Assembly (NCBI GenBank): GCA_001600615.1
Contig: BCKK01000003.1
Span: forward strand, 428,893 to 492,892
Direction: 5' to 3'
Source of the DNA: Dioszegia crocea
Taxonomy: Eukaryota; Basidiomycota; Tremellomycetes; Tremellales; Bulleribasidiaceae
DNA length: 64,000 bases
Shown: positions 1-64,000 of the stretch, piece after piece
Numbering within the stretch: the stretch's first letter is position 1
Layout: every line of letters begins with the position of its first letter
Made by a program: the position numbers and the translations under genes
Notes under the pieces: model-generated
The model's database searches: none
What the model was told of the DNA's origin: nothing
The model's input: the letters and a program-made list of their open reading frames with translations, nothing else

Positions 1-490
1 TCATGGACGCCTCAGACCCTCGTTTCCTCGCTACCCTAGATCAAATCCTCAAGACGCCCGAGAAGGGAGGTCTTACGGCCAACTCTTCGGTATACAGGTA
101 TGATGCCGGTAAATCGGATGATGGGGTTGGAGGTGAAGAGGGAGCCTTCAGTCTGTGTACATTGTGGTGTGTGGAAGCTATGACAAGGGCGGGTGTGCAC
201 GATAAGGCTTATTTGGATCGAGCGTAAGTCTATGTCTTGCCCGCTGGCCAGGATGTGTTTGGCTGACTCCAATAGGGTCAACATGTTTATGGACTTCTTG
301 GGGTATGGGAATCACGTTGCGCTTTATAGTGAAGAGATTAGCAGAGGCGGTGAAGGACTAGGGGTGAGTGGTTTGCTTCCACATTGGTCTAGGGCGCAAA
401 AGCTGATATTACCAGAACACCCCCCAAGCCTTCTCACACGTCACTCTCATCTCTGCGGCCTTCAACCTCGACCGTGCCCTGGGCCCTTGA
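1..490 (+). CDS. Glycoside hydrolase family 15 (glucoamylase-like) protein, C-terminal part
   Basis: The 5' part lies outside the window. Three exons are visible: up to 223, 276-363 and 416-490, with GT-AG introns between them and a TGA stop at 488-490. The spliced C-terminus reads GGEEGAFSLCTLWCVEAM, then YGNHVALYSEEISRGG, then NTPQAFSHVTLISAAFNLDR. These blocks are typical of the (alpha/alpha)6 barrel end of GH15 enzymes, which hydrolyse terminal alpha-glucosidic bonds. The Glu-Glu of LYSEEI matches the position of the family's catalytic base. A GH15 trehalase-like hydrolase is an alternative; substrate specificity cannot be read from this fragment. The gene converges on the next one. Confidence 0.85.
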
Positions 491-1239
491 TCCTAAACAG
501 TGCTCGGAGGCGTGACTGGAAAATATGATTTCGGAATGATTCTGTACGAACATAGGCGAAACAAATGCGAAATGTATCATGTGCACTGAGTACTACTGCC
601 ACATATCCAAACATGCAATGGCATCTGACAGATCAAAACCTGCTAATATACGTACCAGCATTCACTCCTCTGTCTACTCACTGCATGGTTCCTGTACGTG
701 ATGCGAGGTAAGTCTCAGCTGGCCCCGGTGGTTAAACCGGGTCCGGGTGGCAAATGTCAAAATTATGCTATTGTGGCACTTTTCACATGGCCAACTGCCA
801 ATGGCAGTCCAAGATCAGTAGAGGGACGATGACGCAGAGCCAAGGTCTATATGCACAGTCTATATATCCAATCACTCACTCAAGCAAATAGTACTTTCCC
901 TTAGCCCAGCCTGATCCCAATACGCATCTAATTCCTAACGATCGTGACAAAACCTTCTCGTTGCGATTCTCCTCTCCGGTCCCCTGGCCACGCTTAACAA
1001 CCACATCAAGCTTCTGTACTCAATTTTGACTTTCCCCTAAAGCTCCTTCAGATATTCGTCCTGACTCAGCTCCCCAACACTCCCGGACCATATACCTCGC
1101 GCAAGCAATCGGCCGTCTCACTCCATCCCCTCATTCGAGACTATATAGACACGTGTGAACCTGACCTTCTTCTCCGAGCCCAACCTGATCGCATTGCCCC
1201 CCCTCTGCAAATCTAGCAAGATTGAGCTTCCGTTCCAGC
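491..1239. other. Convergent intergenic region
   Basis: This gap lies between two converging 3' ends. I see no convincing coding frame or RNA gene. A short perfect inverted repeat (CCCGGT/ACCGGG around a 6-base loop) sits at 724-741. The sequence is otherwise unremarkable, with pyrimidine-rich tracts near 950-1200. Confidence 0.5.
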
Positions 1240-2064
1240 CTATGCCCCTCCCCTGCCGCCCGAGGCAAATTCGTCGAACGTCTGTATGACGCCCCCATAT
1301 CCAGAATCGGACATCAAGAGAGAATTTGGCAAAGGCATTGCTCCCAAAGTGGCATAGTGATCCTCGGCAATACTGAGGTTGATGCCGCTAGCGCCCCATG
1401 TGCGCAAACTCTTGACGAGCGTTTCCTTGGTGAGACCCCACCACGCTTCAAACAAATTGTACCCTTGTATCTGCTGCTGCAAATCTGTCATCTCGTCCTC
1501 GAGTCTCTTGATTTCGTTCCTCTTGCTTTTGGCTCGATTTCGGTCCTTCCGCTTCCTCAATTCGTCCCACTGGATACTTGGGTCGTCCACATCCTCCAGG
1601 ACCTCGGGAGGGCGATAGCCTTGAATGATAGGGTTACCATCATCTCCGATGATCGAGCTCGCAGCCAAAGCCCAGTCGTAAGCAGCACCGGAGGGGAGCA
1701 TAATGGGAGCACGCGTTGAACCCCCTTCTCCCCAATCTCCAAAGATGGCGATCGAGTCTGCGGACACGTCCACTGTCGGATCGGGAATGACCAAGACTTC
1801 GGTGCCCAGGGTCGTACTGAACATGACGTCAATGACATTCACCCACCCTTGACTTCTGAGTCGACACTCGCCCAGCTGCCGTGTCAGGTCTGCAACTCCG
1901 TCTGTAAGGGTCTCGAGCCTTTTGGCGGCGCCGGCTCGGGACATTTGCGAGCTGACGTTGTTCCTACCCTGGCGACGCTTATCTTTATCGTCCTTCGAAG
2001 GTCGTTTAAGTGGGCGCGATTGATATCTGCCCGAACCGCTGGAGCTGGGGACCATGGATGACAT
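1240..2064 (-). CDS. Hypothetical protein with weak bZIP-like basic/coiled-coil segment
   Basis: This is an unspliced reading frame; the proposed start at 2064 gives a protein beginning MSSMVPSSSGSG. The frame stays open upstream to 2253, but that part reads like untranslated leader. The N-terminal third is Ser/Arg/Lys-rich. The C-terminal third holds the basic run RKRKDRNRAKSKRNEIKRLE followed by a heptad-like stretch (EDEMTDLQQQI), resembling a bZIP basic region and short zipper. The canonical bZIP N-x7-R spacing is not cleanly met and the zipper is short. A transcription-factor role is therefore only a suggestion. It could be a lineage-specific nuclear protein. It lies downstream of the F-box gene on the same strand. 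Confidence 0.5.
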   Translation of the reverse strand: MSSMVPSSSGSGRYQSRPLKRPSKDDKDKRRQGRNNVSSQMSRAGAAKRLETLTDGVADLTRQLGECRLRSQGWVNVIDVMFSTTLGTEVLVIPDPTVDVSADSIAIFGDWGEGGSTRAPIMLPSGAAYDWALAASSIIGDDGNPIIQGYRPPEVLEDVDDPSIQWDELRKRKDRNRAKSKRNEIKRLEDEMTDLQQQIQGYNLFEAWWGLTKETLVKSLRTWGASGINLSIAEDHYATLGAMPLPNSLLMSDSGYGGVIQTFDEFASGGRGGA

Positions 2065-2557
2065 TCTGCACTTGGACCGACAGTGCGATTCACCTTGAAT
2101 ATTGAAGATGGTGCGATGCCAGATTGTAGGCGTAGAAGTGAAGATGATTGAGGGGTAAGGTACGATATCAAGGTTGGTGAAAACGCTGTTGGAAGGGCGA
2201 AGGGGTTGGAGGAGGTAAGAAAAGGGGACAGCCCATGGTGTTTGTACAGGCAAACACCCCTCGCAGAAATGCGTCCCACCGATCCTTTATCCACAGAGGG
2301 TCAGGATGACAATGGAAAGAGCGAGTGTTTCGTCGTTTCGGCCATGACGTGCGATCACGCCATGACACACATTCGAAGGCTGGGCTCAGCACTCGAGATA
2401 AGGTCTGGGGGGTAGGGTAGGTAACATAGAGGACCTATGGTGAGAAGGAGGTCAAGCTGTCCGACCGTGCTTGTCAGTAGGCACAAATAACGCGACAACA
2501 TCGATTACCGCTCCGGAATCACCAGCCGAGTAGGATTTAAGACGTATCGACCGTGTT
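2065..2557. other. Intergenic region upstream of the bZIP-like gene
   Basis: It separates two minus-strand genes and should contain the promoter of the bZIP-like gene and the 3' UTR of the F-box gene. I see no motif that I can assign with confidence. Confidence 0.4.
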
Positions 2558-4763
2558 TTACAACGTTGCAAGAGGATCTAAAAGTTCGACATCCGGTATA
2601 GGCCCTACAATTGGGGATGGTATGATTTGACCCTGACAATCAGCTAAACAAGACAGGCCGACCATAGGTGAACTCACTTTGAGAAATAGAATGGTTTCTG
2701 ATGCTTTAGCGACAAGCCCAAACTCTCCCCATTCGCTAGGTTTATCGATTGATAATTTAATATATCAAGCTTATTCCATCTACAAATCAGCCAAGTTCAA
2801 CATATTCGTTGGCATAAGCAGACTCACCTTCCCCTCCCGGTCTCCCTGAGCGCCAACTCCATCTCAAATTCATATTTTGGCGATTCCGTCCCAGGCTCCA
2901 TAAGATCCGTAATCACGATCCTGGCCCGCTTCTTCTCTTCCTTGTTGGGTTTACGTGGTCCATCAATCTCTATTGACACGGGAGGTGCAGGCTGACCATC
3001 GACGAGTGAATGTGGGAGTGGAGTTGCGTCATTCTCTGGTGAATCGGATCGGATTAGACGCCAGCGTCCGAAATGGAGCCCTTTGCCGCGTATTGAGGGG
3101 CGGAGGAGGGGCACGACTTCAGATGGGCTATAGGAGTTAGCATAGAAGGAGAATGGGAGGGCGGGACGTACTGGTCTGTTGTCAAAAATGAGATTACGGT
3201 GCCATCTGGGTAAAAACGTAGGAAGCGGTGATAAGTGACTAGTGTGATCAGCGGGCTGTATTATACGAGGATGATGAGGAGAGGCTTACTCATGTGTGTT
3301 ATCTGTACCACAATCAGCGAGGTCCTACATTGTATTGGAAGGGGCGATACTCACCGTCACCCACTGATCTCCGGCACCAGGTCGGCTGTACATATCAGCC
3401 CAATCCTTGAAGGACGATCCCATTTTGCCCGCTCCACTCACATATAATGGCAAACACTGATATAGCACCCATCCATCCTTACTCTCTCTTCCTCTATTAA
3501 CGCCGTCCTCCACTCGCCCGTATACTTGGCCATAACATCCAGATCCTTGACTGATTTCCCCAGACTCAATATCCCAGGAGGTTTATACAACCCCTCCACA
3601 ATCCTCTTCCACTTCGGCGCCCGACTAGAAACATACCGTGCGCGCCAACACGTCAATGCGAATCGTTCGATAGAAGCCACGTCCAGATATCCCAAAATAG
3701 GATCCAGAAGTTCGATGGGTAATTTAGATAATGGTAAAGGAAGATTTTCGTCGGACGGTATAAATTCAATTTGGTCCGCTGGGACAGGAAGCCGAGAGAG
3801 GATCGTCGTCAGTGGAGATAGGCGGGTAGAGGTGGATGCGGAGGCGTGTCGGGTGGATCTTTGTGTAGGGTGGAGTGGGGAGGATTTCTCATAATCTGGT
3901 TGAAGTTGTAGATGACGTTGGAAAGAGTAGGGCTCTTCGATTGGTGCGGCTGAGGAGACTATATCTGCCGAAGAGGGGATATCGGCTAGGTCGGGAGAGG
4001 CAGCTGCGGCCTGAGCAGCGGCAATGTTGGCGGATTTGGCATATGACCTATCGACATTGTCTGCCAATCAGCCGTTAATCTAATCTATTGCTCAAAACAA
4101 CTCACCGTCAAGTCTGAATGCTTTCCGATACATCATCAAAGCTTCATTAAGCTTGCCTGACTGCTCATGCTCCACCGCCCGAGCATAAAGCGCCACAGCC
4201 TGTTCTTTCCGATCTCCCACAACAGGCTGATTCGCAGCTTGTTTCCTCTGAATAGTTCCCAACGCCAATCCAGATCCCATTTCCTCATCCCCCTCATCCT
4301 CATCCTCGTCCAGCGGCATATGCCTAATCGCAGCCGAGGCCTTTGGCGAATCAGCAGTATTGGATCCCGAAGCTATCGGTTCAGGAACCACATCAATCGC
4401 CATCGCAGGCCGAACGCTGCCTGACTCCCTCGGGATATTCTGCTCCATCTGATTCTTCCGCTCTAATTCAGCCCATCGTTTACTCGGTCCCGACCCGCCG
4501 GTACCGTCCTTTCGCCGATTATGCAACTCATCTTGCCACTCATTCCTGAATCTTTCCAATTCCAAATCTTCAGCTTCGTCCGTTCCGCCCGGTGCGATAG
4601 AGGGTGGATCGGGATCGTCAGCTAGAGATAACTCGGACAGGTCGGGTTCCTCCGTGTCCTCCGTATAGAGCTCAGTGTCGAATTCTGTAGGGTCGAGTGG
4701 GTCTGAGGGATCAAGAGTGGGCGTTACGCTTCCTGAGCGGGTTGGGGTCGAGGTCTGGGTCAT
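2558..4763 (-). CDS. FBXO9: F-box only protein 9 / Pof7 / Hrt3-type SCF substrate receptor
   Basis: Spliced from about seven exons. The start is the ATG at 4763 (MTQTSTPTRSGS); the frame extends upstream but looks like leader. Order: an acidic disordered N-terminus; a TPR/MIT-like helix pair (AVALYARAVEHEQSGKLNEA, then MMYRKAFRLDG); an F-box (LPLSKLPIELLDPILGYLDV); then the FBXO9-specific C-terminal domain. That domain shows RPGAGDQWVT, ITYHRFLRFYPDGTVISFLT, RPSIRGKGLHFGRWRL and a final WNKLDILNYQSINLANGE. This domain order is diagnostic for the FBXO9 family, which recruits substrates to Skp1-Cullin-F-box ubiquitin ligases in the cytoplasm. The last exon (GQIIPSPIVG to the stop at 2558) is assigned from splice signals only. 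Introns have the window's usual GCTGAT branch sites. Confidence 0.88.
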
Positions 4764-4951
4764 GATGGTTGGGCTTTGTCTAAAGGGTGGCTGCAAAAGG
4801 GCAAGCTTTATCAGCGAGTAGGTAAAGTGCCCCGGGACCGATCGATGACGAGTGTGACTGTGCACGTGACTTGTTCACCCACCCACCCAAATTGATGTAT
4901 CTTTTGTTGTTCATCTGTACTCCTCCCGAGAGGGGATGTAACTTCACCGCC

Positions 4952-5732
4952 ATGTCCCTCAATCCTCACTTCCCTTCACCCGCTCCGACGCCTGATCAAA
5001 CTATACAGCCTACGCTTGCCGATTCGGATTTGGAGCAAGCCAATATCCGGGCTGAGGTAGAACGACAACTCCTTAGGCTGAGTCAGGATTTGTACGAGAT
5101 GGAGATTTGCGCAGGGGATGTGGGACAGGGTATGGAGGGTGCTGTTCCGGCATATATGTACGTCTTTTACTCATCCATTTCAGAAAAAAGATGGAGAAAG
5201 TAGCTCAAAATGCTAATACACTAGGGCAAAGATAAATCTTTCGTTAAAGGTGTTGTCGGACTTATCGGCAAGAATGACGGAAGGTGTACCTCGACAAGTC
5301 ATCGAGTGAGCTAGAAGGGCCTGAATGTTGATCCAAAGAACGAGCGCTAACTCCCTATATAGCAAAATAGACCTGTATGGTAATCCCCACGTCTACACCA
5401 AAACAGCCCTCACTCGCGCGACTGGCGAGAATCAATATGCCCTAGGCCGGATGTTGGGATTAGAGGTAAGCTCTGATACACTATCACCTGCCCTCAGACA
5501 AGTGGTGGTGTTGAGCTGACGGCAATAGAGCTTCCGCCGTCAATTGCATGATGCCCTATCTACCGATTTCCCACAAATACCTTTACCGGATCGGAAACAT
5601 GTTCCAATCCAAGATACTGCGAGCTTGGGGGAGGGCGGTGGAGAGGGAGTGAAGGCTGAACCTAATGGAGTTGGGGCTAATGGGGATATGAAGCAAGATG
5701 GAGAACACGCCAATGGAGATTCTGGGAGATAG
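4952..5732 (+). CDS. MED10: Mediator complex subunit 10 (Nut2)
   Basis: Four exons encode a small nuclear protein. The ATG at 4952 (MSLNPHFPSPAPT) is preferred over one at 4871, which would add an implausible leader. After a Pro-rich start come AEVERQLLRLSQDLYEMEIC, then KINLSLKVLSDLSARM, then the family hallmark DLYGNPHVYTKTALTRATGE followed by QYALGRMLGLESFRRQL. MED10 is an essential Mediator middle-module subunit linking activators to RNA polymerase II. The C-terminus carries a short Gly/Glu/Asn-rich extension beyond the usual family end. The gene diverges from FBXO9 across about 190 bases, so the two probably share a promoter region. Confidence 0.88.
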
Positions 5733-6205
5733 CGATTTGATGATCTGATCTGTGATGAAGTAATGTACAACCTCCTCCTCCTCCTCCGGAAATCGCTCCT
5801 CCTCTGTCGGCCGAAAGCTGATCACTGACTCTTCCACTAAGAGCCTAAGAGGCTATTGACGGTTCGTCTAGGGCCCTCTCGGCAGTATCCTTTGCCTCTG
5901 AAATCTTGACAATCAACTCCGTTGATCTGCGACTGCGGTTACGTACTGCACCTTTGAGCTCTGCAAGAGATGCCGGCGCCGCTAGCGAGCGACTTGAGCG
6001 ACATCGCAAATGATCAGGGGTGCCCACACGGATACGCCCGCTTTGAGAAAGCCGCCAGCAGTCATCCACTTCGCCAGACCAGTGCCTCACATCCTTGCTG
6101 GAGCTCTCGCTGAATGAGCCCTCCAGTCTGGGCACAATCCGACCTTAAACTCCAAAATCAACCCTCAGCGTCTTGCATACTTCACTTGTACTGAACTTCG
6201 CCAAT
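5733..6205. other. Convergent intergenic region, MED10 / MAPEG
   Basis: This is the 3' flank of two convergent genes. A minus-strand frame of 96 codons (5845-6135) exists but lacks any recognisable motif and sits where UTRs are expected, so I do not call it. Confidence 0.4.
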
Positions 6206-7007
6206 CTACCAAGGAGAGTTGCGGTACTGCTCTGCAGCCTTAATGGCAAGGGCGAAGCAAGATCCAACGCCAGTCCAATAACAGATCGTCCTGGCCCATG
6301 CAGTCTTGGCTGTTCTGGTCAGCTGGAAGGTCCTCATCGTGGAAGGAGATGTAGCTCACGGTCCTCGTTAAGTACGTAAATCAAGTTGTAGACTGATCGG
6401 GCAGATAGATAGGTACCGGCGCAAATGTGGAGGAATCGGACGGGGACTTTAGCGGCATTGGCGGAGGCCTTACAAAGTCAGTCAAAGTACGGTAAGAGTG
6501 GGTTAGACCTACAAGGCAAGCAGCAAATAGGCACAAGTTGCTGATATGTGAGTGGGCCGCTAAAAGAATGCGTGAAGCAAGGCTTACAGCTCGTTGTTCT
6601 TGTTGGCAGCAACTGCTCGGCGGATCTTCTTGGCGAGCTGTGACTGTAAGTTTTTCTGCTTCATGCAACGTACAAGCGATATGAAACGTACCGACGGGTT
6701 CACACCCTTCTTCTCGAGATCTCTCCATGATTCCGCGGGCTCCTACACGCGTCAGCACAGCGCGCGCCAAGTATCGGTAAGTGCACATACCGAGTTGTCG
6801 TAAGCTCCCGACGCGGCACCGACAGCCCACCAAGTAGGGGCGAGGCTGAGGTATCAGCCCAACCCTCGGAATGAGGCACATGTAGCAGATCAAGGGCGAG
6901 CTGTCTTAGACGAGAAGGACTCACGCCAAAGTCCACGCTACGGGGATAGCGTAGAGACTGTAGTTGACACGAAGGCCGACGTTGGAGGCGAAGTTACCGT
7001 AGGACAT
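6206..7007 (-). CDS. MAPEG-family integral membrane protein (copy 1)
   Basis: Spliced from about six short exons. It starts MSYGNFASNVGL with ATG at 7007 and ends YRNSPW before TAG at 6206. The protein is about 160 residues. Its hydrophobic segments are NYSLYAIPVAWTLALAPTWW, NLCLFAACLASANAAK, VRFLHICAGTYLSAR and ICYWTGVGSCFALAIKAAEQ. The YSLYAIPVAW opening and the R-x2-YNLIYVLNED...AWARTICYW end fit the MAPEG superfamily (microsomal glutathione transferase/FLAP-like, eicosanoid or lipid-peroxide metabolism in ER membranes). A paralog on the same strand lies at 20059-21063 and shares the N-terminus NYSL-AIP-W. Enzyme activity is not established by sequence; fungal members are mostly uncharacterised. 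Confidence 0.75.
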
Positions 7008-7740
7008 GTTTAGAATTGGTGTGAATTGCAAGTGTGGTAGAGGGTATAGACAGAAGAGTAGAGGAAGGAAACAACAACAGCCAGTGGCGCCGGCTTTATA
7101 TCGCACAGAGAGCACAGAGGACGATGCCGAAGGTATGACGCGTGGCGCGTGTGTCTTCGGCTCGGGATTTGCCCCTTTACGTCACCGCGCTCGGAGATGC
7201 CCGATATCTCCGAGATCTGAGACCCGTGCGTTTCAAAATCGTGCTTGACCGTTTGGGAGATGAAGCTTGCCTTCAAGCACTACCCAGCACATCAATACCG
7301 GCGACAAGCATATACCATACTCTAGCCGAACGCGTAGACCGCGTCAAATGACTCTATCATGTACAATCGGCGCTGGAAAGAGCCACCTCGGCTGCTCGTT
7401 GCCAGATCTGGGGTCCCAAAGGATGTGCTCTAGTCCGAGCTTGGCGCCTCGAGGCATCCCTCCCCCGCCTCGCCAAAAGCCCAAAGGACACCCTCGTCCC
7501 TCCTCACACACACACTAATACAGCTCAGTGGGCCGCGTGCCTGGATAGAACCCTCTGGTCAAATCTTGATTTCTTAGACTGGACCCCCAAAATGTATCCC
7601 ATCAGGTATAAGTATCCCTCAAGGATTCCATCAATACCTCTCCCTTGCCTCTCATTCTTCCTCTCCTTCTCCTAATACCTAAACCTATCACCCCCTCCTC
7701 TTCATACGTCCATCTAATCATACACTGAACCAGCTACACG
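7008..7740. other. Divergent promoter region, MAPEG copy 1 / microexon gene
   Basis: A 733-base region lies between two divergent starts. The part nearest 7741 is pyrimidine-rich (CTTCCTCTCC-type tracts at about 7620-7720), a common feature of fungal core promoters. I see no unambiguous TATA box or coding frame. Confidence 0.45.
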
Positions 7741-9464
7741 ATGCTCATCATCGACCCGGATAGTTCTCCCGATACCTCCCCTCGACCCTCCCCCTTGTCT
7801 GAACCCGCATACCTCCCGCCTATCCCGTCAGCGCTCGACATGGCCACCCACAAGGACCGTAAGGACAGTGATGATGGCTTTGAGATGCTTGACGTGAGTG
7901 GCATCATTGGGATGATTTGATGGTTTGGGAATAGTTGGCTGATGTGATAGGCCCCCGCCGTGATGCTTGATCAAACGAGCCAAGCGAGTTCTTTTCAGGT
8001 TCCTGATGCATCAGTTCAGGGCAAGAGCTGACTTTACAGGTCTTCAAAAGTACCCAACCCCAAAAAGATCAAGTAAGTCAAAAGCTCGCTGCTGTTCGAT
8101 GACGTGAGCATGAGCTGATCACTCAACAGGCTTGCATCACCGACGTCAAGCATGAGCAGGTGAGTATCATAGCTCTGTGAGAGACCTCAGCACTGAATAG
8201 TGGCTGACGAGATAGACTACCGATCAAAGCAAAGACCAAGTCTCACCGGTATGTCTAATCGCATTCTTTGTCGTTCCCCCTCCCGGCCTATCCTCCCTAC
8301 CGATTTTGTCCCCACTCTACGTACTGTGTGTATGAGCTGACGCGACCATAGCTTGGCAAAGTCATCGTCGAGCACGAGGTACTTTCTTGCCCTATCTACA
8401 GCTCGTTCTGATGTCAAATCTTTGCGCGTGAAGAGAACAGGCTGACGTGACAGATCAAAAACAAGGACGATGAGAAGGATCAGAACGTGAGTCTCTCCTC
8501 CTTGTTTATGCTTCTTGTGTCAAATCTTGTCCCATCATGTCCACTGGCGCAAGATAGAAGCTGAAACTTTAGACCGAAGGCCCCATAACCGAAACGACCA
8601 TGACCCCGACTGGACCGGCAAAGGGCTCCAAAGTGTGTAAACTCCCTGATTTCCTTCTTTCTTGTTTTGCTGACGATGCAGGTCAACGATGAATCTAAGA
8701 ATGTGACAATCCGAACACTGGGCCGTGATCAGATACAGTCCCAGCTGGTAAGTCTGGCACCTCTCTCTGTCTGGATCATGGGCTGATACTGTAGGTGCTG
8801 GATAACGATGCCCAATTCGATGACCTCGAGGTAAGTCCCGTTCTCTGCCCTCTCCACCTTTGCCTACAGCAATGATGGCCAAGTTCCCACACATGCTGGG
8901 GTGGCCGCTGATCTTCCAGCCTAAAGAGACCACCGACGACGTCTACCTTCCTCCGGTCTCTTCTGATGAATCCAAGGTAAATCCCTTTCCATCATGGTCG
9001 GTATCTTTGGCTGACTGTACAGAGCACTGCCGCCCTCCTACGACCCAAGACGGATGGTACCGTCAATAAGGTATGTCCAACTCTTCTCGTATCAAGAGCC
9101 TCACATAGTGTATTGGCGTCAAGCAAGTGCTGACGTGACTTTCAGCTCTCCGACAGCCAAGCTGTCTACCCGAAAGATGATCAGGCGGCTGAGGTATGTT
9201 GACCTTCAGCTTTCAGCCTAACACCTAAACCCGGACACCTGTCAGAGTATGGTACGCCGAGTAACTCCGATGGCCCGTGGGGAAGATAAGGCGGAGCAGT
9301 TAAGGAGCAGGCCAAACGATAAGGATGCTTGGCGGTGTGGCGGAGTAGCGTTGGGATTGGCTGTTTCCTTCCTTATCATAGAGTTCTTATCAGTAGTGTT
9401 CTTGGCGTGTCAGTTCCGCAGCAGCTCGCCTTCAGTATTTAGTACAGCCGATAGAGTAGGGTAG
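7741..9464 (+). CDS. Microexon-rich protein with predicted C-terminal transmembrane tail (5' part of the giant locus, or separate gene)
   Basis: The start ATG at 7741 gives MLIIDPDSSPDTSPRPSPLS. Exon 1 (7741-7893) is followed by 12 small exons of 27-66 bases, each a multiple of three with both introns in phase 0: 7951-7998, 8040-8072, 8130-8159, 8216-8248, 8352-8378, 8454-8486, 8573-8632, 8682-8747, 8795-8830, 8920-8976, 9023-9070 and 9146-9193. The product is hydrophilic and rich in D, E, K, Q and T, probably disordered. A last exon (9246-9464) ends with a 22-residue hydrophobic stretch (VALGLAVSFLIIEFLSVVFL core) and a short tail, as in a tail-anchored protein. The intron after exon 2 has a poor donor (GTTCCT). 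The microexon style continues at 9712-10001, so this may be the 5' end of the downstream giant gene, with 9246-9464 as an alternative terminal exon. I recognise no homolog. Confidence 0.5.
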
Positions 9465-10001
9465 TTAGCCATCGTCTCTATTCCCTACTCCTCTGTCGTA
9501 GTACTGAACCCTGGTTCAGATTAGCGTGCATATCCAACAACACCATCTCACCGTCCTATACCTGACGTTTATCACTGACATGGATCGTGCTGACCCTTAT
9601 CTTAGCTCGCTAAACAAGACAGTCTCATCCCAGCATATTGTTTCTCCCTGACTGTCAAGCTGCTTTGCCTTGTATCCCTACCCCCAAGATTATGGTCGGC
9701 TGACATTATAGACAATTGGCGAGACCAACAAGGATGGTCAGATTGTAAGTCTTCCTTTCCTCCTCTCCCCTCATCACCCTCCATATACTCCCAATACACC
9801 CATCTTGCTCTCTACACACCCGTCGTAATGACGCTGACGAATCAGCTCAAAGCGCCCAAAGGCTTTGAGACCCCTCCCCAAGCCTTAAGGTCCGAGGTCA
9901 CGAAGGTCAGTGTTGCCCCTCTTTCCCGAATTGTTCAGCTGCTGATATGACAGTCTGAGATCGAGCACATTGATCACAACAAGTCCGAGGCTCTGGACAA
10001 G
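7951..10001 (+). other. Array of symmetric phase-0 microexons
   Basis: Fifteen microexons are recognised by GT-AG borders and GCTGAC/GCTGAT branch sites. Twelve lie at 7951-9193. Three more lie at 9712-9744, 9846-9905 and 9954-10001. Lengths are 48, 33, 30, 33, 27, 33, 60, 66, 36, 57, 48, 48, then 33, 60, 48. All are divisible by three with phase-0 introns, so any one could be skipped without breaking frame. Encoded peptides are short, charged and not obviously repeated. They often end in K, Q, E or N just before the donor. Confidence 0.7.
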
Positions 10002-13000
10002 GTATGTCATCCTTTCTCCTTTTTGCCTCATGCCAGTCCCTCGATATATTGGACTTCTGGCTGACATCTTCTCAGCCTGTCCAGTCGGACAATCAAGGTT
10101 CTCTTATCCTCATCTCCGCAGTCGAGACCCCTTCCACTCGGCCCACCTCTACCATCAAATCTTCGGACGAGCCGACCGACCTGCTTACACCCACTCTGGC
10201 CACAGTGGCTTCCACTACCTCCCCTAACTCCCTCGAACTCCTATCCGGTACTCCTACCCCTATTCTCCAACGTTCCATTTCTCCGACCGAGACCATCACC
10301 ATATCCGAGGCTGTTGATTTGCTTTTGGGCCCCGTGCCTCAATCCCGTCAGGCTGAGTCCTCGATCGGTCATCAGGCCGGTAACGTCGGTCTATCCACCG
10401 CGATCCAGACTACCTCTCCCCCGCCCGCCCAACCATTATCCGAATTCGGCGCTCCTTGTCTTACCCAACTGCCTACCGTTGTCAGCCCTCTCAACGCGAG
10501 TTGCGATCAACACTCTTCCCTCAGCACCGAAGATAGCGATATCGACTCGGGCAGCATCAGCGGCCTATCTGCTCAGTCTGACTCATCTCAGAAAACAGAG
10601 AAGGCTGTCTCGGCCGTCACTCTCGTTGACGGCGGCTCGAATGAGCAGGCGGGAGCCAAGACCAGCCTAGATTAGGGTGAAGGCAAGGTCAAGGGTGAAG
10701 AAGAGCCGGAGCATGTGTGGCTCGCTGGTGAGTTGTCTTGATCGCGATGTAACGCGTTCCTGTGCTGACCAACTTAGAACGTCTGAAGCAGTACAAAACG
10801 CTAGCTCAGGCACCGACTACGAAAGAGCGTACTACCGACGAGTTCCCTCAGGCCGCTCAAGCATCTACCGAGCCTTCCAGCCCGCCGACTATCGTCAGTC
10901 CTATCGAGAAGCGTACGACACACCCAAACATCCGATCTCAAACAGACATCGACAGGATGAGCAAGTCCCAGCGTAAGAAGTACAAGGCAGGGCTTGCTCT
11001 GGCCTTAATGGAAGAGACCAAAGCCAATGCCGATTGCGAAGCTGCCACCTCTTCCTCTCCAGCTCTGAACGAACCAGGAGCTTCCGAGTCGCCAGCGACC
11101 GATGATCCGACAGTGGTCACCAAAGTTGATCTCGCCTCTCAGATGAAGGACACCTTCCGCCTCCTCCACCTTTACCAAGAACAAGGCACCAGTGGTCTAA
11201 GTAAGTCGATCTTGAAACTTCCCTTGACCCTTGCTGATCCGACAGACGAAAAAATCTTGATTGATCAAGAGGATGTCGTTCGTCTTGCCAATACTTGCCA
11301 ACCTGGCGCCGCGCTCGACATCGACCGTATCGATTTCGCCAAGCTCGACGACTCCATTCTTCATATCAGAGGAGTCTATGGCGATCGCGAAAGGCTTGTC
11401 GAGTATTTGGTGGACTTGGGCGCCGTTGATGAGTCTCTGTAAGTCTTCGTCTACTTCGACGTCTCATTACCGGGCTGACTCGATACAGAAGTCAAGATCT
11501 GCTCAATTCGGACGAGACCAACCCGAATAGAGCATCCATGCGATGTGGTCTCTATTTGGTCAAGCTGCCTTCAGACCAAGCCGTCATCTTCTTCTGGCCG
11601 GAGCAGATGACCTGGGACAGGGAGGCGACCAAAAATGTCGTCAGCAACAGAGTCACCTTCATGCGGTAAGTCTCTTCTCTGGTCAGATTACGCATCTTCA
11701 ATAAACTGATGCTTCTTAGATACCTATCGAAAGTCTCCGACCAGCTCTACTGCCTTATCGATAAGAAGCAGCTCAAAGACCTCGACTTCAAGATACCGGA
11801 CGCCGATCATGATGATTCGGACTCGAGTGACGATGAGATGGACGCTGTCGCGGATTTGTCGGTGCAGCGGGTCAGCGAAGCCCAAGAGGGTATCCGTCTC
11901 GACAATGAGAGGTCGAAACTCGTAAGTCTTCTCCTTCACCCGACTTGTACTAGCTGACGAATAGATGCACATCGGTCTCCCCACCCTATCATCACCCTTA
12001 CCGACCCATGTCACAGCCGATCTTCGGCCCAGGCTAGTCACTGGTCTGAAGAATCTCGGACTTATGACTGCTCGATATTGCGAAGCCAAGACGAAAGTCT
12101 ACCAGCACACGACAAGTCCATGGCGTACTATGCCCTCCAGAGCTTGATCGCGTGAGTTAGTCTCTTTCGCCACAGCAGATTCTCGATGGCTGACAACACA
12201 GGACTTCTGAGATCACCATTGGAGCTCAAATGCCAATGAACGAAATCGACCTGCTCATCCGCAGCGATTTACTCCAAGGCGTCAAATCTCCTCAGGCTCA
12301 ATGGTCGAAATTGAAGTCAGAGTCGGATGCTCGAGTTAACGACACTCACAAGTCTACATTACATCGACTTGCGACTGCTGCCGATGCGAATTCGCCAAAC
12401 TACAAAGCTGCCGCTGAGGTTTTCGCTGTTGGGTCGCTAGCCGAACGGTTTCCGTGAGTCATTTTCTAAACCCTGCTGTCCGGTCAGCCAGATGTAGGCC
12501 AATAGCTGATAGATAGATCATTCGCTGTGGATATTGCTATCCGGCCTGTGATGGTGGAGAAGAAACGTGAGTGCCAAACGGCTATCAAGGTCCTCAGCTG
12601 ACTGTTCTTCTCAGGCATTTCGAAGCTATCCAACAAGAACAGCGAAGTCGAATCACAAGCTATCCAGGCTTTGGACATCTGCGCCGATGCCCAGGCGTAC
12701 CTGCGGAAGGACTTTACCGAACCTCGATACCAGCGGGGTAAGAACTACATCCTCGAGGTCCTTCATATCCTCAACAAGCATCCCGACATGTCAAAGTCCG
12801 AACGCAATGACCTCTCACTCCAACTCACGATCGACATCAACGCCGATGATGAAGATGTCGGAGTATCGGCCGTTCACCCCGGGAAGGTGAAGTCGGCATG
12901 GCGGACACTGAAAGGCGTATTTGGTCTCGACACCGACGGGAAACTTGGCAAGTTGAGCCAAGAGTATCAGGACGACGCAAAGTTCATCCGCCGGCTGTCC

Positions 13001-16000
13001 GAGCTCGGGGGCACTCACCCCTGCCTTCAGCGGCCGGCCGAGGCTCTTATGAACATCGCGCGGGAGTCATTGCTCAATCGACGAGACGACATGATTCGCG
13101 AAGGCGGCATCTACCTTCACAAGGAGGCAGTCGAGGCCATCAAGCAGGAAGCAGCGGCCAACAAGGCGGAGTGTCAGCGCGTGGAGGATGGCAAGATTGC
13201 CAAGACGTACATCGCATGGTTGAACTCGGAGCTTCGTTCTGGTTCAGGCGATTCATACCCAAGGTGAGTACATTCCAATTGGACACTGGAATTTGGCTGA
13301 CTCAGCAGATCAATCGTCGTACTTCAAAACGTCCAAGAGATCTTCTCCGTTTACTCGGGAACGAGTGAGTACCAAGTTGAATAAGTGGCTGATAACCCAG
13401 AATTCAACGTGACATTCAAGGAAACCAAGGCTTCTCCGGCTTTGGTACAGTACGAAGTCCGTTTGCTGGGTGTAAACAGTACTCAACTTGTCAGTCAATA
13501 ATTTATGGGTCTAGTCTGGGCTGACACCGCAGAACCTGATGGTTGAAGAAGCTGTTGAGGCCCCACACAACCCCCAGTTGGACGTCATCTGTAAGTCCTT
13601 TAACTTTCCCATAAGTATTACCGGCTAATACCTCCAGGCGTCAATAGTCTGAAAGTCTACTTGGCCCCGCATCTGAGCATAAGGTGAGATTGACTCCCTC
13701 GTCCTGATGAATATCCTGACATTGCAGGTCATTTGTATATCTTGACGATCGACAGTCCACCTATATCATGGTTGTCGATGATCCCAAATCGTAAGCTCTC
13801 CAACCAGACCCTGACTAATCCCTCAGCGCCAAGTTGTGCATCTACCTTTCAACAGACCACAAAGCCACCCTTCACTTCGACAAAGCCGACCTTGAATCAG
13901 ACTACCTTGTCGCTGTTGATGTCAAGCGACGAGTGTTCGCTATCGTCTCTAGCCACAATGTGAGTGCTTCACGCCATTTCTACTTGTACATGGCTGATGA
14001 TACAGCGCACGATCTACAACTACAAGATCGCCCCTGACGGCCTCTCTTGCAAAGCCCAGCTTGAGATCGACATGAAGGACCGGTGCGCGCCGGACACTCG
14101 CTTCTTGAATGCTATATTCCTGGCAGATACAACCAAGCAAGAACTGGTATTGGTCGATTCGACCGGCCAGGCCAGAATTTTCAGTATGGCGTCTTTACAA
14201 TTCAGGTAAGTCGTCAGTCTTCTTGCTCCAATGAACTTCACTGACAAACAGACCACCCTCCGTCGCCCTACCCAATTTCGACCCGCGACACCTGCTCTCT
14301 ACCGTCGATGGTAGTGCCTTCCTGTCGACCTACAAAGATGGCGAGCAGGTCGGGCTTCGAGGCCACATGTCAACGTCTTTCGGGCAACAAGACGCACTCG
14401 ACGGTCACGCTCTCGACATCATTCTCTCCCCTTCAACCGATATCGCCGTCTTTGCTCCGGCGTCCTCCGGCCGCATGGTTTTGGTCTACCTCGACCCTGA
14501 AGCCCAAACTATCAGGTCCACTCGGCTCATCATATCGAATGAGGACGCCCAAGATCAACTCCTTCCCAATCGACGGACAAGATCCACGCCGATTTCTGCA
14601 GGGTCTACTCAAAGCCCTCTACTCGGCGTATTTGACGATATGTGGACTCGTTTCCCCGTCGTCGCTGCTATTGAGCGAGACAATCTGGACGCTTCCACCC
14701 GAGTCAAACCAGCCCTGACTTTGGTTGAACCTACTTCCGGCGCAATCAAGGTGTCCCAGTTTCAGGCGCATTGGAATATGGTGGTTGCAGTGAGTCATTC
14801 CTTTGGATGTTGTATTCTTTCGGCTGACTGTCCAGGACTTCAAAAAGCGAACCAATAAGCCCACAAATGGGACTATCGAGACTACTGTCCTGGGCGTGAG
14901 CAGTAACATCGCTCTCACGGATCAAGTATCTTCCTTCAAGCTTGGACAATTGCTGGTTGAGCTGTGCTGTCTCATTCCTCTCCATGTGGCAGTGGCTCGA
15001 GACCAGGCATTCATTCCAGTGAGTAGTCATTATAGAAATCCTTGGTCTAAGCTGACTTGACTCTACAGTTCACGCGAGGCGTAGACGATATTGAATGGGC
15101 TCGAAGTCTGCTGGGCGAGACTGTCGAAGCGATTGCGGCGTCGATTTCTTTAGGCTGGTATGAGGCGATTCTCGGCCAATACTATCGACACAAGGTAGGC
15201 GTGGTTCCCTTATTGCTCAAAGCTGTGGCTGATTTCCTATAGCCACTTCGGGTGATCAGTAGCCTTGGCAATCAGTCTGTAGGCAAGGTGAGCGGATTCC
15301 GATCGACCGATACTCGAATACAAGCTGATGACATCAGAGCTACATGTTGAATCACATTGCCGGGAGCAGCTTTGCAGGAGCGGCGGGTCGGACTACCGAG
15401 GTATGTGATCGTAGCTAGCAACCTCGTGAATTAATACTGACATTCCAGGGTGTCTGGATGGCAGTAGCCCCAACCAAAGAGTGCATCCACGTACTGCTCG
15501 ATTTTGAGGGTGTCAACTCGCCGGAACGTAGTCGTGAGTATAGTCTTCATGGCCTGTACCCAATAATCTGCTAACTTCTGCAGTCCAAGAGGACATGTTC
15601 CTCGTTCTGTTTAACGCTGCCCTGTCCAATATGGTCCTCGTAAGTCTTTTGTCCGAGCATGACGTGACAGATTGCTAATGTACAGTTCCGTAATCACCTC
15701 GATGTCGGCCGAGACCTACTCAAGTTGTTCGAAGCATACAAGAGCTCTGCCACCTACTTCGATCCCGATGCCAATCCAGGGCTCTTCAATGGCAAGCTCG
15801 TCATGATCATCAAGGATGTTCTGCGCAATGATGGTCCAGGAGCCTGTACCGAGTAAGTCACTTCCCGACGTCTGTATGGTGATTGTCGAGCTGATATACC
15901 CAGATTCAAGCAGAAATTCCAGGAAATGATAGTGGCGGATGGGGATAAGAATTTCCTCACCCGTTTACATCGTAAGCAGATGAAGATTGGTAAGTTTATC

Positions 16001-19000
16001 GAATTGTTGTCGTCGGATTAGCGCTGACGTATCAGTACCCTGGCCCGTCATCCAAGATCCGAGGTTTTGTAAGTCTTCGCTGACAGTGGTGAAGCTGTGC
16101 TGATCTATAGACTTTCATTTCGACAGACACATCGTTAAAGATCTGCAAAGCATGGAGCCGACCTGGAAGACCGCTGGTCAATTCGTCGACACGCTGAAGC
16201 TGCTGGAGGCCAAGCTTAAGGTGAACTCAGGTTTGAGGTGATAGCTGATGATCAGGCAACGGATTGGACACCCCTCGATTCTGGTCTTGTATCTCAACGA
16301 ATCAAACTTCTGAAATACGTCCTACCGGTTGCCATTGCCAAGGGTACCAGTGATGAAGACCGATTAGAGCCCCTCACTGTACGTCCTTCTCAATCCAGTT
16401 TGTCGCTCAAAAGCTGATCTGAGCAGGAAATCGCCAGTGCCTACCCTATCATCATCGTTGGCCAGCATCATTTCGACTGTATCACTTTCAATGACAAATC
16501 TCCTACCGCATCATTCGACAACATGTATCAACAATACCTACGCCTTCACCCTCGATCTACATCCGATCACGAATGGAAATCTGGCTTCTTGGCCGATATC
16601 TCGACAGCTCTCGAACGGCGCATCACCCTAGTCACTCAATGGGCAGAGACCAATATCCAGTCACTCTCCCAAGACCATAGCGATGTCATCCAGTGGCGAG
16701 CGGACGTCAAGCACGCCGTGGATCGTCTGAGACAGAGTTACCGGACTTGCTCGCAGTCGTGCAACGAATGTGAAATTCCTTGTCTGCTCCTCTCGGCACA
16801 TGATGGCGAACACGACTGCCGCACCGACCATAAATGCGATCAGAAGTGCGGGTATGATGATGAGCACAAGTGCGCCTCACCTCCTTGTAACCTTCGGTGA
16901 GTTTACTTGAACTTGCCCGAATTCCCAAGCTGACAATTAGGGCTATGCACCAAAGTCGACATGTCTGTAATCCTAAAGTACACACCTGCTCCGTGCCTTG
17001 CGCCATGGAGAAGAGTTGCAAGTCAACATGCACCAGTGTGAGTCAAGATCTCTGCCGTCGACTATGTTCTTCCAGATGCTGACCTGAGCAGACCAGAGAT
17101 CATCCAGCTGAAAATGGGCACATCTGCTCAGCCAAGATTCACATCTGCGACCTCAAGTGCGACTTTGACAATGGCGAAGGTCACAAGTGCGGCGGACGGT
17201 GTACTTTGAAGCTGTGAGTTGCTTTCTTTTCCCGGTACCATCGAGACGAGCTGACTCCTCAGTGATGAGCCACACCCTCGACACGAATGCATCAACCGGT
17301 CATGCTCGATGGTCTGTGCTCTCTGCCCTCGTATGTGCAGCCAGAATGACCATTTCCACGGAATGGAAACTGGTGCAATCCATCTTTGCGGGTGAGTCTA
17401 GAGTCTTGATAGTTATATTCGGTCTTGAGCTGATAGTACAGGCAAGGTAAAGTATCATGGCCTTGAGGGAGAGACCGGTAAGCTAATTTGTCAGATCACG
17501 CTTGCAAGCAGGATTGCGAGCACAAGGGAATCTGCGAGATCGCACCGCATCCGTCATCCGTCCAGACTATGTTCCAAGGTGCGAAATTTGGAATTCCTTT
17601 GCTATTGTATCGACGCTGACGTACAGGGACCCGATCGACTTATCAGTACACCAAGTTCTCTCAATTGGCCAAGCGTCTCAAATGCGTCAAAAAGATCCCA
17701 GCGGGTAAACTCAATCATCATGGTCAGTACGAGATATAGTTTTCTGATGAAGACCGTCAGCTAATCTTCGCAGGCGATCATTCACATCACGTTGGCAAAA
17801 AGCGCCACCACTTCTGTGATCAGAAATGCCCATCTTGCCAGTAAGTCTCCCACCCTTTGAGTCTGCAAGGGCGTCCGAGCTGATTAACCAGGTACTATTG
17901 CAGGTTGCCCTTTGGTCAGTAGCTCTGATACAAATGATTCGGAAGCTGACTCGCAGGCCATCCTCAGTCAGAGCACGACACTAGCCATGGGAGTATGACC
18001 GCGACGAGATGGTCAATCGAGGACGGGGAGGAGATCCGAGTCGGAGCGCACACCTTTGCTCAAGGGGATGAGGGGGCGCCTATGCTGTGCGATAAGGTGT
18101 GCTCTGGTCAGGGCAGAGTGAGTTTCTGGCTTCATCATCATTGGGGACCAGAGAAGTAAGCTGATCCAACAGCATACACATATCGTTGAGTGCCACAGTC
18201 ACGATGTGAACACCTGCGGCCAGGACGAGGAGGATCTGGAGCATATCCACAAGAGGATCTCTCCTCACCCTGATCGACCGAAAGGTGGGTCATATTTAGA
18301 TGTCAAGTGCTGATGTACCAAGATGCTATAACTCACAAGCTGCACTTTCAGCAGATGGGTTGGAAGGTGAGTCCGCTTTACTGCAGAATTGCCGCACTGC
18401 TGACAGTGCAGGATCCCTACACTCGGCAACAACAAGATGAATTCAAGCTCTGTGATCACGTTTGTGCTGGTGAGCTGTTTTCCCTCTGAGGAACCGAGTA
18501 TCAATTAGCTGATTTGGCAATAGGTGTTGAGCATCACGCCGGCAAAGCGTCTCACTGTATCCGCCCAATGTCTCATGCGGAAGATTACCAAGGAAACATT
18601 CCTCAGGATGGGTACATGGGCGATCATGGTCATGTCTACGAGTGCAAGTACCCTTGGAGCAGCGGTCGAGCATCCCATATGTGCGTATTCTCACCTGAGC
18701 TCCTAATCAGTCATCCTGCTGATGGTACAGTATCTTTGTCCTGGATCGGTGAGCCTTTAGATCATACCGATGTGCCGGACCAATTGCTGATACGTAGTTC
18801 TGGCACAATGGCTTCACATGACCGGAAACCTAAGCGAGATGGACCGGGCTACTCGACAATCGCGCCCAGGGCAAACAACAGGTACGGCTCGATGCTGTCA
18901 GCATGTCATAGGTGATTTTCTTCCTTTTTCTCGTAACCTCTTCAATTCAGTCATGCTGACCAGTGCTCAGGTTCTGGACCTCTCGCCAAATCACTATTGA

Positions 19001-19686
19001 TTCTCTCGGACCCAATGCTGGTCGTGGAGACACTTACTCCATCATCCTCTTCAACGAACAGCCCCTCTTGCTCGTCGAAAATGACGTCGATCTCAAACCC
19101 AATGATCTTCTCGCCAAATGTCTGCAATACTCGGCCGCTGGCGGCGCGGACGTGGCCTCTGCGCTCGAACGGGCCCAGGAAGTCATGCTGGCAAATGTGA
19201 GTGCGCTTGACCGACACCAGAATCTTCGGCTGACGTCTGCAGTGGGATGATGATAATATACCGGTCGTAATCTTCCTCAGTGATGGAGATTTCGCATTTT
19301 CAGAAGAAGAACTTTATCCGATCTGCAGGATGGCATCCGCTAAACGGTGAGTCGTCCATCTCAGCATTGTGATCGTCAACACGGACTCCGCTGACTTTGC
19401 CTCAGTATACCCTTGAACCTGCATGCCGTCTCGTTCGGTCCAAATGAGACATCATACTCGCTCCGCAGAATGGTAGATACTAGTCAGCATTTCTACCACG
19501 CTTCTCCAAAGTGAGTCTCCGACATTCACTGTCCATAGCCAGGCTGACCCTTCCAGGGACTCCCGGAACGATCCAGGAAATGGCTGCAGCTTCTCAACTT
19601 CCCTCGATACTGTCCAGATCGATACGGTATTTTCCGGATCCGCCGAAACGCTACAGAAACCCAGGGGTTCTTTGGTCGTGGTATGA
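9580..19686 (+). CDS. Giant GBP/VLIG-like GTPase with Cys/His-rich region and C-terminal vWA domain (frame lesions near 5' end)
   Basis: More than 30 exons; my estimate is 2,400-2,600 residues. The start is uncertain: ATG 9580 (MDRADPYLSSLNK) splices in phase into microexons 9712-10001. Next come a Ser/Thr/Pro-rich segment, a conserved region (RCGLYLVKLPSDQ, FFWPEQMTWD, NRVTFMRYLSKVSDQLYCLI), helical and possibly beta-propeller-like segments (about 12.2-14.8 kb), and a GTPase. Its P-loop SLGNQSVGK|S is split by an intron after K (15243-15287), followed by GRTTEGVW, LLDFEGVNSPE (G3) and LVMIIKDV (G4-like). Then a Cys/His-rich region (16.7-18.5 kb: CDQKCGYDDEHKC, CSVPCAMEKSCKSTC) and a vWA domain with MIDAS IFVLDRSGTM (18731 on) and VVIFLSDGDF, ending at TGA 19684-19686. 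I recall uncharacterised Agaricomycete proteins with this order. An in-frame TAG (10673-10675) and a frame break near 12106 suggest decay, errors or a gene boundary. Confidence 0.65.
10673..10675 (+). other. In-frame TAG inside an otherwise open exon of the giant gene
   Basis: The exon starting at 10076 is open for 199 codons and then meets TAG. The same frame continues GGT GAA GGC AAG (GEGKVKGEEEPEHVWLA) to a good donor at 10727-10728. It joins in phase to the next exon at 10778 (ERLKQYKTLAQ). I found no in-frame intron that would remove the stop. It is either a nonsense mutation, a sequencing error, stop readthrough, or the end of one gene with another starting downstream. Confidence 0.6.
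12106..12110 (+). other. Apparent two-base (AC) frame discontinuity in the giant gene
   Basis: Upstream the frame reads RYCEAKTKVYQH. Downstream the only frame that splices correctly reads DKSMAYYALQSLIA and joins TSEITIGAQMP. The join lies in CAGCACACGAC, where removing one AC restores YQHDKS. Without it, the upstream frame stops within 13 codons. Confidence 0.55.
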
Positions 19687-20058
19687 TGAGAGAATAAGGT
19701 GGGATTGATATCCAGGATGAGAAGGAAGCATGGAATTGAGGTGGAAATCCGATGTGTTAATTAGCTTTAGGGGGTTTCGGATCTTAGGGAGTGCAGTTGG
19801 GATTCTTGGGGTTTTGAATAGCCTAGTTTGTTTAGATGACTGAATGTATATGATAAACCTGTACGTCGATGGGATTAATCATAGGAGATAGATCAGCAAG
19901 GAAAGAGCCAGAGAGACCGGAAGGGAGGTAGCGGTGACGCTTGCCTTGCTTGAAGTATATTGGACCTTCGGCGCCAGCGCAACTTTCAAACTTGATGCCA
20001 TCTCGCTCAACGTCAACTACTCGAATCCGACTGTCCATCCACCTCGCTATAGATGAAC
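19687..20058. other. Convergent intergenic region after the giant gene
   Basis: This is the 3' flank shared by the giant gene and the second MAPEG gene. A minus-strand frame at 19832-20170 overlaps the last MAPEG exon in another frame and is a shadow. I see nothing else here. Confidence 0.5.
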
Positions 20059-21063
20059 CTAGTACAAGACCCGACCAGCCTCGCTGAAGAGCGCAAAGCA
20101 AGCCAAGATGGAGGCGACGTAAGAAACGGATCGCAAGTTGGCCATGGTAGCTACGAAAATTAGCATACATTCCATATCCTGCAAATCCGAAATGAAGGGG
20201 TTTCTATATTCTGAAGTCGGGCGGACAGGGGTAAGGGTAAGGGGTAGAGTGACGGGGGAGACTTACGGGTGGTACCGTTAATGTAGAAGTGAATGTAAGC
20301 GCCTCGTGCAGCGAACCAGAAGAGGACGGTGTTGTTTAGGAAACGAGGAGTGAGGCGGGCGTAGTTACCGGCGAGCTAGAAGATTAGCACGAGATCATAT
20401 AGGAGATTGAGGAAGAAGAGGTTGAGGGATTCAGAGTGCGGGATTGAGGATAGAGAAGGAGGTGCAAGTCAGGCAAATGAGTGGATTTGAGGATCACTTT
20501 GATGAGATCAGAGTAAAGTCCGCTCCTCGTAACTACGCCGCCCTCTTTTACGGCTTGAGGACCCTTCGATACGATAACCCTTTCCAAAACCAGACTTCAA
20601 ACTCACGACAGCAGCGGCAAAGTAAGGCAGGGTGGTGTGCGAGTTATCGTTCGCTCCCTCGGCCTTGAGGAATCGCTCAGCCATAAAGGGGCTCAGCTTG
20701 GCCTTCTTGATACCCTCCGATCGGTTCTGTCCTGGGAGCTAAAAAAGTGTCAGCTGTGGAACCCCTCTGTCAGACGAAAACGACTTACGAGATTGTCCCA
20801 AACGGGAGTTCCGGGAGCTCGCTCTTTCTGTCGTCAGCTGATGTCGATTCTGAGACATACGTTGAAGAGAGCAACAGCGTAGAAGTGGGGCACCATGCTG
20901 TGGCGCGTCAGCAAAAATCTCCACATCTAAGACCGCGGAGCTGAAGGCATTGGGCCAATCGAAACATAGCCCCCCGCGTGCGGCTATAAACTTACGCCAA
21001 GACCCATCCTGCCGGGATGGCGAAGAGGGAGTAGTTGTGTGTGTGGAGACCGGCGAAAGACAT
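20059..21063 (-). CDS. MAPEG-family integral membrane protein (copy 2)
   Basis: Spliced from about six exons. It starts with ATG at 21063 (MSFAGLHTHNYSLFAIPAGW) and ends SEAGRVLY before TAG at 20059. Conserved MAPEG features are VLAMVPHFYAVALFN, then ERAPGTPVWDNL, a mid-protein AERFLKAEGANDNSHTTLPY (the family's R-A-E-x-A/N region before the second helix) and LFWFAARGAYIHFYINGT. Four hydrophobic helices are expected, as in microsomal GST/FLAP-like proteins. This copy matches the family better than copy 1, which lacks the clear RAE motif. Both copies lie on the minus strand, one on either side of the microexon/giant-GTPase locus. Function is inferred from family only. Confidence 0.8.
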
Positions 21064-21310
21064 TGTAGATGCTAGTTGGAGAAGGTAGGTAAGGGATGGT
21101 ATAGGCTGACAAGAGAGTAGAGAGGAAGGAGATGAATGGGAGGAAGGAGACGATCGGGGTGGTTCAATGTGGCATTACGAGAGCGAGATGACGTCACATC
21201 CAAGGGGCTGGGTGCCACTTTCGGATATCCCCGGCGTATCTCCGACGGCTGTGGGAGATTGGGTGAGATTTTGAGATTTTGGCTGTAACTACAGTATACA
21301 TCTATACATA

Positions 21311-21954
21311 ATGCTACCCCTCATATCCCGCCCTACCCTCGCTTCTACATCCCGCCTAGTGATCACCATCACCCGCTGCGCCTCCCAATCAGCCGGATCA
21401 AACCCCCATCTCGCCCTCCCTAGCGATACCCGAACAGACACCATCCGTCAGACTCTCTACCCCTCCACCGCGCACCGCCCATCCTCTGCATCACCTACTG
21501 GCGCGTACCACCCACAATACGCTGAGCGCGTCGAAGCTGTAATCGGAGACGCAGAGGCACACGAGACGATCGAGCGGGCGTGGAAATTGTTCCAAAGGGA
21601 AAAGAGGGCAAAGCAGCAAGAGGTCTTAGGGGCGAAATGGGCCATGATGGTTAAGGCGTGTGAAGAGCTGGATGCTGTGACTGGAGGAGAAGGAGGAGGG
21701 GCGCAGAGATATGTTTATGAGCGGGCGATGTCGAGGCCTAGTTTCAGCCCCGGAGAGGATGCCAAGGGGAAGAAGGGGAGTGAGGCGAGGTTCTTGGAGG
21801 TTAGGCTGGAAGGGATGGTTCCGAGGGAAGCGTGGGTCCCGACGGAGACTAGGGGTAAAGGGTGGAATTATGAGTGGAAGAGACCGGGAAGTGGGAAGGA
21901 GGTGAGTTGCGATCGCCTCGAGAACGGTCGAATATCAGCTGATGGGTATAGTGA
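21311..21954 (+). CDS. MRPL28: Mitochondrial large ribosomal subunit protein mL40 (Mrpl28)
   Basis: The ATG at 21311 opens an N-terminus (MLPLISRPTLASTSRLVITI) rich in R and S without acids, typical of a mitochondrial presequence. The mature part contains YAERVEAVIGDAEAHETIER, then AWKLFQREKRAKQQEVLGAK, then WAMMVKACEELDAV, the helical signature of mL40. The coding exon ends at ...RPGSGKE. A GTGAGT donor at 21901 and a GCTGAT...TATAG acceptor lead directly to TGA at 21952-21954, so the final coding exon would contain only the stop codon. Unspliced reading would add an unrelated tail running into the next gene, which is unlikely. The gene diverges from MAPEG copy 2 across about 250 bases. Confidence 0.72.
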
Positions 21955-22134
21955 GACATCTAGGTTTTGGGTATTTTGGTTCGGTGGCAGCGCATGTATC
22001 GCAACCGCTAGCAGACTGTTCAATTCCTCTTGGAAGCAGGTATATTATCCGGCTATTCTCTACTCATCCAAATGGTCCTCTCGACAATCTTCACATGACG
22101 GATCCTTCCAATCGCCTCCCGCCTTGAAAAACAT

Positions 22135-22584
22135 CTACATATNCCCCANCCAAGCCACATCCGCCAGGCCCTGCGCCTCCTTAACGTCCTTGCCTTCCAA
22201 CACCGCCTTCAGATACACAATATCACAAACAGCCTGTCGATGATCTTTATGGCTGAGATTGGCAAGGGTGTTTTGCTGGAGATGTCAGCCAACTGCGAAG
22301 GGAATACGGTCGCTCGTTCTGGTGGAAAGGCAGGACGCATAAACAGTCAATGTAACTGACCAATCGGCACATTCTTTCCGCAATGACTGATTTGAAGCTT
22401 TCGGGCGATTCGACAAGGTGGATGTATTGCTCAGAGAGCACGTATGGCTTGGGGGAAGATCTGTGGAGTTAGCAGAAGACAGCTTGAAGGAGGAATAAGG
22501 TCTGATCTAGATGCGAAGGCAGGCTTACGAGTCATCAGCCATCTCGACTGAAGGGACAGATAGTGCGACTTGGTCGGTTGTCAT
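22135..22584 (-). CDS. Small conserved-looking hypothetical protein
   Basis: Three exons give about 98 residues, starting MTTDQVALSVPSVEMADDS at 22584. The rest is mostly alpha-helical in character: LSEQYIHLVESPESFKSVIA, then ERMCRL, then QNTLANLSHKDHRQAVCDIV, then YLKAVLEGKDVKEAQGLADV, with a stop at 22135. Splice sites are good and phases agree, so I believe the gene is real. I do not recognise the family. Two ambiguous bases (N) at 22143 and 22149 fall in the last five codons, so the C-terminus is uncertain. It converges on the mL40 gene. Confidence 0.6.
22143..22149. other. Ambiguous bases (two N) in the assembly
   Basis: The sequence has N at 22143 and 22149, within an AT/C-rich stretch overlapping the end of the small hypothetical gene. 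They show local low-quality consensus, which matters when judging nearby frame breaks. Confidence 0.95.
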
Positions 22585-22903
22585 GGTGTGTGCAGGAGGC
22601 TGGGAGTGCCCTACTTATGTTTGATGGGAACTCTGAAGGGTGAAATACAGATTGATAATCGATATGATACGCAAATGGGTGGGGTGGAGAACAAAGCAAG
22701 ATTGGATCTGACCTTACTGCTTGACGCGACTGTGGAGGAGCTAAAGGAGTTAAAGGGGTAGGTACGGCTTACAGTTGGGTGGCCCTCGACCTTATCCTCC
22801 TTTGTTCTCCTCACTACCCTTCGAAGGGCGCAGGGTTTGATGGGATGCTGATCATGGTGTGAGCTCTCATACTGAAAATCAGGCCTCAAGGGCGGCGATG
22901 AGG

Positions 22904-22965
22904 CGATTTCTACCCCACTTAGTCGACAATCCACCGATTTCTACCCCACTTAGTCGACAATCCAC
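22904..22965. repeat. Perfect two-copy tandem repeat, 31-base unit
   Basis: The unit beginning CGATTTCTACCCCACTTAG occupies 22904-22934 and is repeated without change at 22935-22965. Confidence 0.95.
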
Positions 22966-22989
22966 TGATACGCACTGACTCTTCACCAA

Positions 22990-23023
22990 CGACCGCTTAG
23001 CCTAGGCGACCGCTTAGCCTAGG
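22990..23023. repeat. Perfect two-copy tandem repeat, 17-base unit
   Basis: The unit CGACCGCTTAGCCTAGG at 22990-23006 is repeated exactly at 23007-23023, only 24 bases after the 31-base duplication. Confidence 0.95.
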
Positions 23024-23194
23024 TCTGCCGATCCGAGTGAGGTCCCTCGGGAGCGACTCCAGCCCTCCAAAACTCTACATCCAAGGTCTGACACGCCAAC
23101 CTCGACTCCATCCTTTATCGCGCGATCGCTCCAACGAACTTGTGGAGCCCTTGTACAATGGTCGACTCGGACTGTGGTTCAGCCGTGATATGGC

Positions 23195-23229
23195 GTGAGT
23201 TACCGTGTTGTGCCGGTACTGAAGGGATG
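23195..23229 (+). promoter_or_regulatory. Upstream block conserved between the two FGG-family paralogs (copy 1)
   Basis: This 35-base stretch aligns without gaps to 26980-27014 at about 26 of 35 positions; the first 10 bases (GTGAGTTACC) and the last nine (TGAAGGGATG minus first base) are identical. It lies 243 bases upstream of the ATG, against 264 in the paralog. It may be a regulatory element, an untranslated leader intron start, or a remnant of a shared 5' exon (both read RELP...EGM). Confidence 0.4.
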
Positions 23230-23437
23230 ATCAAGCTGACTTATGTAGGTGACGAGTCGTACGCTGTAAGATCCTTTATATCCCGCTTTACCTCTTGGTT
23301 TTGGGGGTTCAGAAGGGGGCTTCTATACTCTCTTCTTCAAGCTCCCCACCCTCTCTTCTCTACACTTCACACACCACACTATCCGCCCCAATGACAATAC
23401 AGCTTTCTTCCCTGACTTCCGCACACACATTCTCACC

Positions 23438-24039
23438 ATGAGCCAAGGTGAGTCTGGCTTAAGCCTCAGGAAGGCACATACATACTCGAGTACAAGCTGA
23501 CCTGCTCTCAGACAGCAATTCGAGCGGTGGTAAGCCGGAGTATATTTTCACAACAGGTGCCGTCGTCAGTGTGAAGGGCGTCGGCGGAACAATCTACAGC
23601 GGCCTCACCTCTCCTGGAGACCCCACCCCCTGGTTCCGACTCAATGCACTTGTGCACGGTTTGGGCGGGACGAACGGCTTTGGCGGCAACGCAGTGCACA
23701 TCTCGGTGCCTGCGAGCGATCAATATCCGGATTCCAGACTGGATATCCATTCCGATGGTACAGCCATCTTTGGGCCGGACGGCGGCGAGCGGAAGTCTCT
23801 CTCCGATGACCGCGGCAATCACACTGTCTACTGCAACGGCAAAGGCGCGTCGATCCTTTTGGTCTTGAACGACCCTTTCTACACTGGCGCCGACGATACA
23901 CAGCCTTCCCAAGGCGGCAGCAGGACTCAGCACACTTCAGGAGAGCGGTGAGTTATCTTGATTCATCCATGTGAGAGGTGGCTGATCATGTTTAAGGAAC
24001 GCGCAGGATGGAAAGTCGATTCTCGATGGGACAGCCTGA
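23438..24039 (+). CDS. FGG-family protein, short paralog (unrecognised family)
   Basis: Three exons: 23438-23447 (ATGAGCCAAG), 23512-23947 and 23997-24039, about 162 residues. The core reads TGAVVSVKGVGGTIYSG, then HGLGGTNGFGGNAVHISVPA, then YPDSRLDIHSDGTAIFGPDG. It aligns with the longer paralog at 27244-28733, sharing AVVS, GFGG-N-FGG-VHIS-P, YP--L-I--DGT. The composition (G, D, N, S-rich, alternating hydrophobic) suggests a beta-rich fold. There is no signal peptide, so a cytosolic or nuclear location is likeliest. I recognise no family and propose no function. The short version lacks the DGN repeat region of its paralog. Confidence 0.65.
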
Positions 24040-24692
24040 ACCCCTACGTGTACTGAGGCGGGCCTCGGAGTGTATGGTACGTGTTACATTGCCGGTCTGG
24101 TCTGAGAGCTTCAAGCACGGCGCTTTCGTCAAGAAGGAGGGGATGGTTTCAGATAATACGCCGAGATATTATTGACAGTTTGGAAACTGACAGCATGTAT
24201 ATAGTCTGTTTTAATGCGAGATCCGCGTGGCCGATAAAGAAAGGGTTCGGCAAGGGCTGATACTGGTATCTGATGTTCACTGGCTGGTCTCAAATGCTCA
24301 TCGTTACATCTAGTGCGGTACTGAACAACCTGATCACTAATGCTAGAATCTCAACGATCGTACGACTGTGATTCAATTCACCTGATGACTGAACGACCCA
24401 TCCATGACCCTGATCAAGGCCGAACCTTCCTTTCGAGCTTTTCAGGGGGCTCAAGCACGACTTCTACAATGGGCAGTTGGGCTGTCACATGCTTAGGCAT
24501 ACCGTGAGTATTCATCAAGTATGTTTAGCATTTGATTCAGCTGGGCACGCGTACAGAGTCGTCTTGTCCCCCGTAGACACAATCCATTAGGTTGACCCGT
24601 AGAAGGATCGTTGAACGGGAGTTTAGACACGAGTCAGTAATGATCGAGTCATTGTGCCTCACAGCATACCATCTACAGCAGTACTCGACCGC
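24040..24692. other. Convergent intergenic region, FGG short paralog / NTH1
   Basis: This 653-base region lies between two convergent 3' ends. No frame with plausible splice sites or motifs was found. Confidence 0.5.
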
Positions 24693-26464
24693 CTAGATAT
24701 CGCCATTCTCCTCCTTCACCTCCATCTTGACCAGGGTCTCCGCCATCGGAATCGGCAGACACCCCACACTGTCTTCCAAATCCACAATTGGCCCAATTAC
24801 CGGCGCTGATCCTATATCCGGCAAAGTATAGGTATAGGCAACCACCTTGCGCCCCTCTGCTTTTACGCCGGCAACCCTGCTGGGACATATACGCCTGATA
24901 CCTAACAGGCAAATATCGCACCGTGGTCCTGTAGGTAGGCAAACCATCTAGATGGGTCAGCTATTACGTCCGAGGAATTGAAGACAATAGGGGGAATGAA
25001 TATGGAGACGGAAGATTTAAGGGTGTCGGGTCGTTGAGACATTGAGAGAATGCGCAAAACGTACCTGTCCAAACCCAACCAGCATCGGATTAATCCCCTT
25101 GTGCAACTCGCTCGGCAGCCAAGATTCGAGATTGACTCTCGTTTGCTCTGGGGTGATAGTAGGTGGTTTATGCCATTTGAGTCGATTGGTAATTCGGTGA
25201 ACATGTACATCGACGCCTATACCAGCATTGCTGGAATGTCAGCATGGTATCACAACCTCATAGTGAAAAAGAAACTCACATGTCCCAAGCACACTGCAAA
25301 GCCAGATAAGCCATCTTTGGCCCTACACCCTTCAACGCGCAAAGCCCCTCAATCGTCCGCGGTATCTCTCCCTGCTCCCACTGGACTCCATCCCCCTCTC
25401 TCCCCGCACTATCGCCCTCATCCCCATCTACCGCAACAACCTTATCCAGATCCTCCACTTCCAGTCTCTGTGCAGCCTCCTGGATATACCCCGCTTTCCG
25501 TCTCCAAAACCCCACCTTGTTAATACATCCCTCGACGACCTCTCGTTCCGCCGCGGCAAGGGATATTGACGTGAGTCCTCCTGAGAGTGTGTGATGTAGC
25601 GATGTCACAGCGGCAGAGGTGACGGCGTCTTTAGTCTGAGAAGAGAGCATGAGGGAGATGAGGACGTGGAAACGGCGTGTTTTGGCGGGGAGGGCGCGTT
25701 CGATTGAGGGAGAAAGTGGAGGGGCATGCGGAGTGGCGAGTGCTGACGCGGGAGTAGAGGGGGATGTTGAGTTAGATATATCGGGGACAGGACCCAGATC
25801 AGGACGTTCACAGCCCCTAGCATAGTCAGTCTTCATGCGGTCTCAAAACAGAAATAACTGACATGGTATCTACAGGCGCCAATAAACCCCTTCGCATTTC
25901 TTCAATCAACTTGTACTGCTCCTCCCACCTCGCCGGTGTCGGATGAGCCTTTGTCAGAGGCGCGAGAGGCATAGCCTTCTTGGGTGTAGATGGTTTCCGC
26001 TTGATTTCCGGCGAGGCAGTGACATCCCCGATCTCAACGAGATCATCTTCCCGCAATTCGGCTTTCACAATTGTCCGGCGGGTCGACCTAGACGGAGTAG
26101 CGGTAGGAGAAGGATGTTCCAACTTCGCTCTTTTGCTTGGGGTGGAAGTGGCCGAGCTTGGTGCGGGTTGGTTGGGGCCGATCTCGATAAGTTCCGCTTT
26201 GACAGGAGTGGTATTTGTGCTGCCGCTGGCCAGCGAGCGTGTCGATCGTCTCAGGGAGATATAGCCAGAATCTTGTGATATGTCTGAGCTATCATTCCTC
26301 GTGAGCGACATCGATAGACCAGGCAGAGTGAAACCCGCTACATCGGGCGCTTCAGATGTATTGACCGTAGGAGGGGGTACACGGAAGCGGGGTTTGGCGG
26401 ATCGTGCGGGCCTCGCTGATGTGCTCAGAGCCCGATCTGGAATCGAGATGTCTGCATGGTCCAT
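24693..26464 (-). CDS. NTH1: Endonuclease III homolog (bifunctional DNA glycosylase/AP lyase)
   Basis: Four exons from ATG 26464 ([13 protein letters not shown]) to TAG 24693. A basic, Ser/Pro-rich N-terminus of about 200 residues (likely nuclear targeting; [20 protein letters not shown]) precedes the HhH-GPD core. That core has [19 protein letters not shown], the helix-hairpin-helix [20 protein letters not shown] with the catalytic Lys, and [17 protein letters not shown] with the catalytic Asp. The [4Fe-4S] loop follows VGFGQ as [19 protein letters not shown], spacing C-x6-C-x2-C-x7-C against the usual x5 in the last gap. The enzyme excises oxidised pyrimidines in nuclear and mitochondrial base excision repair. 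It lies between two paralogous FGG-family genes and diverges from the longer one. Confidence 0.92.
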
Positions 26465-27243
26465 CCTTGCGTGAGCTGAGTGAGTAAGGTCTATCGATGA
26501 GCAGGATATGATATGATAGCTTGAGGGTTCAGATGGGCACCCGACGCGTAGTCAGACTGACCGCCATTCGGGCTTCTCCGATAGGTCAAAATTTGGGCGG
26601 TGAGGAATGTGCGCTTCATCACCTCTCCCACTATGCATACCTTTGATAACCGGGTAGATATCAGCCAGAGGATCACAGCAGAGGGGAGGATACACGATGG
26701 ACAGTGATGTATAGTGTGCTAGAGGAGATATGAGTGAATTGGGTGTGAGGCGGAGTTTTCCCATCTCCACCGATCCATCCCCGAGCTGCAGATGAGGGGT
26801 TTCAAAACTTCACCGAGCCTTGACATCTACTATGGGCCGCAGATCTCAGACAGATTCTAATGAAACCCCACTCAGAGACTTCGTCGTCCTCTCACTGCCT
26901 CATATAAGCTTGGGCTCGATCGGGATGATAGAGGCGAACGGGTTGACTAGGGACGGCAAACACGGAACTTGGAAGCACCGTGAGTTACCTGCTTTCACCG
27001 CTTATGAAGGGATGCCTGGGTCCACACGCGTTTGCGAAAATCGAGGATGTCGAGCTCCTTTCTCATTCAGACTCCGTGTCCCTGCGAGTCCAGTCTCTGG
27101 GGGTCTAGGCAGGGTATAAGATCGGGCTCCTTCCCCCCGGTCTCCTCTTCTTGATTCCCACATCACTCACTGCTTACCTCTCAAGCAATATCACAATCAT
27201 CACTGCTACTCTCTGAACACTACATTACAGTCATCTCCTCATC
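26465..27243. other. Divergent promoter region, NTH1 / FGG long paralog
   Basis: It contains a TATA-like TATAAG at 27115-27120, about 125 bases before the ATG at 27244, followed by a pyrimidine-rich stretch. It also holds the 35-base block (26980-27014) shared with the other paralog's upstream region. An open plus-strand frame at 26820-27119 covers this block but lacks a splice link to the gene. Confidence 0.5.
26980..27014 (+). promoter_or_regulatory. Upstream block conserved between the two FGG-family paralogs (copy 2)
   Basis: This is the counterpart of 23195-23229. It begins GTGAGTTACC and ends GAAGGGATG, lies 264 bases upstream of the ATG, and is followed by TATAAG about 100 bases later. 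Confidence 0.4.
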
Positions 27244-28733
27244 ATGAGCTCCAGTAAGTGCCGCACGGCATCAGTCAGTTTTACATACTGATGTTCCTGC
27301 AGTCAACAAAGCCGCCTCCGAATCCGGCCAATCGGTCGTCAACAAGAGCGGAGCCGAATTCGACATGGAGGCTGAGCTCAAGACTCTCCGTGACCGCATC
27401 AATGAGCTTCTCGGAGAGCGAGCGGGACGTCCCACCCGCACTGACAAGGTGTCGTGGAAGCCGTTCCGCTGCGATTGTGAGTGGTATTCAGCCTTTGGTT
27501 TAGCCACGAGCTAACGTAGTCCACAGCGGGCATGCACAAGGGATACCACTTCGCTCCTGGCTCAGTCGTCAGCATCGGCAAGGACGTGTACAGCCACGAT
27601 GTTGGCACTCTCGATCTCCGCCTGCTGAGCAAAGGCTTCGGCGGGAGGAACGACTTTGGCGGGAAAGAGGTGCACATCTCCATGCCTATCGGCAAGAACT
27701 ACCCGGCCACGAAACTGATGATTGATACCGACGGTACGATCAGGACCATTGGAGATGACAAGGCGGATGTTGAGATGTACCAAGGGAATGGTGCTCTGTA
27801 CGTGAGCAGCACAGGCGCGCCGATACTTGGAATCTGTCAGAAGGACAACCGAGATTTGCAAAACGAGGGTAAGCTTTGTGCTCCAACTCTCTAAGTCAGG
27901 ATGTTTGAAGCCTGTACTGAGTATCGTAGAGAACGACACGATGGGCAGCTCAGTGTACAGGAACACAGCTGGCGACTTGGTGATCGAAGGCGAAGCTGGT
28001 GATGGCAGCTGCAGAGTGATCAAACGAAGAGATGTGTCAATGGACGTGATCAACACCGCCAATGGCAGCAGGCTCACCTTGGACAAGGATGGCAACACGG
28101 TGTTCCACGCTCCCAGCGGCGGTATTGCCCGTCAGGACAAGGATGGCATCAAGACATTCGCCACTGCGGATGGCGACATCTCGACCGAAGACGAGCATGG
28201 CAACAAGTCCTTCAGGATGCCTGGGGGCGCGAGTCTGACCGAAGACAAAGACGGCAACAAGGCTTTCAGAACTCCGGACGGTCGCAGTCTGCTCGTTGAC
28301 AGGAATGGCTCGGCCGTGATGTTGGACGCCGATGGAACAGTGATGAGAAATGGATCGGGCAGCATCAACCCGCGCCGTGCAAGTGATGGCTTTCTTATGT
28401 GGCAGACGCTGAAAGGGGATCGATATGTCGGCTTTGCCCCCAACCGTGACCAGTCCGCGACCATCGATGGGATCACTTACAGCGGCGAGGAGCTCGATCC
28501 GTTTCGGATCGGGAACGACGGTCACTCATTGTTCATTCCCTCTGCCATGTCCGTGTCGATCCCCAACAGCAAAGGGTCAGCGAGGCAATACAGCCGAGGT
28601 GAGTTAACTCGATCCCGACTTCTCCGTTGCCCCCCGTCTAACTCGTCAGGGCCGGCAGCTGTAGCTGATCATGTTAGGTACGGCGAATGAGGGCGGGATT
28701 TCAATGCGCAATGGCGGGCTCACAATCTCATGA
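27244..28733 (+). CDS. FGG-family protein with DGN-type repeats, long paralog (unrecognised family)
   Basis: Five exons: 27244-27253 (ATGAGCTCCA), 27303-27476, 27527-27868, 27930-28598 and 28678-28733, about 417 residues. An N-terminal coiled-coil-like stretch (EFDMEAELKTLRDRINELLG) is absent from the short paralog. The shared core follows: GSVVSIGKDVYSHD, LSKGFGGRNDFGGKEVHIS, YPATKLMIDTDGTIRTIGDD. Then come four to five repeats of about 18-20 residues with consensus x-(E/Q)-D-K-D-G-N-K-x-F-x-T/M-P-D/G-G (for example LTEDKDGNKAFRTPDGRS). A C-terminal part (GDRYVGFAPNRDQSATIDGI) ends NGGLTIS. The repeats resemble beta-strand-turn units of beta-helix or fibre proteins, but I cannot name the family. 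There is no signal peptide. Function unknown. Confidence 0.7.
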
Positions 28734-29190
28734 GTGACAGCTCTCGCTCGGTGAGACAAGGAGGGGGGAACGTCTACGAGCGAATGCGGGGGAATTGAAT
28801 TCGAGATGTAATTATACGCAGCTATGCCATGTGAAGATTTCCTTTTGGGTCTTGAGGTGTTGAATATTAGCATTCAGGCAGTCTCGTCCGACTGCGCATC
28901 GTCAGACTTGCCGAGCTGGGTGATACTAAATGTGATTTGCATTCAGTCTCGACTGAACGAGAATTTACAACATTCTGATTGTACACTCGCGTGGTGTCCC
29001 CCTCATTGTCATGATCGATGATGTCGGCTAGATGGACGAGGGGAGAAAGGCATGGAGTTGGATGGGTGGATGGTAGCGCGAGAATCGAGGAAGTGTGTGG
29101 TTGTGTGGATTGATGGGTAAAGTACGGTGGGCGTTGTTGAGGGATCGAATGTGAGGGGTTCGGAATTTTGCCCAATATGAGTGAGGTCGA
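28734..29190. other. Convergent intergenic region, FGG long paralog / CAF1
   Basis: This 457-base region is the 3' flank of both genes. The minus-strand frame at 28867-29175 is low-complexity and lies downstream of the CAF1 stop. I do not call a gene. Confidence 0.5.
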
Positions 29191-31318
29191 CTAGTATGGC
29201 TTTGCATCTAGTATATCCCGAGGTGGAGGTGTTGTCTTCCCATGTCGACCACAGGAGAAACCGTAGAGGTAGTTTCTGATCATCAGCATTCATCCTATTC
29301 TTGGATATATCGGCGTATCATTCTCGTTCCCCTATGGCCATCCCCAACTACCCGGCCGTTCCACATTCGATCAGGGCGGAGATAACAGGTATATCGCGCT
29401 GAGGAGTGCGATGGCGATAAGAATGAAAGCAGGAGTGATTGTGTAGGAAAGGCAGGGGGAAGAAGGGAAAGGCCAGGCAGAAAAGAACACAAAAGCTCAC
29501 TTGTAATAATCATCATCTAATCTCCCATCGAAATATGTCGTCCGGATTCTGAAAAAGACGGCGGCGGTGAGTAGAGAATCGGACCCTGCTTGATGCTGAG
29601 GACCGATACGCTGGACCTGGGACGTCAGCGCGGACCGAGATTTGTGGTATGAGGCGGGATTGTGAATCTAGGATCTGGAGTCTGACGGTGCGAGGGCAAT
29701 TGGGGTGGGGTGGAGTGTAGATGAGCGGTAAAGGGTGCGTTGAGATCCGAGTAGACTCAGTCCGAGGATTAGGTGCTGGAGGGCAGTAGGAGGAGGGTAC
29801 GAGGATTGGCAGGAATGTGAGGACAGTTTGGAAGTGGGAGATATCATGCTTCCTTCTCCTTCCTCAGGCTCTCCAATGCCTCTTAATCCTCTCATGAAGT
29901 GCCAAAAACACCGATGAGTTGCTCCGTAACCATCATTCCGATTCTCAAACCCAGCCTCCAGCAGTTCACAAGTGCGATCTGGCAGACCTCCTGAGGCTCG
30001 ACCCCGCCGTCACCATCCTTGATCGTCCGGGTCGTTTCTCGATCCATGCTGGAGCCATCGCATCCAGCTCGAATGCCCTTCAAGCTCTTGTCTCCCATCC
30101 TGGTCCCCAGACCCTCTGTTGATCCTAGAGGCCTGCACTCCGACTTTCAGACCAATCCTAGACCAAAGCTATCCACAAAACCCAGCCCAGACCCAAGAGA
30201 AGAACCACGAACTCACCCCTATACTCTCAGCAATCTCCTGCAATCCCCCTCTGAGCGTCTTGACGCTTCTGACTACATGCTTGATGTCGTATATATTTGG
30301 GAACCAGAGTAAGAGGGCATCGAAGAAGGCTTGTTCGGTCGAGGGGAGGGGTTCGCATGTAAGGATTTTGAGGAGGTAGCCGAAATCGTAGCCGCTGCGA
30401 GGTTAGCTGAGGATTAATTTCGGAGTCTGGATTTGGGTTTGGCTCTGAGTCTGGGAGGTAGGGTCTTGCAAATGGGCAGCCATAGAGATCTAGGTGAGAA
30501 AGGGGGGAGGGGGAGCACGACCGAAGTAGGATGAGGGGGCTGGGAACGATAGGTGTTGAGCATAAAGGGCTACGATAAAATGGGAGTGTAGACCACATCA
30601 AGTTCATGGAGGATGTGATAGAGGGATCATAGCCTGGGCCGACTTACGAGTGAAATGACACCCATTTGACGTTATCGAACAACACCAATCCACTCGTAAT
30701 CAACAATTCCCCAAAGAACTCCACATCAATTCCTTCTTCCTCATTCCGCTTGAAATCTATTCCAGAGTTCTTGAGTAGGTCGATGGAGTCTGGCGCGTAC
30801 ATATCATCACTAGCCATCAGCTCCGACCACATTATTCCTCGTCATGCCGAAATCGCACGCCTGGCCTAGACTTACCCTAATGAGAAGACAAAGTTGAATT
30901 GCCAAGTCGACACCTCGGGCGAATTTCCATCCTCATCGCAGAGTGTTATCCCCAGTTGTATAGGTTTGAGCATGTCGACATTACACCGCATCGTCTGGAA
31001 ATGATAATCTGATCCAGTCTTGAAGGAGCCTATTGGCCTCGCGACGATTCCTGGGAATTCCGTGTCCTACTTCGTCAGCACTTTTACTCGATTCAACGTC
31101 TTGAACACGGCCAAGTAACGAGCAGGTCATCAGAGAGTAAACTTACCATTGATATGTATGGATATTGCTCTATCGCCAGTCGCATAGCAGCGAATTCCGT
31201 CTCGAGATTCTCGGCCCATACCTGTCGCGTCAGCTGGGCTAGCGCAAAGCGGAAAAAGGGAGCATACTTCGTGTATCCCGAAGTCTGAGCTCTGGTTAGA
31301 GGATCTTATGGGTGCCAT
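29191..31318 (-). CDS. POP2: CCR4-NOT deadenylase subunit CAF1/Pop2
   Basis: Spliced from about nine exons, from ATG 31318 ([17 protein letters not shown]) to TAG 29191. The DEDD nuclease residues are present: [15 protein letters not shown] (D, E), [15 protein letters not shown] (D) and [16 protein letters not shown] (D, with the family His). Other hallmarks are [20 protein letters not shown] and [19 protein letters not shown]. The last exon was found across a roughly 200-base intron and gives [18 protein letters not shown], matching the family's YLYGF end. Unspliced reading would stop right after YYK. CAF1 shortens mRNA poly(A) tails in cytoplasmic decay as part of CCR4-NOT. It diverges from the myosin gene across about 300 bases. 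Confidence 0.92.
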
Positions 31319-31615
31319 TGTGGTTTAGGGTGATGATAAGGTGAGGTATGGTACATGGAGGACAAAGGCTCTTTGGGTGATGGTATCAACAGAGTGCTTA
31401 TTTGCTTCCGCAAGTCACCGCCAACAGCTTCGGCGTCATCGCATCCCCTATCTATACCTCGGTCTTCATATTGCTTATACATCAACCACGTACAGCGCAT
31501 CAGACCAGCTCAGTCCTCAAGCGGAGAGAGATTCCTTGAAACCCCGGCGGAAAATCTCAACGACAACCCAAGAAACGAGCCTGAAGCTCCAGGACCCTGG
31601 GCATAGGCATCAACA

Positions 31616-34600
31616 ATGGTATGTCGCTTCTCCGCAGTCCTATTCCCGCTGCCCTTATGCATGTTTTGGCCAGCTGCTGTAGCTGACTCCCAGGCGCCTT
31701 CCAAGAAAGCAGGCAAGAAGCTCGGCGGCCTCTTGTCCTCCGTTTCTGCCGCGGCTGGAGGAGCGGGCGGAGGAGGGGGTAAAGCCACAGTGACGAAAGC
31801 AGATTGGAGCGAGGGATTCAAGAAGAAGAAGGCCGCAGGTGTGCCGGATATGACACTACTGAGTACTATCACCAACGAGGCGATCAACGAGAATATCAAA
31901 GTCCGATTCAACAACCAAGAGATATATGTGAGTTGGCTTCATTTGAGCGGAGGGAACCAAGCTTGGTCTGGATTCTGCCGACCGGAGCGAGAAGCAAGCT
32001 TGGCAATGTCCCGAGCCTTCACCATGCCCGAGCCTTCGTCATGTCCTGGGCTGACAAACAGACATACATCGCCCATGTCCTAATCTCCGTCAACCCTTTC
32101 CGAGATCTAGGCATCTACACCCCCGACGTCCTCTCCTCATACCGCGGCAAGAACCGACTCGAGATGACACCTCACGTCTTCGCAGTCGCCGAAGCAGCCT
32201 ACTATAAGATGAACAACGAGAAGGAGAATCAATGCGTGATCATTTCTGGGGAATCTGGAGCCGGAAAAACCGAAGCGGCAAAGAGGATCATGCAGTATAT
32301 CGCTGCGGTCTCGGCGGCCGAAGAGGCGCAGGGAGGAGGAGGAATTGAGGGGATAAGAGAGATGGTGTTGGCTACGAATCCGTTGCTGGAAAGTTTCGGA
32401 TGTGCAAAGACCCTCAGGAATGATAATTCTAGTCGACATGTGAGTTGTGGAATCTCGCGGGGTTGGGGATTGGCTGATGGGCCAGGGTAAATACCTAGAG
32501 ATTATGTTTAATACCATGGGTCAGCCCGTCGGAGCTCAGATCACGAATTATTTACTGGAAAAGGTGAGCTAAACTTTGCGACTCTCAGGTTCCGCAGGTT
32601 CTGAGCTGATTTATAGAACCGAGTCGTCGGCCAGATCCGGGATGAGCGGAATTTCCACATTTTCTACCAGTTCACCAAAGGCGCCAGCGCCGAGCAGAAG
32701 GGTGAGTCTTGATCTCTTCCTGAAGATCTACTGCTAATATCAACAGAGGCATTCGGACTCCAAGGTCCCGAATCCTACTCCTACATTTCCCGCTCAGGAT
32801 GCCTAGACGTTAAATCGATAAACGACAATTCAGACTTCCAAGAAACTCTGCGCGCAATGCAAGTAATTGGTCTGACGGCCGACGAGCAAAATTCGATATT
32901 CCGAGTATTGGCAACTATCCTCTGGTTGGGCAATGTTGATTTTGTTGAAGGGGAAGATGGAAATGCGAGGATTGGGGATAGTGGAGTGACGGATTTCGCG
33001 TCGTATCTTATGAGCGTGGATAGTGGGGCGTTGCAGAAAGTGTTGTTGAATCGGATTATGGAGACTACCAGAGGTGGAAGAAGGGGGAGTGTGTATGAGG
33101 TGCCGCAGAATGTTGCGCAGGCCAATTCGGGCAGGGACGCTTTGGCAAAGGCTTTGTGAGTTGCGGCATGTGTCTATTGGGGAGGGAAGGCGGCGGAAAT
33201 GGAGCTTGGGGATAAGAGCGAATGGGATTATGCTAATTGCCAGATACAACAACCTGTTCGAGTGGATCGTCAGTCGAGTCAACGTCTCCATGGCGCCTAA
33301 AGCCGCAACACAATACGTCATCGGTGTATTGGATATCTAGTAAGTTTTCCTTCTGTTCTCTGGCTATGGGGCATGGGATCGAAGCTGACAAAGGTAGCGG
33401 CTTTGAAATCTTCCAGGACAACTCGTTCGAGCAGCTCTGTATCAACTACGTCAACGAAAAGCTACAGCAGATCTTTATCGAGCTTACGCTCAAGGCGGAG
33501 CAAGAGGAGTACGTCAATGAGCAAATCAAGTGGACACCTATCAAATGTACGTTAAATCTTTCTTGGATTGCCGAAACAGTAATTGACAAGCAGTCTTTGA
33601 CAATGCCGTCGTGTGCGAGTTAATCGAAGGCAAACGACCCGCCGGAATCTTTGCTACTCTCAACGACGCGACAGCCACCGCTCACGCCGACCCCTCCGCA
33701 GCCGACAACTCCTTCATCCAGCGATCCCAGATGCTTTCCTCGAACCCGAATTACGAACCCCGCGGTAACAAGTTCCTCATTAAGCATTATGCTGGGGACG
33801 TGCTTTACAACATCCCTGGCATGACCGATAAGAATAAGGATACCTTAGTGAAGGATATCCTAGATCTTATCGAGGGATCCAAGGATACATTCCTACACGC
33901 CCTCTTCCCTGAGAAGGTGGATCAATCATCGAAAAAACGACCACCAACCGCTGGCGACAAGATCAAATCATCAGCCAATGACCTCGTCACGAATCTTATG
34001 AGGTGTCAACCGCACTATATCCGAACTATAAAGCCGAACCAGAATAAAAGTCCGACGGAGTATGATGATAAGGCTATTCTACACCAGATTAAATATTTGG
34101 GTCTGCAGGAGAATATCAGGGTGAGAAGGGCGGGTTTCGCCTATAGGGCTGAATTCTCAAAGATGATTCAAAGGTGAGTTTGCTTTGGGTCGCGTGAATG
34201 GGGCATGGCTGATGTGTGTAGGTTCTACCTTCTTTCGCCATCTACGAGTTATGCAGGTGATTATATTTGGCAAGGAGATGATCGGAGTGGATGCGAGAGG
34301 ATCTTGACGGATGCCAAGATTAGCAAAGATGAATGGCAAATGGGAGTAACCAAGGCATTCATCAAGAATCCTGAAACAGTACGTCTCCTCCGCGTCTTCT
34401 TTGCCTTGTCTATTGTTGTAAGAGCAACGCTAATATACCAGCTCTTCTACCTCGAAGGTGAACGAGACAGATATTGGCACACCATGGCCTCCCGAATTCA
34501 GCGCGCCTGGCGTGCCCACGTTCGTCGGAAGCACGAGGCCGCCACCAAGATTCAACGATTCTGGAAGAGTCAAAAGGAGGTTCTGGTGTATGCGCGCAAG

Positions 34601-36638
34601 AGGGATTATGGACATGAGGTGCTTGCTGGTCGAAAAGAACGGAGGAGGTTTAGTTTGTTGGGGATGCGGAAGTTTTATGGGGATTATTTGGATGTTGGAG
34701 GGAATAGTGCAGCGGGGGGATTGTTGAGGGGTGCAGCGGGGATTGGACGTGAGTGTCTTTTCCCCTCGCGGGGCAGTCAGGTCGAGTGGTCAGGGTCCGA
34801 GCTGATGGATTAGCTTCTGAGCGAGTGGACTTTTCGTCAAGGGGTGAAATTCTCGTTTCGAAACTTGGTCGATCGAGTAAACTCTCACCGAGGTTCATCA
34901 TTGTTGTCAGTCACAACGCTACTGTGTCCCCTGAGGATTGCAAAGAGCGGAAGCTGATCTCACAGAGCGATAAAGCTGTCTACTTTGTCGTAACGACGCA
35001 GAAGGACGGTGTGGTCAGTACGACCCTTGATCGCAAGATCCCCATTTCGAGCATTCGGACAATTGGGATGACGAATCTGAGAGATGACTTTGTGGTATGT
35101 ACCTCTATTACACCCTTATCCCTTTACTTGTGTACTGAATCAAGCTGATATTCTAGGTCTTCAACATCCCAGCATGCGAAGAGGGCGATCCGATCTTTAC
35201 CTGTTCGCTTAAAACCGAGATGATTTGCGCGATTCTGACAATCACGGGAGGGAGCACGACGGTTGCTATTGGTCCAACGTAAGTTCGATGTTCTCCTGGC
35301 TACCCGTCATCTAAGTATTGTAAATGGGGGACAGAGCTGATGTAGCAGAATCTCATATGCCAAGAAGAAGGATAAGCAGGCTGTGATCAAATCGCAGAAG
35401 AGCGAAATTGTTACGGGTGATGGACAGTATAAGAGTTCTACAATCACCGTTGGTTCTGGAGAGTCTCCAAATAGCGGTGAGTCATCTTTCCAGCTCATGC
35501 CTCTGAGTAGTGAGTGATATGAAATGCGCTGACGGGGCAGTATCGTCACCTCAGCCACCGCGGAAGCCAAAGGTCAAGAAGGCGGCGAAGACCGCTCCGG
35601 CGGGAATGGCTGTGAGTTTCCTGGCACCGATCGACGGCCACAAGCTGACGATGTAGGGCCGAGCAACCAACCGACCCACCGCTGTCGGTTTGCCAGGCGC
35701 CACTCGACCTTCCGCACCTGCCGCTATCGCCTCGATGCCCACTCCCGCCGCTATCAAAGCGCCCACACCCTCTGCTGGAGCAGGCGCGGCAAAAGCTCCA
35801 CCCTCCATACCCGGTAAAGCTAGGGCACCACCACCTGCACCGCCCGCTGCGCCCGCCAAGGAGATGTATAAGGCTCTTTATGCCTTTGCGGGCCAAGAAG
35901 GGGAGATGAATCTGGTGAAGGGGGATATGGTCGAGGTTAAGCAGAAGGACGATAATGGTTAGTTCTGTGCTGCGTGTGAGCAGGATCAATGCTGATTAGT
36001 AGGATGGTGGATGATTGTCAAGGATGGCAGTGAGGGATGGGCGCCGTCAAACTAGTAAGCTGATGAAGCCGTCAGAAGTGCTCGTAAGCTTACATTCCAG
36101 TCTGAAACTGGTCGAGTCGGCCCCACCTCCGCCTCCACCCCCAGTCGCTCGCAGACCCCCACCTCCACCCGCCTCAAACGGCACATCTACCCCATCCAAC
36201 GGCAGTTCCGCCCCCTCAGCATTCGCCATGGCCCGAGCAGCCGCAGCATCCTCAACTTCCTCCCCAGCCTCATCCCGCCCTAACTCTGTAATCGGCGCCA
36301 GTGGTAAGGCCGCACCGCCCGCACCTAAACCTAAACCCTCCATCCCTGCAAAGCCTAGCGTCGGCGCGAAACCTATGGGACTTGGAGCACCTGTGGCTCC
36401 GCCTGCGCCTATCGCGCCTGTCAAACCAGCTGCGGCAGGGGGTAGACCACCAATACCTAGTGCGGCAAGACCGGTACCTGCGCCTGCGGCGGGTAAAGTG
36501 GGGAGTGTGGCGAAGCCTGCTGGGATGTCTGGACAGTTGGATTTGGCTGCTGCGTGAGTTTTACTTCTTGCGTTGAGGGGTTTGTGCTGATGTCTTAGTT
36601 TGAAGAAGAGGGCTCAGAGAGCCGCGGAGGATGATTAA
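31616..36638 (+). CDS. MYO1: Class I myosin (long-tailed, fungal Myo3/Myo5 type)
   Basis: The first coding exon is only the ATG (31616-31618); a 76-base intron then leads to [14 protein letters not shown]. The motor domain has P-loop [14 protein letters not shown], switch I NDNSSRHGKYLEI, switch [18 protein letters not shown] and the PAK-type TEDS site [12 protein letters not shown]-like motifs follow ([20 protein letters not shown]), then a TH1 tail (basic, membrane-binding), a Pro/Ala-rich TH2, an SH3 domain ([38 protein letters not shown]) and proline runs ([17 protein letters not shown]). The C-terminus is [17 protein letters not shown] at TAA 36636-36638: a WH2/central-like helix with a very short acidic end lacking the terminal Trp of many Arp2/3-activating fungal myosins I. 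It acts in endocytic actin patches. Confidence 0.95.
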
Positions 36639-36801
36639 GTGGACAAGGGAGTAGCTGTGGATCTTGTATCGGATGGAAGTATGGGTTTGTATAGAGCTGA
36701 AATGCAATTGACTAAATCTGATGGACAACTGATTTGGTTCTTCCACCTGTTCGGCGGCTTCAGTCGCCACAGCCTATAGCGAAGCGTATACTAAAAGCTA
36801 A

Positions 36802-37781
36802 TTAACATCCCTTGAAATTCTCGTCCTCGGCGGATAAATAGAACTTCGTGGTAAAGCGAACTAGCCACTCCAGCTTCGGCACATAGTGAAGTTTAGCTGT
36901 AGAGACGCACGTCCAACATAGCGCCCCTTGCTTCCCATCAATTGCCGCCCGGATAGCTTCGGCCCCACAAGCACCATTGATGGCATCCTGCAAGGCCGTC
37001 CGCGAAGATGACGGACAATGCCTGTTCTCACACATAGGTTTCGTCCATATCCATGGAATGAGGCGGAATCGGTTGAGACCTTCGGTGGACCTGATGTGTA
37101 GCTCCAGCAACTGGAGCCAGAGGTTGAGTGCGTGACGTTTGACGGTATCGGAGATGTATCTCGGTGTGCGCGAAATCAAGCAGCCGAGTGTAGCTTCGGC
37201 CGACGCAGAAATCATGTCTATGTTGTCGCTCAAGGCCCAAATCGCGAATTCCAGCACCTCGGTATCCTCCTCGCCCATGCACCTGGATTTTTGTAACGCT
37301 TCATAGAGCAGCCTAGGGATGATGGGGACGAGATACATCTTTCCGATGACGGCAGCATCGATGAGAGCTTCGTGATATTGGGATTCGGTCATAGAGTGAC
37401 AATTTGTGGAGTTGAAAAAGGCGGAGGATGTGAGGGACCGAATGGCATGAAGGAAGACATATAGACCACTGGAAGTCGAGCCGATGAGAGGTATGAAGGG
37501 GGTGCCGTCGTGGCAGTCCGAGGAGGAAGGGGAGGGAAGTTTGGCGAAGAACGAGGAGATGGCAGAGAGGAGGGATAGGTTGAAGTAGAAACAAAATTTC
37601 CGGTCGTCGTCGGCTTGGAGTATGATAGACCCAGACTTCTTGTCGGCGTATAAAGGGTGGAAGACGAGTTTGGGAGTTTCGACTGATGGAAAAGCTATCA
37701 AAGGTAAGCGTATATCCTCGGACATGAGTTTTGCGAATGGGATGGATACGTACCGAGCTGTTGGGTATCTTTGCTTGACAT
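36802..37781 (-). CDS. BTB-like protein with C-terminal paired cysteines (paralog 1)
   Basis: Two exons: a 28-base first exon from ATG 37781 (MSSKDTQQL) and a long second exon ending at TAA 36802. About 310 residues. The N-terminal half resembles a BTB/POZ fold: GSIILQADDDRKFCFYFNLS, then LLSAISSFFAKLPSPSSSD, then LYVFLHAIRS, then IGKMYLVPIIPRLLYEA. The C-terminal half carries two cysteine pairs (MCENRHC and ALCWTC) about 40 residues apart. It shares order, intron phase and motifs with genes at 38075-39064 and 45121-46144, so the three form a local family. BTB proteins often dimerise or bind Cullin-3, but no partner can be inferred here. Confidence 0.72.
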
Positions 37782-38074
37782 CCTGAACGTATGCTCACTT
37801 TGTCGAGGTCCGTTGAGATATGTACGAACGAAGAAGGGATGTTGAATGATTGCGCGAAGGGACTAGAAAAGTATGTCTGAGCACATACAGACACACGCGC
37901 TTATTCAGGGGTCATAGGTATGCGCTTGAATGTCATGATACTATCCTTGCTGTACTCCAGGCAATAACATCCTGGCCCATATGGGAAGAGAGAACCATAG
38001 AGATCATATATACAAACTACTCAGGCAGCGTTGGCAGTCTCTATGTGTCTCGCGTTCATACTCTATACTCCTCG

Positions 38075-39064
38075 CTAAACCTCTGCGCTGCCCTGTTTTG
38101 CCTCCTGGTATTCATCCCAGCTCTGATCATACCCGTAGGCTGAGGTATATTGCTCGAACCAGTCCCATGCGTCATGGTAGCAGACTTGCGCCATTTCAAT
38201 ACACATCTCGCAGTCCAGCCCGTAATCTCCTTCAGCACCAACGAGCTTCTCAATCGCCTCGATCGAACGAGCGGATTCGAGTTGTGACGAGATTGTCTCT
38301 GTAAGGTTACCGCCAAGACTTACGAGTTCGCACGTATTGCACATGGGTACGTGGATGTCGGTGGGGAAGAGGGGAGGAGCTTCGAGACGACGAAGGTGTA
38401 GACTTTGAAGCTGAATGAAGACATCCGGCGCGTGAGATTTCAGGGCGTCAAGGATGACCCGGGGTCCGAGACGGAGTTTGAAGCCGACAGTAGCCTCTGC
38501 AGCTGTAGAGATGCGTTTAGTGACCCCAGCGATGGACCAGACGAAGAGGGTAAGGTACTCTCTAGGGTGTCGAAGTAGTGTGTCGTGTAGCAGACAGCGG
38601 TCGAGGATGTCATCTAGGAGTCGGTATATGATGGGGGTGTCATACCGCTTCGCCATGATGGCCGCGTCGATAACACCCCCTACAGTCACGCGGAGGGAGG
38701 GGCGCAGGCTGGATATGATGTCTGCATCGAGAGTGGAGTGGATTGCGGTGACAAAGAGCGCAAGTCCCGAGGTGCTTGTCTCGGGTAGGGTAATGAGGGG
38801 GAAGCCGTCAACGAGGTCGGACTCGGAAGGAGGGGGGAGGTTTCCGAAGAAGCCAGAGAGGGCAGAGAGGAGGGTGGAATTGGCGTAGAAGCAAGTCTTG
38901 GCTTCATCGTCCGCCTGGAGGATGACAGAGCCCGGTTTGGGGATGGCGAAGGCATCGTGAAAGTGAAGGGCTTGCGCTGGAGCATCTGCCCGAAATGAGC
39001 TATTAAACTCTTATTTGGCTATTTGGCTGAACTCACCCTGAGCATTGTTCTCCTGGTCAGGCAT
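38075..39064 (-). CDS. BTB-like protein with C-terminal paired cysteines (paralog 2)
   Basis: Two exons, the first of 28 bases from ATG 39064 (MPDQENNAQ), the same size and phase as in paralog 1. The second reads GSVILQADDEAKTCFYANST, then LLSALSGFFGNLPPPSESDL, then VDGFPLITLPETSTSGLALF, then AKRYDTPIIYRLLDDILDR. Its C-terminal part has VPMCNTCELV and GLDCEMCIEMA about 45 residues apart, then WDWFEQYTSAYGYDQSWDEY. The stop TAG is at 38075. The protein is about 310 residues, hydrophilic, and has no signal peptide. The conserved BTB-like half and CxxC pairs suggest a possible zinc-binding module, as in the sister genes. Function unknown. Confidence 0.75.
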
Positions 39065-39948
39065 CTTCCTATCTGATTGCTCCTTGTCGAGGTCTACTGA
39101 TCTAAGGATGAACGGAGAACATGATTGAGTGGATGAGTGAAGGCGAGCAAAACTTGCTTGAAAACAGAGTTCAGATAGGTACACAATGTCAGGGTAGAGC
39201 GCCGAGCCCAGAGTGGTAATTTGGCCGCGTTTCAGATCCTGTTCCAGAAAAGCCCCGATGGAGGGGGCCATTTAAGGCGATTGTCTAATATCGACTGTTG
39301 GAGTACTAGTAATAACTGCCCACACTAGTACAACAGGGCCGATCGTTACTGCAAGGGCCCTCTTAGACTGCATGCAGAAACACTTCTTAAATACTGCCAC
39401 TACGAGGCTGAGGAACGCGGCGCTAGCTTTCGACATTGGGCATTGATCGCGAGCCCGGGCTTGTCCCATGATCTGTCCCTGGCCTTGCGAGTACGTCGCG
39501 GGGATCCGTTGATTGTGAGTCCAGTATCCGGTCATGGTCCAGTCACCAGGATCTGCGCACAGGCCCTGAGGCTGAGCATTGAGAGCAACCGATGCCATCC
39601 AGTCCAAAGCCGGCATCACCTTTGATGCTAGTCTCCTTCGGCACCAAGTCAGTCTCGAACGATCAGCAATAGTGATAATGCTCTGTGACAGAGTTCCCCT
39701 ACTGTGACAGATGTCCTTTGTCTACCCTCTCCTACTCTTCCCTTGTCACTCACCCGTGGAGCTTGGAGCGAGCCTCAGCGAGGTTCGCTCCTCAGCCAGA
39801 CTGGACGAATCCCACCACCAGACTCCACTTCCCACTCTGCCCGGCCCTTGCTTGATTGTGTACCTCACAACATCATTCCACAAGGACATACAACTATACA
39901 TTACCCCTCATCTAAATCTGACCACCAAGCGATCCCGTCTATCCCATC
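39065..39948. other. Intergenic region, no convincing gene
   Basis: This interval contains the promoters of BTB paralog 2 (minus) and the small gene at 39949 (plus). A minus-strand frame at 39272-39619 (115 codons) with one hydrophobic stretch is open, but I see no homology or splice logic. The part nearest 39949 is pyrimidine-rich, as in a promoter. Confidence 0.45.
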
Positions 39949-40419
39949 ATGGCTATTCCGGAAACCACCCTACTCCCTACCCCCGAACCCACCCTACTCG
40001 GCACGTTCCCTGACCTCATCGAGAACTCTTCAGGCTCTCTCCTTTGGTCGATCGCCTGCAACGTCCTTGAGGCGACTATGGAAAAGGGTGAGCAGCTGCT
40101 CAACACGTGCCAAGGGAGCACCGGGGTCATCAGAGACGAGAAGTACCAAGCCCTCCTGGCGGTGCTAGAGGAAGGCAGATTCTATCGTGATGCGACAGAG
40201 CAGGGTATGAGGGCTTTCCGAGCCAGCGCTGAGGAGACGGTGTGCGGAGATGGAGACCGGCCAACTGCGTCTATCATCGAGGGAAGCTTCCGCACCGCTA
40301 CCAATGATGTGAGGGAGAAGTGGAACACGCAAGTCACCAGGTTGTCGGCGCTGGAGAGCAATGTCAACGCTGAGAAGAGGCGAAGGCGGGGCGACAAGGT
40401 GGGCCGGGGAAAGCGGTGA
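39949..40419 (+). CDS. Hypothetical 156-residue protein
   Basis: A single uninterrupted exon from ATG 39949 (MAIPETTLLPTPEPTLLG) to TGA 40417-40419, preceded by a pyrimidine-rich tract. It begins Pro/Thr-rich, then becomes helical (LLWSIACNVLEATMEKGEQL, VREKWNTQVTRLSALESNV) and ends in a strongly basic tail (EKRRRRGDKVGRGKR), which could be a nuclear localisation signal. It has third-position C/G use like the neighbouring genes. I recognise no family. An unspliced gene is unusual in this window, so it may be young or intron-poor. Confidence 0.5.
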   Translation: MAIPETTLLPTPEPTLLGTFPDLIENSSGSLLWSIACNVLEATMEKGEQLLNTCQGSTGVIRDEKYQALLAVLEEGRFYRDATEQGMRAFRASAEETVCGDGDRPTASIIEGSFRTATNDVREKWNTQVTRLSALESNVNAEKRRRRGDKVGRGKR

Positions 40420-40583
40420 GATCGCAAAACCCGAGCTAGGCGCGCGCACGTGGATGACTGGATATTAGCAATTTACCACCTGTATATATCAATCTATATC
40501 AGCTTATGAGACTTGTTCTGAGTATCGTATGAATGCACTTTCGGCGTCACTGACAACATTAGGAGGACGACAGTATATTTGGC

Positions 40584-40619
40584 GAGAATTCGACGCTCAC
40601 TGAGAATTCGACGCTCACT
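40584..40619. repeat. Perfect two-copy tandem repeat, 18-base unit
   Basis: The unit GAGAATTCGACGCTCACT at 40584-40601 is repeated exactly at 40602-40619. Confidence 0.95.
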
Positions 40620-42671
40620 TCAGGACCTTGATCATGATGTTGACATGAGAGCTTGGATCTCGTAGCCCAGAAGCCCCACAGAACACCGCAATAAAAAGTC
40701 GCAAGCGGAGATCCACGTACACAAGTGTCAGTAACACACGATCACCTGGCTCAGTGAGGACATTAATTGGGGCATCAGTCCGTCAATAGGATGGTTAATG
40801 TGGGGTATAAGCTAATTGAAGTTATTCCTCGAGACGCGTATACATGATCCCCGCTAGCTTCCGGAGCTCTAGCTACCGCAGCTCTCGAGCTCTAGTCAGA
40901 GTGCATGACCAGCCGACTCACCATAAGTCCTACATACATAGTGACCCATTCGTCCATCCACATGCAACTTAGCCGAATTCTACCGAGACAGCTCGTAGAT
41001 TCGTGGGCGTAGCCCTCGAACCATGGGTCGAGTATGAAACAGGAGTCAAGCAAATCATATCGATTCACCTAGTGTTGGGTGGTGCAGCGTGAGTTGTTTC
41101 TGGAGTGAAAGAAAGCTCCTGAGGACCAATCAGCTTACTTTCTGGACTGCAGATCCTCTGAATCACCAGCTCTAATCCCTCTCAACCACATCCCTCTGAT
41201 CTCTCACAATACCAAAGTCAGCCGCGACGGACAGACTCACTCATCGCCCTATGCCAAAGCCCCGCAGTCCCTCTATGGACCTCTACCTTCCTCCACATCC
41301 TTCTCAGACTACGCCTCGCCGATGGTATCCGGTCCGGTCGGATGTTGCGGCCGTAGTCCGCAGTGGGGTTGAATGATAGGTGAGATATAGACAGTGTAAG
41401 AAACTATGAGACGGCTAAGGGCGTCAGCGCATACTTCCGGGAGACGAACTTTCAGGTAGGAGCGGTGGTGCGAACCGGTTAAGAGCTGGACTTACCGTCG
41501 GACCGCAGCCAAGCCGTTAGTGCGTGTTCGCTGATTCCCGCTTCTCTCTTCCTCCCTACTTTACACGGTTGATCTGGTCCACGATTCACCTGACTCTCAC
41601 GCCTCCTGTTCCTTCCAGTAGGTCGTCGGTCCGGCTTTGGAGGATGTAAAGTACAAGGAGGAGGGGTTAGGGAGGGCGGCTTGAGGGATCTCTGGGAAAG
41701 CGAAGGGAGTATGCCCAATCAGGAAAGGGCAGCATGAGGTCCATCTAGCCTGTTAAAGTCAGGTTTCCCTACTTATGAAACGCTTCATTGACACACAAGA
41801 TCCATCGGCGCTGGACTCACCTATCGAATGATCCATAGATCAGCTCCGGAGCTTTGAAGCCGGTCGGCACGCTTTCGACCCCCTGGAGTGGTCCACATCC
41901 TCAAAGGGAATGAGAGCGGACACACTCGAAGGACCACACCCGTACTGCCAATGCCTCCTGCTGATGCCACAACGAACGGACGTCGTACCAGCTGGCAGGG
42001 GGTGGATCTCGGAATTTCGGGTCCGAGTGCCCCTCATCAATTCCGTATCGCTTAAGCACCGCTGCACGGAACTGTACAGCAGATCGTGCGGACCCGAGTA
42101 ACAGTCCGAGTATGGTTGATGAGCGTACACGGGGCATCTGAGCCAAAATCCGCAGCCGAATAGAATCCGAGGGGAGGCGGAGGAAGCGATGATGTCTTTG
42201 CGGATGATCATCGATCCGCGGGATTCCCATTGATTGCCTGGCAAGTCCGCACTCCAGCCGGTATTCTTCGATAGCTGTACGCCGGTGGATGCGGTCAGCA
42301 GCGTTAAAGATCGTGCTCTGGTAGGCCCCGGCGCGAATGGGCGTACGGAACAGACATCATGTGAGAGGTAGAGCGCCTGAAGTGGGTTCCGAATTTGAAC
42401 GGATCCGAACAAGCGAGAAGATCTTCACTCATCCCCTCTCTTCGTCATACAACATGCCGCACTGCTTGTACAGCACGGAACACAGCTCAGAACGCCGCTC
42501 TCACTGCCCGTGGCCACTCTCATCTTGTACGCCAAGCCAAGGCGTGTATGTGCACAGCCAATTTGGTTCTGCGCGCAATCCCAAATTTCGAAGCTTCGGG
42601 TCTGTGGGTATATTCGCGTCCGAGTAAGATTTCCGCGCGCTTACTTGGGCCTTCAACCTTACTGGGACGCA

Positions 42672-42681
42672 GATATATATA
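42672..42681 (+). promoter_or_regulatory. Putative TATA box of the M43 metalloprotease gene
   Basis: The sequence TATATATAAG lies about 55 bases upstream of the ATG at 42735. No other strong TATA element is visible nearby. The short distance implies a short 5' leader. Confidence 0.5.
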
Positions 42682-42734
42682 AGATGAATTGATTCTAGGA
42701 TGGATCTTCTTCTTCATCCCCTACCCGGCTCACA

Positions 42735-44874
42735 ATGTTACTCACCCTCTACTTCAACCTCCTAGCCTCAACGCTCGTCCTGGGCCAGTCATCCACTCTC
42801 ACCTTGCCCCCAAGCCCAGTCCCTACTCCTGCACCCGTCACCACTAGCAGCATCAGCAGCGGTACCACGACAACTTCCACCAGCAGCGGTATCTCTGTCG
42901 TCGTCGGCAATACCTCTACGACCACCACCAGCTCGTTCATCAGCTCATTCCAGTCATCCACCATCATCACCTCATCAAGCATCGCCCTGAATGCCAGTAT
43001 CTCTTCCACTGCGCCTAACGCCACTGCGACATCCAACTCCACCACCAACTCAACCACCAATGCGACTTCCGTAGAGGGTATGGTGGAGCATGACGTATGG
43101 TTCGGCGCGGGCGAAGATGAGGTTGAGCCGCCTCTTGAGTAAGTCCTAGTTCTGCTTTTCAGGTATCGCTCTATCAACAACACAACGCTGACTGCTAGAT
43201 TCCGAGCCGATGAGCAGGTGCTTACCCTTGCCTACACTGCCAACTACGACCAAGCCAGGTGCCGAGAGCTCGCCCAGGGTTACGCTCAGGGCAGTACAGC
43301 GATGATGAGGCGACACTGGGCGGGTGTGGAGTACAAGCGAAAGAGGGCCCTTCGGGGAAAGGTGAGCTCTCAACTATGAATCCAGCTGACAATAGACCTG
43401 CTTCCCCGCAGTCTACACTATCCCTACCTATATCCATTGGGTACCACCCCGTGACGCACCTGCGGGCTGGGTCAACACCGCAGCGCTGGACGCTACTCTC
43501 GCCCTCGCCAGAAAGCAGCTTCGAAACATGAACATTGCCTTGGATGTCAAGAGGAGGGTCGTTTGGAAAGTCACAGATGATGTGAGTCTGCATCAGCGGG
43601 GTTGGGCTGACTTGTCTAGACGGAATACTTTACCATATTGACTATGGGTGATCTCAAATTTGCCTCTAGTTTCACAGCCCATGCCAAGAAGGTCATCAAG
43701 TCGGAAGATTATGCCTCACTCAGTAAGTTTCTAGCTCGACCGCGCTGATATCAGACATATTCATAGTTGAGGACCCATCCAGCTCTTCAGATTCGATCGC
43801 TGGCTTTGCCAACTACCCTGGCGTGGCAGGTGGCAAGAACAGTGCGGATAGCGTGGTGATTGGTTCCAACACCTTGCTTGGCAACTCTGCGATCAGTGAG
43901 TCTGCGAGTAGGGCATCAGGCTAATCTATCAGAGGATAAGACTCGGAACTGGGTCGGGTATCCGACACAGGGTACGACGTTTGCGCATGAAGTTGTAAGT
44001 CGGGCATCACAACCTCAGTGATTGGAAGGCTGACAAAACAGGGTCATTGGCTCGGGCTTAAACATCTTCATGTCGGTGGCTGCAGCGCCAAGAATGACGG
44101 TATCGACACTACCTTATCATACCCAGGAGAGGACTACACCTATTCCTGTCCGACAACGCCCGGTGGAGCAGCACCCTTCAGAGGCAAACGTGGAATCTAC
44201 GAAGCCAGTGAGTCAACATATTGCCCGAAGCTAATTCCCCAGACCTCATGAGCTACTCCCCTGGTCGGAACGTCACGCACGGCTACTTCAACCGGGAACA
44301 AGCTGTCCGAGCGGTCGTGGGCTACATGATCCGTCGACAGGGTGTGAAGAAGGGGAGTTTGATGGATCAGGATAGCAATGCTGTCTACCTCAAACAATGC
44401 GGCACCACATCCCGAGTGAAGCGCGACGAGCACATCATCATCCCTCGTAACATTGCCCCTCTCACCAAACGCCAGACCGCCGCTACCCTATCCTCATTCT
44501 GCGACTCGACCGATCTTGGCGTCGTCAACTACGGTTTCTCCCCTCTCGCCGAAACTGGTCTTTACAGTGACGATTCCCCCTCCATCCCTAACCAGCCTGC
44601 CCCTCCCCCTTCGGTCAATGTCAACATTGGTCAGCCGGACGATACGCCCGGTCAGACTGGGAGTAATTTCCAGGCTGTTAAACAGCAAGTCGAGCAGGAT
44701 ATCCAGAATGGCGGGAATGCTTGGCAGGCGGCGACGACCATGGCGAATGTCCCTGCGCCGACTGCGGCTCCTACCACGAAGGCGGCAGCTGCGGATAAGG
44801 TGGCGGGATCGAGTTTGGGTTTAGTGATGGCGGTGATTGGGCTGGGCTTGGGTGGGATGGTTCTGATGGTCTAG
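42735..44874 (+). CDS. Secreted, probably GPI-anchored M43 (pappalysin-type) metalloprotease
   Basis: Eight or so exons from ATG 42735 to TAG 44872-44874. The N-terminus (MLLTLYFNLLASTLVLGQS) is a signal peptide. A long Ser/Thr-rich, N-glycosylatable region follows (NATATSNSTTNSTTNATS). The catalytic domain contains YTIPTYIHWVPP and the zinc motif HEVGHWLGLKHLHVGGC, an HExxHxxGxxH zincin site whose exons split between V (43994) and G (44042). A Met-turn candidate (NSPDLMSYSPG) and GYFNREQAVRA after it match the M43 family. After a Pro-rich spacer the protein ends in a small-residue stretch and hydrophobic tail (GLVMAVIGLGLGGMVLMV), typical of a GPI-anchor signal. It probably acts at the cell surface; the substrate is unknown. 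Confidence 0.85.
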
Positions 44875-45120
44875 GTCTTATTGAAGGCTGAGGGGTCGGT
44901 GATTGATAATTTATAATGATAGCTTCTTCTGGATGTACGTGTGCGTGCCAGTCCTGTCGTTGGACCCAGCCAGAAGACCTGAAATCTCCAGTTTTGGCGG
45001 CAACCAGACTCGAGCCATCGGGGTCGCGGTCCTAATTACATGCCAAATACAGATCTAAGAGGTAGTACCAGTACGGCTGCGAAAGATCAGCGACGAAGAC
45101 AATCAACTTGGCTTGTAAAC

Positions 45121-46144
45121 TCACGGTAGATAGTCCTCGTACGCCTTATCAAATCCATAAACGGAGGTGAATTCCTTAAACCATCTCATCTTTGGCTCAT
45201 AATCTTCACTGAAGGCTACCACGCATCCATAGCACGTGAGCCCGAGGCCGAAATGAACCGCGCCTTCCTTGATTGCCTCAATTGTGGTGGCCGCCTCGAA
45301 GAACCTCTCGACTCCCTCTTCGTAATCAATGTCCCGGTCCAGACAATCCTGACACCCTCCCCTCACATGATCAATCTCTGTGCTTTGGAATCGTTTGACA
45401 GCGTGGGCTTGGCGAAGATGGAGATCCTGCAGCTTGAGCAAGCAGTCGGGTGCGTGATTCCGCAGCGCCACGATGAAAGCTTTGGGCGCCTGGGTGATAT
45501 CGTGACCTGTCGTAGCTAATGCCGCCCTCCTGATCTGCCGCTCAACTCCGGAAATCGCCCAGATAGTGAAGGCGAAGAAGACTATGATAGCCTTGTCTTC
45601 AAATTTGGAATAGCACGCCGCAGCGTCTATCACCATCCGATAAAGGATTGGCAGGTCGTACATTTTCGCAAACACTGCAGTGTTCACAAATGCCTCAAAA
45701 TCCAAAGTCACGGAAGGTGGCTTGTATCGTAGTTGAAGAGTTTCAGGCTCGGTGAGCGAGTTAATGATGAGGAGGGAAAGGTAGAGGGTGGAGGCTGAGG
45801 TGTCGTGGATGGGAATGAGAGGTACTCCGTCGACCATGTCATTGTCGGAGGGGGGAGGTAGGTCGGCGAAGAATGAGGAGAGTGCCGCTAGCTTTGGAAG
45901 GCAAAAGTAGAAGCACAGGCTGCTGTCATCGTCACCTTGCAGGATGACGGTGCCGGCGCCTTGCTTTTTTTTGGAAAGAGCGTTGGAATTTGAGGGGTTT
46001 CGGCTGCTCGATAGCTACATCGAATGAGCTTGTTTCGCCCTCTAAGGAGATGCGCCAAGTCGGGAATTCGGGAGCGGAGTACTAGAACTTACCGATCATG
46101 CCGGACCCATCTTCACCAAGAGTGCCATTTCCATCTTCAGACAT
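45121..46144 (-). CDS. BTB-like protein with C-terminal paired cysteines (paralog 3, apparent frameshift)
   Basis: Exon 1 is 52 bases from ATG 46144 (MSEDGNGTLGEDGSGMI), phase 1 like its paralogs. The long second exon ends at TGA 45121. The main frame reads GAGTVILQGDDDSSLCFYFC, then LPKLAALSSFFADLPPPSDN, then MVDGVPLIPIHDTSAS, with C-terminal GGCQDC and LTCYGC pairs and WFKEFTSVYGFDKAYEDYL. The start of exon 2 (AAETPQIPTLFPKK, like the VETPKLVF of paralog 1) is in a different frame. The two meet at a run of eight T on the plus strand (45965-45972). One more base there would join them, so this is either a homopolymer error or a real inactivating indel. It is the most divergent of the three copies. 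Confidence 0.62.
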
Positions 46145-46926
46145 GATGTCTAATCCCTTTGACGCGACTGACGCAACTTTTGTGCACTTCAATAATAGAG
46201 CTTCGTACTGTACTGCGTCTCGCAGCTGGGATCTGATGATGGCGGTTAAGCGATGGGTATGGGCAATGTAAAGAGGAGCGAAAGCGTCGGACGCGCTGAA
46301 GACGCGTATCGATGTGCGTTTCAAATCATAAACTTTTTGCGGAAAACTTTACGGTCGAGTGCCTCGAAGTCTCGATCGGGAGGGCTTTGACACCGACCGA
46401 TCTCATTTCTGAACATGACATCGCACAGAGCATGCAAGGACACCTGAGGCGTAGTCGAGCTCATTGTCTGTCGCCTGATTTCGTGGCGGCCGAGTCGCCG
46501 AGGTTATGCCTCAAGCGGAGACACATATACCTGCCCATCTGCGAAAGAGTCACCAGTCGGGAATTGAATAGATGTGGACACTAGTAGATGCGCTGAGTAG
46601 GGAAGGGTGTATGAGACGCATTTTCGGAAGAGATACAAAGTCTTGGGCATGGAAGCTGGCCTTCAGCTTAGAAAAAGGCTGCAGACGCGTCGGGGCACGT
46701 GGCAACTCCTCATTCCTCACCCTGCGACGCGTCTTCATTATGCTGCTGAGGCTGGTCATCCCACTCCGCCGAGGGCCTCACATACTCCCCTAGAAGGAGT
46801 CAAGGAATACGCGCCTCCTAACTGAGTCGATCCGCTTGGTAGCCTTACGAACGGAAGCTCCAAATGGTGTCGCATAACCCCAACAATCCTTGATCTAACA
46901 TATGTTTCATTATCCTTGCCGGCTTT
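46145..46926. other. Intergenic region between BTB paralog 3 and the SGNH pair
   Basis: This 782-base region lies between the start of BTB paralog 3 and the 3' end of the first SGNH-like gene, both on the minus strand. Short open frames overlap on both strands and none has support. Confidence 0.45.
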
Positions 46927-49424
46927 CTATACACTGCAATGGTCAGCAGAACCCCTGGCCACCTCAACACAAGAGTAACCCCGAGATGGTAGAAAGCAAC
47001 GAACCTTGTCAACGAGGTTATACGGAACTCATGCCCGCCTCCTGGATCCGCAGTGTGGTCCTCAACCTCGCAGTGCAAGATGTGCTTCCCCAGTTCCACA
47101 TCCAACCATGAGGTAGACCTAAAAGTATCAGTCACCACTGTATACTCAAGGCGGCAGAACATGGGAACTCACTGGTCGACATTGAACTCAAGTCTCCACC
47201 ATCCCTCTATCCGCTTCCCGTCATCCTTATCATCATCTATCCAGCACCAGACATTCCCCAGGCCAAAGATCTTGCTTCTGAGATAGTGTAATGTGATGGT
47301 ACCAGCCACTGTGCTGACGGCGAAATCGATGGTGGATCCGGGATCGGTACTGATCCAGTAATTCTTTTCGCCGAAAGACCACGTTCTCCTGAAGAGTTGT
47401 CAGTCGATTAAGACTGCTGGCGCTCCCAAAGTGAAGTAACTCACCATCCGGTCTGAGCAACAGGAGTAAGTTTTGTGTTCTTCTTAGTCTTCATTGTGAA
47501 GCATTGCGGTTTCAAAGGTGCCAAGACGGTGTCTCGCATATATTTCTTGTTGAGGCGCATCTGTCACCGTCAGCAAGCTAGAATGACTTCGACGAGGCAG
47601 AGTTCGATTGAAGGCGAGTCAAGACATACCGGTGCGATCTCCGCAATCGGATATGCTATAGCGATCTGCAGATCGTCCGCTGGCCAGGGTGCCGAAGGTG
47701 AAGGCCGCTCTCGCTCCATCTCACACATGACCTTGCTAATGTGCGCATTGACGAGCTGTCCGGACATTCTGTGACCAAGGTGACTGAGCTGATACTATCA
47801 GCTTTGTCCAATGTCATCTCTGGGCTGCCGAACCCAGCGATGCCCTCGCATTCTGCAGTGAGGACGGCTTCCACATAGCTCTTTGCGACCCAGAACAAGC
47901 TCCATCCACTAGCGCCGAGACTGATCGTCCATATGCGCAACTCACATGTCTCAGATCCATGCCCGAGAAATCTCCAGGTTCGCCCTTATCCCGTCGGAAG
48001 AAACGCTCAACCTCCTTGGTATCCCGCATGACTTGGGATAAGAAGGGATTCCGGACAGACACAGACGGAATGTCGTAGAACTCGTTGATACCTTTATGCT
48101 GACATCATCAGCGGGTAGCGATTTAGACATGCAAATAGGTTCACATACCAATTCTCCTCCGAACGCAACAGTGTTAAACAGTAACGCGAACACTCTGGAG
48201 GTGGTCAGCGTGTGGGTCAATGAGGGAACGCTCAATGCAGTACCGCAAGTAAGATCGCGGGGAGGAGACTCACTCAATACTTATAACAGCAGGCTTGTGG
48301 GGTAGATCCATCAAGCCCCTGATCAGAGTTCGTAGGAATCTATGCGGTCCATGATTCTACCCTGTCAGCTAGATCCGGCCAGTAGGAAACCATCTCCGAA
48401 GGAGCTATGTGCAGTGCGCAGCAGATAAAGAGGCTGCAGCCTTAAAAGAGCAGCAGAGCCAAAGGTATGGGACGAGCTTTGTGGGAGAGGAAGGAGGGAG
48501 CAAAGCTTACGGCTCATCATTGATAGCTGCACCATAAGCATACATCCGCTTCAAATTTGCTAAAACACTCACCAAGCTCAACAACAAAGATATCCGTATC
48601 TGTATCCAGGTGTTCAGGCCAGCAGTACGCAAAGTACCCACTCCCCGTCCCGCCCTGCGCGCCACTTATAAACGTGTTCTTACCCTGCGCCTTTCCCGAG
48701 ACTTCATAGCTCGCATGGCTGCCAGTTGCAGAGCCAACGGCACCGTTCAGCACTTTCGGATCGAAGGGTACGGTATCGGTTGCAGAGAGGGGAGATAGCG
48801 AGTGGAGGTGTTCAAATATGATTCTGTTCAGGTTTGGTGGTCGATATGAGGGATGACGGGGCGCGTCATCTTCACGTCCCCAATCTATACCGCTGCCTTG
48901 TGACACTAAGGTCTCAGCAGATGGCCAAAAGCGGTACTGGGAGCGAATTGCAATTGTCAACTCACCGGAACCACCAATTGTGCCCATTGTGAAAGGTTTC
49001 CCAGCCTTTATTCTAGCTAGTAACCTTCTCAATCTGTCGTTTGATCCATTGAAAGAGATCGCTCGGTTCATCTTGTTCTCCCTGTCTGCGTCAGCATGAC
49101 GATGACCTATGGCGGCAATGTTCGGGAATGCGGAACGAAGACCTACCCGATTTCCTTACAGAGCTCCGGAGCGGCTGAGCATACCGTACACTCCTTAACA
49201 GGCGTTACGACGGATTCTCTCAACAGCGCTCTATCGTGCCCAGTCACCGGGTCCTCCGCATCTCCGCGTCTTGGTGCTTTCACCAGTCGCTTTAGAGACG
49301 AAGGGAAGGACTCTCCATCTTCCAGCGGATGGGTAAAGGAGAGGAAGATGAAGACGTGGATAACGATGGAGACTGCGAGAAGGATCAGGTTGTATGACTT
49401 TCTCCGACGCATGTTGTCGATCAT
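46927..49424 (-). CDS. Type II membrane protein with SGNH-like domain (tandem copy 1)
   Basis: Around ten exons from ATG 49424 (MIDNMRRRKSYN) to TAG 46927. A basic start and one membrane helix (LILLAVSIVIHVFIFLSF) indicate type II topology with a lumenal body. Signature blocks: CTVCSAAPELCKEIG, RLRRLLARIKAGKPFTMG then TIGGSGVSQGSG (SGNH block I-like), NGAQGGTGSGYFAYCWPEHL, DIFVVELG then INDEP (block III-like) and GMDLRHVS (catalytic DxxH-like). A C-terminal beta-rich domain follows (WTFGEKNYWIST, then LHYLRSKIFGLGNVWCWIDD) ending EFRITSLTSV. The last exon is TGTATAG only; its intron uses a weak GTTCGT donor. I recall related basidiomycete proteins annotated as capsule-associated. A Golgi role in polysaccharide modification, such as O-acetyl transfer or removal, is plausible but inferred. 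Confidence 0.75.
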
Positions 49425-49682
49425 TGACAGGGATTATGTGGTGAGCTGAGTAGCTCGATAGAGTTGTCTGAACGCGATGGAAAGTAAGGCGGATTAAACT
49501 TTGGACCTGGATCAGCATTACGTTACCGCACACAGGCTTGGAGAGCATAAAGCTCTGACTGTGTCTCACATCTCCGAGCACGATGATGATTCTCCATCCC
49601 CCAACACAGATTGGACAATACATGGTCCATTTATACAATATATACACCAACGATCTATCCCACAAAACCAATCTACAATTGT

Positions 49683-51966
49683 CTATATACTAAAGTCGTC
49701 AGCGAGCTCCTCACCGTGTCACATCACATCTCGATCGGGTCCGACCGGTGACTCACCTCGTTAACGATGTTATTCTGAATTCGTGCTTATGGTCGGGATC
49801 CGCAGTGTAGAACGAGTTCTCGCAGTGCATGATGTGATTTCCCGGTGTTATTCCATCAAAAGCGGTCGAACTGTAAATCTTCAGCACAGATTCGGGCGGT
49901 ACCGCAACCGAAACGGGCAACTTACAAGTCAATGTTCATTCCATGCTCCCACCATCCTTGAATCTCCTTCCCGCCCTCCTTATCTTCATCGATCCAACAC
50001 CGGACGTTGCCGAGTCCATACACTTGACTCCGCAGATAATGTATCTCTGCTCGGCCAATGGCGGTGTAGAACGCGAATGCGATGCGCGCCCCGACTTCAG
50101 TACTGATCCAGTAGTGCTTATCACCATGAGACCATGTTCTCCTATAGGGTCAGCTCGCTCTACTTGACAGTATCAAGCAATCCGGCAGGTGACTCACCAT
50201 CCAGTCTGACTGATAGGGGCCAATTTGGCATTCCTGGTGTTCTTCATGGTGTTGCACTGCGGACGCATTGGTGGGATCACAGCAAAACGATCCCATTTCA
50301 TGTTGAGACGCATCTGAGATGGTCAGCATTATCTTCTTTTTTGGGGAGGTCGACCGCCGGAACATCGAGGAGAGCACGACTCACTCTTGGTAGCGCGGAG
50401 ACCGGATACGCCTCTATTATCTGCGCCTCACCGCTGGGCCAAGTCGGTGATATCCCTCGACGCTCCTTCTCCATCTCGCATAATTGCTTGTTGATGTACG
50501 CGCCGACGAGCTGACCAGCTAATCTATGACCCTCGGCGCTGAACTGAATGTGTCAGATAGGTGCCGCTTTGCTGAGAATGAAAATCGGTACCGACTCGCA
50601 TGTGCCCGATCTATTCCGTCGTAGTCTCCGGGACCTCCGCTGTGGCGGTTGAAGAGCCTCTCGATCTCAGAGCCATTCGTCAAAACCTGAGGGAAGAATG
50701 CGTTCCGCATCGATATCGATGGAATGTCGTAGAACTCGTTGACGGATCTATGCTAAGAGCTCTCAGCACGAGCGCCCTTTGCGGAGACTTTTCGGAGACC
50801 ATCAAAATGAAAGCCGGAACTTACAAATTCTCCACCCAAAGCCATCGAATGCATGGTCGTCGCGAATGATCTGTTCTGTCAGCTTCAAGCTCATGTCGTG
50901 AAGACGTCGCAGGCAGGTCTGGAGAATACACTCACTCTATGTTGATCACAGCCGGCTGCTGCGGCAGATCCAACATTGACCTGACCAAAAGCTCGTACGT
51001 GTCGAGCCTCTCCCATATTCTACCAATCGTCAGCGCAGCTCCGGTTGGCCTCATCGCAGAGATCCTTCAAGACTTTGAAGGGAATGATCACTCACGGCTC
51101 GTCGTTGATGGCTGCAAATAATGAGCGCGATTCGTGCGAGCGCATAACGAGAGGAATCCAACTCACCAAGCTCGGTAATGAAGAGATCCGTGTCCTGATC
51201 CAGATACTCCCCCCAGCAGTACGCAAAATGACCACTTCCTGTTCCGCCTTGAGCACCATTGATGAGAGTATTCTTGCCGTCCTTCTTGCCCGATTCACCA
51301 AAGCTGACTTTGTACCCGCTCGCAGATCCGACTGGCCCCGAGGTGGCTGATGGATCAAAGAAGATAGGGTCCGAGGCAGAAAGTGGAGAGAGGGCGTGAA
51401 GGTGCTCGAATATGACCCGGTGCATGTTCTGAGGGCGATAGTGGGGTTCGCGGGGTTCGTCACCGACATCTCCTTCGGGGAAACCGTTACTATGCGACAC
51501 TGACTGTCAGCTATGCCCTTCATTCGCGGTGAGTGATGTAACTCACCTGATCCTCCGACGACGCCTACAGTGAAAGGTTGGCCTGATCTGACTTTCGCCA
51601 GGAACCTTCTCAGACGCTCGTTGGATCCCTCGTATGAGACCGATCGTGCCAGGGTCTTTTTCCTAAGATATATCAGCAAAGTTATGGGTAACAGGACAGC
51701 GCTACTCACCCAACTTCCGCACAGAGCTCCGGAGCGACCGAGCACAACGAGCAGTCCTCGCCCGTTGACACCCTCGACGAGAGCATACCCAAACCGTACG
51801 CTTCATCTGGACTAAGGAAGAGGCCGACTTCGTAAGGCAAACCCATCAATTGCATGAGCGAGCTGATATGGGTGAGAGGGTAGGCGAACAAGCATAGAAG
51901 GAGTCCATTTGTGACGATGGAGATCGCCACACAGGCAAGAACAACGGATCTCCTTCGCTGGGTCAT
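49683..51966 (-). CDS. Type II membrane protein with SGNH-like domain (tandem copy 2)
   Basis: ATG 51966 (MTQRRRSVVLACVAISIV) to TAG 49683, with the same exon order as copy 1. The membrane helix is VVLACVAISIVTNGLLLCLF. Shared blocks: CSLCSVAPELCAEVG, LRRFLAKVRSGQPFTVG then VVGGSG, IFEHLHALSPLSASDP, NGAQGGTGSGHFAYCWGEYL, DLFITELG then INDEP, and GIDRAHAS in the DxxH position (D-R-A-H against D-L-R-H in copy 1). C-terminal blocks are HYWISTEVGARIAF, LHYL-type AEIHYLRSQVYGLGNVRCW and DHKHEFRITSLTSI, again with a 7-base last exon. It lies head-to-tail with copy 1, about 260 bases apart, so the pair arose by tandem duplication. Same function inferred. Confidence 0.75.
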
Positions 51967-53459
51967 GGTGGTGAGGTGTGAGGGTGCTGGGAGACCCGGG
52001 ACAGGTAGTCCCAGACTTTATAGAAATCCATACTGCCCGCTGATCGGTGTCAATGCTGACAACTTCCGGTAGATCAGGCCTGCCGGCCTGGCTAGCCTTG
52101 TATGAACCGATCAGGACGTTATGAAGGAGCCCAGGTGAATGTGGAAGCGACTATGAAAGTTCTATCAACCGGCAGGAATGGGCAAGGTGAGACAATATTG
52201 CGGGAATGGATAATTACCCAAAGCGGAAATAGATCCCGTGATATTTGCTCCTTTGGGAGATTTGAGGCACATAACGGCATGTCTCAGATCTCCCCGCAAT
52301 CAACTATAAGTACCCAGGGGGATCCCCCACATCCTGTCCTACTGCATACTCCTTACCTCGTGTAGATATTTCACCCCCGCTCATACGCCGTTAGAGGAGG
52401 TATGCAGCCTAGCGCAGTACGTTCCCCATTTCTGTGGAAGCCGGGTCCGGCATAGATCCTTGCCCACGGAATGTGATCAGACCGTGAGTCCGATGGACCG
52501 CCTTGCAGATGTACGCGGCCACCAAACCGCACACATAGCGTCAGTGTGGGCGGAATCTCCTGACTCCGATTATAGCTGTTGATAGAGTACCTCAACACCT
52601 CTACTCCTTCGCAGCATAGACGACATAAATCCGAAGACCTGATCCTGGGTTTTCTGATCTCCTGTCTGAACTTGCCTGGAAGTCTGGATGTGTATGTCCT
52701 GCCCAGGCCTCTCGGTGCATGATGTACCTTCTGCAGGCTCCTCCGCACAGAGCTCGAAGTATCCTGATATCGGCTAATCAGCTGTGGTATCACAACACAA
52801 CTTCCGAATTCGGCAAATCGCCATTCAAGATATGAAACTTACGTAGAGTGTCGCCACCCACTAATCGACTTTGGATTGACAGACGCAGTGCGCAGTCAAT
52901 GCAAGCTACGCCGACAGTTTCTCAGTGTCGCAGGCTACTTCTGGGAGTCTTACCCCAAGCAGATACGCGTCTCGATACATGCATTGCGGACTATACTGGA
53001 GACAACCCATCAATCAGCTCAGCCTTATTTCTTACGTCCCGTTACGTCATTGCACCGAGATCGTTCCGCGCATCATGCATCATATCCAGCGCTTGGGGGA
53101 CGACATAGGAGCTCATTACAGTCAGCGAGCCTTGGGTTTGCATATCAAGTTCGATCAGCGATGCGCACAGCGAAGCACCCAAACAAGGATTGGAGATGGC
53201 CGGCGATAGTACTCGTCACTTCTCGCAGTTTTCACTCTGATCATATCGCATGCGAAAACTGGTCCGCAGCTTCTGGCTGCGATACGGTAGCTCATAGTAA
53301 ATATGCACAACATTCTTACGGACTATGTACAGACTACACACATACGAAAACGACGATTAGCACAGCAGCAACAGTACGGTAAGTACTTAGTACACGGAAA
53401 TCTCCCCCCTCCCTTCCCGCCCATCCTTCTTCCTCACTCTGCATCATGCTTCCTCCATC
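51967..53459. other. Long intergenic region (1.5 kb) between the SGNH pair and MER3
   Basis: It contains the promoter of SGNH copy 2 and the 3' flank of MER3. Frames at 52371-52793 (minus) and 52876-53382 (plus) are open without recognisable motifs. A short stretch (GAGCTCTGTGCGGAG on the minus strand near 52740) resembles the PELCAE codons of the SGNH genes and might be a relic, but the match is too short to rely on. Confidence 0.4.
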
Positions 53460-56400
53460 TTACCCTTCGACGGTGTAGTGATCCCCCATCCACTGTTCGA
53501 ACGCTTCAGGGTCCATCGAGTCGGAAGATGCCATGGCGTTGTGATTGTAATGAGGCATGTGGATTGAGTCTACATCGGCGCGTCAGCTATGTTCACGAAG
53601 GATGGTCAAAGGGCTCACCTGGTACTTGTTGAGTCCCGCCAGGCTCCAAGTATTGACTATACTCCTCTCCGCCATCGTTGTAGTCATCGAGGGTGTAGTC
53701 AACGTCATTCTGCAAGGCATGCTGGATGGGCTGGTAATCGTACGCGAGTTCTTCGGCTTGATCATCACCTTGTCGGTACATGTCTTGGACAGGTTCTAGA
53801 TCTGTCAGATTGCTCATCACCTCATACGGCCAAGCTATCACTCACGAGTCTCCTCGTACCCATATTCCATCTGCTGCTGCTGCTCAGCTTGACTGCCCCC
53901 GTAGTCCCCTTCTGTCTCGTAGTACCCTCTCTGGTCATCGTAAACCTTCTCCAAATCCCCTTGCACTTCACCCAGGCCACCCTCAATGTCCATCTCCATT
54001 TGCTGAACTTCATCCTGCGAAGCAAATCTGACCCTTGACTTGGAGGTTCGAGGTCGATTGAAGTCGTCATTGTCAGGCCCGACGTCTTGCTCTTCGGGAC
54101 CACCGGTTTGATCAGGTTGAATGTCGTCGTCGTATGGCACGTGTGGATGGGCTTGATCAGAGTTGGGCTCGATGATGTAATGAGAGATGTCTCCGCCTCC
54201 CATCAACCAGTCATCATTCTCCTCCATCGGATCCGAGTCGGCTTGAAGAGGAGTCGGTTGGTCTGGAAGACCGGCAGTGGCGCCAGACGGGGGATGCGCG
54301 TGCGAAGCGGAAGATCTCGAAGTGGTTGGCTTGGGTCTGAGCAAGTACTCCAAAGAGTCCTCTCGGTCGGCTCGATCGTGCGGTAAGTCCACACCCGATA
54401 CTCCGACCCCAGGCTGAGATACCAATGCGATGGGAGTGTTGTCGCTGGGACTCGGTCTCCCCTTTGAGGTCGTCGCCGCTATGGCAGTCGAAGGCGAGAT
54501 GGACCTGTTGTCGCTGTGGTCGGACCTTGACCTCTCCCGCTTCTCCTTCCGACTCCTCCTCTTCCCAGACTCCCTAATCTCTTCTTCCGCACTATCGGGA
54601 TCGGGTCGACGACGCTTGACGGCTAGACCCCGCTGCTGGAGATCACGCTTGCTCCCGGGTTGCGGGACGTATTCGGGTACCGTACAGTCGATGAGTTCTT
54701 CAATGGCGCCGTCGCTAATATCGCCAGCGGAGTCGTTCGAGTCATTGATGAAATCAGAGCGGCGAGATGTCTTCTCCGATCGGTGCCTGGACGCTGAGGG
54801 ATCAGCTGTGCTACGACATCATTGCCTACGATTGATGTGCCGCCCAACTCACATTGGTTCCTATGATACCGCATCTCTTCCTCTTCTCCCTCTTCATCAT
54901 CAGACTCTTCCGCGGAATCCTCGATATACTGCGCCACACCAGTCTTAGGCCTCTTCGATTTGATCTTTTGGGCCAAACAATCAGCTAGAGTCCGCCGAGG
55001 CTTCGACGCTGTAAGCTCACCTTTCTTAGGTCCATCACTCTGACCCATCTGCCTAGACCCGTCTCCTTTGCTCCTTCCATCCTTCTCTCCACCATCGAAC
55101 CGATTATCCTCCATCGCTTCATCATCCTCATTGTCTCCCACATCCGTATCGGACATTGTAGTCTTATCGGCATCCTGGCCCGGTACCGCAAGTCGTTTGG
55201 GAACAGCTTTACTCTTGGTCCAACCACCTTCATCCGCAGTCTCCTTTCTGAAATCCTCGGCTGCGGAAGTCAGCTATAATGAAGAAGGTACATTTCACAC
55301 CAACTCACCTCGGACCTTCCTGTTCCGGACTGAATGATCCCTCTTCTTCATTTCCTCAGTCTCCGCATCCCGCTCGGGGATCTTTTCGCCATCTGCTTCT
55401 GCCAAAGCTCGTTTCCTTTCCTTCTTTTTGACATCAACTTTGGTATCAAAATTTTGGAATCTTACAGCTTACAGCTTCTTCCAGCTCTCTCGCCACGCGT
55501 CTCTGATGACAAGCCGCATAGTCAATCTCGCCAAGCTGGCTGAGATCCGGGTCAAGGATGGCTTTAGTAGTCAAGCCGGAAGTCTCGTCAACTGATGAAT
55601 GAGCTTCTGGCATGCTGGCGGAACCAATGGAGTAGCTCACCTCCAGCTCCAATCTCAATCGTTTGATCCGCAGCCGTAAGCTCCGTACTGAGTTCAAACT
55701 CCGTCTTGATCATCTTCTTCGCCCTGAATGATCAGCTTTAAGTCATCAACGGGGAAGTTGAGGTGCCAGAAACTTACAGTGCTCGACGATAGTCAATCCA
55801 ACCTCCATCAGACCGGATAGTCAGAATAGACAAATTCGACCTCTTGGCCCATTTCGCATTCCCATCTTTAGTCTTCTCCTCCCCTCCCTTCTTCTCATTC
55901 TTGAGAATGACCGTAAAAGTAACAACGGGGAATCCATCTTGATCTTTAGTCGCAGGAAGGGTTTGCCTAGACTGTCAGCTCCCTGGCAACAGTGTAGATT
56001 TACTTAAGAATAACCTCATATCGGTCCTTAGCCAGAGCTTCTCGGATAAGGGTAGAGCCGAAGGGAGCATTACGCGCTAGCCAGTGTTCAAGCTGGGCAG
56101 GAGGGGTCTTTATGAGGTCTTTCCAGGCTAGAACGGGTCAGCTTGTGGTCCTCTCAGACTATTGTATGCCAAAGAGGAGCGCAGGTTGAACTCACTGAGG
56201 ATATTGTTGGCTCCCAAAACCTTCATAGACTTAGGCCCGATCTGCCTCAACTGCTGGAAGACAGACGCCTGATCTTCCCAAGATTTCCCATTAACGATCC
56301 GGAGCAGCTGCAAGCCGTACTTGGAAGCCAGGCCGTAATTCCTCGTAGTGAGAACTCGAGCGATGGCTAAGATCAGCTCAAGATCTATATTGGAACTTTA

Positions 56401-59400
56401 CCTTGTGCGATACGAGGAGCAGACTGATATATGGTGAATAGAGTCTGCTGAGCCGAGCTATTCTCAGTCTTGGTCTTGGTTTTGACACTGTCCCATTCGA
56501 CCGCTGCGAATCGGCCTTGGAGGAGAAGGAAGACTTTGTCTCTGTGATGTCAGCTTGGAGTACCCCGACATTGTAAGTACCCGTCAACTGACGCGTAAGT
56601 CTTGACTGGATCTTCGAGTGGGAAGCGGATTTCAGGATTGGCTCGGAGCTGGTTCAGGAACTATATGATCAGTTTCACTTCGGGCCTGACCGGGACCACG
56701 ATGATCAACTCACTCCCGCTTCGCCTTGCCGGACTCGGAGGTCCTCAAACCTGGATGAGTCAGCTATCACATTCCACTCTGAGTACAATGTCACGGGAAG
56801 AGTATCTCACTCGCATGCTCCACTCAACGTCTCTAAGCAGTCTTGCAGGTCCGCACCGGGACCAAGCTCCACGATAGACTCCATCTCCGCCTGTCAGCTA
56901 TTTTCACGATCCGCCAATATGATCATGATAGCAGACTCACTGTCCCCAGCTCTGCATGATATCAGCTAATCATCTCCAATATGCTGAAAGGGCACGAGTA
57001 AGCTCACGAATACAGCACTCGCTCATAATCTTCCCCAGAGCAGTATGTGACAGCTCTTCCATCGGATCATCATCCGCCATACTTTCTGCCTTCTTCACCT
57101 CCTCATTCCACCCTCGGTGCGTAACTAGCTCAATCTTCCTCAATTGCTGCAGACCAAGCTATCACATCAGCTCAAGCTCGCCGGGAATTTGGCAGCGTCC
57201 AACTGACCTTGACGTATTTCTCCAATACCTTGTCCCAGGATTCATTATTCCCCTGAGTCTTCTTGATGCTTGTGTATGCCCGGGGTTTCTGTTGGATTCT
57301 GATCCAGAGGAAAGACCTGAATAGTCAGATATGTACTGAATGCGGAAGTGAGCCACTTACCCTTCAAGCCACTCTTGAGCGCCCTTCAAACTGGAAATCG
57401 TCCCGAGCCCAACTTCGCTATTGATGTCTAGACGTCAGCTGATGATCAAGCCACAATATTGGCACTGTAGCTCACGCTCAGAAAGACTAGTATGGAGGCA
57501 GCTTTCCAAAACAGTCTTTGAAAAGATCTTCTGGCGATACTGCAGGGTGTGAGCTTGGAAGTCTGGTTGATGGCAGCATGCAACCAGTATCTCAAAACTT
57601 ACCATCCCGACCTTTGACTTCTCACACATGATGATGACAGTACCGGAAGTATCATACTGCGGCCTCCCAGCTCTACCCATCATCTGCTGAATATCCACAT
57701 CGGAGTATTCTCGCATCCCATTGGCAGCGCCGGCCCACGTCTGGGTACCCTTGATGACGACAAGATGGGCGGGAAGGTTGACTCCCACAGCTAGTGTCTA
57801 AAGTTTCAGCTCATGGCCATTCAGGTGACTCATGACCGCACAGCTCAACTTACAGAGGTACAGCAAATGACAGAGATGGATCCGTCCCGATAGCCATCCT
57901 CAATCACGCGCCGATCGGTATTTTCGATACCGGCATGATGAACCGCTATGCCTGATCCCCACCAAGTCTTTAGCTGGGGGTCGACAAAGTTTGCCTCAGT
58001 GCTGGAAGGGTCAGCTTACGCCCCAGTCTCTATCGGACTAGCCAACTTACCGGCTACGCGGCCAAGGGGGTGGTCTTCTAGATGATGAAGCCCCATTACA
58101 GATATCCTGGTATTTCTCATGTAGGAGCGCAGCGGTAGCTTGACATGCTAGATAGTCAGCTAAATTCCTTTACATTTACGAGGAGGGACCAGCTTACATT
58201 TCCTGGTTGGACAGAACACCATAATAGGCTTCCCCTTCCCATGCTCAAAGATCAACGGCATAAGCTCTTGATCTAGCTTTTTGCCTAGAGTCCAATCATT
58301 GCCATCGTATCCTTGTACAATCTTAGTTAGCGGCACAGGCCGGAAGTCTTCACCGAACTATGAGGGTCAGATCTGCCTCATCTCCAAAGAATGCACAAAT
58401 CTCACCTGCCATAATTTCGCTTCGGGCATAGTGGCCAGCTGCATCCTCTCTTCCTTCGGGTCTATCTCCGTCTCTTCATTGACACCATTGATGAAGACTC
58501 CAGTTGTGATTTGGGTACGAGGAGGAGCGAGCCATTTAGCCACGTCTTTGATATTGGGAACCTGGATGGTCAGCTTCTCGTCCAATACGAACTGAAAGTG
58601 GTAGCTCACTGTAGCGCTGACGGCTACAAATCGGATTGGCTCGTATGATGTACATCGTATCTTCAGGCGGGACATGACGACTTCGAGCGTCGCACCTCGC
58701 GATTCGCCAAGGATGTGTACCTAGCTGTCAGTTGAGGACTCAACAGACGCAGAAGTGACTCCGACAACTCACTTCGTCAATCATGACCAGTCCGAGATTA
58801 TCGAGACTGGTGTACTTTGCCGATTTGCGAGAGAGGACGTCCAGCTTTTCAGGCTACAAAGTGTCAGTTCTTGCCCTGTGCGACAATCAAGGGGCGGCAA
58901 CGCACTGTGATGACTAGCAAATTTGCAGTAGCGAGTAGGCGATCAAGGCCGACGGTATTGGTATCGCCAGTGATCTCAACACCTAATGAGTAAGCTTCTT
59001 ACTCATGGCTGAACCAACAAAGGAGCCGCGTGAGGAAACTCACAGGTCCCCACAGTACCAAAGCGATGCTTCCAATCTCTAGCTCGCTCGCTACACAGTG
59101 CCTGGCTAATCAGCTTTATCCTGCAGAAGAAGTTGCGAGAACTTGAGCTCACCTTAGTAGGAGCCATGTATATAGCCAATCTCCCTGGCGATTCCTTCCT
59201 CATTCTCAAATACGCCAATTCGAAAATCACAGTCTTTCCCGAACTGGTCGGAGCAGTCACCACGATGTTCTCGTCGCCGCCGTAAATCTGAACTTTGTCA
59301 GTTGCGGCTGCGCGGCAATCCTTTCCGGCACCAGTCAACTTACGTCGGCAAAGACTTTCGATTGCATCCTGTTGAAAGTGGGGAAGCTGAACAGATCGAC

Positions 59401-60388
59401 ATGCTCCGGAGCTGGCAATATCAGCACCTACACCTTTAGAGAGAAGAAGGAAGCTGACCTAGTTCAGAAGTGGGCACAAGGTAATTCTGTCCTAGACCAG
59501 CTGGATAGTCTGTCTTGGTGCGCGAGTGGAGGACTTCGGCAGTGGCGATGGGCTCGTCGATCAGATTCCCTGAAATGAGTCAGCTTCAGGCACCGATTGA
59601 GAGACGAGATCAGCTCACCTTGCTCAGCATCCCTTGCTGCTAAAGCTTCAAACACCCCATCATACTCATCCCTTTCATTTCCTTCTTGCTCATAATGAGA
59701 AGACATTCCACCATATATGGCATCTGCAGGAGGTTGCGGTCCGCCTAGACTTTCCATCTTGACCTGAGGAGTCGAGCTAGCCTGGGGGTGGGCGGACCTG
59801 GTATGAAATCCCGAAGTCTGGGTCTGGCGTGGATTGCCGTGGAGAGGAGGAGCGGAATGAGGGAGGTTGGCATTGACCGCTGGGGCTCGACGTGGGGCGT
59901 GGCCTGGATGAAGGATGATTCGCGGGAGAGGAGGAACGAGCGAATGTTGCTGATGCGCTTCCCTGTCGTCTGCTGAGTCAGCTTGCTGTTCGATGCATCT
60001 CGAGGCATATGTGTGCTCCAGATGAGAAGTACTCACTCTCGATCTTCACATTGGCGTAGGCATCATCTCGCCCAGACTGAGTAAGGGCAGAGGGAAGGAA
60101 GGCTACTTGATCAGCTTCTCTCGCCATACGATCCATCAAGAGAGGAAGGAGGAAAGAAGGTGATGAAAGGGGCAAGGTTCAACGAGACGCACCTTCTTGT
60201 CCCGAACCATACTCACCCCCTCCGCGAGGTTTACTTCCACTTCCACCGTTGTCTATCTGCTCGGCGCCATATCGGACTTCACCATCGACGCCACCTTCCT
60301 CGCCAAAGACCTCATCAGACTTATAAGGGGAAGAAGAGCTATCTAAGAGTCTGAGCATTCGCGCAATATCTGGATCTTCACACTCCAT
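53460..60388 (-). CDS. MER3: Meiotic DNA helicase MER3/HFM1
   Basis: A large gene of about 30 exons from ATG 60388 (MECEDPDIARMLRLLDSSSS) to TAA 53460; I estimate about 1,800 residues. Superfamily 2 helicase motifs in order: the Q-like FSFPTFNRMQSKVF, motif I VTAPTSSGKT, Ia YMAPTKALCSERARDWK, motif II MIDEVHILGESRGATLEVVM (DEVH), motif III FVAVSATVPNIKDVAKWL, motif V LAVGVNLPAHLVVIKGTQTW, motif VI IQQMMGRAGRPQYDTSGTVI. A Sec63-like and HhH region follows (GKSWEDQASVFQQLRQIGPK). The long C-terminus is acidic and Gln-rich (GGSQAEQQQQMEYGYE) and ends FEQWMGDHYTVEG. IDEVH-x-ESRG and GVNLPAHLVVIKGT point to MER3/HFM1 rather than Brr2 or ASCC3. It promotes crossover formation in meiosis, so the fungus probably keeps a sexual cycle (inference). 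Confidence 0.9.
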
Positions 60389-60692
60389 CTTGAGTCAGAG
60401 TATTGGGTATTATGTGTTAGGGAGGGGGTAGGAGGGTGGGTGGGGAAGAAGAAGGATGAAGGAAGAAGGATGAACGAAAGTAGGGGGTCGACGAGGTAGG
60501 TGACGGTGCTTGGATTTTTAAGATTTGAGGAATGAGGTGGTCCGAGCGTTCAGGGTCAAGCTTCAAGGGGTAGGGATCCGTGCGTCCACTTCTATGCGTT
60601 CTGCGGGCGCAATAATGCTGGACTTCAAAGACCTTGAGTCTGGTGTTGGGGTCTTCGGTCGTGCAAGAAGAGCTGCAGACTATACATCATCA
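60389..60692. other. Intergenic region upstream of MER3
   Basis: This 304-base region holds the MER3 promoter and the 3' UTR of the oxidoreductase. A purine-rich GGAAGAAGGATGAA-type tract at about 60440-60480 is the mirror of the pyrimidine-rich leaders seen elsewhere. No TATA box is obvious. Confidence 0.4.
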
Positions 60693-62331
60693 CTACTCTG
60701 TCACTTCAAATACAATCTACATCATCAGCTCCAGCCAGTACTGTCAATCGCCCGAAAGAGACCCCAAAACTCACCTTGCCACTATTCTTATTCGCCTCCA
60801 TCTCCTTATGCGCCTCCGCAACCTTAGTCCACGGAAACACCTCATGCACCTCAACCTTCATTTTCCCATCCCTAATCAATCCCAACGCATGCTTCTCAAA
60901 CCGTCCCAAGAGATCAGACTGATACTCTACTGTCCGACTTCGCAGGGTCGTCCCCTTCAATGTCAACCGCTTGAAAAGAACCTGCATGATGTTGGTATCC
61001 GGTTCAAGCTTCGGTCCGGACATCATAGCGAGGAAGACTAGGGTCCCATCTTGGTTGAGTAGGTTCAGGTTGGATGTGAAGTAGCCTTTGCCGATAAAGT
61101 CGATTATTAGGTCAACGCCTGGTGTGATTTTCTTGATCTCTTCTTCGAAATCTGGTGATGTCAGCTGGAGTGTTTATCACTGAGAAGGCAGAAGGGTTTC
61201 AGTCTGTGGGGTGAAAGGAAATGCTCGTGCTTTTTGTGACTCACTCTGCGATTTATAATTGATAGCATGGAGTTTATCAGAACTCCCGCCCAGCTTCTGC
61301 AAGAACTTGACCTTAGCGTCTGTCCCACAAGTAGTAAAGACCTGCTCGGCCTTCCCGACCTGTACTGAAACTCGTAAGCTTCGCATTCCTTTACACTCCT
61401 CGGCGCAATCGACACAACTTACAAGCCAGCTGTATAGCAGCCACTCCAACCCCTGATGCACCCTGACAACATCAGCTCTTTTCCTCGTGACGACTGGCAG
61501 CTTTACTCACAGCATGAATCAACACCTTAGACCCCTCCTTCATCCCTCCTTCCAAGAACAGCGCCTGATAAGCTATCTATCAGCCCCAGTCTATAGCCTA
61601 AGCCCAGTAGAGGACACCCACCAGTCATCCAGTTTTCAGGTAACGCGGCCGCCTGGACCCAAGATAGCTCTTTAGGCTTGGGCAAGAGCATTGCCTCAGG
61701 CGAACAAATGTACTCGGCATATGCTCCCTAACAGCATTAGCCACCCCTTTCGACACCTCAAGCCAAATCAGATTACCCCATATGCCAGACCAAACACCTC
61801 ATCCCCTTCTTTGAACTTCTCAGTCCCATCTCCAGCTTTCGTCACCGTCCCCGCAAATTCGACACCCATGACGGTCTTGCTTGCGCCTGCGGGTAGTGGA
61901 TACTTGCCCTCTCGCTGCATGAGATCCATCCTGTTCAGACCGAAAGTCTATATGTCAGACACCATAGTCTAGTTATCCCAATGATCTTGAAATACCTTGA
62001 TCTACAGAACGTCAGTCAGGTCCCCATTCTCATGATAGATCTCACTCACTTTGACCTGAACTTCTCCCTTCTTAGGCTCAGGTGTAGCCTCTTCTCCGAT
62101 ATACAAATTATCCGCAGGTCCCTTCCCATCTTTGATAAGTACCGCTTTCATCTTGACAGGTACGCTCTTCGTAGACGTCGCAAAGCCAGCTCGAAATAAC
62201 TGAGGATGGGGTGAAGGTCGTGGTGCGGCTCGGAAAGTACCAATGGAGACTGGCGCTTTGAAAGTAGAGATCTGTCGAGAAAGTGCGATTCTTGTGTTCT
62301 GTGCAACAGCAGTGATGGCTCTGCGGGACAT
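60693..62331 (-). CDS. PIG3/zeta-crystallin-type NAD(P)H:quinone oxidoreductase, probably mitochondrial
   Basis: Spliced from about eight exons; it ends with a 24-base exon encoding IVFEVTE (TAG at 60693). Start choice: ATG 62331 gives a basic, acid-free presequence (MSRRAITAVAQNTRIALSRQ) before MKAVLIKDGKGPADNLYIGE. The frame stays open to 62532, but that part overlaps the divergent promoter. Medium-chain reductase features: FGLNRMDLMQREGKYPLPAG, VMGVEFAGTV, GGAYAEYICSP, the nucleotide-binding HAGASGVGVAAIQLA, DLIIDFIGKGYFTSNLNLL and TLRSRTVEYQSDLLGRF. The tyrosine motif and GASGVG fit the PIG3 subfamily, which reduces quinones with NADPH. No alcohol-dehydrogenase zinc ligands are apparent. 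It diverges from the LRR gene across 224 bases. Confidence 0.82.
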
Positions 62332-62555
62332 AAGATGCGAGAGATGGTCGATGGGCACAACTGGTCTTGATATAGCCTGCAGCTGCGTCGCTTTTGGCTC
62401 TGAATTGTGAATAAGCGGGCTTACGGCATGTATCGTCATTCCCGGCCCGACGACTTTCCCACGGTCATCCCCAGCCACCACCCAAGCTTCTATTGCCCTC
62501 CCCTTCGCTGATCGCTGGGTCACCCTCCCCATCTCACCCTCTTCTACAACCCAGG

Positions 62556-64000
62556 ATGGATCTCTTCACCCGTACCAAACCTCCAGACCCGCCCTTATCC
62601 GGCCTAACCTACATATCCACACTACACAAATATCTCCGTACGAACTTACCTCGCCTAGCACCCTCCGCCCCTCCAGCCCCTACCGTCCTCCAGCAATCCT
62701 ATACGCTGCTCACACTAGGCCTCGATCCTTCTTCTCAGCCTTTACACCGATCAATCAAAGTCCCACTTACCCTAGGCTTCGGTTCCCCCTCCGCCCCCAA
62801 AGGCCCCATCCGACCACTCACCCTTCGCCTACCGCCCGATAGGCTACTATACCTCTTGTTGCGATGGCAGGAATTACCCCAGAACCTGGCGCACGTCGGT
62901 CGGACCGATGTACCGATCGAAGAGGGCGTGCCGTTTGTTGCGAGGGGCGCGGCGGAGCGGGAGGGTAAAGGTGTGGATGGGGATGTGCAGAGTGTACGGA
63001 GCTGGGTAGGGAGTATGCGAAGTGTTAGTATGGGCAGTATGAGTATGGGCATGGGGAGTTTGGGGAAGGGTTGGTGGGGTAAAGAAGAGCCTAATGAGGG
63101 TGAGTGATTATAACTATCGGTAATCCTGGTGGCACCTAGCATGCGTTCAGCGTGTCGGAATCGTCTATCCGCAGCCAAAGGCCCGAGCTGAATACCCAGA
63201 CCAAATCTTACTTGCCCTCTACTCAATGTTCAACGTCCTCCCGGCTCTACTTATCCACCCGCCATTCGTCTCCGACCCGCCAATAGCAGAACTTATCGAA
63301 GCGGGCGGGTATACCCAATTCGGCGGAGTAGACGTCAGGGTGCCTTTAGACGTCTTGCGGAATCTCCAAGTGTGAGTTGACGCCTCGTAACCCATGGATA
63401 ATACTGGGTTCATCTGACTCTTCCAGACTAGAACTGGAAGGATACGATCCTCGGGCCCTTCTCATCCCCCCAAACCCAAATCTACGAAGTCTTACCGTCC
63501 GAGATGTCCAAGATGGCGATGATTGGATTGAAGAATTATTACTCGTCACTTCTTCGTCCAAAGACACCAGTGCCTCGCCCCAACCCCGCTTCCCTACCCT
63601 TCGGCACCTTTCTCTCCCATCCACTTCCCTCCTCTCTCTCCCTTCCCTCCCTTTAACAAACCTCCACTCCCTAGACCTATCCCATAACCTTCTCAACGCA
63701 ATCCCGTCGGCCCTCTCCTCTTTACCCAGCCTCACCTCCCTTAACCTCTCTTACAACCTCATCACTTCAGTCCGGAACGCCCCCCAATCCCTCCTTGGGC
63801 CCGTATCAACACTCAACATAAGGCATAATCGTATTGACTGCCTCGTAGGTCTTGACCGAATCCCAACTCTCCAGCGTGTCGATTTGCGCCATAATGACCT
63901 AGGCGAAGTGGGCGAGGTGGGCCGATTGGCCGTTCTGCCTCGGATCAAAGAAGTCTGGGTGGCGGGGAATGAATTTACGTCCGCGACTGCAGTTGTGCTG
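62556..64000 (+). CDS. Leucine-rich-repeat protein (3' end outside window)
   Basis: It starts at ATG 62556 (MDLFTRTKPPDPPLSGLTYI). Introns near 63101-63141 (acceptor CACCTAG, phase 1) and 63374-63426 are supported by frame continuity (ACVQRVGIVYPQPKARAEY; NLQV|LELEGYDP). After an N-terminal region with a Ser/Gly/Met-rich insert (SMGSMSMGMGSLGKGW) come LRRs: LRHLSLPSTSLLSLPSLPLT, NLHSLDLSHNLLNAIPSALS, SLPSLTSLNLSYNLITSV, VSTLNIRHNRIDCLVGLDRI, TLQRVDLRHNDLGEVGEVG. The frame is still open at 64000. An LRR with an N-terminal alpha-rich domain resembles STK11IP/nischarin-like scaffolds, but I cannot decide the subfamily. It probably mediates protein-protein binding. Confidence 0.75.

What the first reader, a model, noticed from the sequence alone, without database searches (positions are those of the whole stretch)
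9580..19686. Fungal giant protein joining a GBP/VLIG-like GTPase, Cys/His-rich arrays and a vWA domain
Seen: P-loop SLGNQSVGK|S, a DFEG motif, about 1.8 kb of Cys/His-rich coding sequence, and a MIDAS IFVLDRSGTM with a C-terminal vWA. Known: animal GBP and VLIG GTPases act in innate immunity, and vWA MIDAS sites bind ligands through a metal. Inference: one polypeptide combining nucleotide sensing, many zinc-like clusters and ligand binding could be a stress or self/non-self response factor. I recall similar basidiomycete proteins but no described function.
Basis: partly seen in the sequence, partly recalled or inferred. Interest (0 to 1): 0.8.

Follow-up and report, generated by a model that had tools for sequence, protein, structure and literature searches.

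The report
Fungal GBP-like GTPase with vWA domain
This is a real giant fungal gene that joins a GTPase fold resembling animal immune GBPs to a metal-cluster-like array and a ligand-binding domain; it belongs to a large mushroom protein family for which I found no described function, and the copy here carries a frame break.

Summary

Corrections: the frame breaks near 12118 inside a conserved exon. There is an in-frame TAG at 10673, and the start codon is unsettled. The vWA metal site is altered here.

It is not a singleton: 711 proteins matched one relative's GTPase region (120 listed), in mushrooms often several per genome. This genome shows one copy, sister to a Tremellales protein. VLIG (URGCP) and RHD3 cut-offs fail; GBP and vWA cut-offs pass, but the GBP cut-off does not exclude Sey1.

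My searches found no described function. Best guess: a cytosolic GTP-switched scaffold that captures ligand with its vWA head, possibly in surveillance. That role is inference. Here the gene may be decaying, unless the break is an assembly error.

The parts
9712..10727 (+). Leader of low conservation: exons 9712-9744, 9846-9905, 9954-10001, 10076-10672, then an in-frame TAG (10673-10675), then 10676-10727. Start codon not settled
   Evidence: few relatives have residues aligned here
11137..12117 (+). Conserved N-terminal domain (SQMKDTFRLLHLYQEQ ... KVYQHTTS), no Pfam match at E 1
   Evidence: 41% identity to P0002 over 217 aligned residues
12118..12119 (+). Place of a one-base frame shift inside exon 11965-12151
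   Evidence: profile matches continue in another frame
12120..13255 (+). Variable region; helical in the low-confidence model of relative P0008
   Evidence: Lowest conservation after the leader; helices 1-211 of P0008 (mean pLDDT 52.5)
13256..14576 (+). Beta-strand-rich, propeller-like region (end approximate, mapped from P0035 residue 187)
14956..16267 (+). GBP/atlastin-type GTPase domain: P-loop 15267-15340, TTEGVW within 15389-15457, DFEG within 15497-15514, IIKDV 15806-15820
   Evidence: limits mapped from P0035 residues 298-578
16268..16747 (+). Helical domain after the GTPase, matching the GBP/atlastin middle domain in a relative's model
   Evidence: model residues to 718 aligned with hGBP1 to about residue 397; mapping
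16748..18680 (+). Cys/His array with repeated CxxxCxxCxxxC and CxnHxCxxxC units
   Evidence: 71 conserved C/H columns, 70 kept; both repeats above shuffle means
18670..19686 (+). C-terminal vWA domain; MIDAS altered (DRSGT, GGAD)
   Evidence: exon 18798-18911 corrected

Best explanation
The locus is one intron-rich gene of a large fungal family for which I found no described function; the nearest relative is a Tremellales protein. The protein is: poorly conserved leader, conserved N-terminal domain, variable region, propeller-like region, GBP/atlastin-superfamily GTPase with a helical middle domain, Cys/His array, vWA. Shown: the architecture, the GTPase fold of a relative (by prediction), the conserved GTPase motifs and the Cys/His conservation. 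Inferred: GTP loading drives G-domain dimerisation, as in GBPs, atlastin and Sey1; the array is a metal-stabilised rigid arm; the vWA head captures a peptide or protein ligand; ligand-bound molecules cluster into a cytosolic signalling or coating assembly. Also inferred: the role is surveillance of intruders or foreign cytoplasm. In this genome the gene is a single copy with a broken frame and a weakened vWA metal site, so it may be in early decay unless the break is an assembly error.
Confidence: 0.4

Rival explanations
1. A housekeeping scaffold or ubiquitin-type factor: a large GTPase with zinc-binding modules that works on membranes or protein turnover, as RNF112 couples a RING to an atlastin-like GTPase (RING recalled).
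Against: No RING model among the 5 families of the window pieces or the 19 families of 23 relatives, at E 1; the only ubiquitin-related name there is ANAPC9, one relative, E 0.7. Several entries per genome in mushrooms against one copy here, unusual for housekeeping.
Confidence: 0.25
2. A membrane-shaping dynamin-type GTPase like Sey1 or atlastin.
For: RHD3_GTPase matches 23 of 23 relatives scanned, best E 1.9e-11 (URGCP_GTPase also matches 23 of 23, best E 8.9e-5). The P-loop GxQSxGKS and TT[EK]G[IV]W resemble the genome's own Sey1 exon. Sey1 is Foldseek's top match.
Against: The genome has a separate Sey1 whose exon scores RHD3 148 bits, while the window protein scores 27, under the 42.4 cut-off. 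The hydropathy test is inconclusive: the window and 123 of 210 relatives exceed the threshold, but in the window and in 6 of the 12 strongest relatives listed the stretch is the conserved segment at the edge of the GTPase fold.
Confidence: 0.15
3. In this genome the gene is a decaying relic with no full-length product.
For: Frame shift at about 12118, in-frame TAG at 10673, altered MIDAS, single copy.
Against: 1,855 aa and 42 introns downstream without another lesion. G motifs and 70 of 71 array Cys/His columns kept. The TAG lies in a leader where the gene model is uncertain.
Confidence: 0.35

Closest known systems
Guanylate-binding proteins (hGBP1, hGBP2, hGBP5)
   Different: P-loop without the Arg of GBP1 (recalled motif); C-terminal Cys/His array and vWA instead of the GBP helical effector domain (recalled); Cys at -4 in only 4 of 210 relatives
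Sey1 / RHD3 / atlastin
   Same: Fold (Foldseek's top match is Sey1); GxQSxGKS P-loop; TT[EK]G[IV]W
   Different: Below the RHD3 cut-off; the genome has its own Sey1; no clear membrane hairpin, test inconclusive
RNF112
   Same: Atlastin-like GTPase in a protein with a cysteine-rich module
   Different: RNF112 has a RING (recalled; paper PMC12012479 seen only as listing and start of its text); here a long array without a convincing Pfam match, and a vWA
VLIG / URGCP giant GTPases
   Same: Very large protein; URGCP_GTPase is the window's best GTPase match by E-value (2.4e-8)
   Different: Score 33.6 against cut-off 55; the genome's Sey1 exon scores 31.1 on the same model, so the match is not specific; different attached domains
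vWA-MoxR NTP-dependent conflict systems of bacteria
   Same: NTPase working with a vWA domain (PMC7159879, passages)
   Different: AAA+ partner in a separate protein, bacterial; no PADLOC match for the three relatives scanned

Membership tests
Guanylate-binding protein (Pfam GBP, PF02263) | Whole-protein score above the curated cut-off | tested here: met
   Window 23.5 against 21.1. Not specific: the genome's Sey1 exon scores 29.1, and relative P0035 scores 16.6, below the cut-off
Guanylate-binding protein | G domain plus helical middle domain fold | tested here: met
Guanylate-binding protein | P-loop Arg and G4 RD (both recalled) | tested here: not met
   GNQSVGKS and IIKD in the window; G4 position K in 123, R in 2 of 126 relatives
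VLIG/URGCP | URGCP_GTPase above cut-off | tested here: not met
   33.6 against 55
RHD3/Sey1 | RHD3_GTPase above cut-off | tested here: not met
   27 against 42.4; own Sey1 exon 148
von Willebrand A domain | VWA_2 above cut-off | tested here: met
   33.6 against 27
von Willebrand A domain with MIDAS | DxSxS, Thr and Asp metal ligands (recalled) | tested here: not met
   DxSxT and Ala for Thr in the window; Asp kept. Relatives: first D in 92 of 99, last S in 101 of 102, T in 89 of 102, second D in 98 of 98 with a letter
NFX1-type or other known zinc finger | Pfam match or the recalled NFX1 spacing | tested here: not met
   No zinc-finger family for the window pieces at E 1. In 23 relatives single weak hits only (Ribosomal_L24e 0.086, zf-C2HE 0.21). 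Recalled NFX1 pattern: 0 in the window, 1 each in P0001 and P0035, 0 in four others
Beta-propeller | Closed propeller fold | tested here: inconclusive
Innate immune or allorecognition factor | Induction, polymorphism or phenotype | not testable with these tools
   No expression or population data here

The most novel reading that the evidence does not exclude
Fungi carry their own GBP-type immune repertoire: multi-copy cytosolic GTPases that sense intruders or foreign cytoplasm with a vWA head on a metal-cluster arm. It is expanded in mushrooms and nearly lost in Tremellomycetes, and the window shows a copy on the way out.
Probability: 0.25. Interest if true: 0.85.

Novelty: new member of a known kind. 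Interest (0 to 1): 0.5.

Why it matters
In two reviews of fungal immunity that I searched for terms (PMC12881547, PMC10197012), the words GTPase, dynamin, guanylate and GBP do not occur in the main text. If this family acts like GBPs, fungi would have a second, non-NLR arm of cell-autonomous defence or allorecognition, and the link between animal GBP immunity and older eukaryotic GTPases could be tested in tractable mushrooms. The Cys/His array, without a convincing Pfam match, could be a new metal-binding module.

Tried and rejected
Rejected: two separate genes, because one stop-free frame and continuous homology join GTPase and vWA. Rejected: an intron hiding the frame break. Rejected: Sey1 as the identity. 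No defence island seen: scans of 1-9600 and 19700-29300, all six frames, gave only GH15, F-box and HhH-GPD/HHH families; 29301-64000 was not scanned.

Led nowhere: the first gene-finder run found no path; automatic retraining of the predictor (a bug in frame counting; discarded); the first structure model (P0008, pLDDT 52.5; not searched); NFX1 pattern; HxxxHxC units (2 in the array, shuffle mean 0.43, maximum 4); NCBIfam for P0037 and P0152 (only matches far below cut-offs); PADLOC for three relatives; paper searches. The paralog test gave no support for diversifying selection. Folds of the vWA and the array were not obtained. The transmembrane test is inconclusive. Rfam and tRNA scans of the window found nothing. 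Rows left out: the profile dropped relatives with 500 or fewer residues in the region; the tree used 207 of 211 sequences (210 relatives plus the window; those without the P-loop pattern left out).

Full report
What is there. A gene model built from splice signals and then corrected by hand and by homology gives 50 introns of 35-101 nt (median 48), all GT-AG. From 12120 to 19686 it reads 1,855 codons without a stop. Upstream, 400 codons read in frame up to 12117. Before them stand a TAG (10673-10675) and a 246-codon leader piece.

The frame break. A profile of the family (relatives only) matched the spliced window DNA in one frame over 11140-12129 (score 226) and in another over 12084-14023 (score 118), with profile positions 2-277 and 263-762. 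A one-base shift lies near 12118 in a conserved exon. It may be a true lesion or an assembly error; reads would tell. The TAG lies in sequence that few relatives share and may reflect a wrong model.

Domains. Pfam on the downstream piece: VWA_2 33.6 bits (cut-off 27), GBP 23.5 (cut-off 21.1), RHD3_GTPase 27 (cut-off 42.4), URGCP_GTPase 33.6 (cut-off 55, but the lowest E-value of the three GTPase models), VWA 12.9 (cut-off 23.8); no family for the 400-aa N-terminal piece and none over the Cys/His array. The GBP and URGCP models also match the genome's Sey1 exon (29.1 and 31.1 bits), so neither is specific. PDB sequence hits at E up to 1 are GBP1, GBP2 and GBP5 (5.5e-4 to 0.037) and Sey1 (0.51); with a profile Sey1 (3.5e-4), GBP2 (0.0023) and a CLCA chain over the vWA (0.0095). 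The motifs G1 GxQSVGKS, G2 TTEGVW, G3 DFEG and G4 IIKD are nearly invariant in 126 relatives.

Cys/His array. In an alignment of 126 relatives plus the window, 71 columns between residues 1838 and 2271 are Cys or His in more than 80% of rows with a letter (occupancy above 60). The window keeps 70. By the same rule 10 such columns lie before residue 1751 and the window keeps 4. CxxxCxxCxxxC occurs 3 times (mean of 1,000 shuffles 0.02, maximum 1) and CxnHxCxxxC 4 times (mean 0.19, maximum 4); HxxxHxC is not in clear excess. Metal binding is inferred from this.

vWA. Relatives keep S at the third MIDAS position in 101 of 102 and Thr in 89 of 102; the window has Thr and Ala there. Its closest relative P0002 keeps S and T, so the change probably came after their split.

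Family. The whole-piece search gave 9 relatives, including Rhizoclosmatium (a chytrid, recalled). One relative's GTPase region gave 711 proteins at E 1e-3, 120 listed; the window's own region gave 540, 120 listed. The listed names that I recognise are mostly Agaricomycetes (recalled taxonomy). Reading names in both lists I counted 9 entries for Tulasnella sp. 403, 9 for Imleria badia and 8 for Lactarius psammicola. Four of the last share a contig length of 204,314 bp, which I take to be one contig. These are lower bounds, and some entries may be alleles. By crude patterns, 124 of 126 relatives have the P-loop, 93 a Cys-rich stretch, 70 a MIDAS-like motif, and 54 all three; in the alignment 98-103 of 126 have residues at most vWA motif columns. 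Some database models (P0043, P0002) look mis-spliced in the array, which would lower these counts. Tree: window and P0002 (Tremellales sp.) are sisters, support 1.0. In the window-centred list P0002 is the only Tremellomycete that I recognise. The own genome (20.6 Mb, 17 contigs) shows one copy by GTPase, array and vWA queries, with Sey1 as the only other GTPase hit at E 0.001; the tool scores only the best candidates.

Divergence. Among paralogs taken to lie on one contig (equal contig lengths) the G domain averages 88-98% identity and the variable region 43-60%. Between five Armillaria proteins the same order holds (97 and 79), so the gradient does not show paralog-specific diversification.

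Papers. Searches for GBP, VLIG/URGCP, vWA and fungal immunity found no description of this family (listings). PMC12881547 and PMC10197012 were searched for terms and passages read. PMC7159879 and PMC8195603 passages were read. The library lacks most subscription papers, so a description may exist.

Verdict. Real, correctly spotted, a member of a known but, as far as I could find, undescribed family. The immune reading is plausible and open. The local copy may be decaying.

Noticed in passing
window 15-200, +: Glycosyl hydrolase family 15 fragment at the left edge
   Followed up: no
window 3606-3731, -: F-box protein
   Followed up: no
window about 25113-25659, -: HhH-GPD base excision repair glycosylase, split over frames
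   Followed up: no
window 22143 and 22149: Two single N bases
   Followed up: no
L007 4567-4938 and 6553-6888, +: The genome's Sey1 gene, used as a contrast
   Followed up: partly
P0159, P0200: Relatives named 'E3 ubiquitin-protein ligase TRIP12' by their source; the Pfam domains listed for them are GTPase (and for P0159 vWA) only
   Followed up: no
P0059: A Mycena venus relative with an added Arf domain
   Followed up: no
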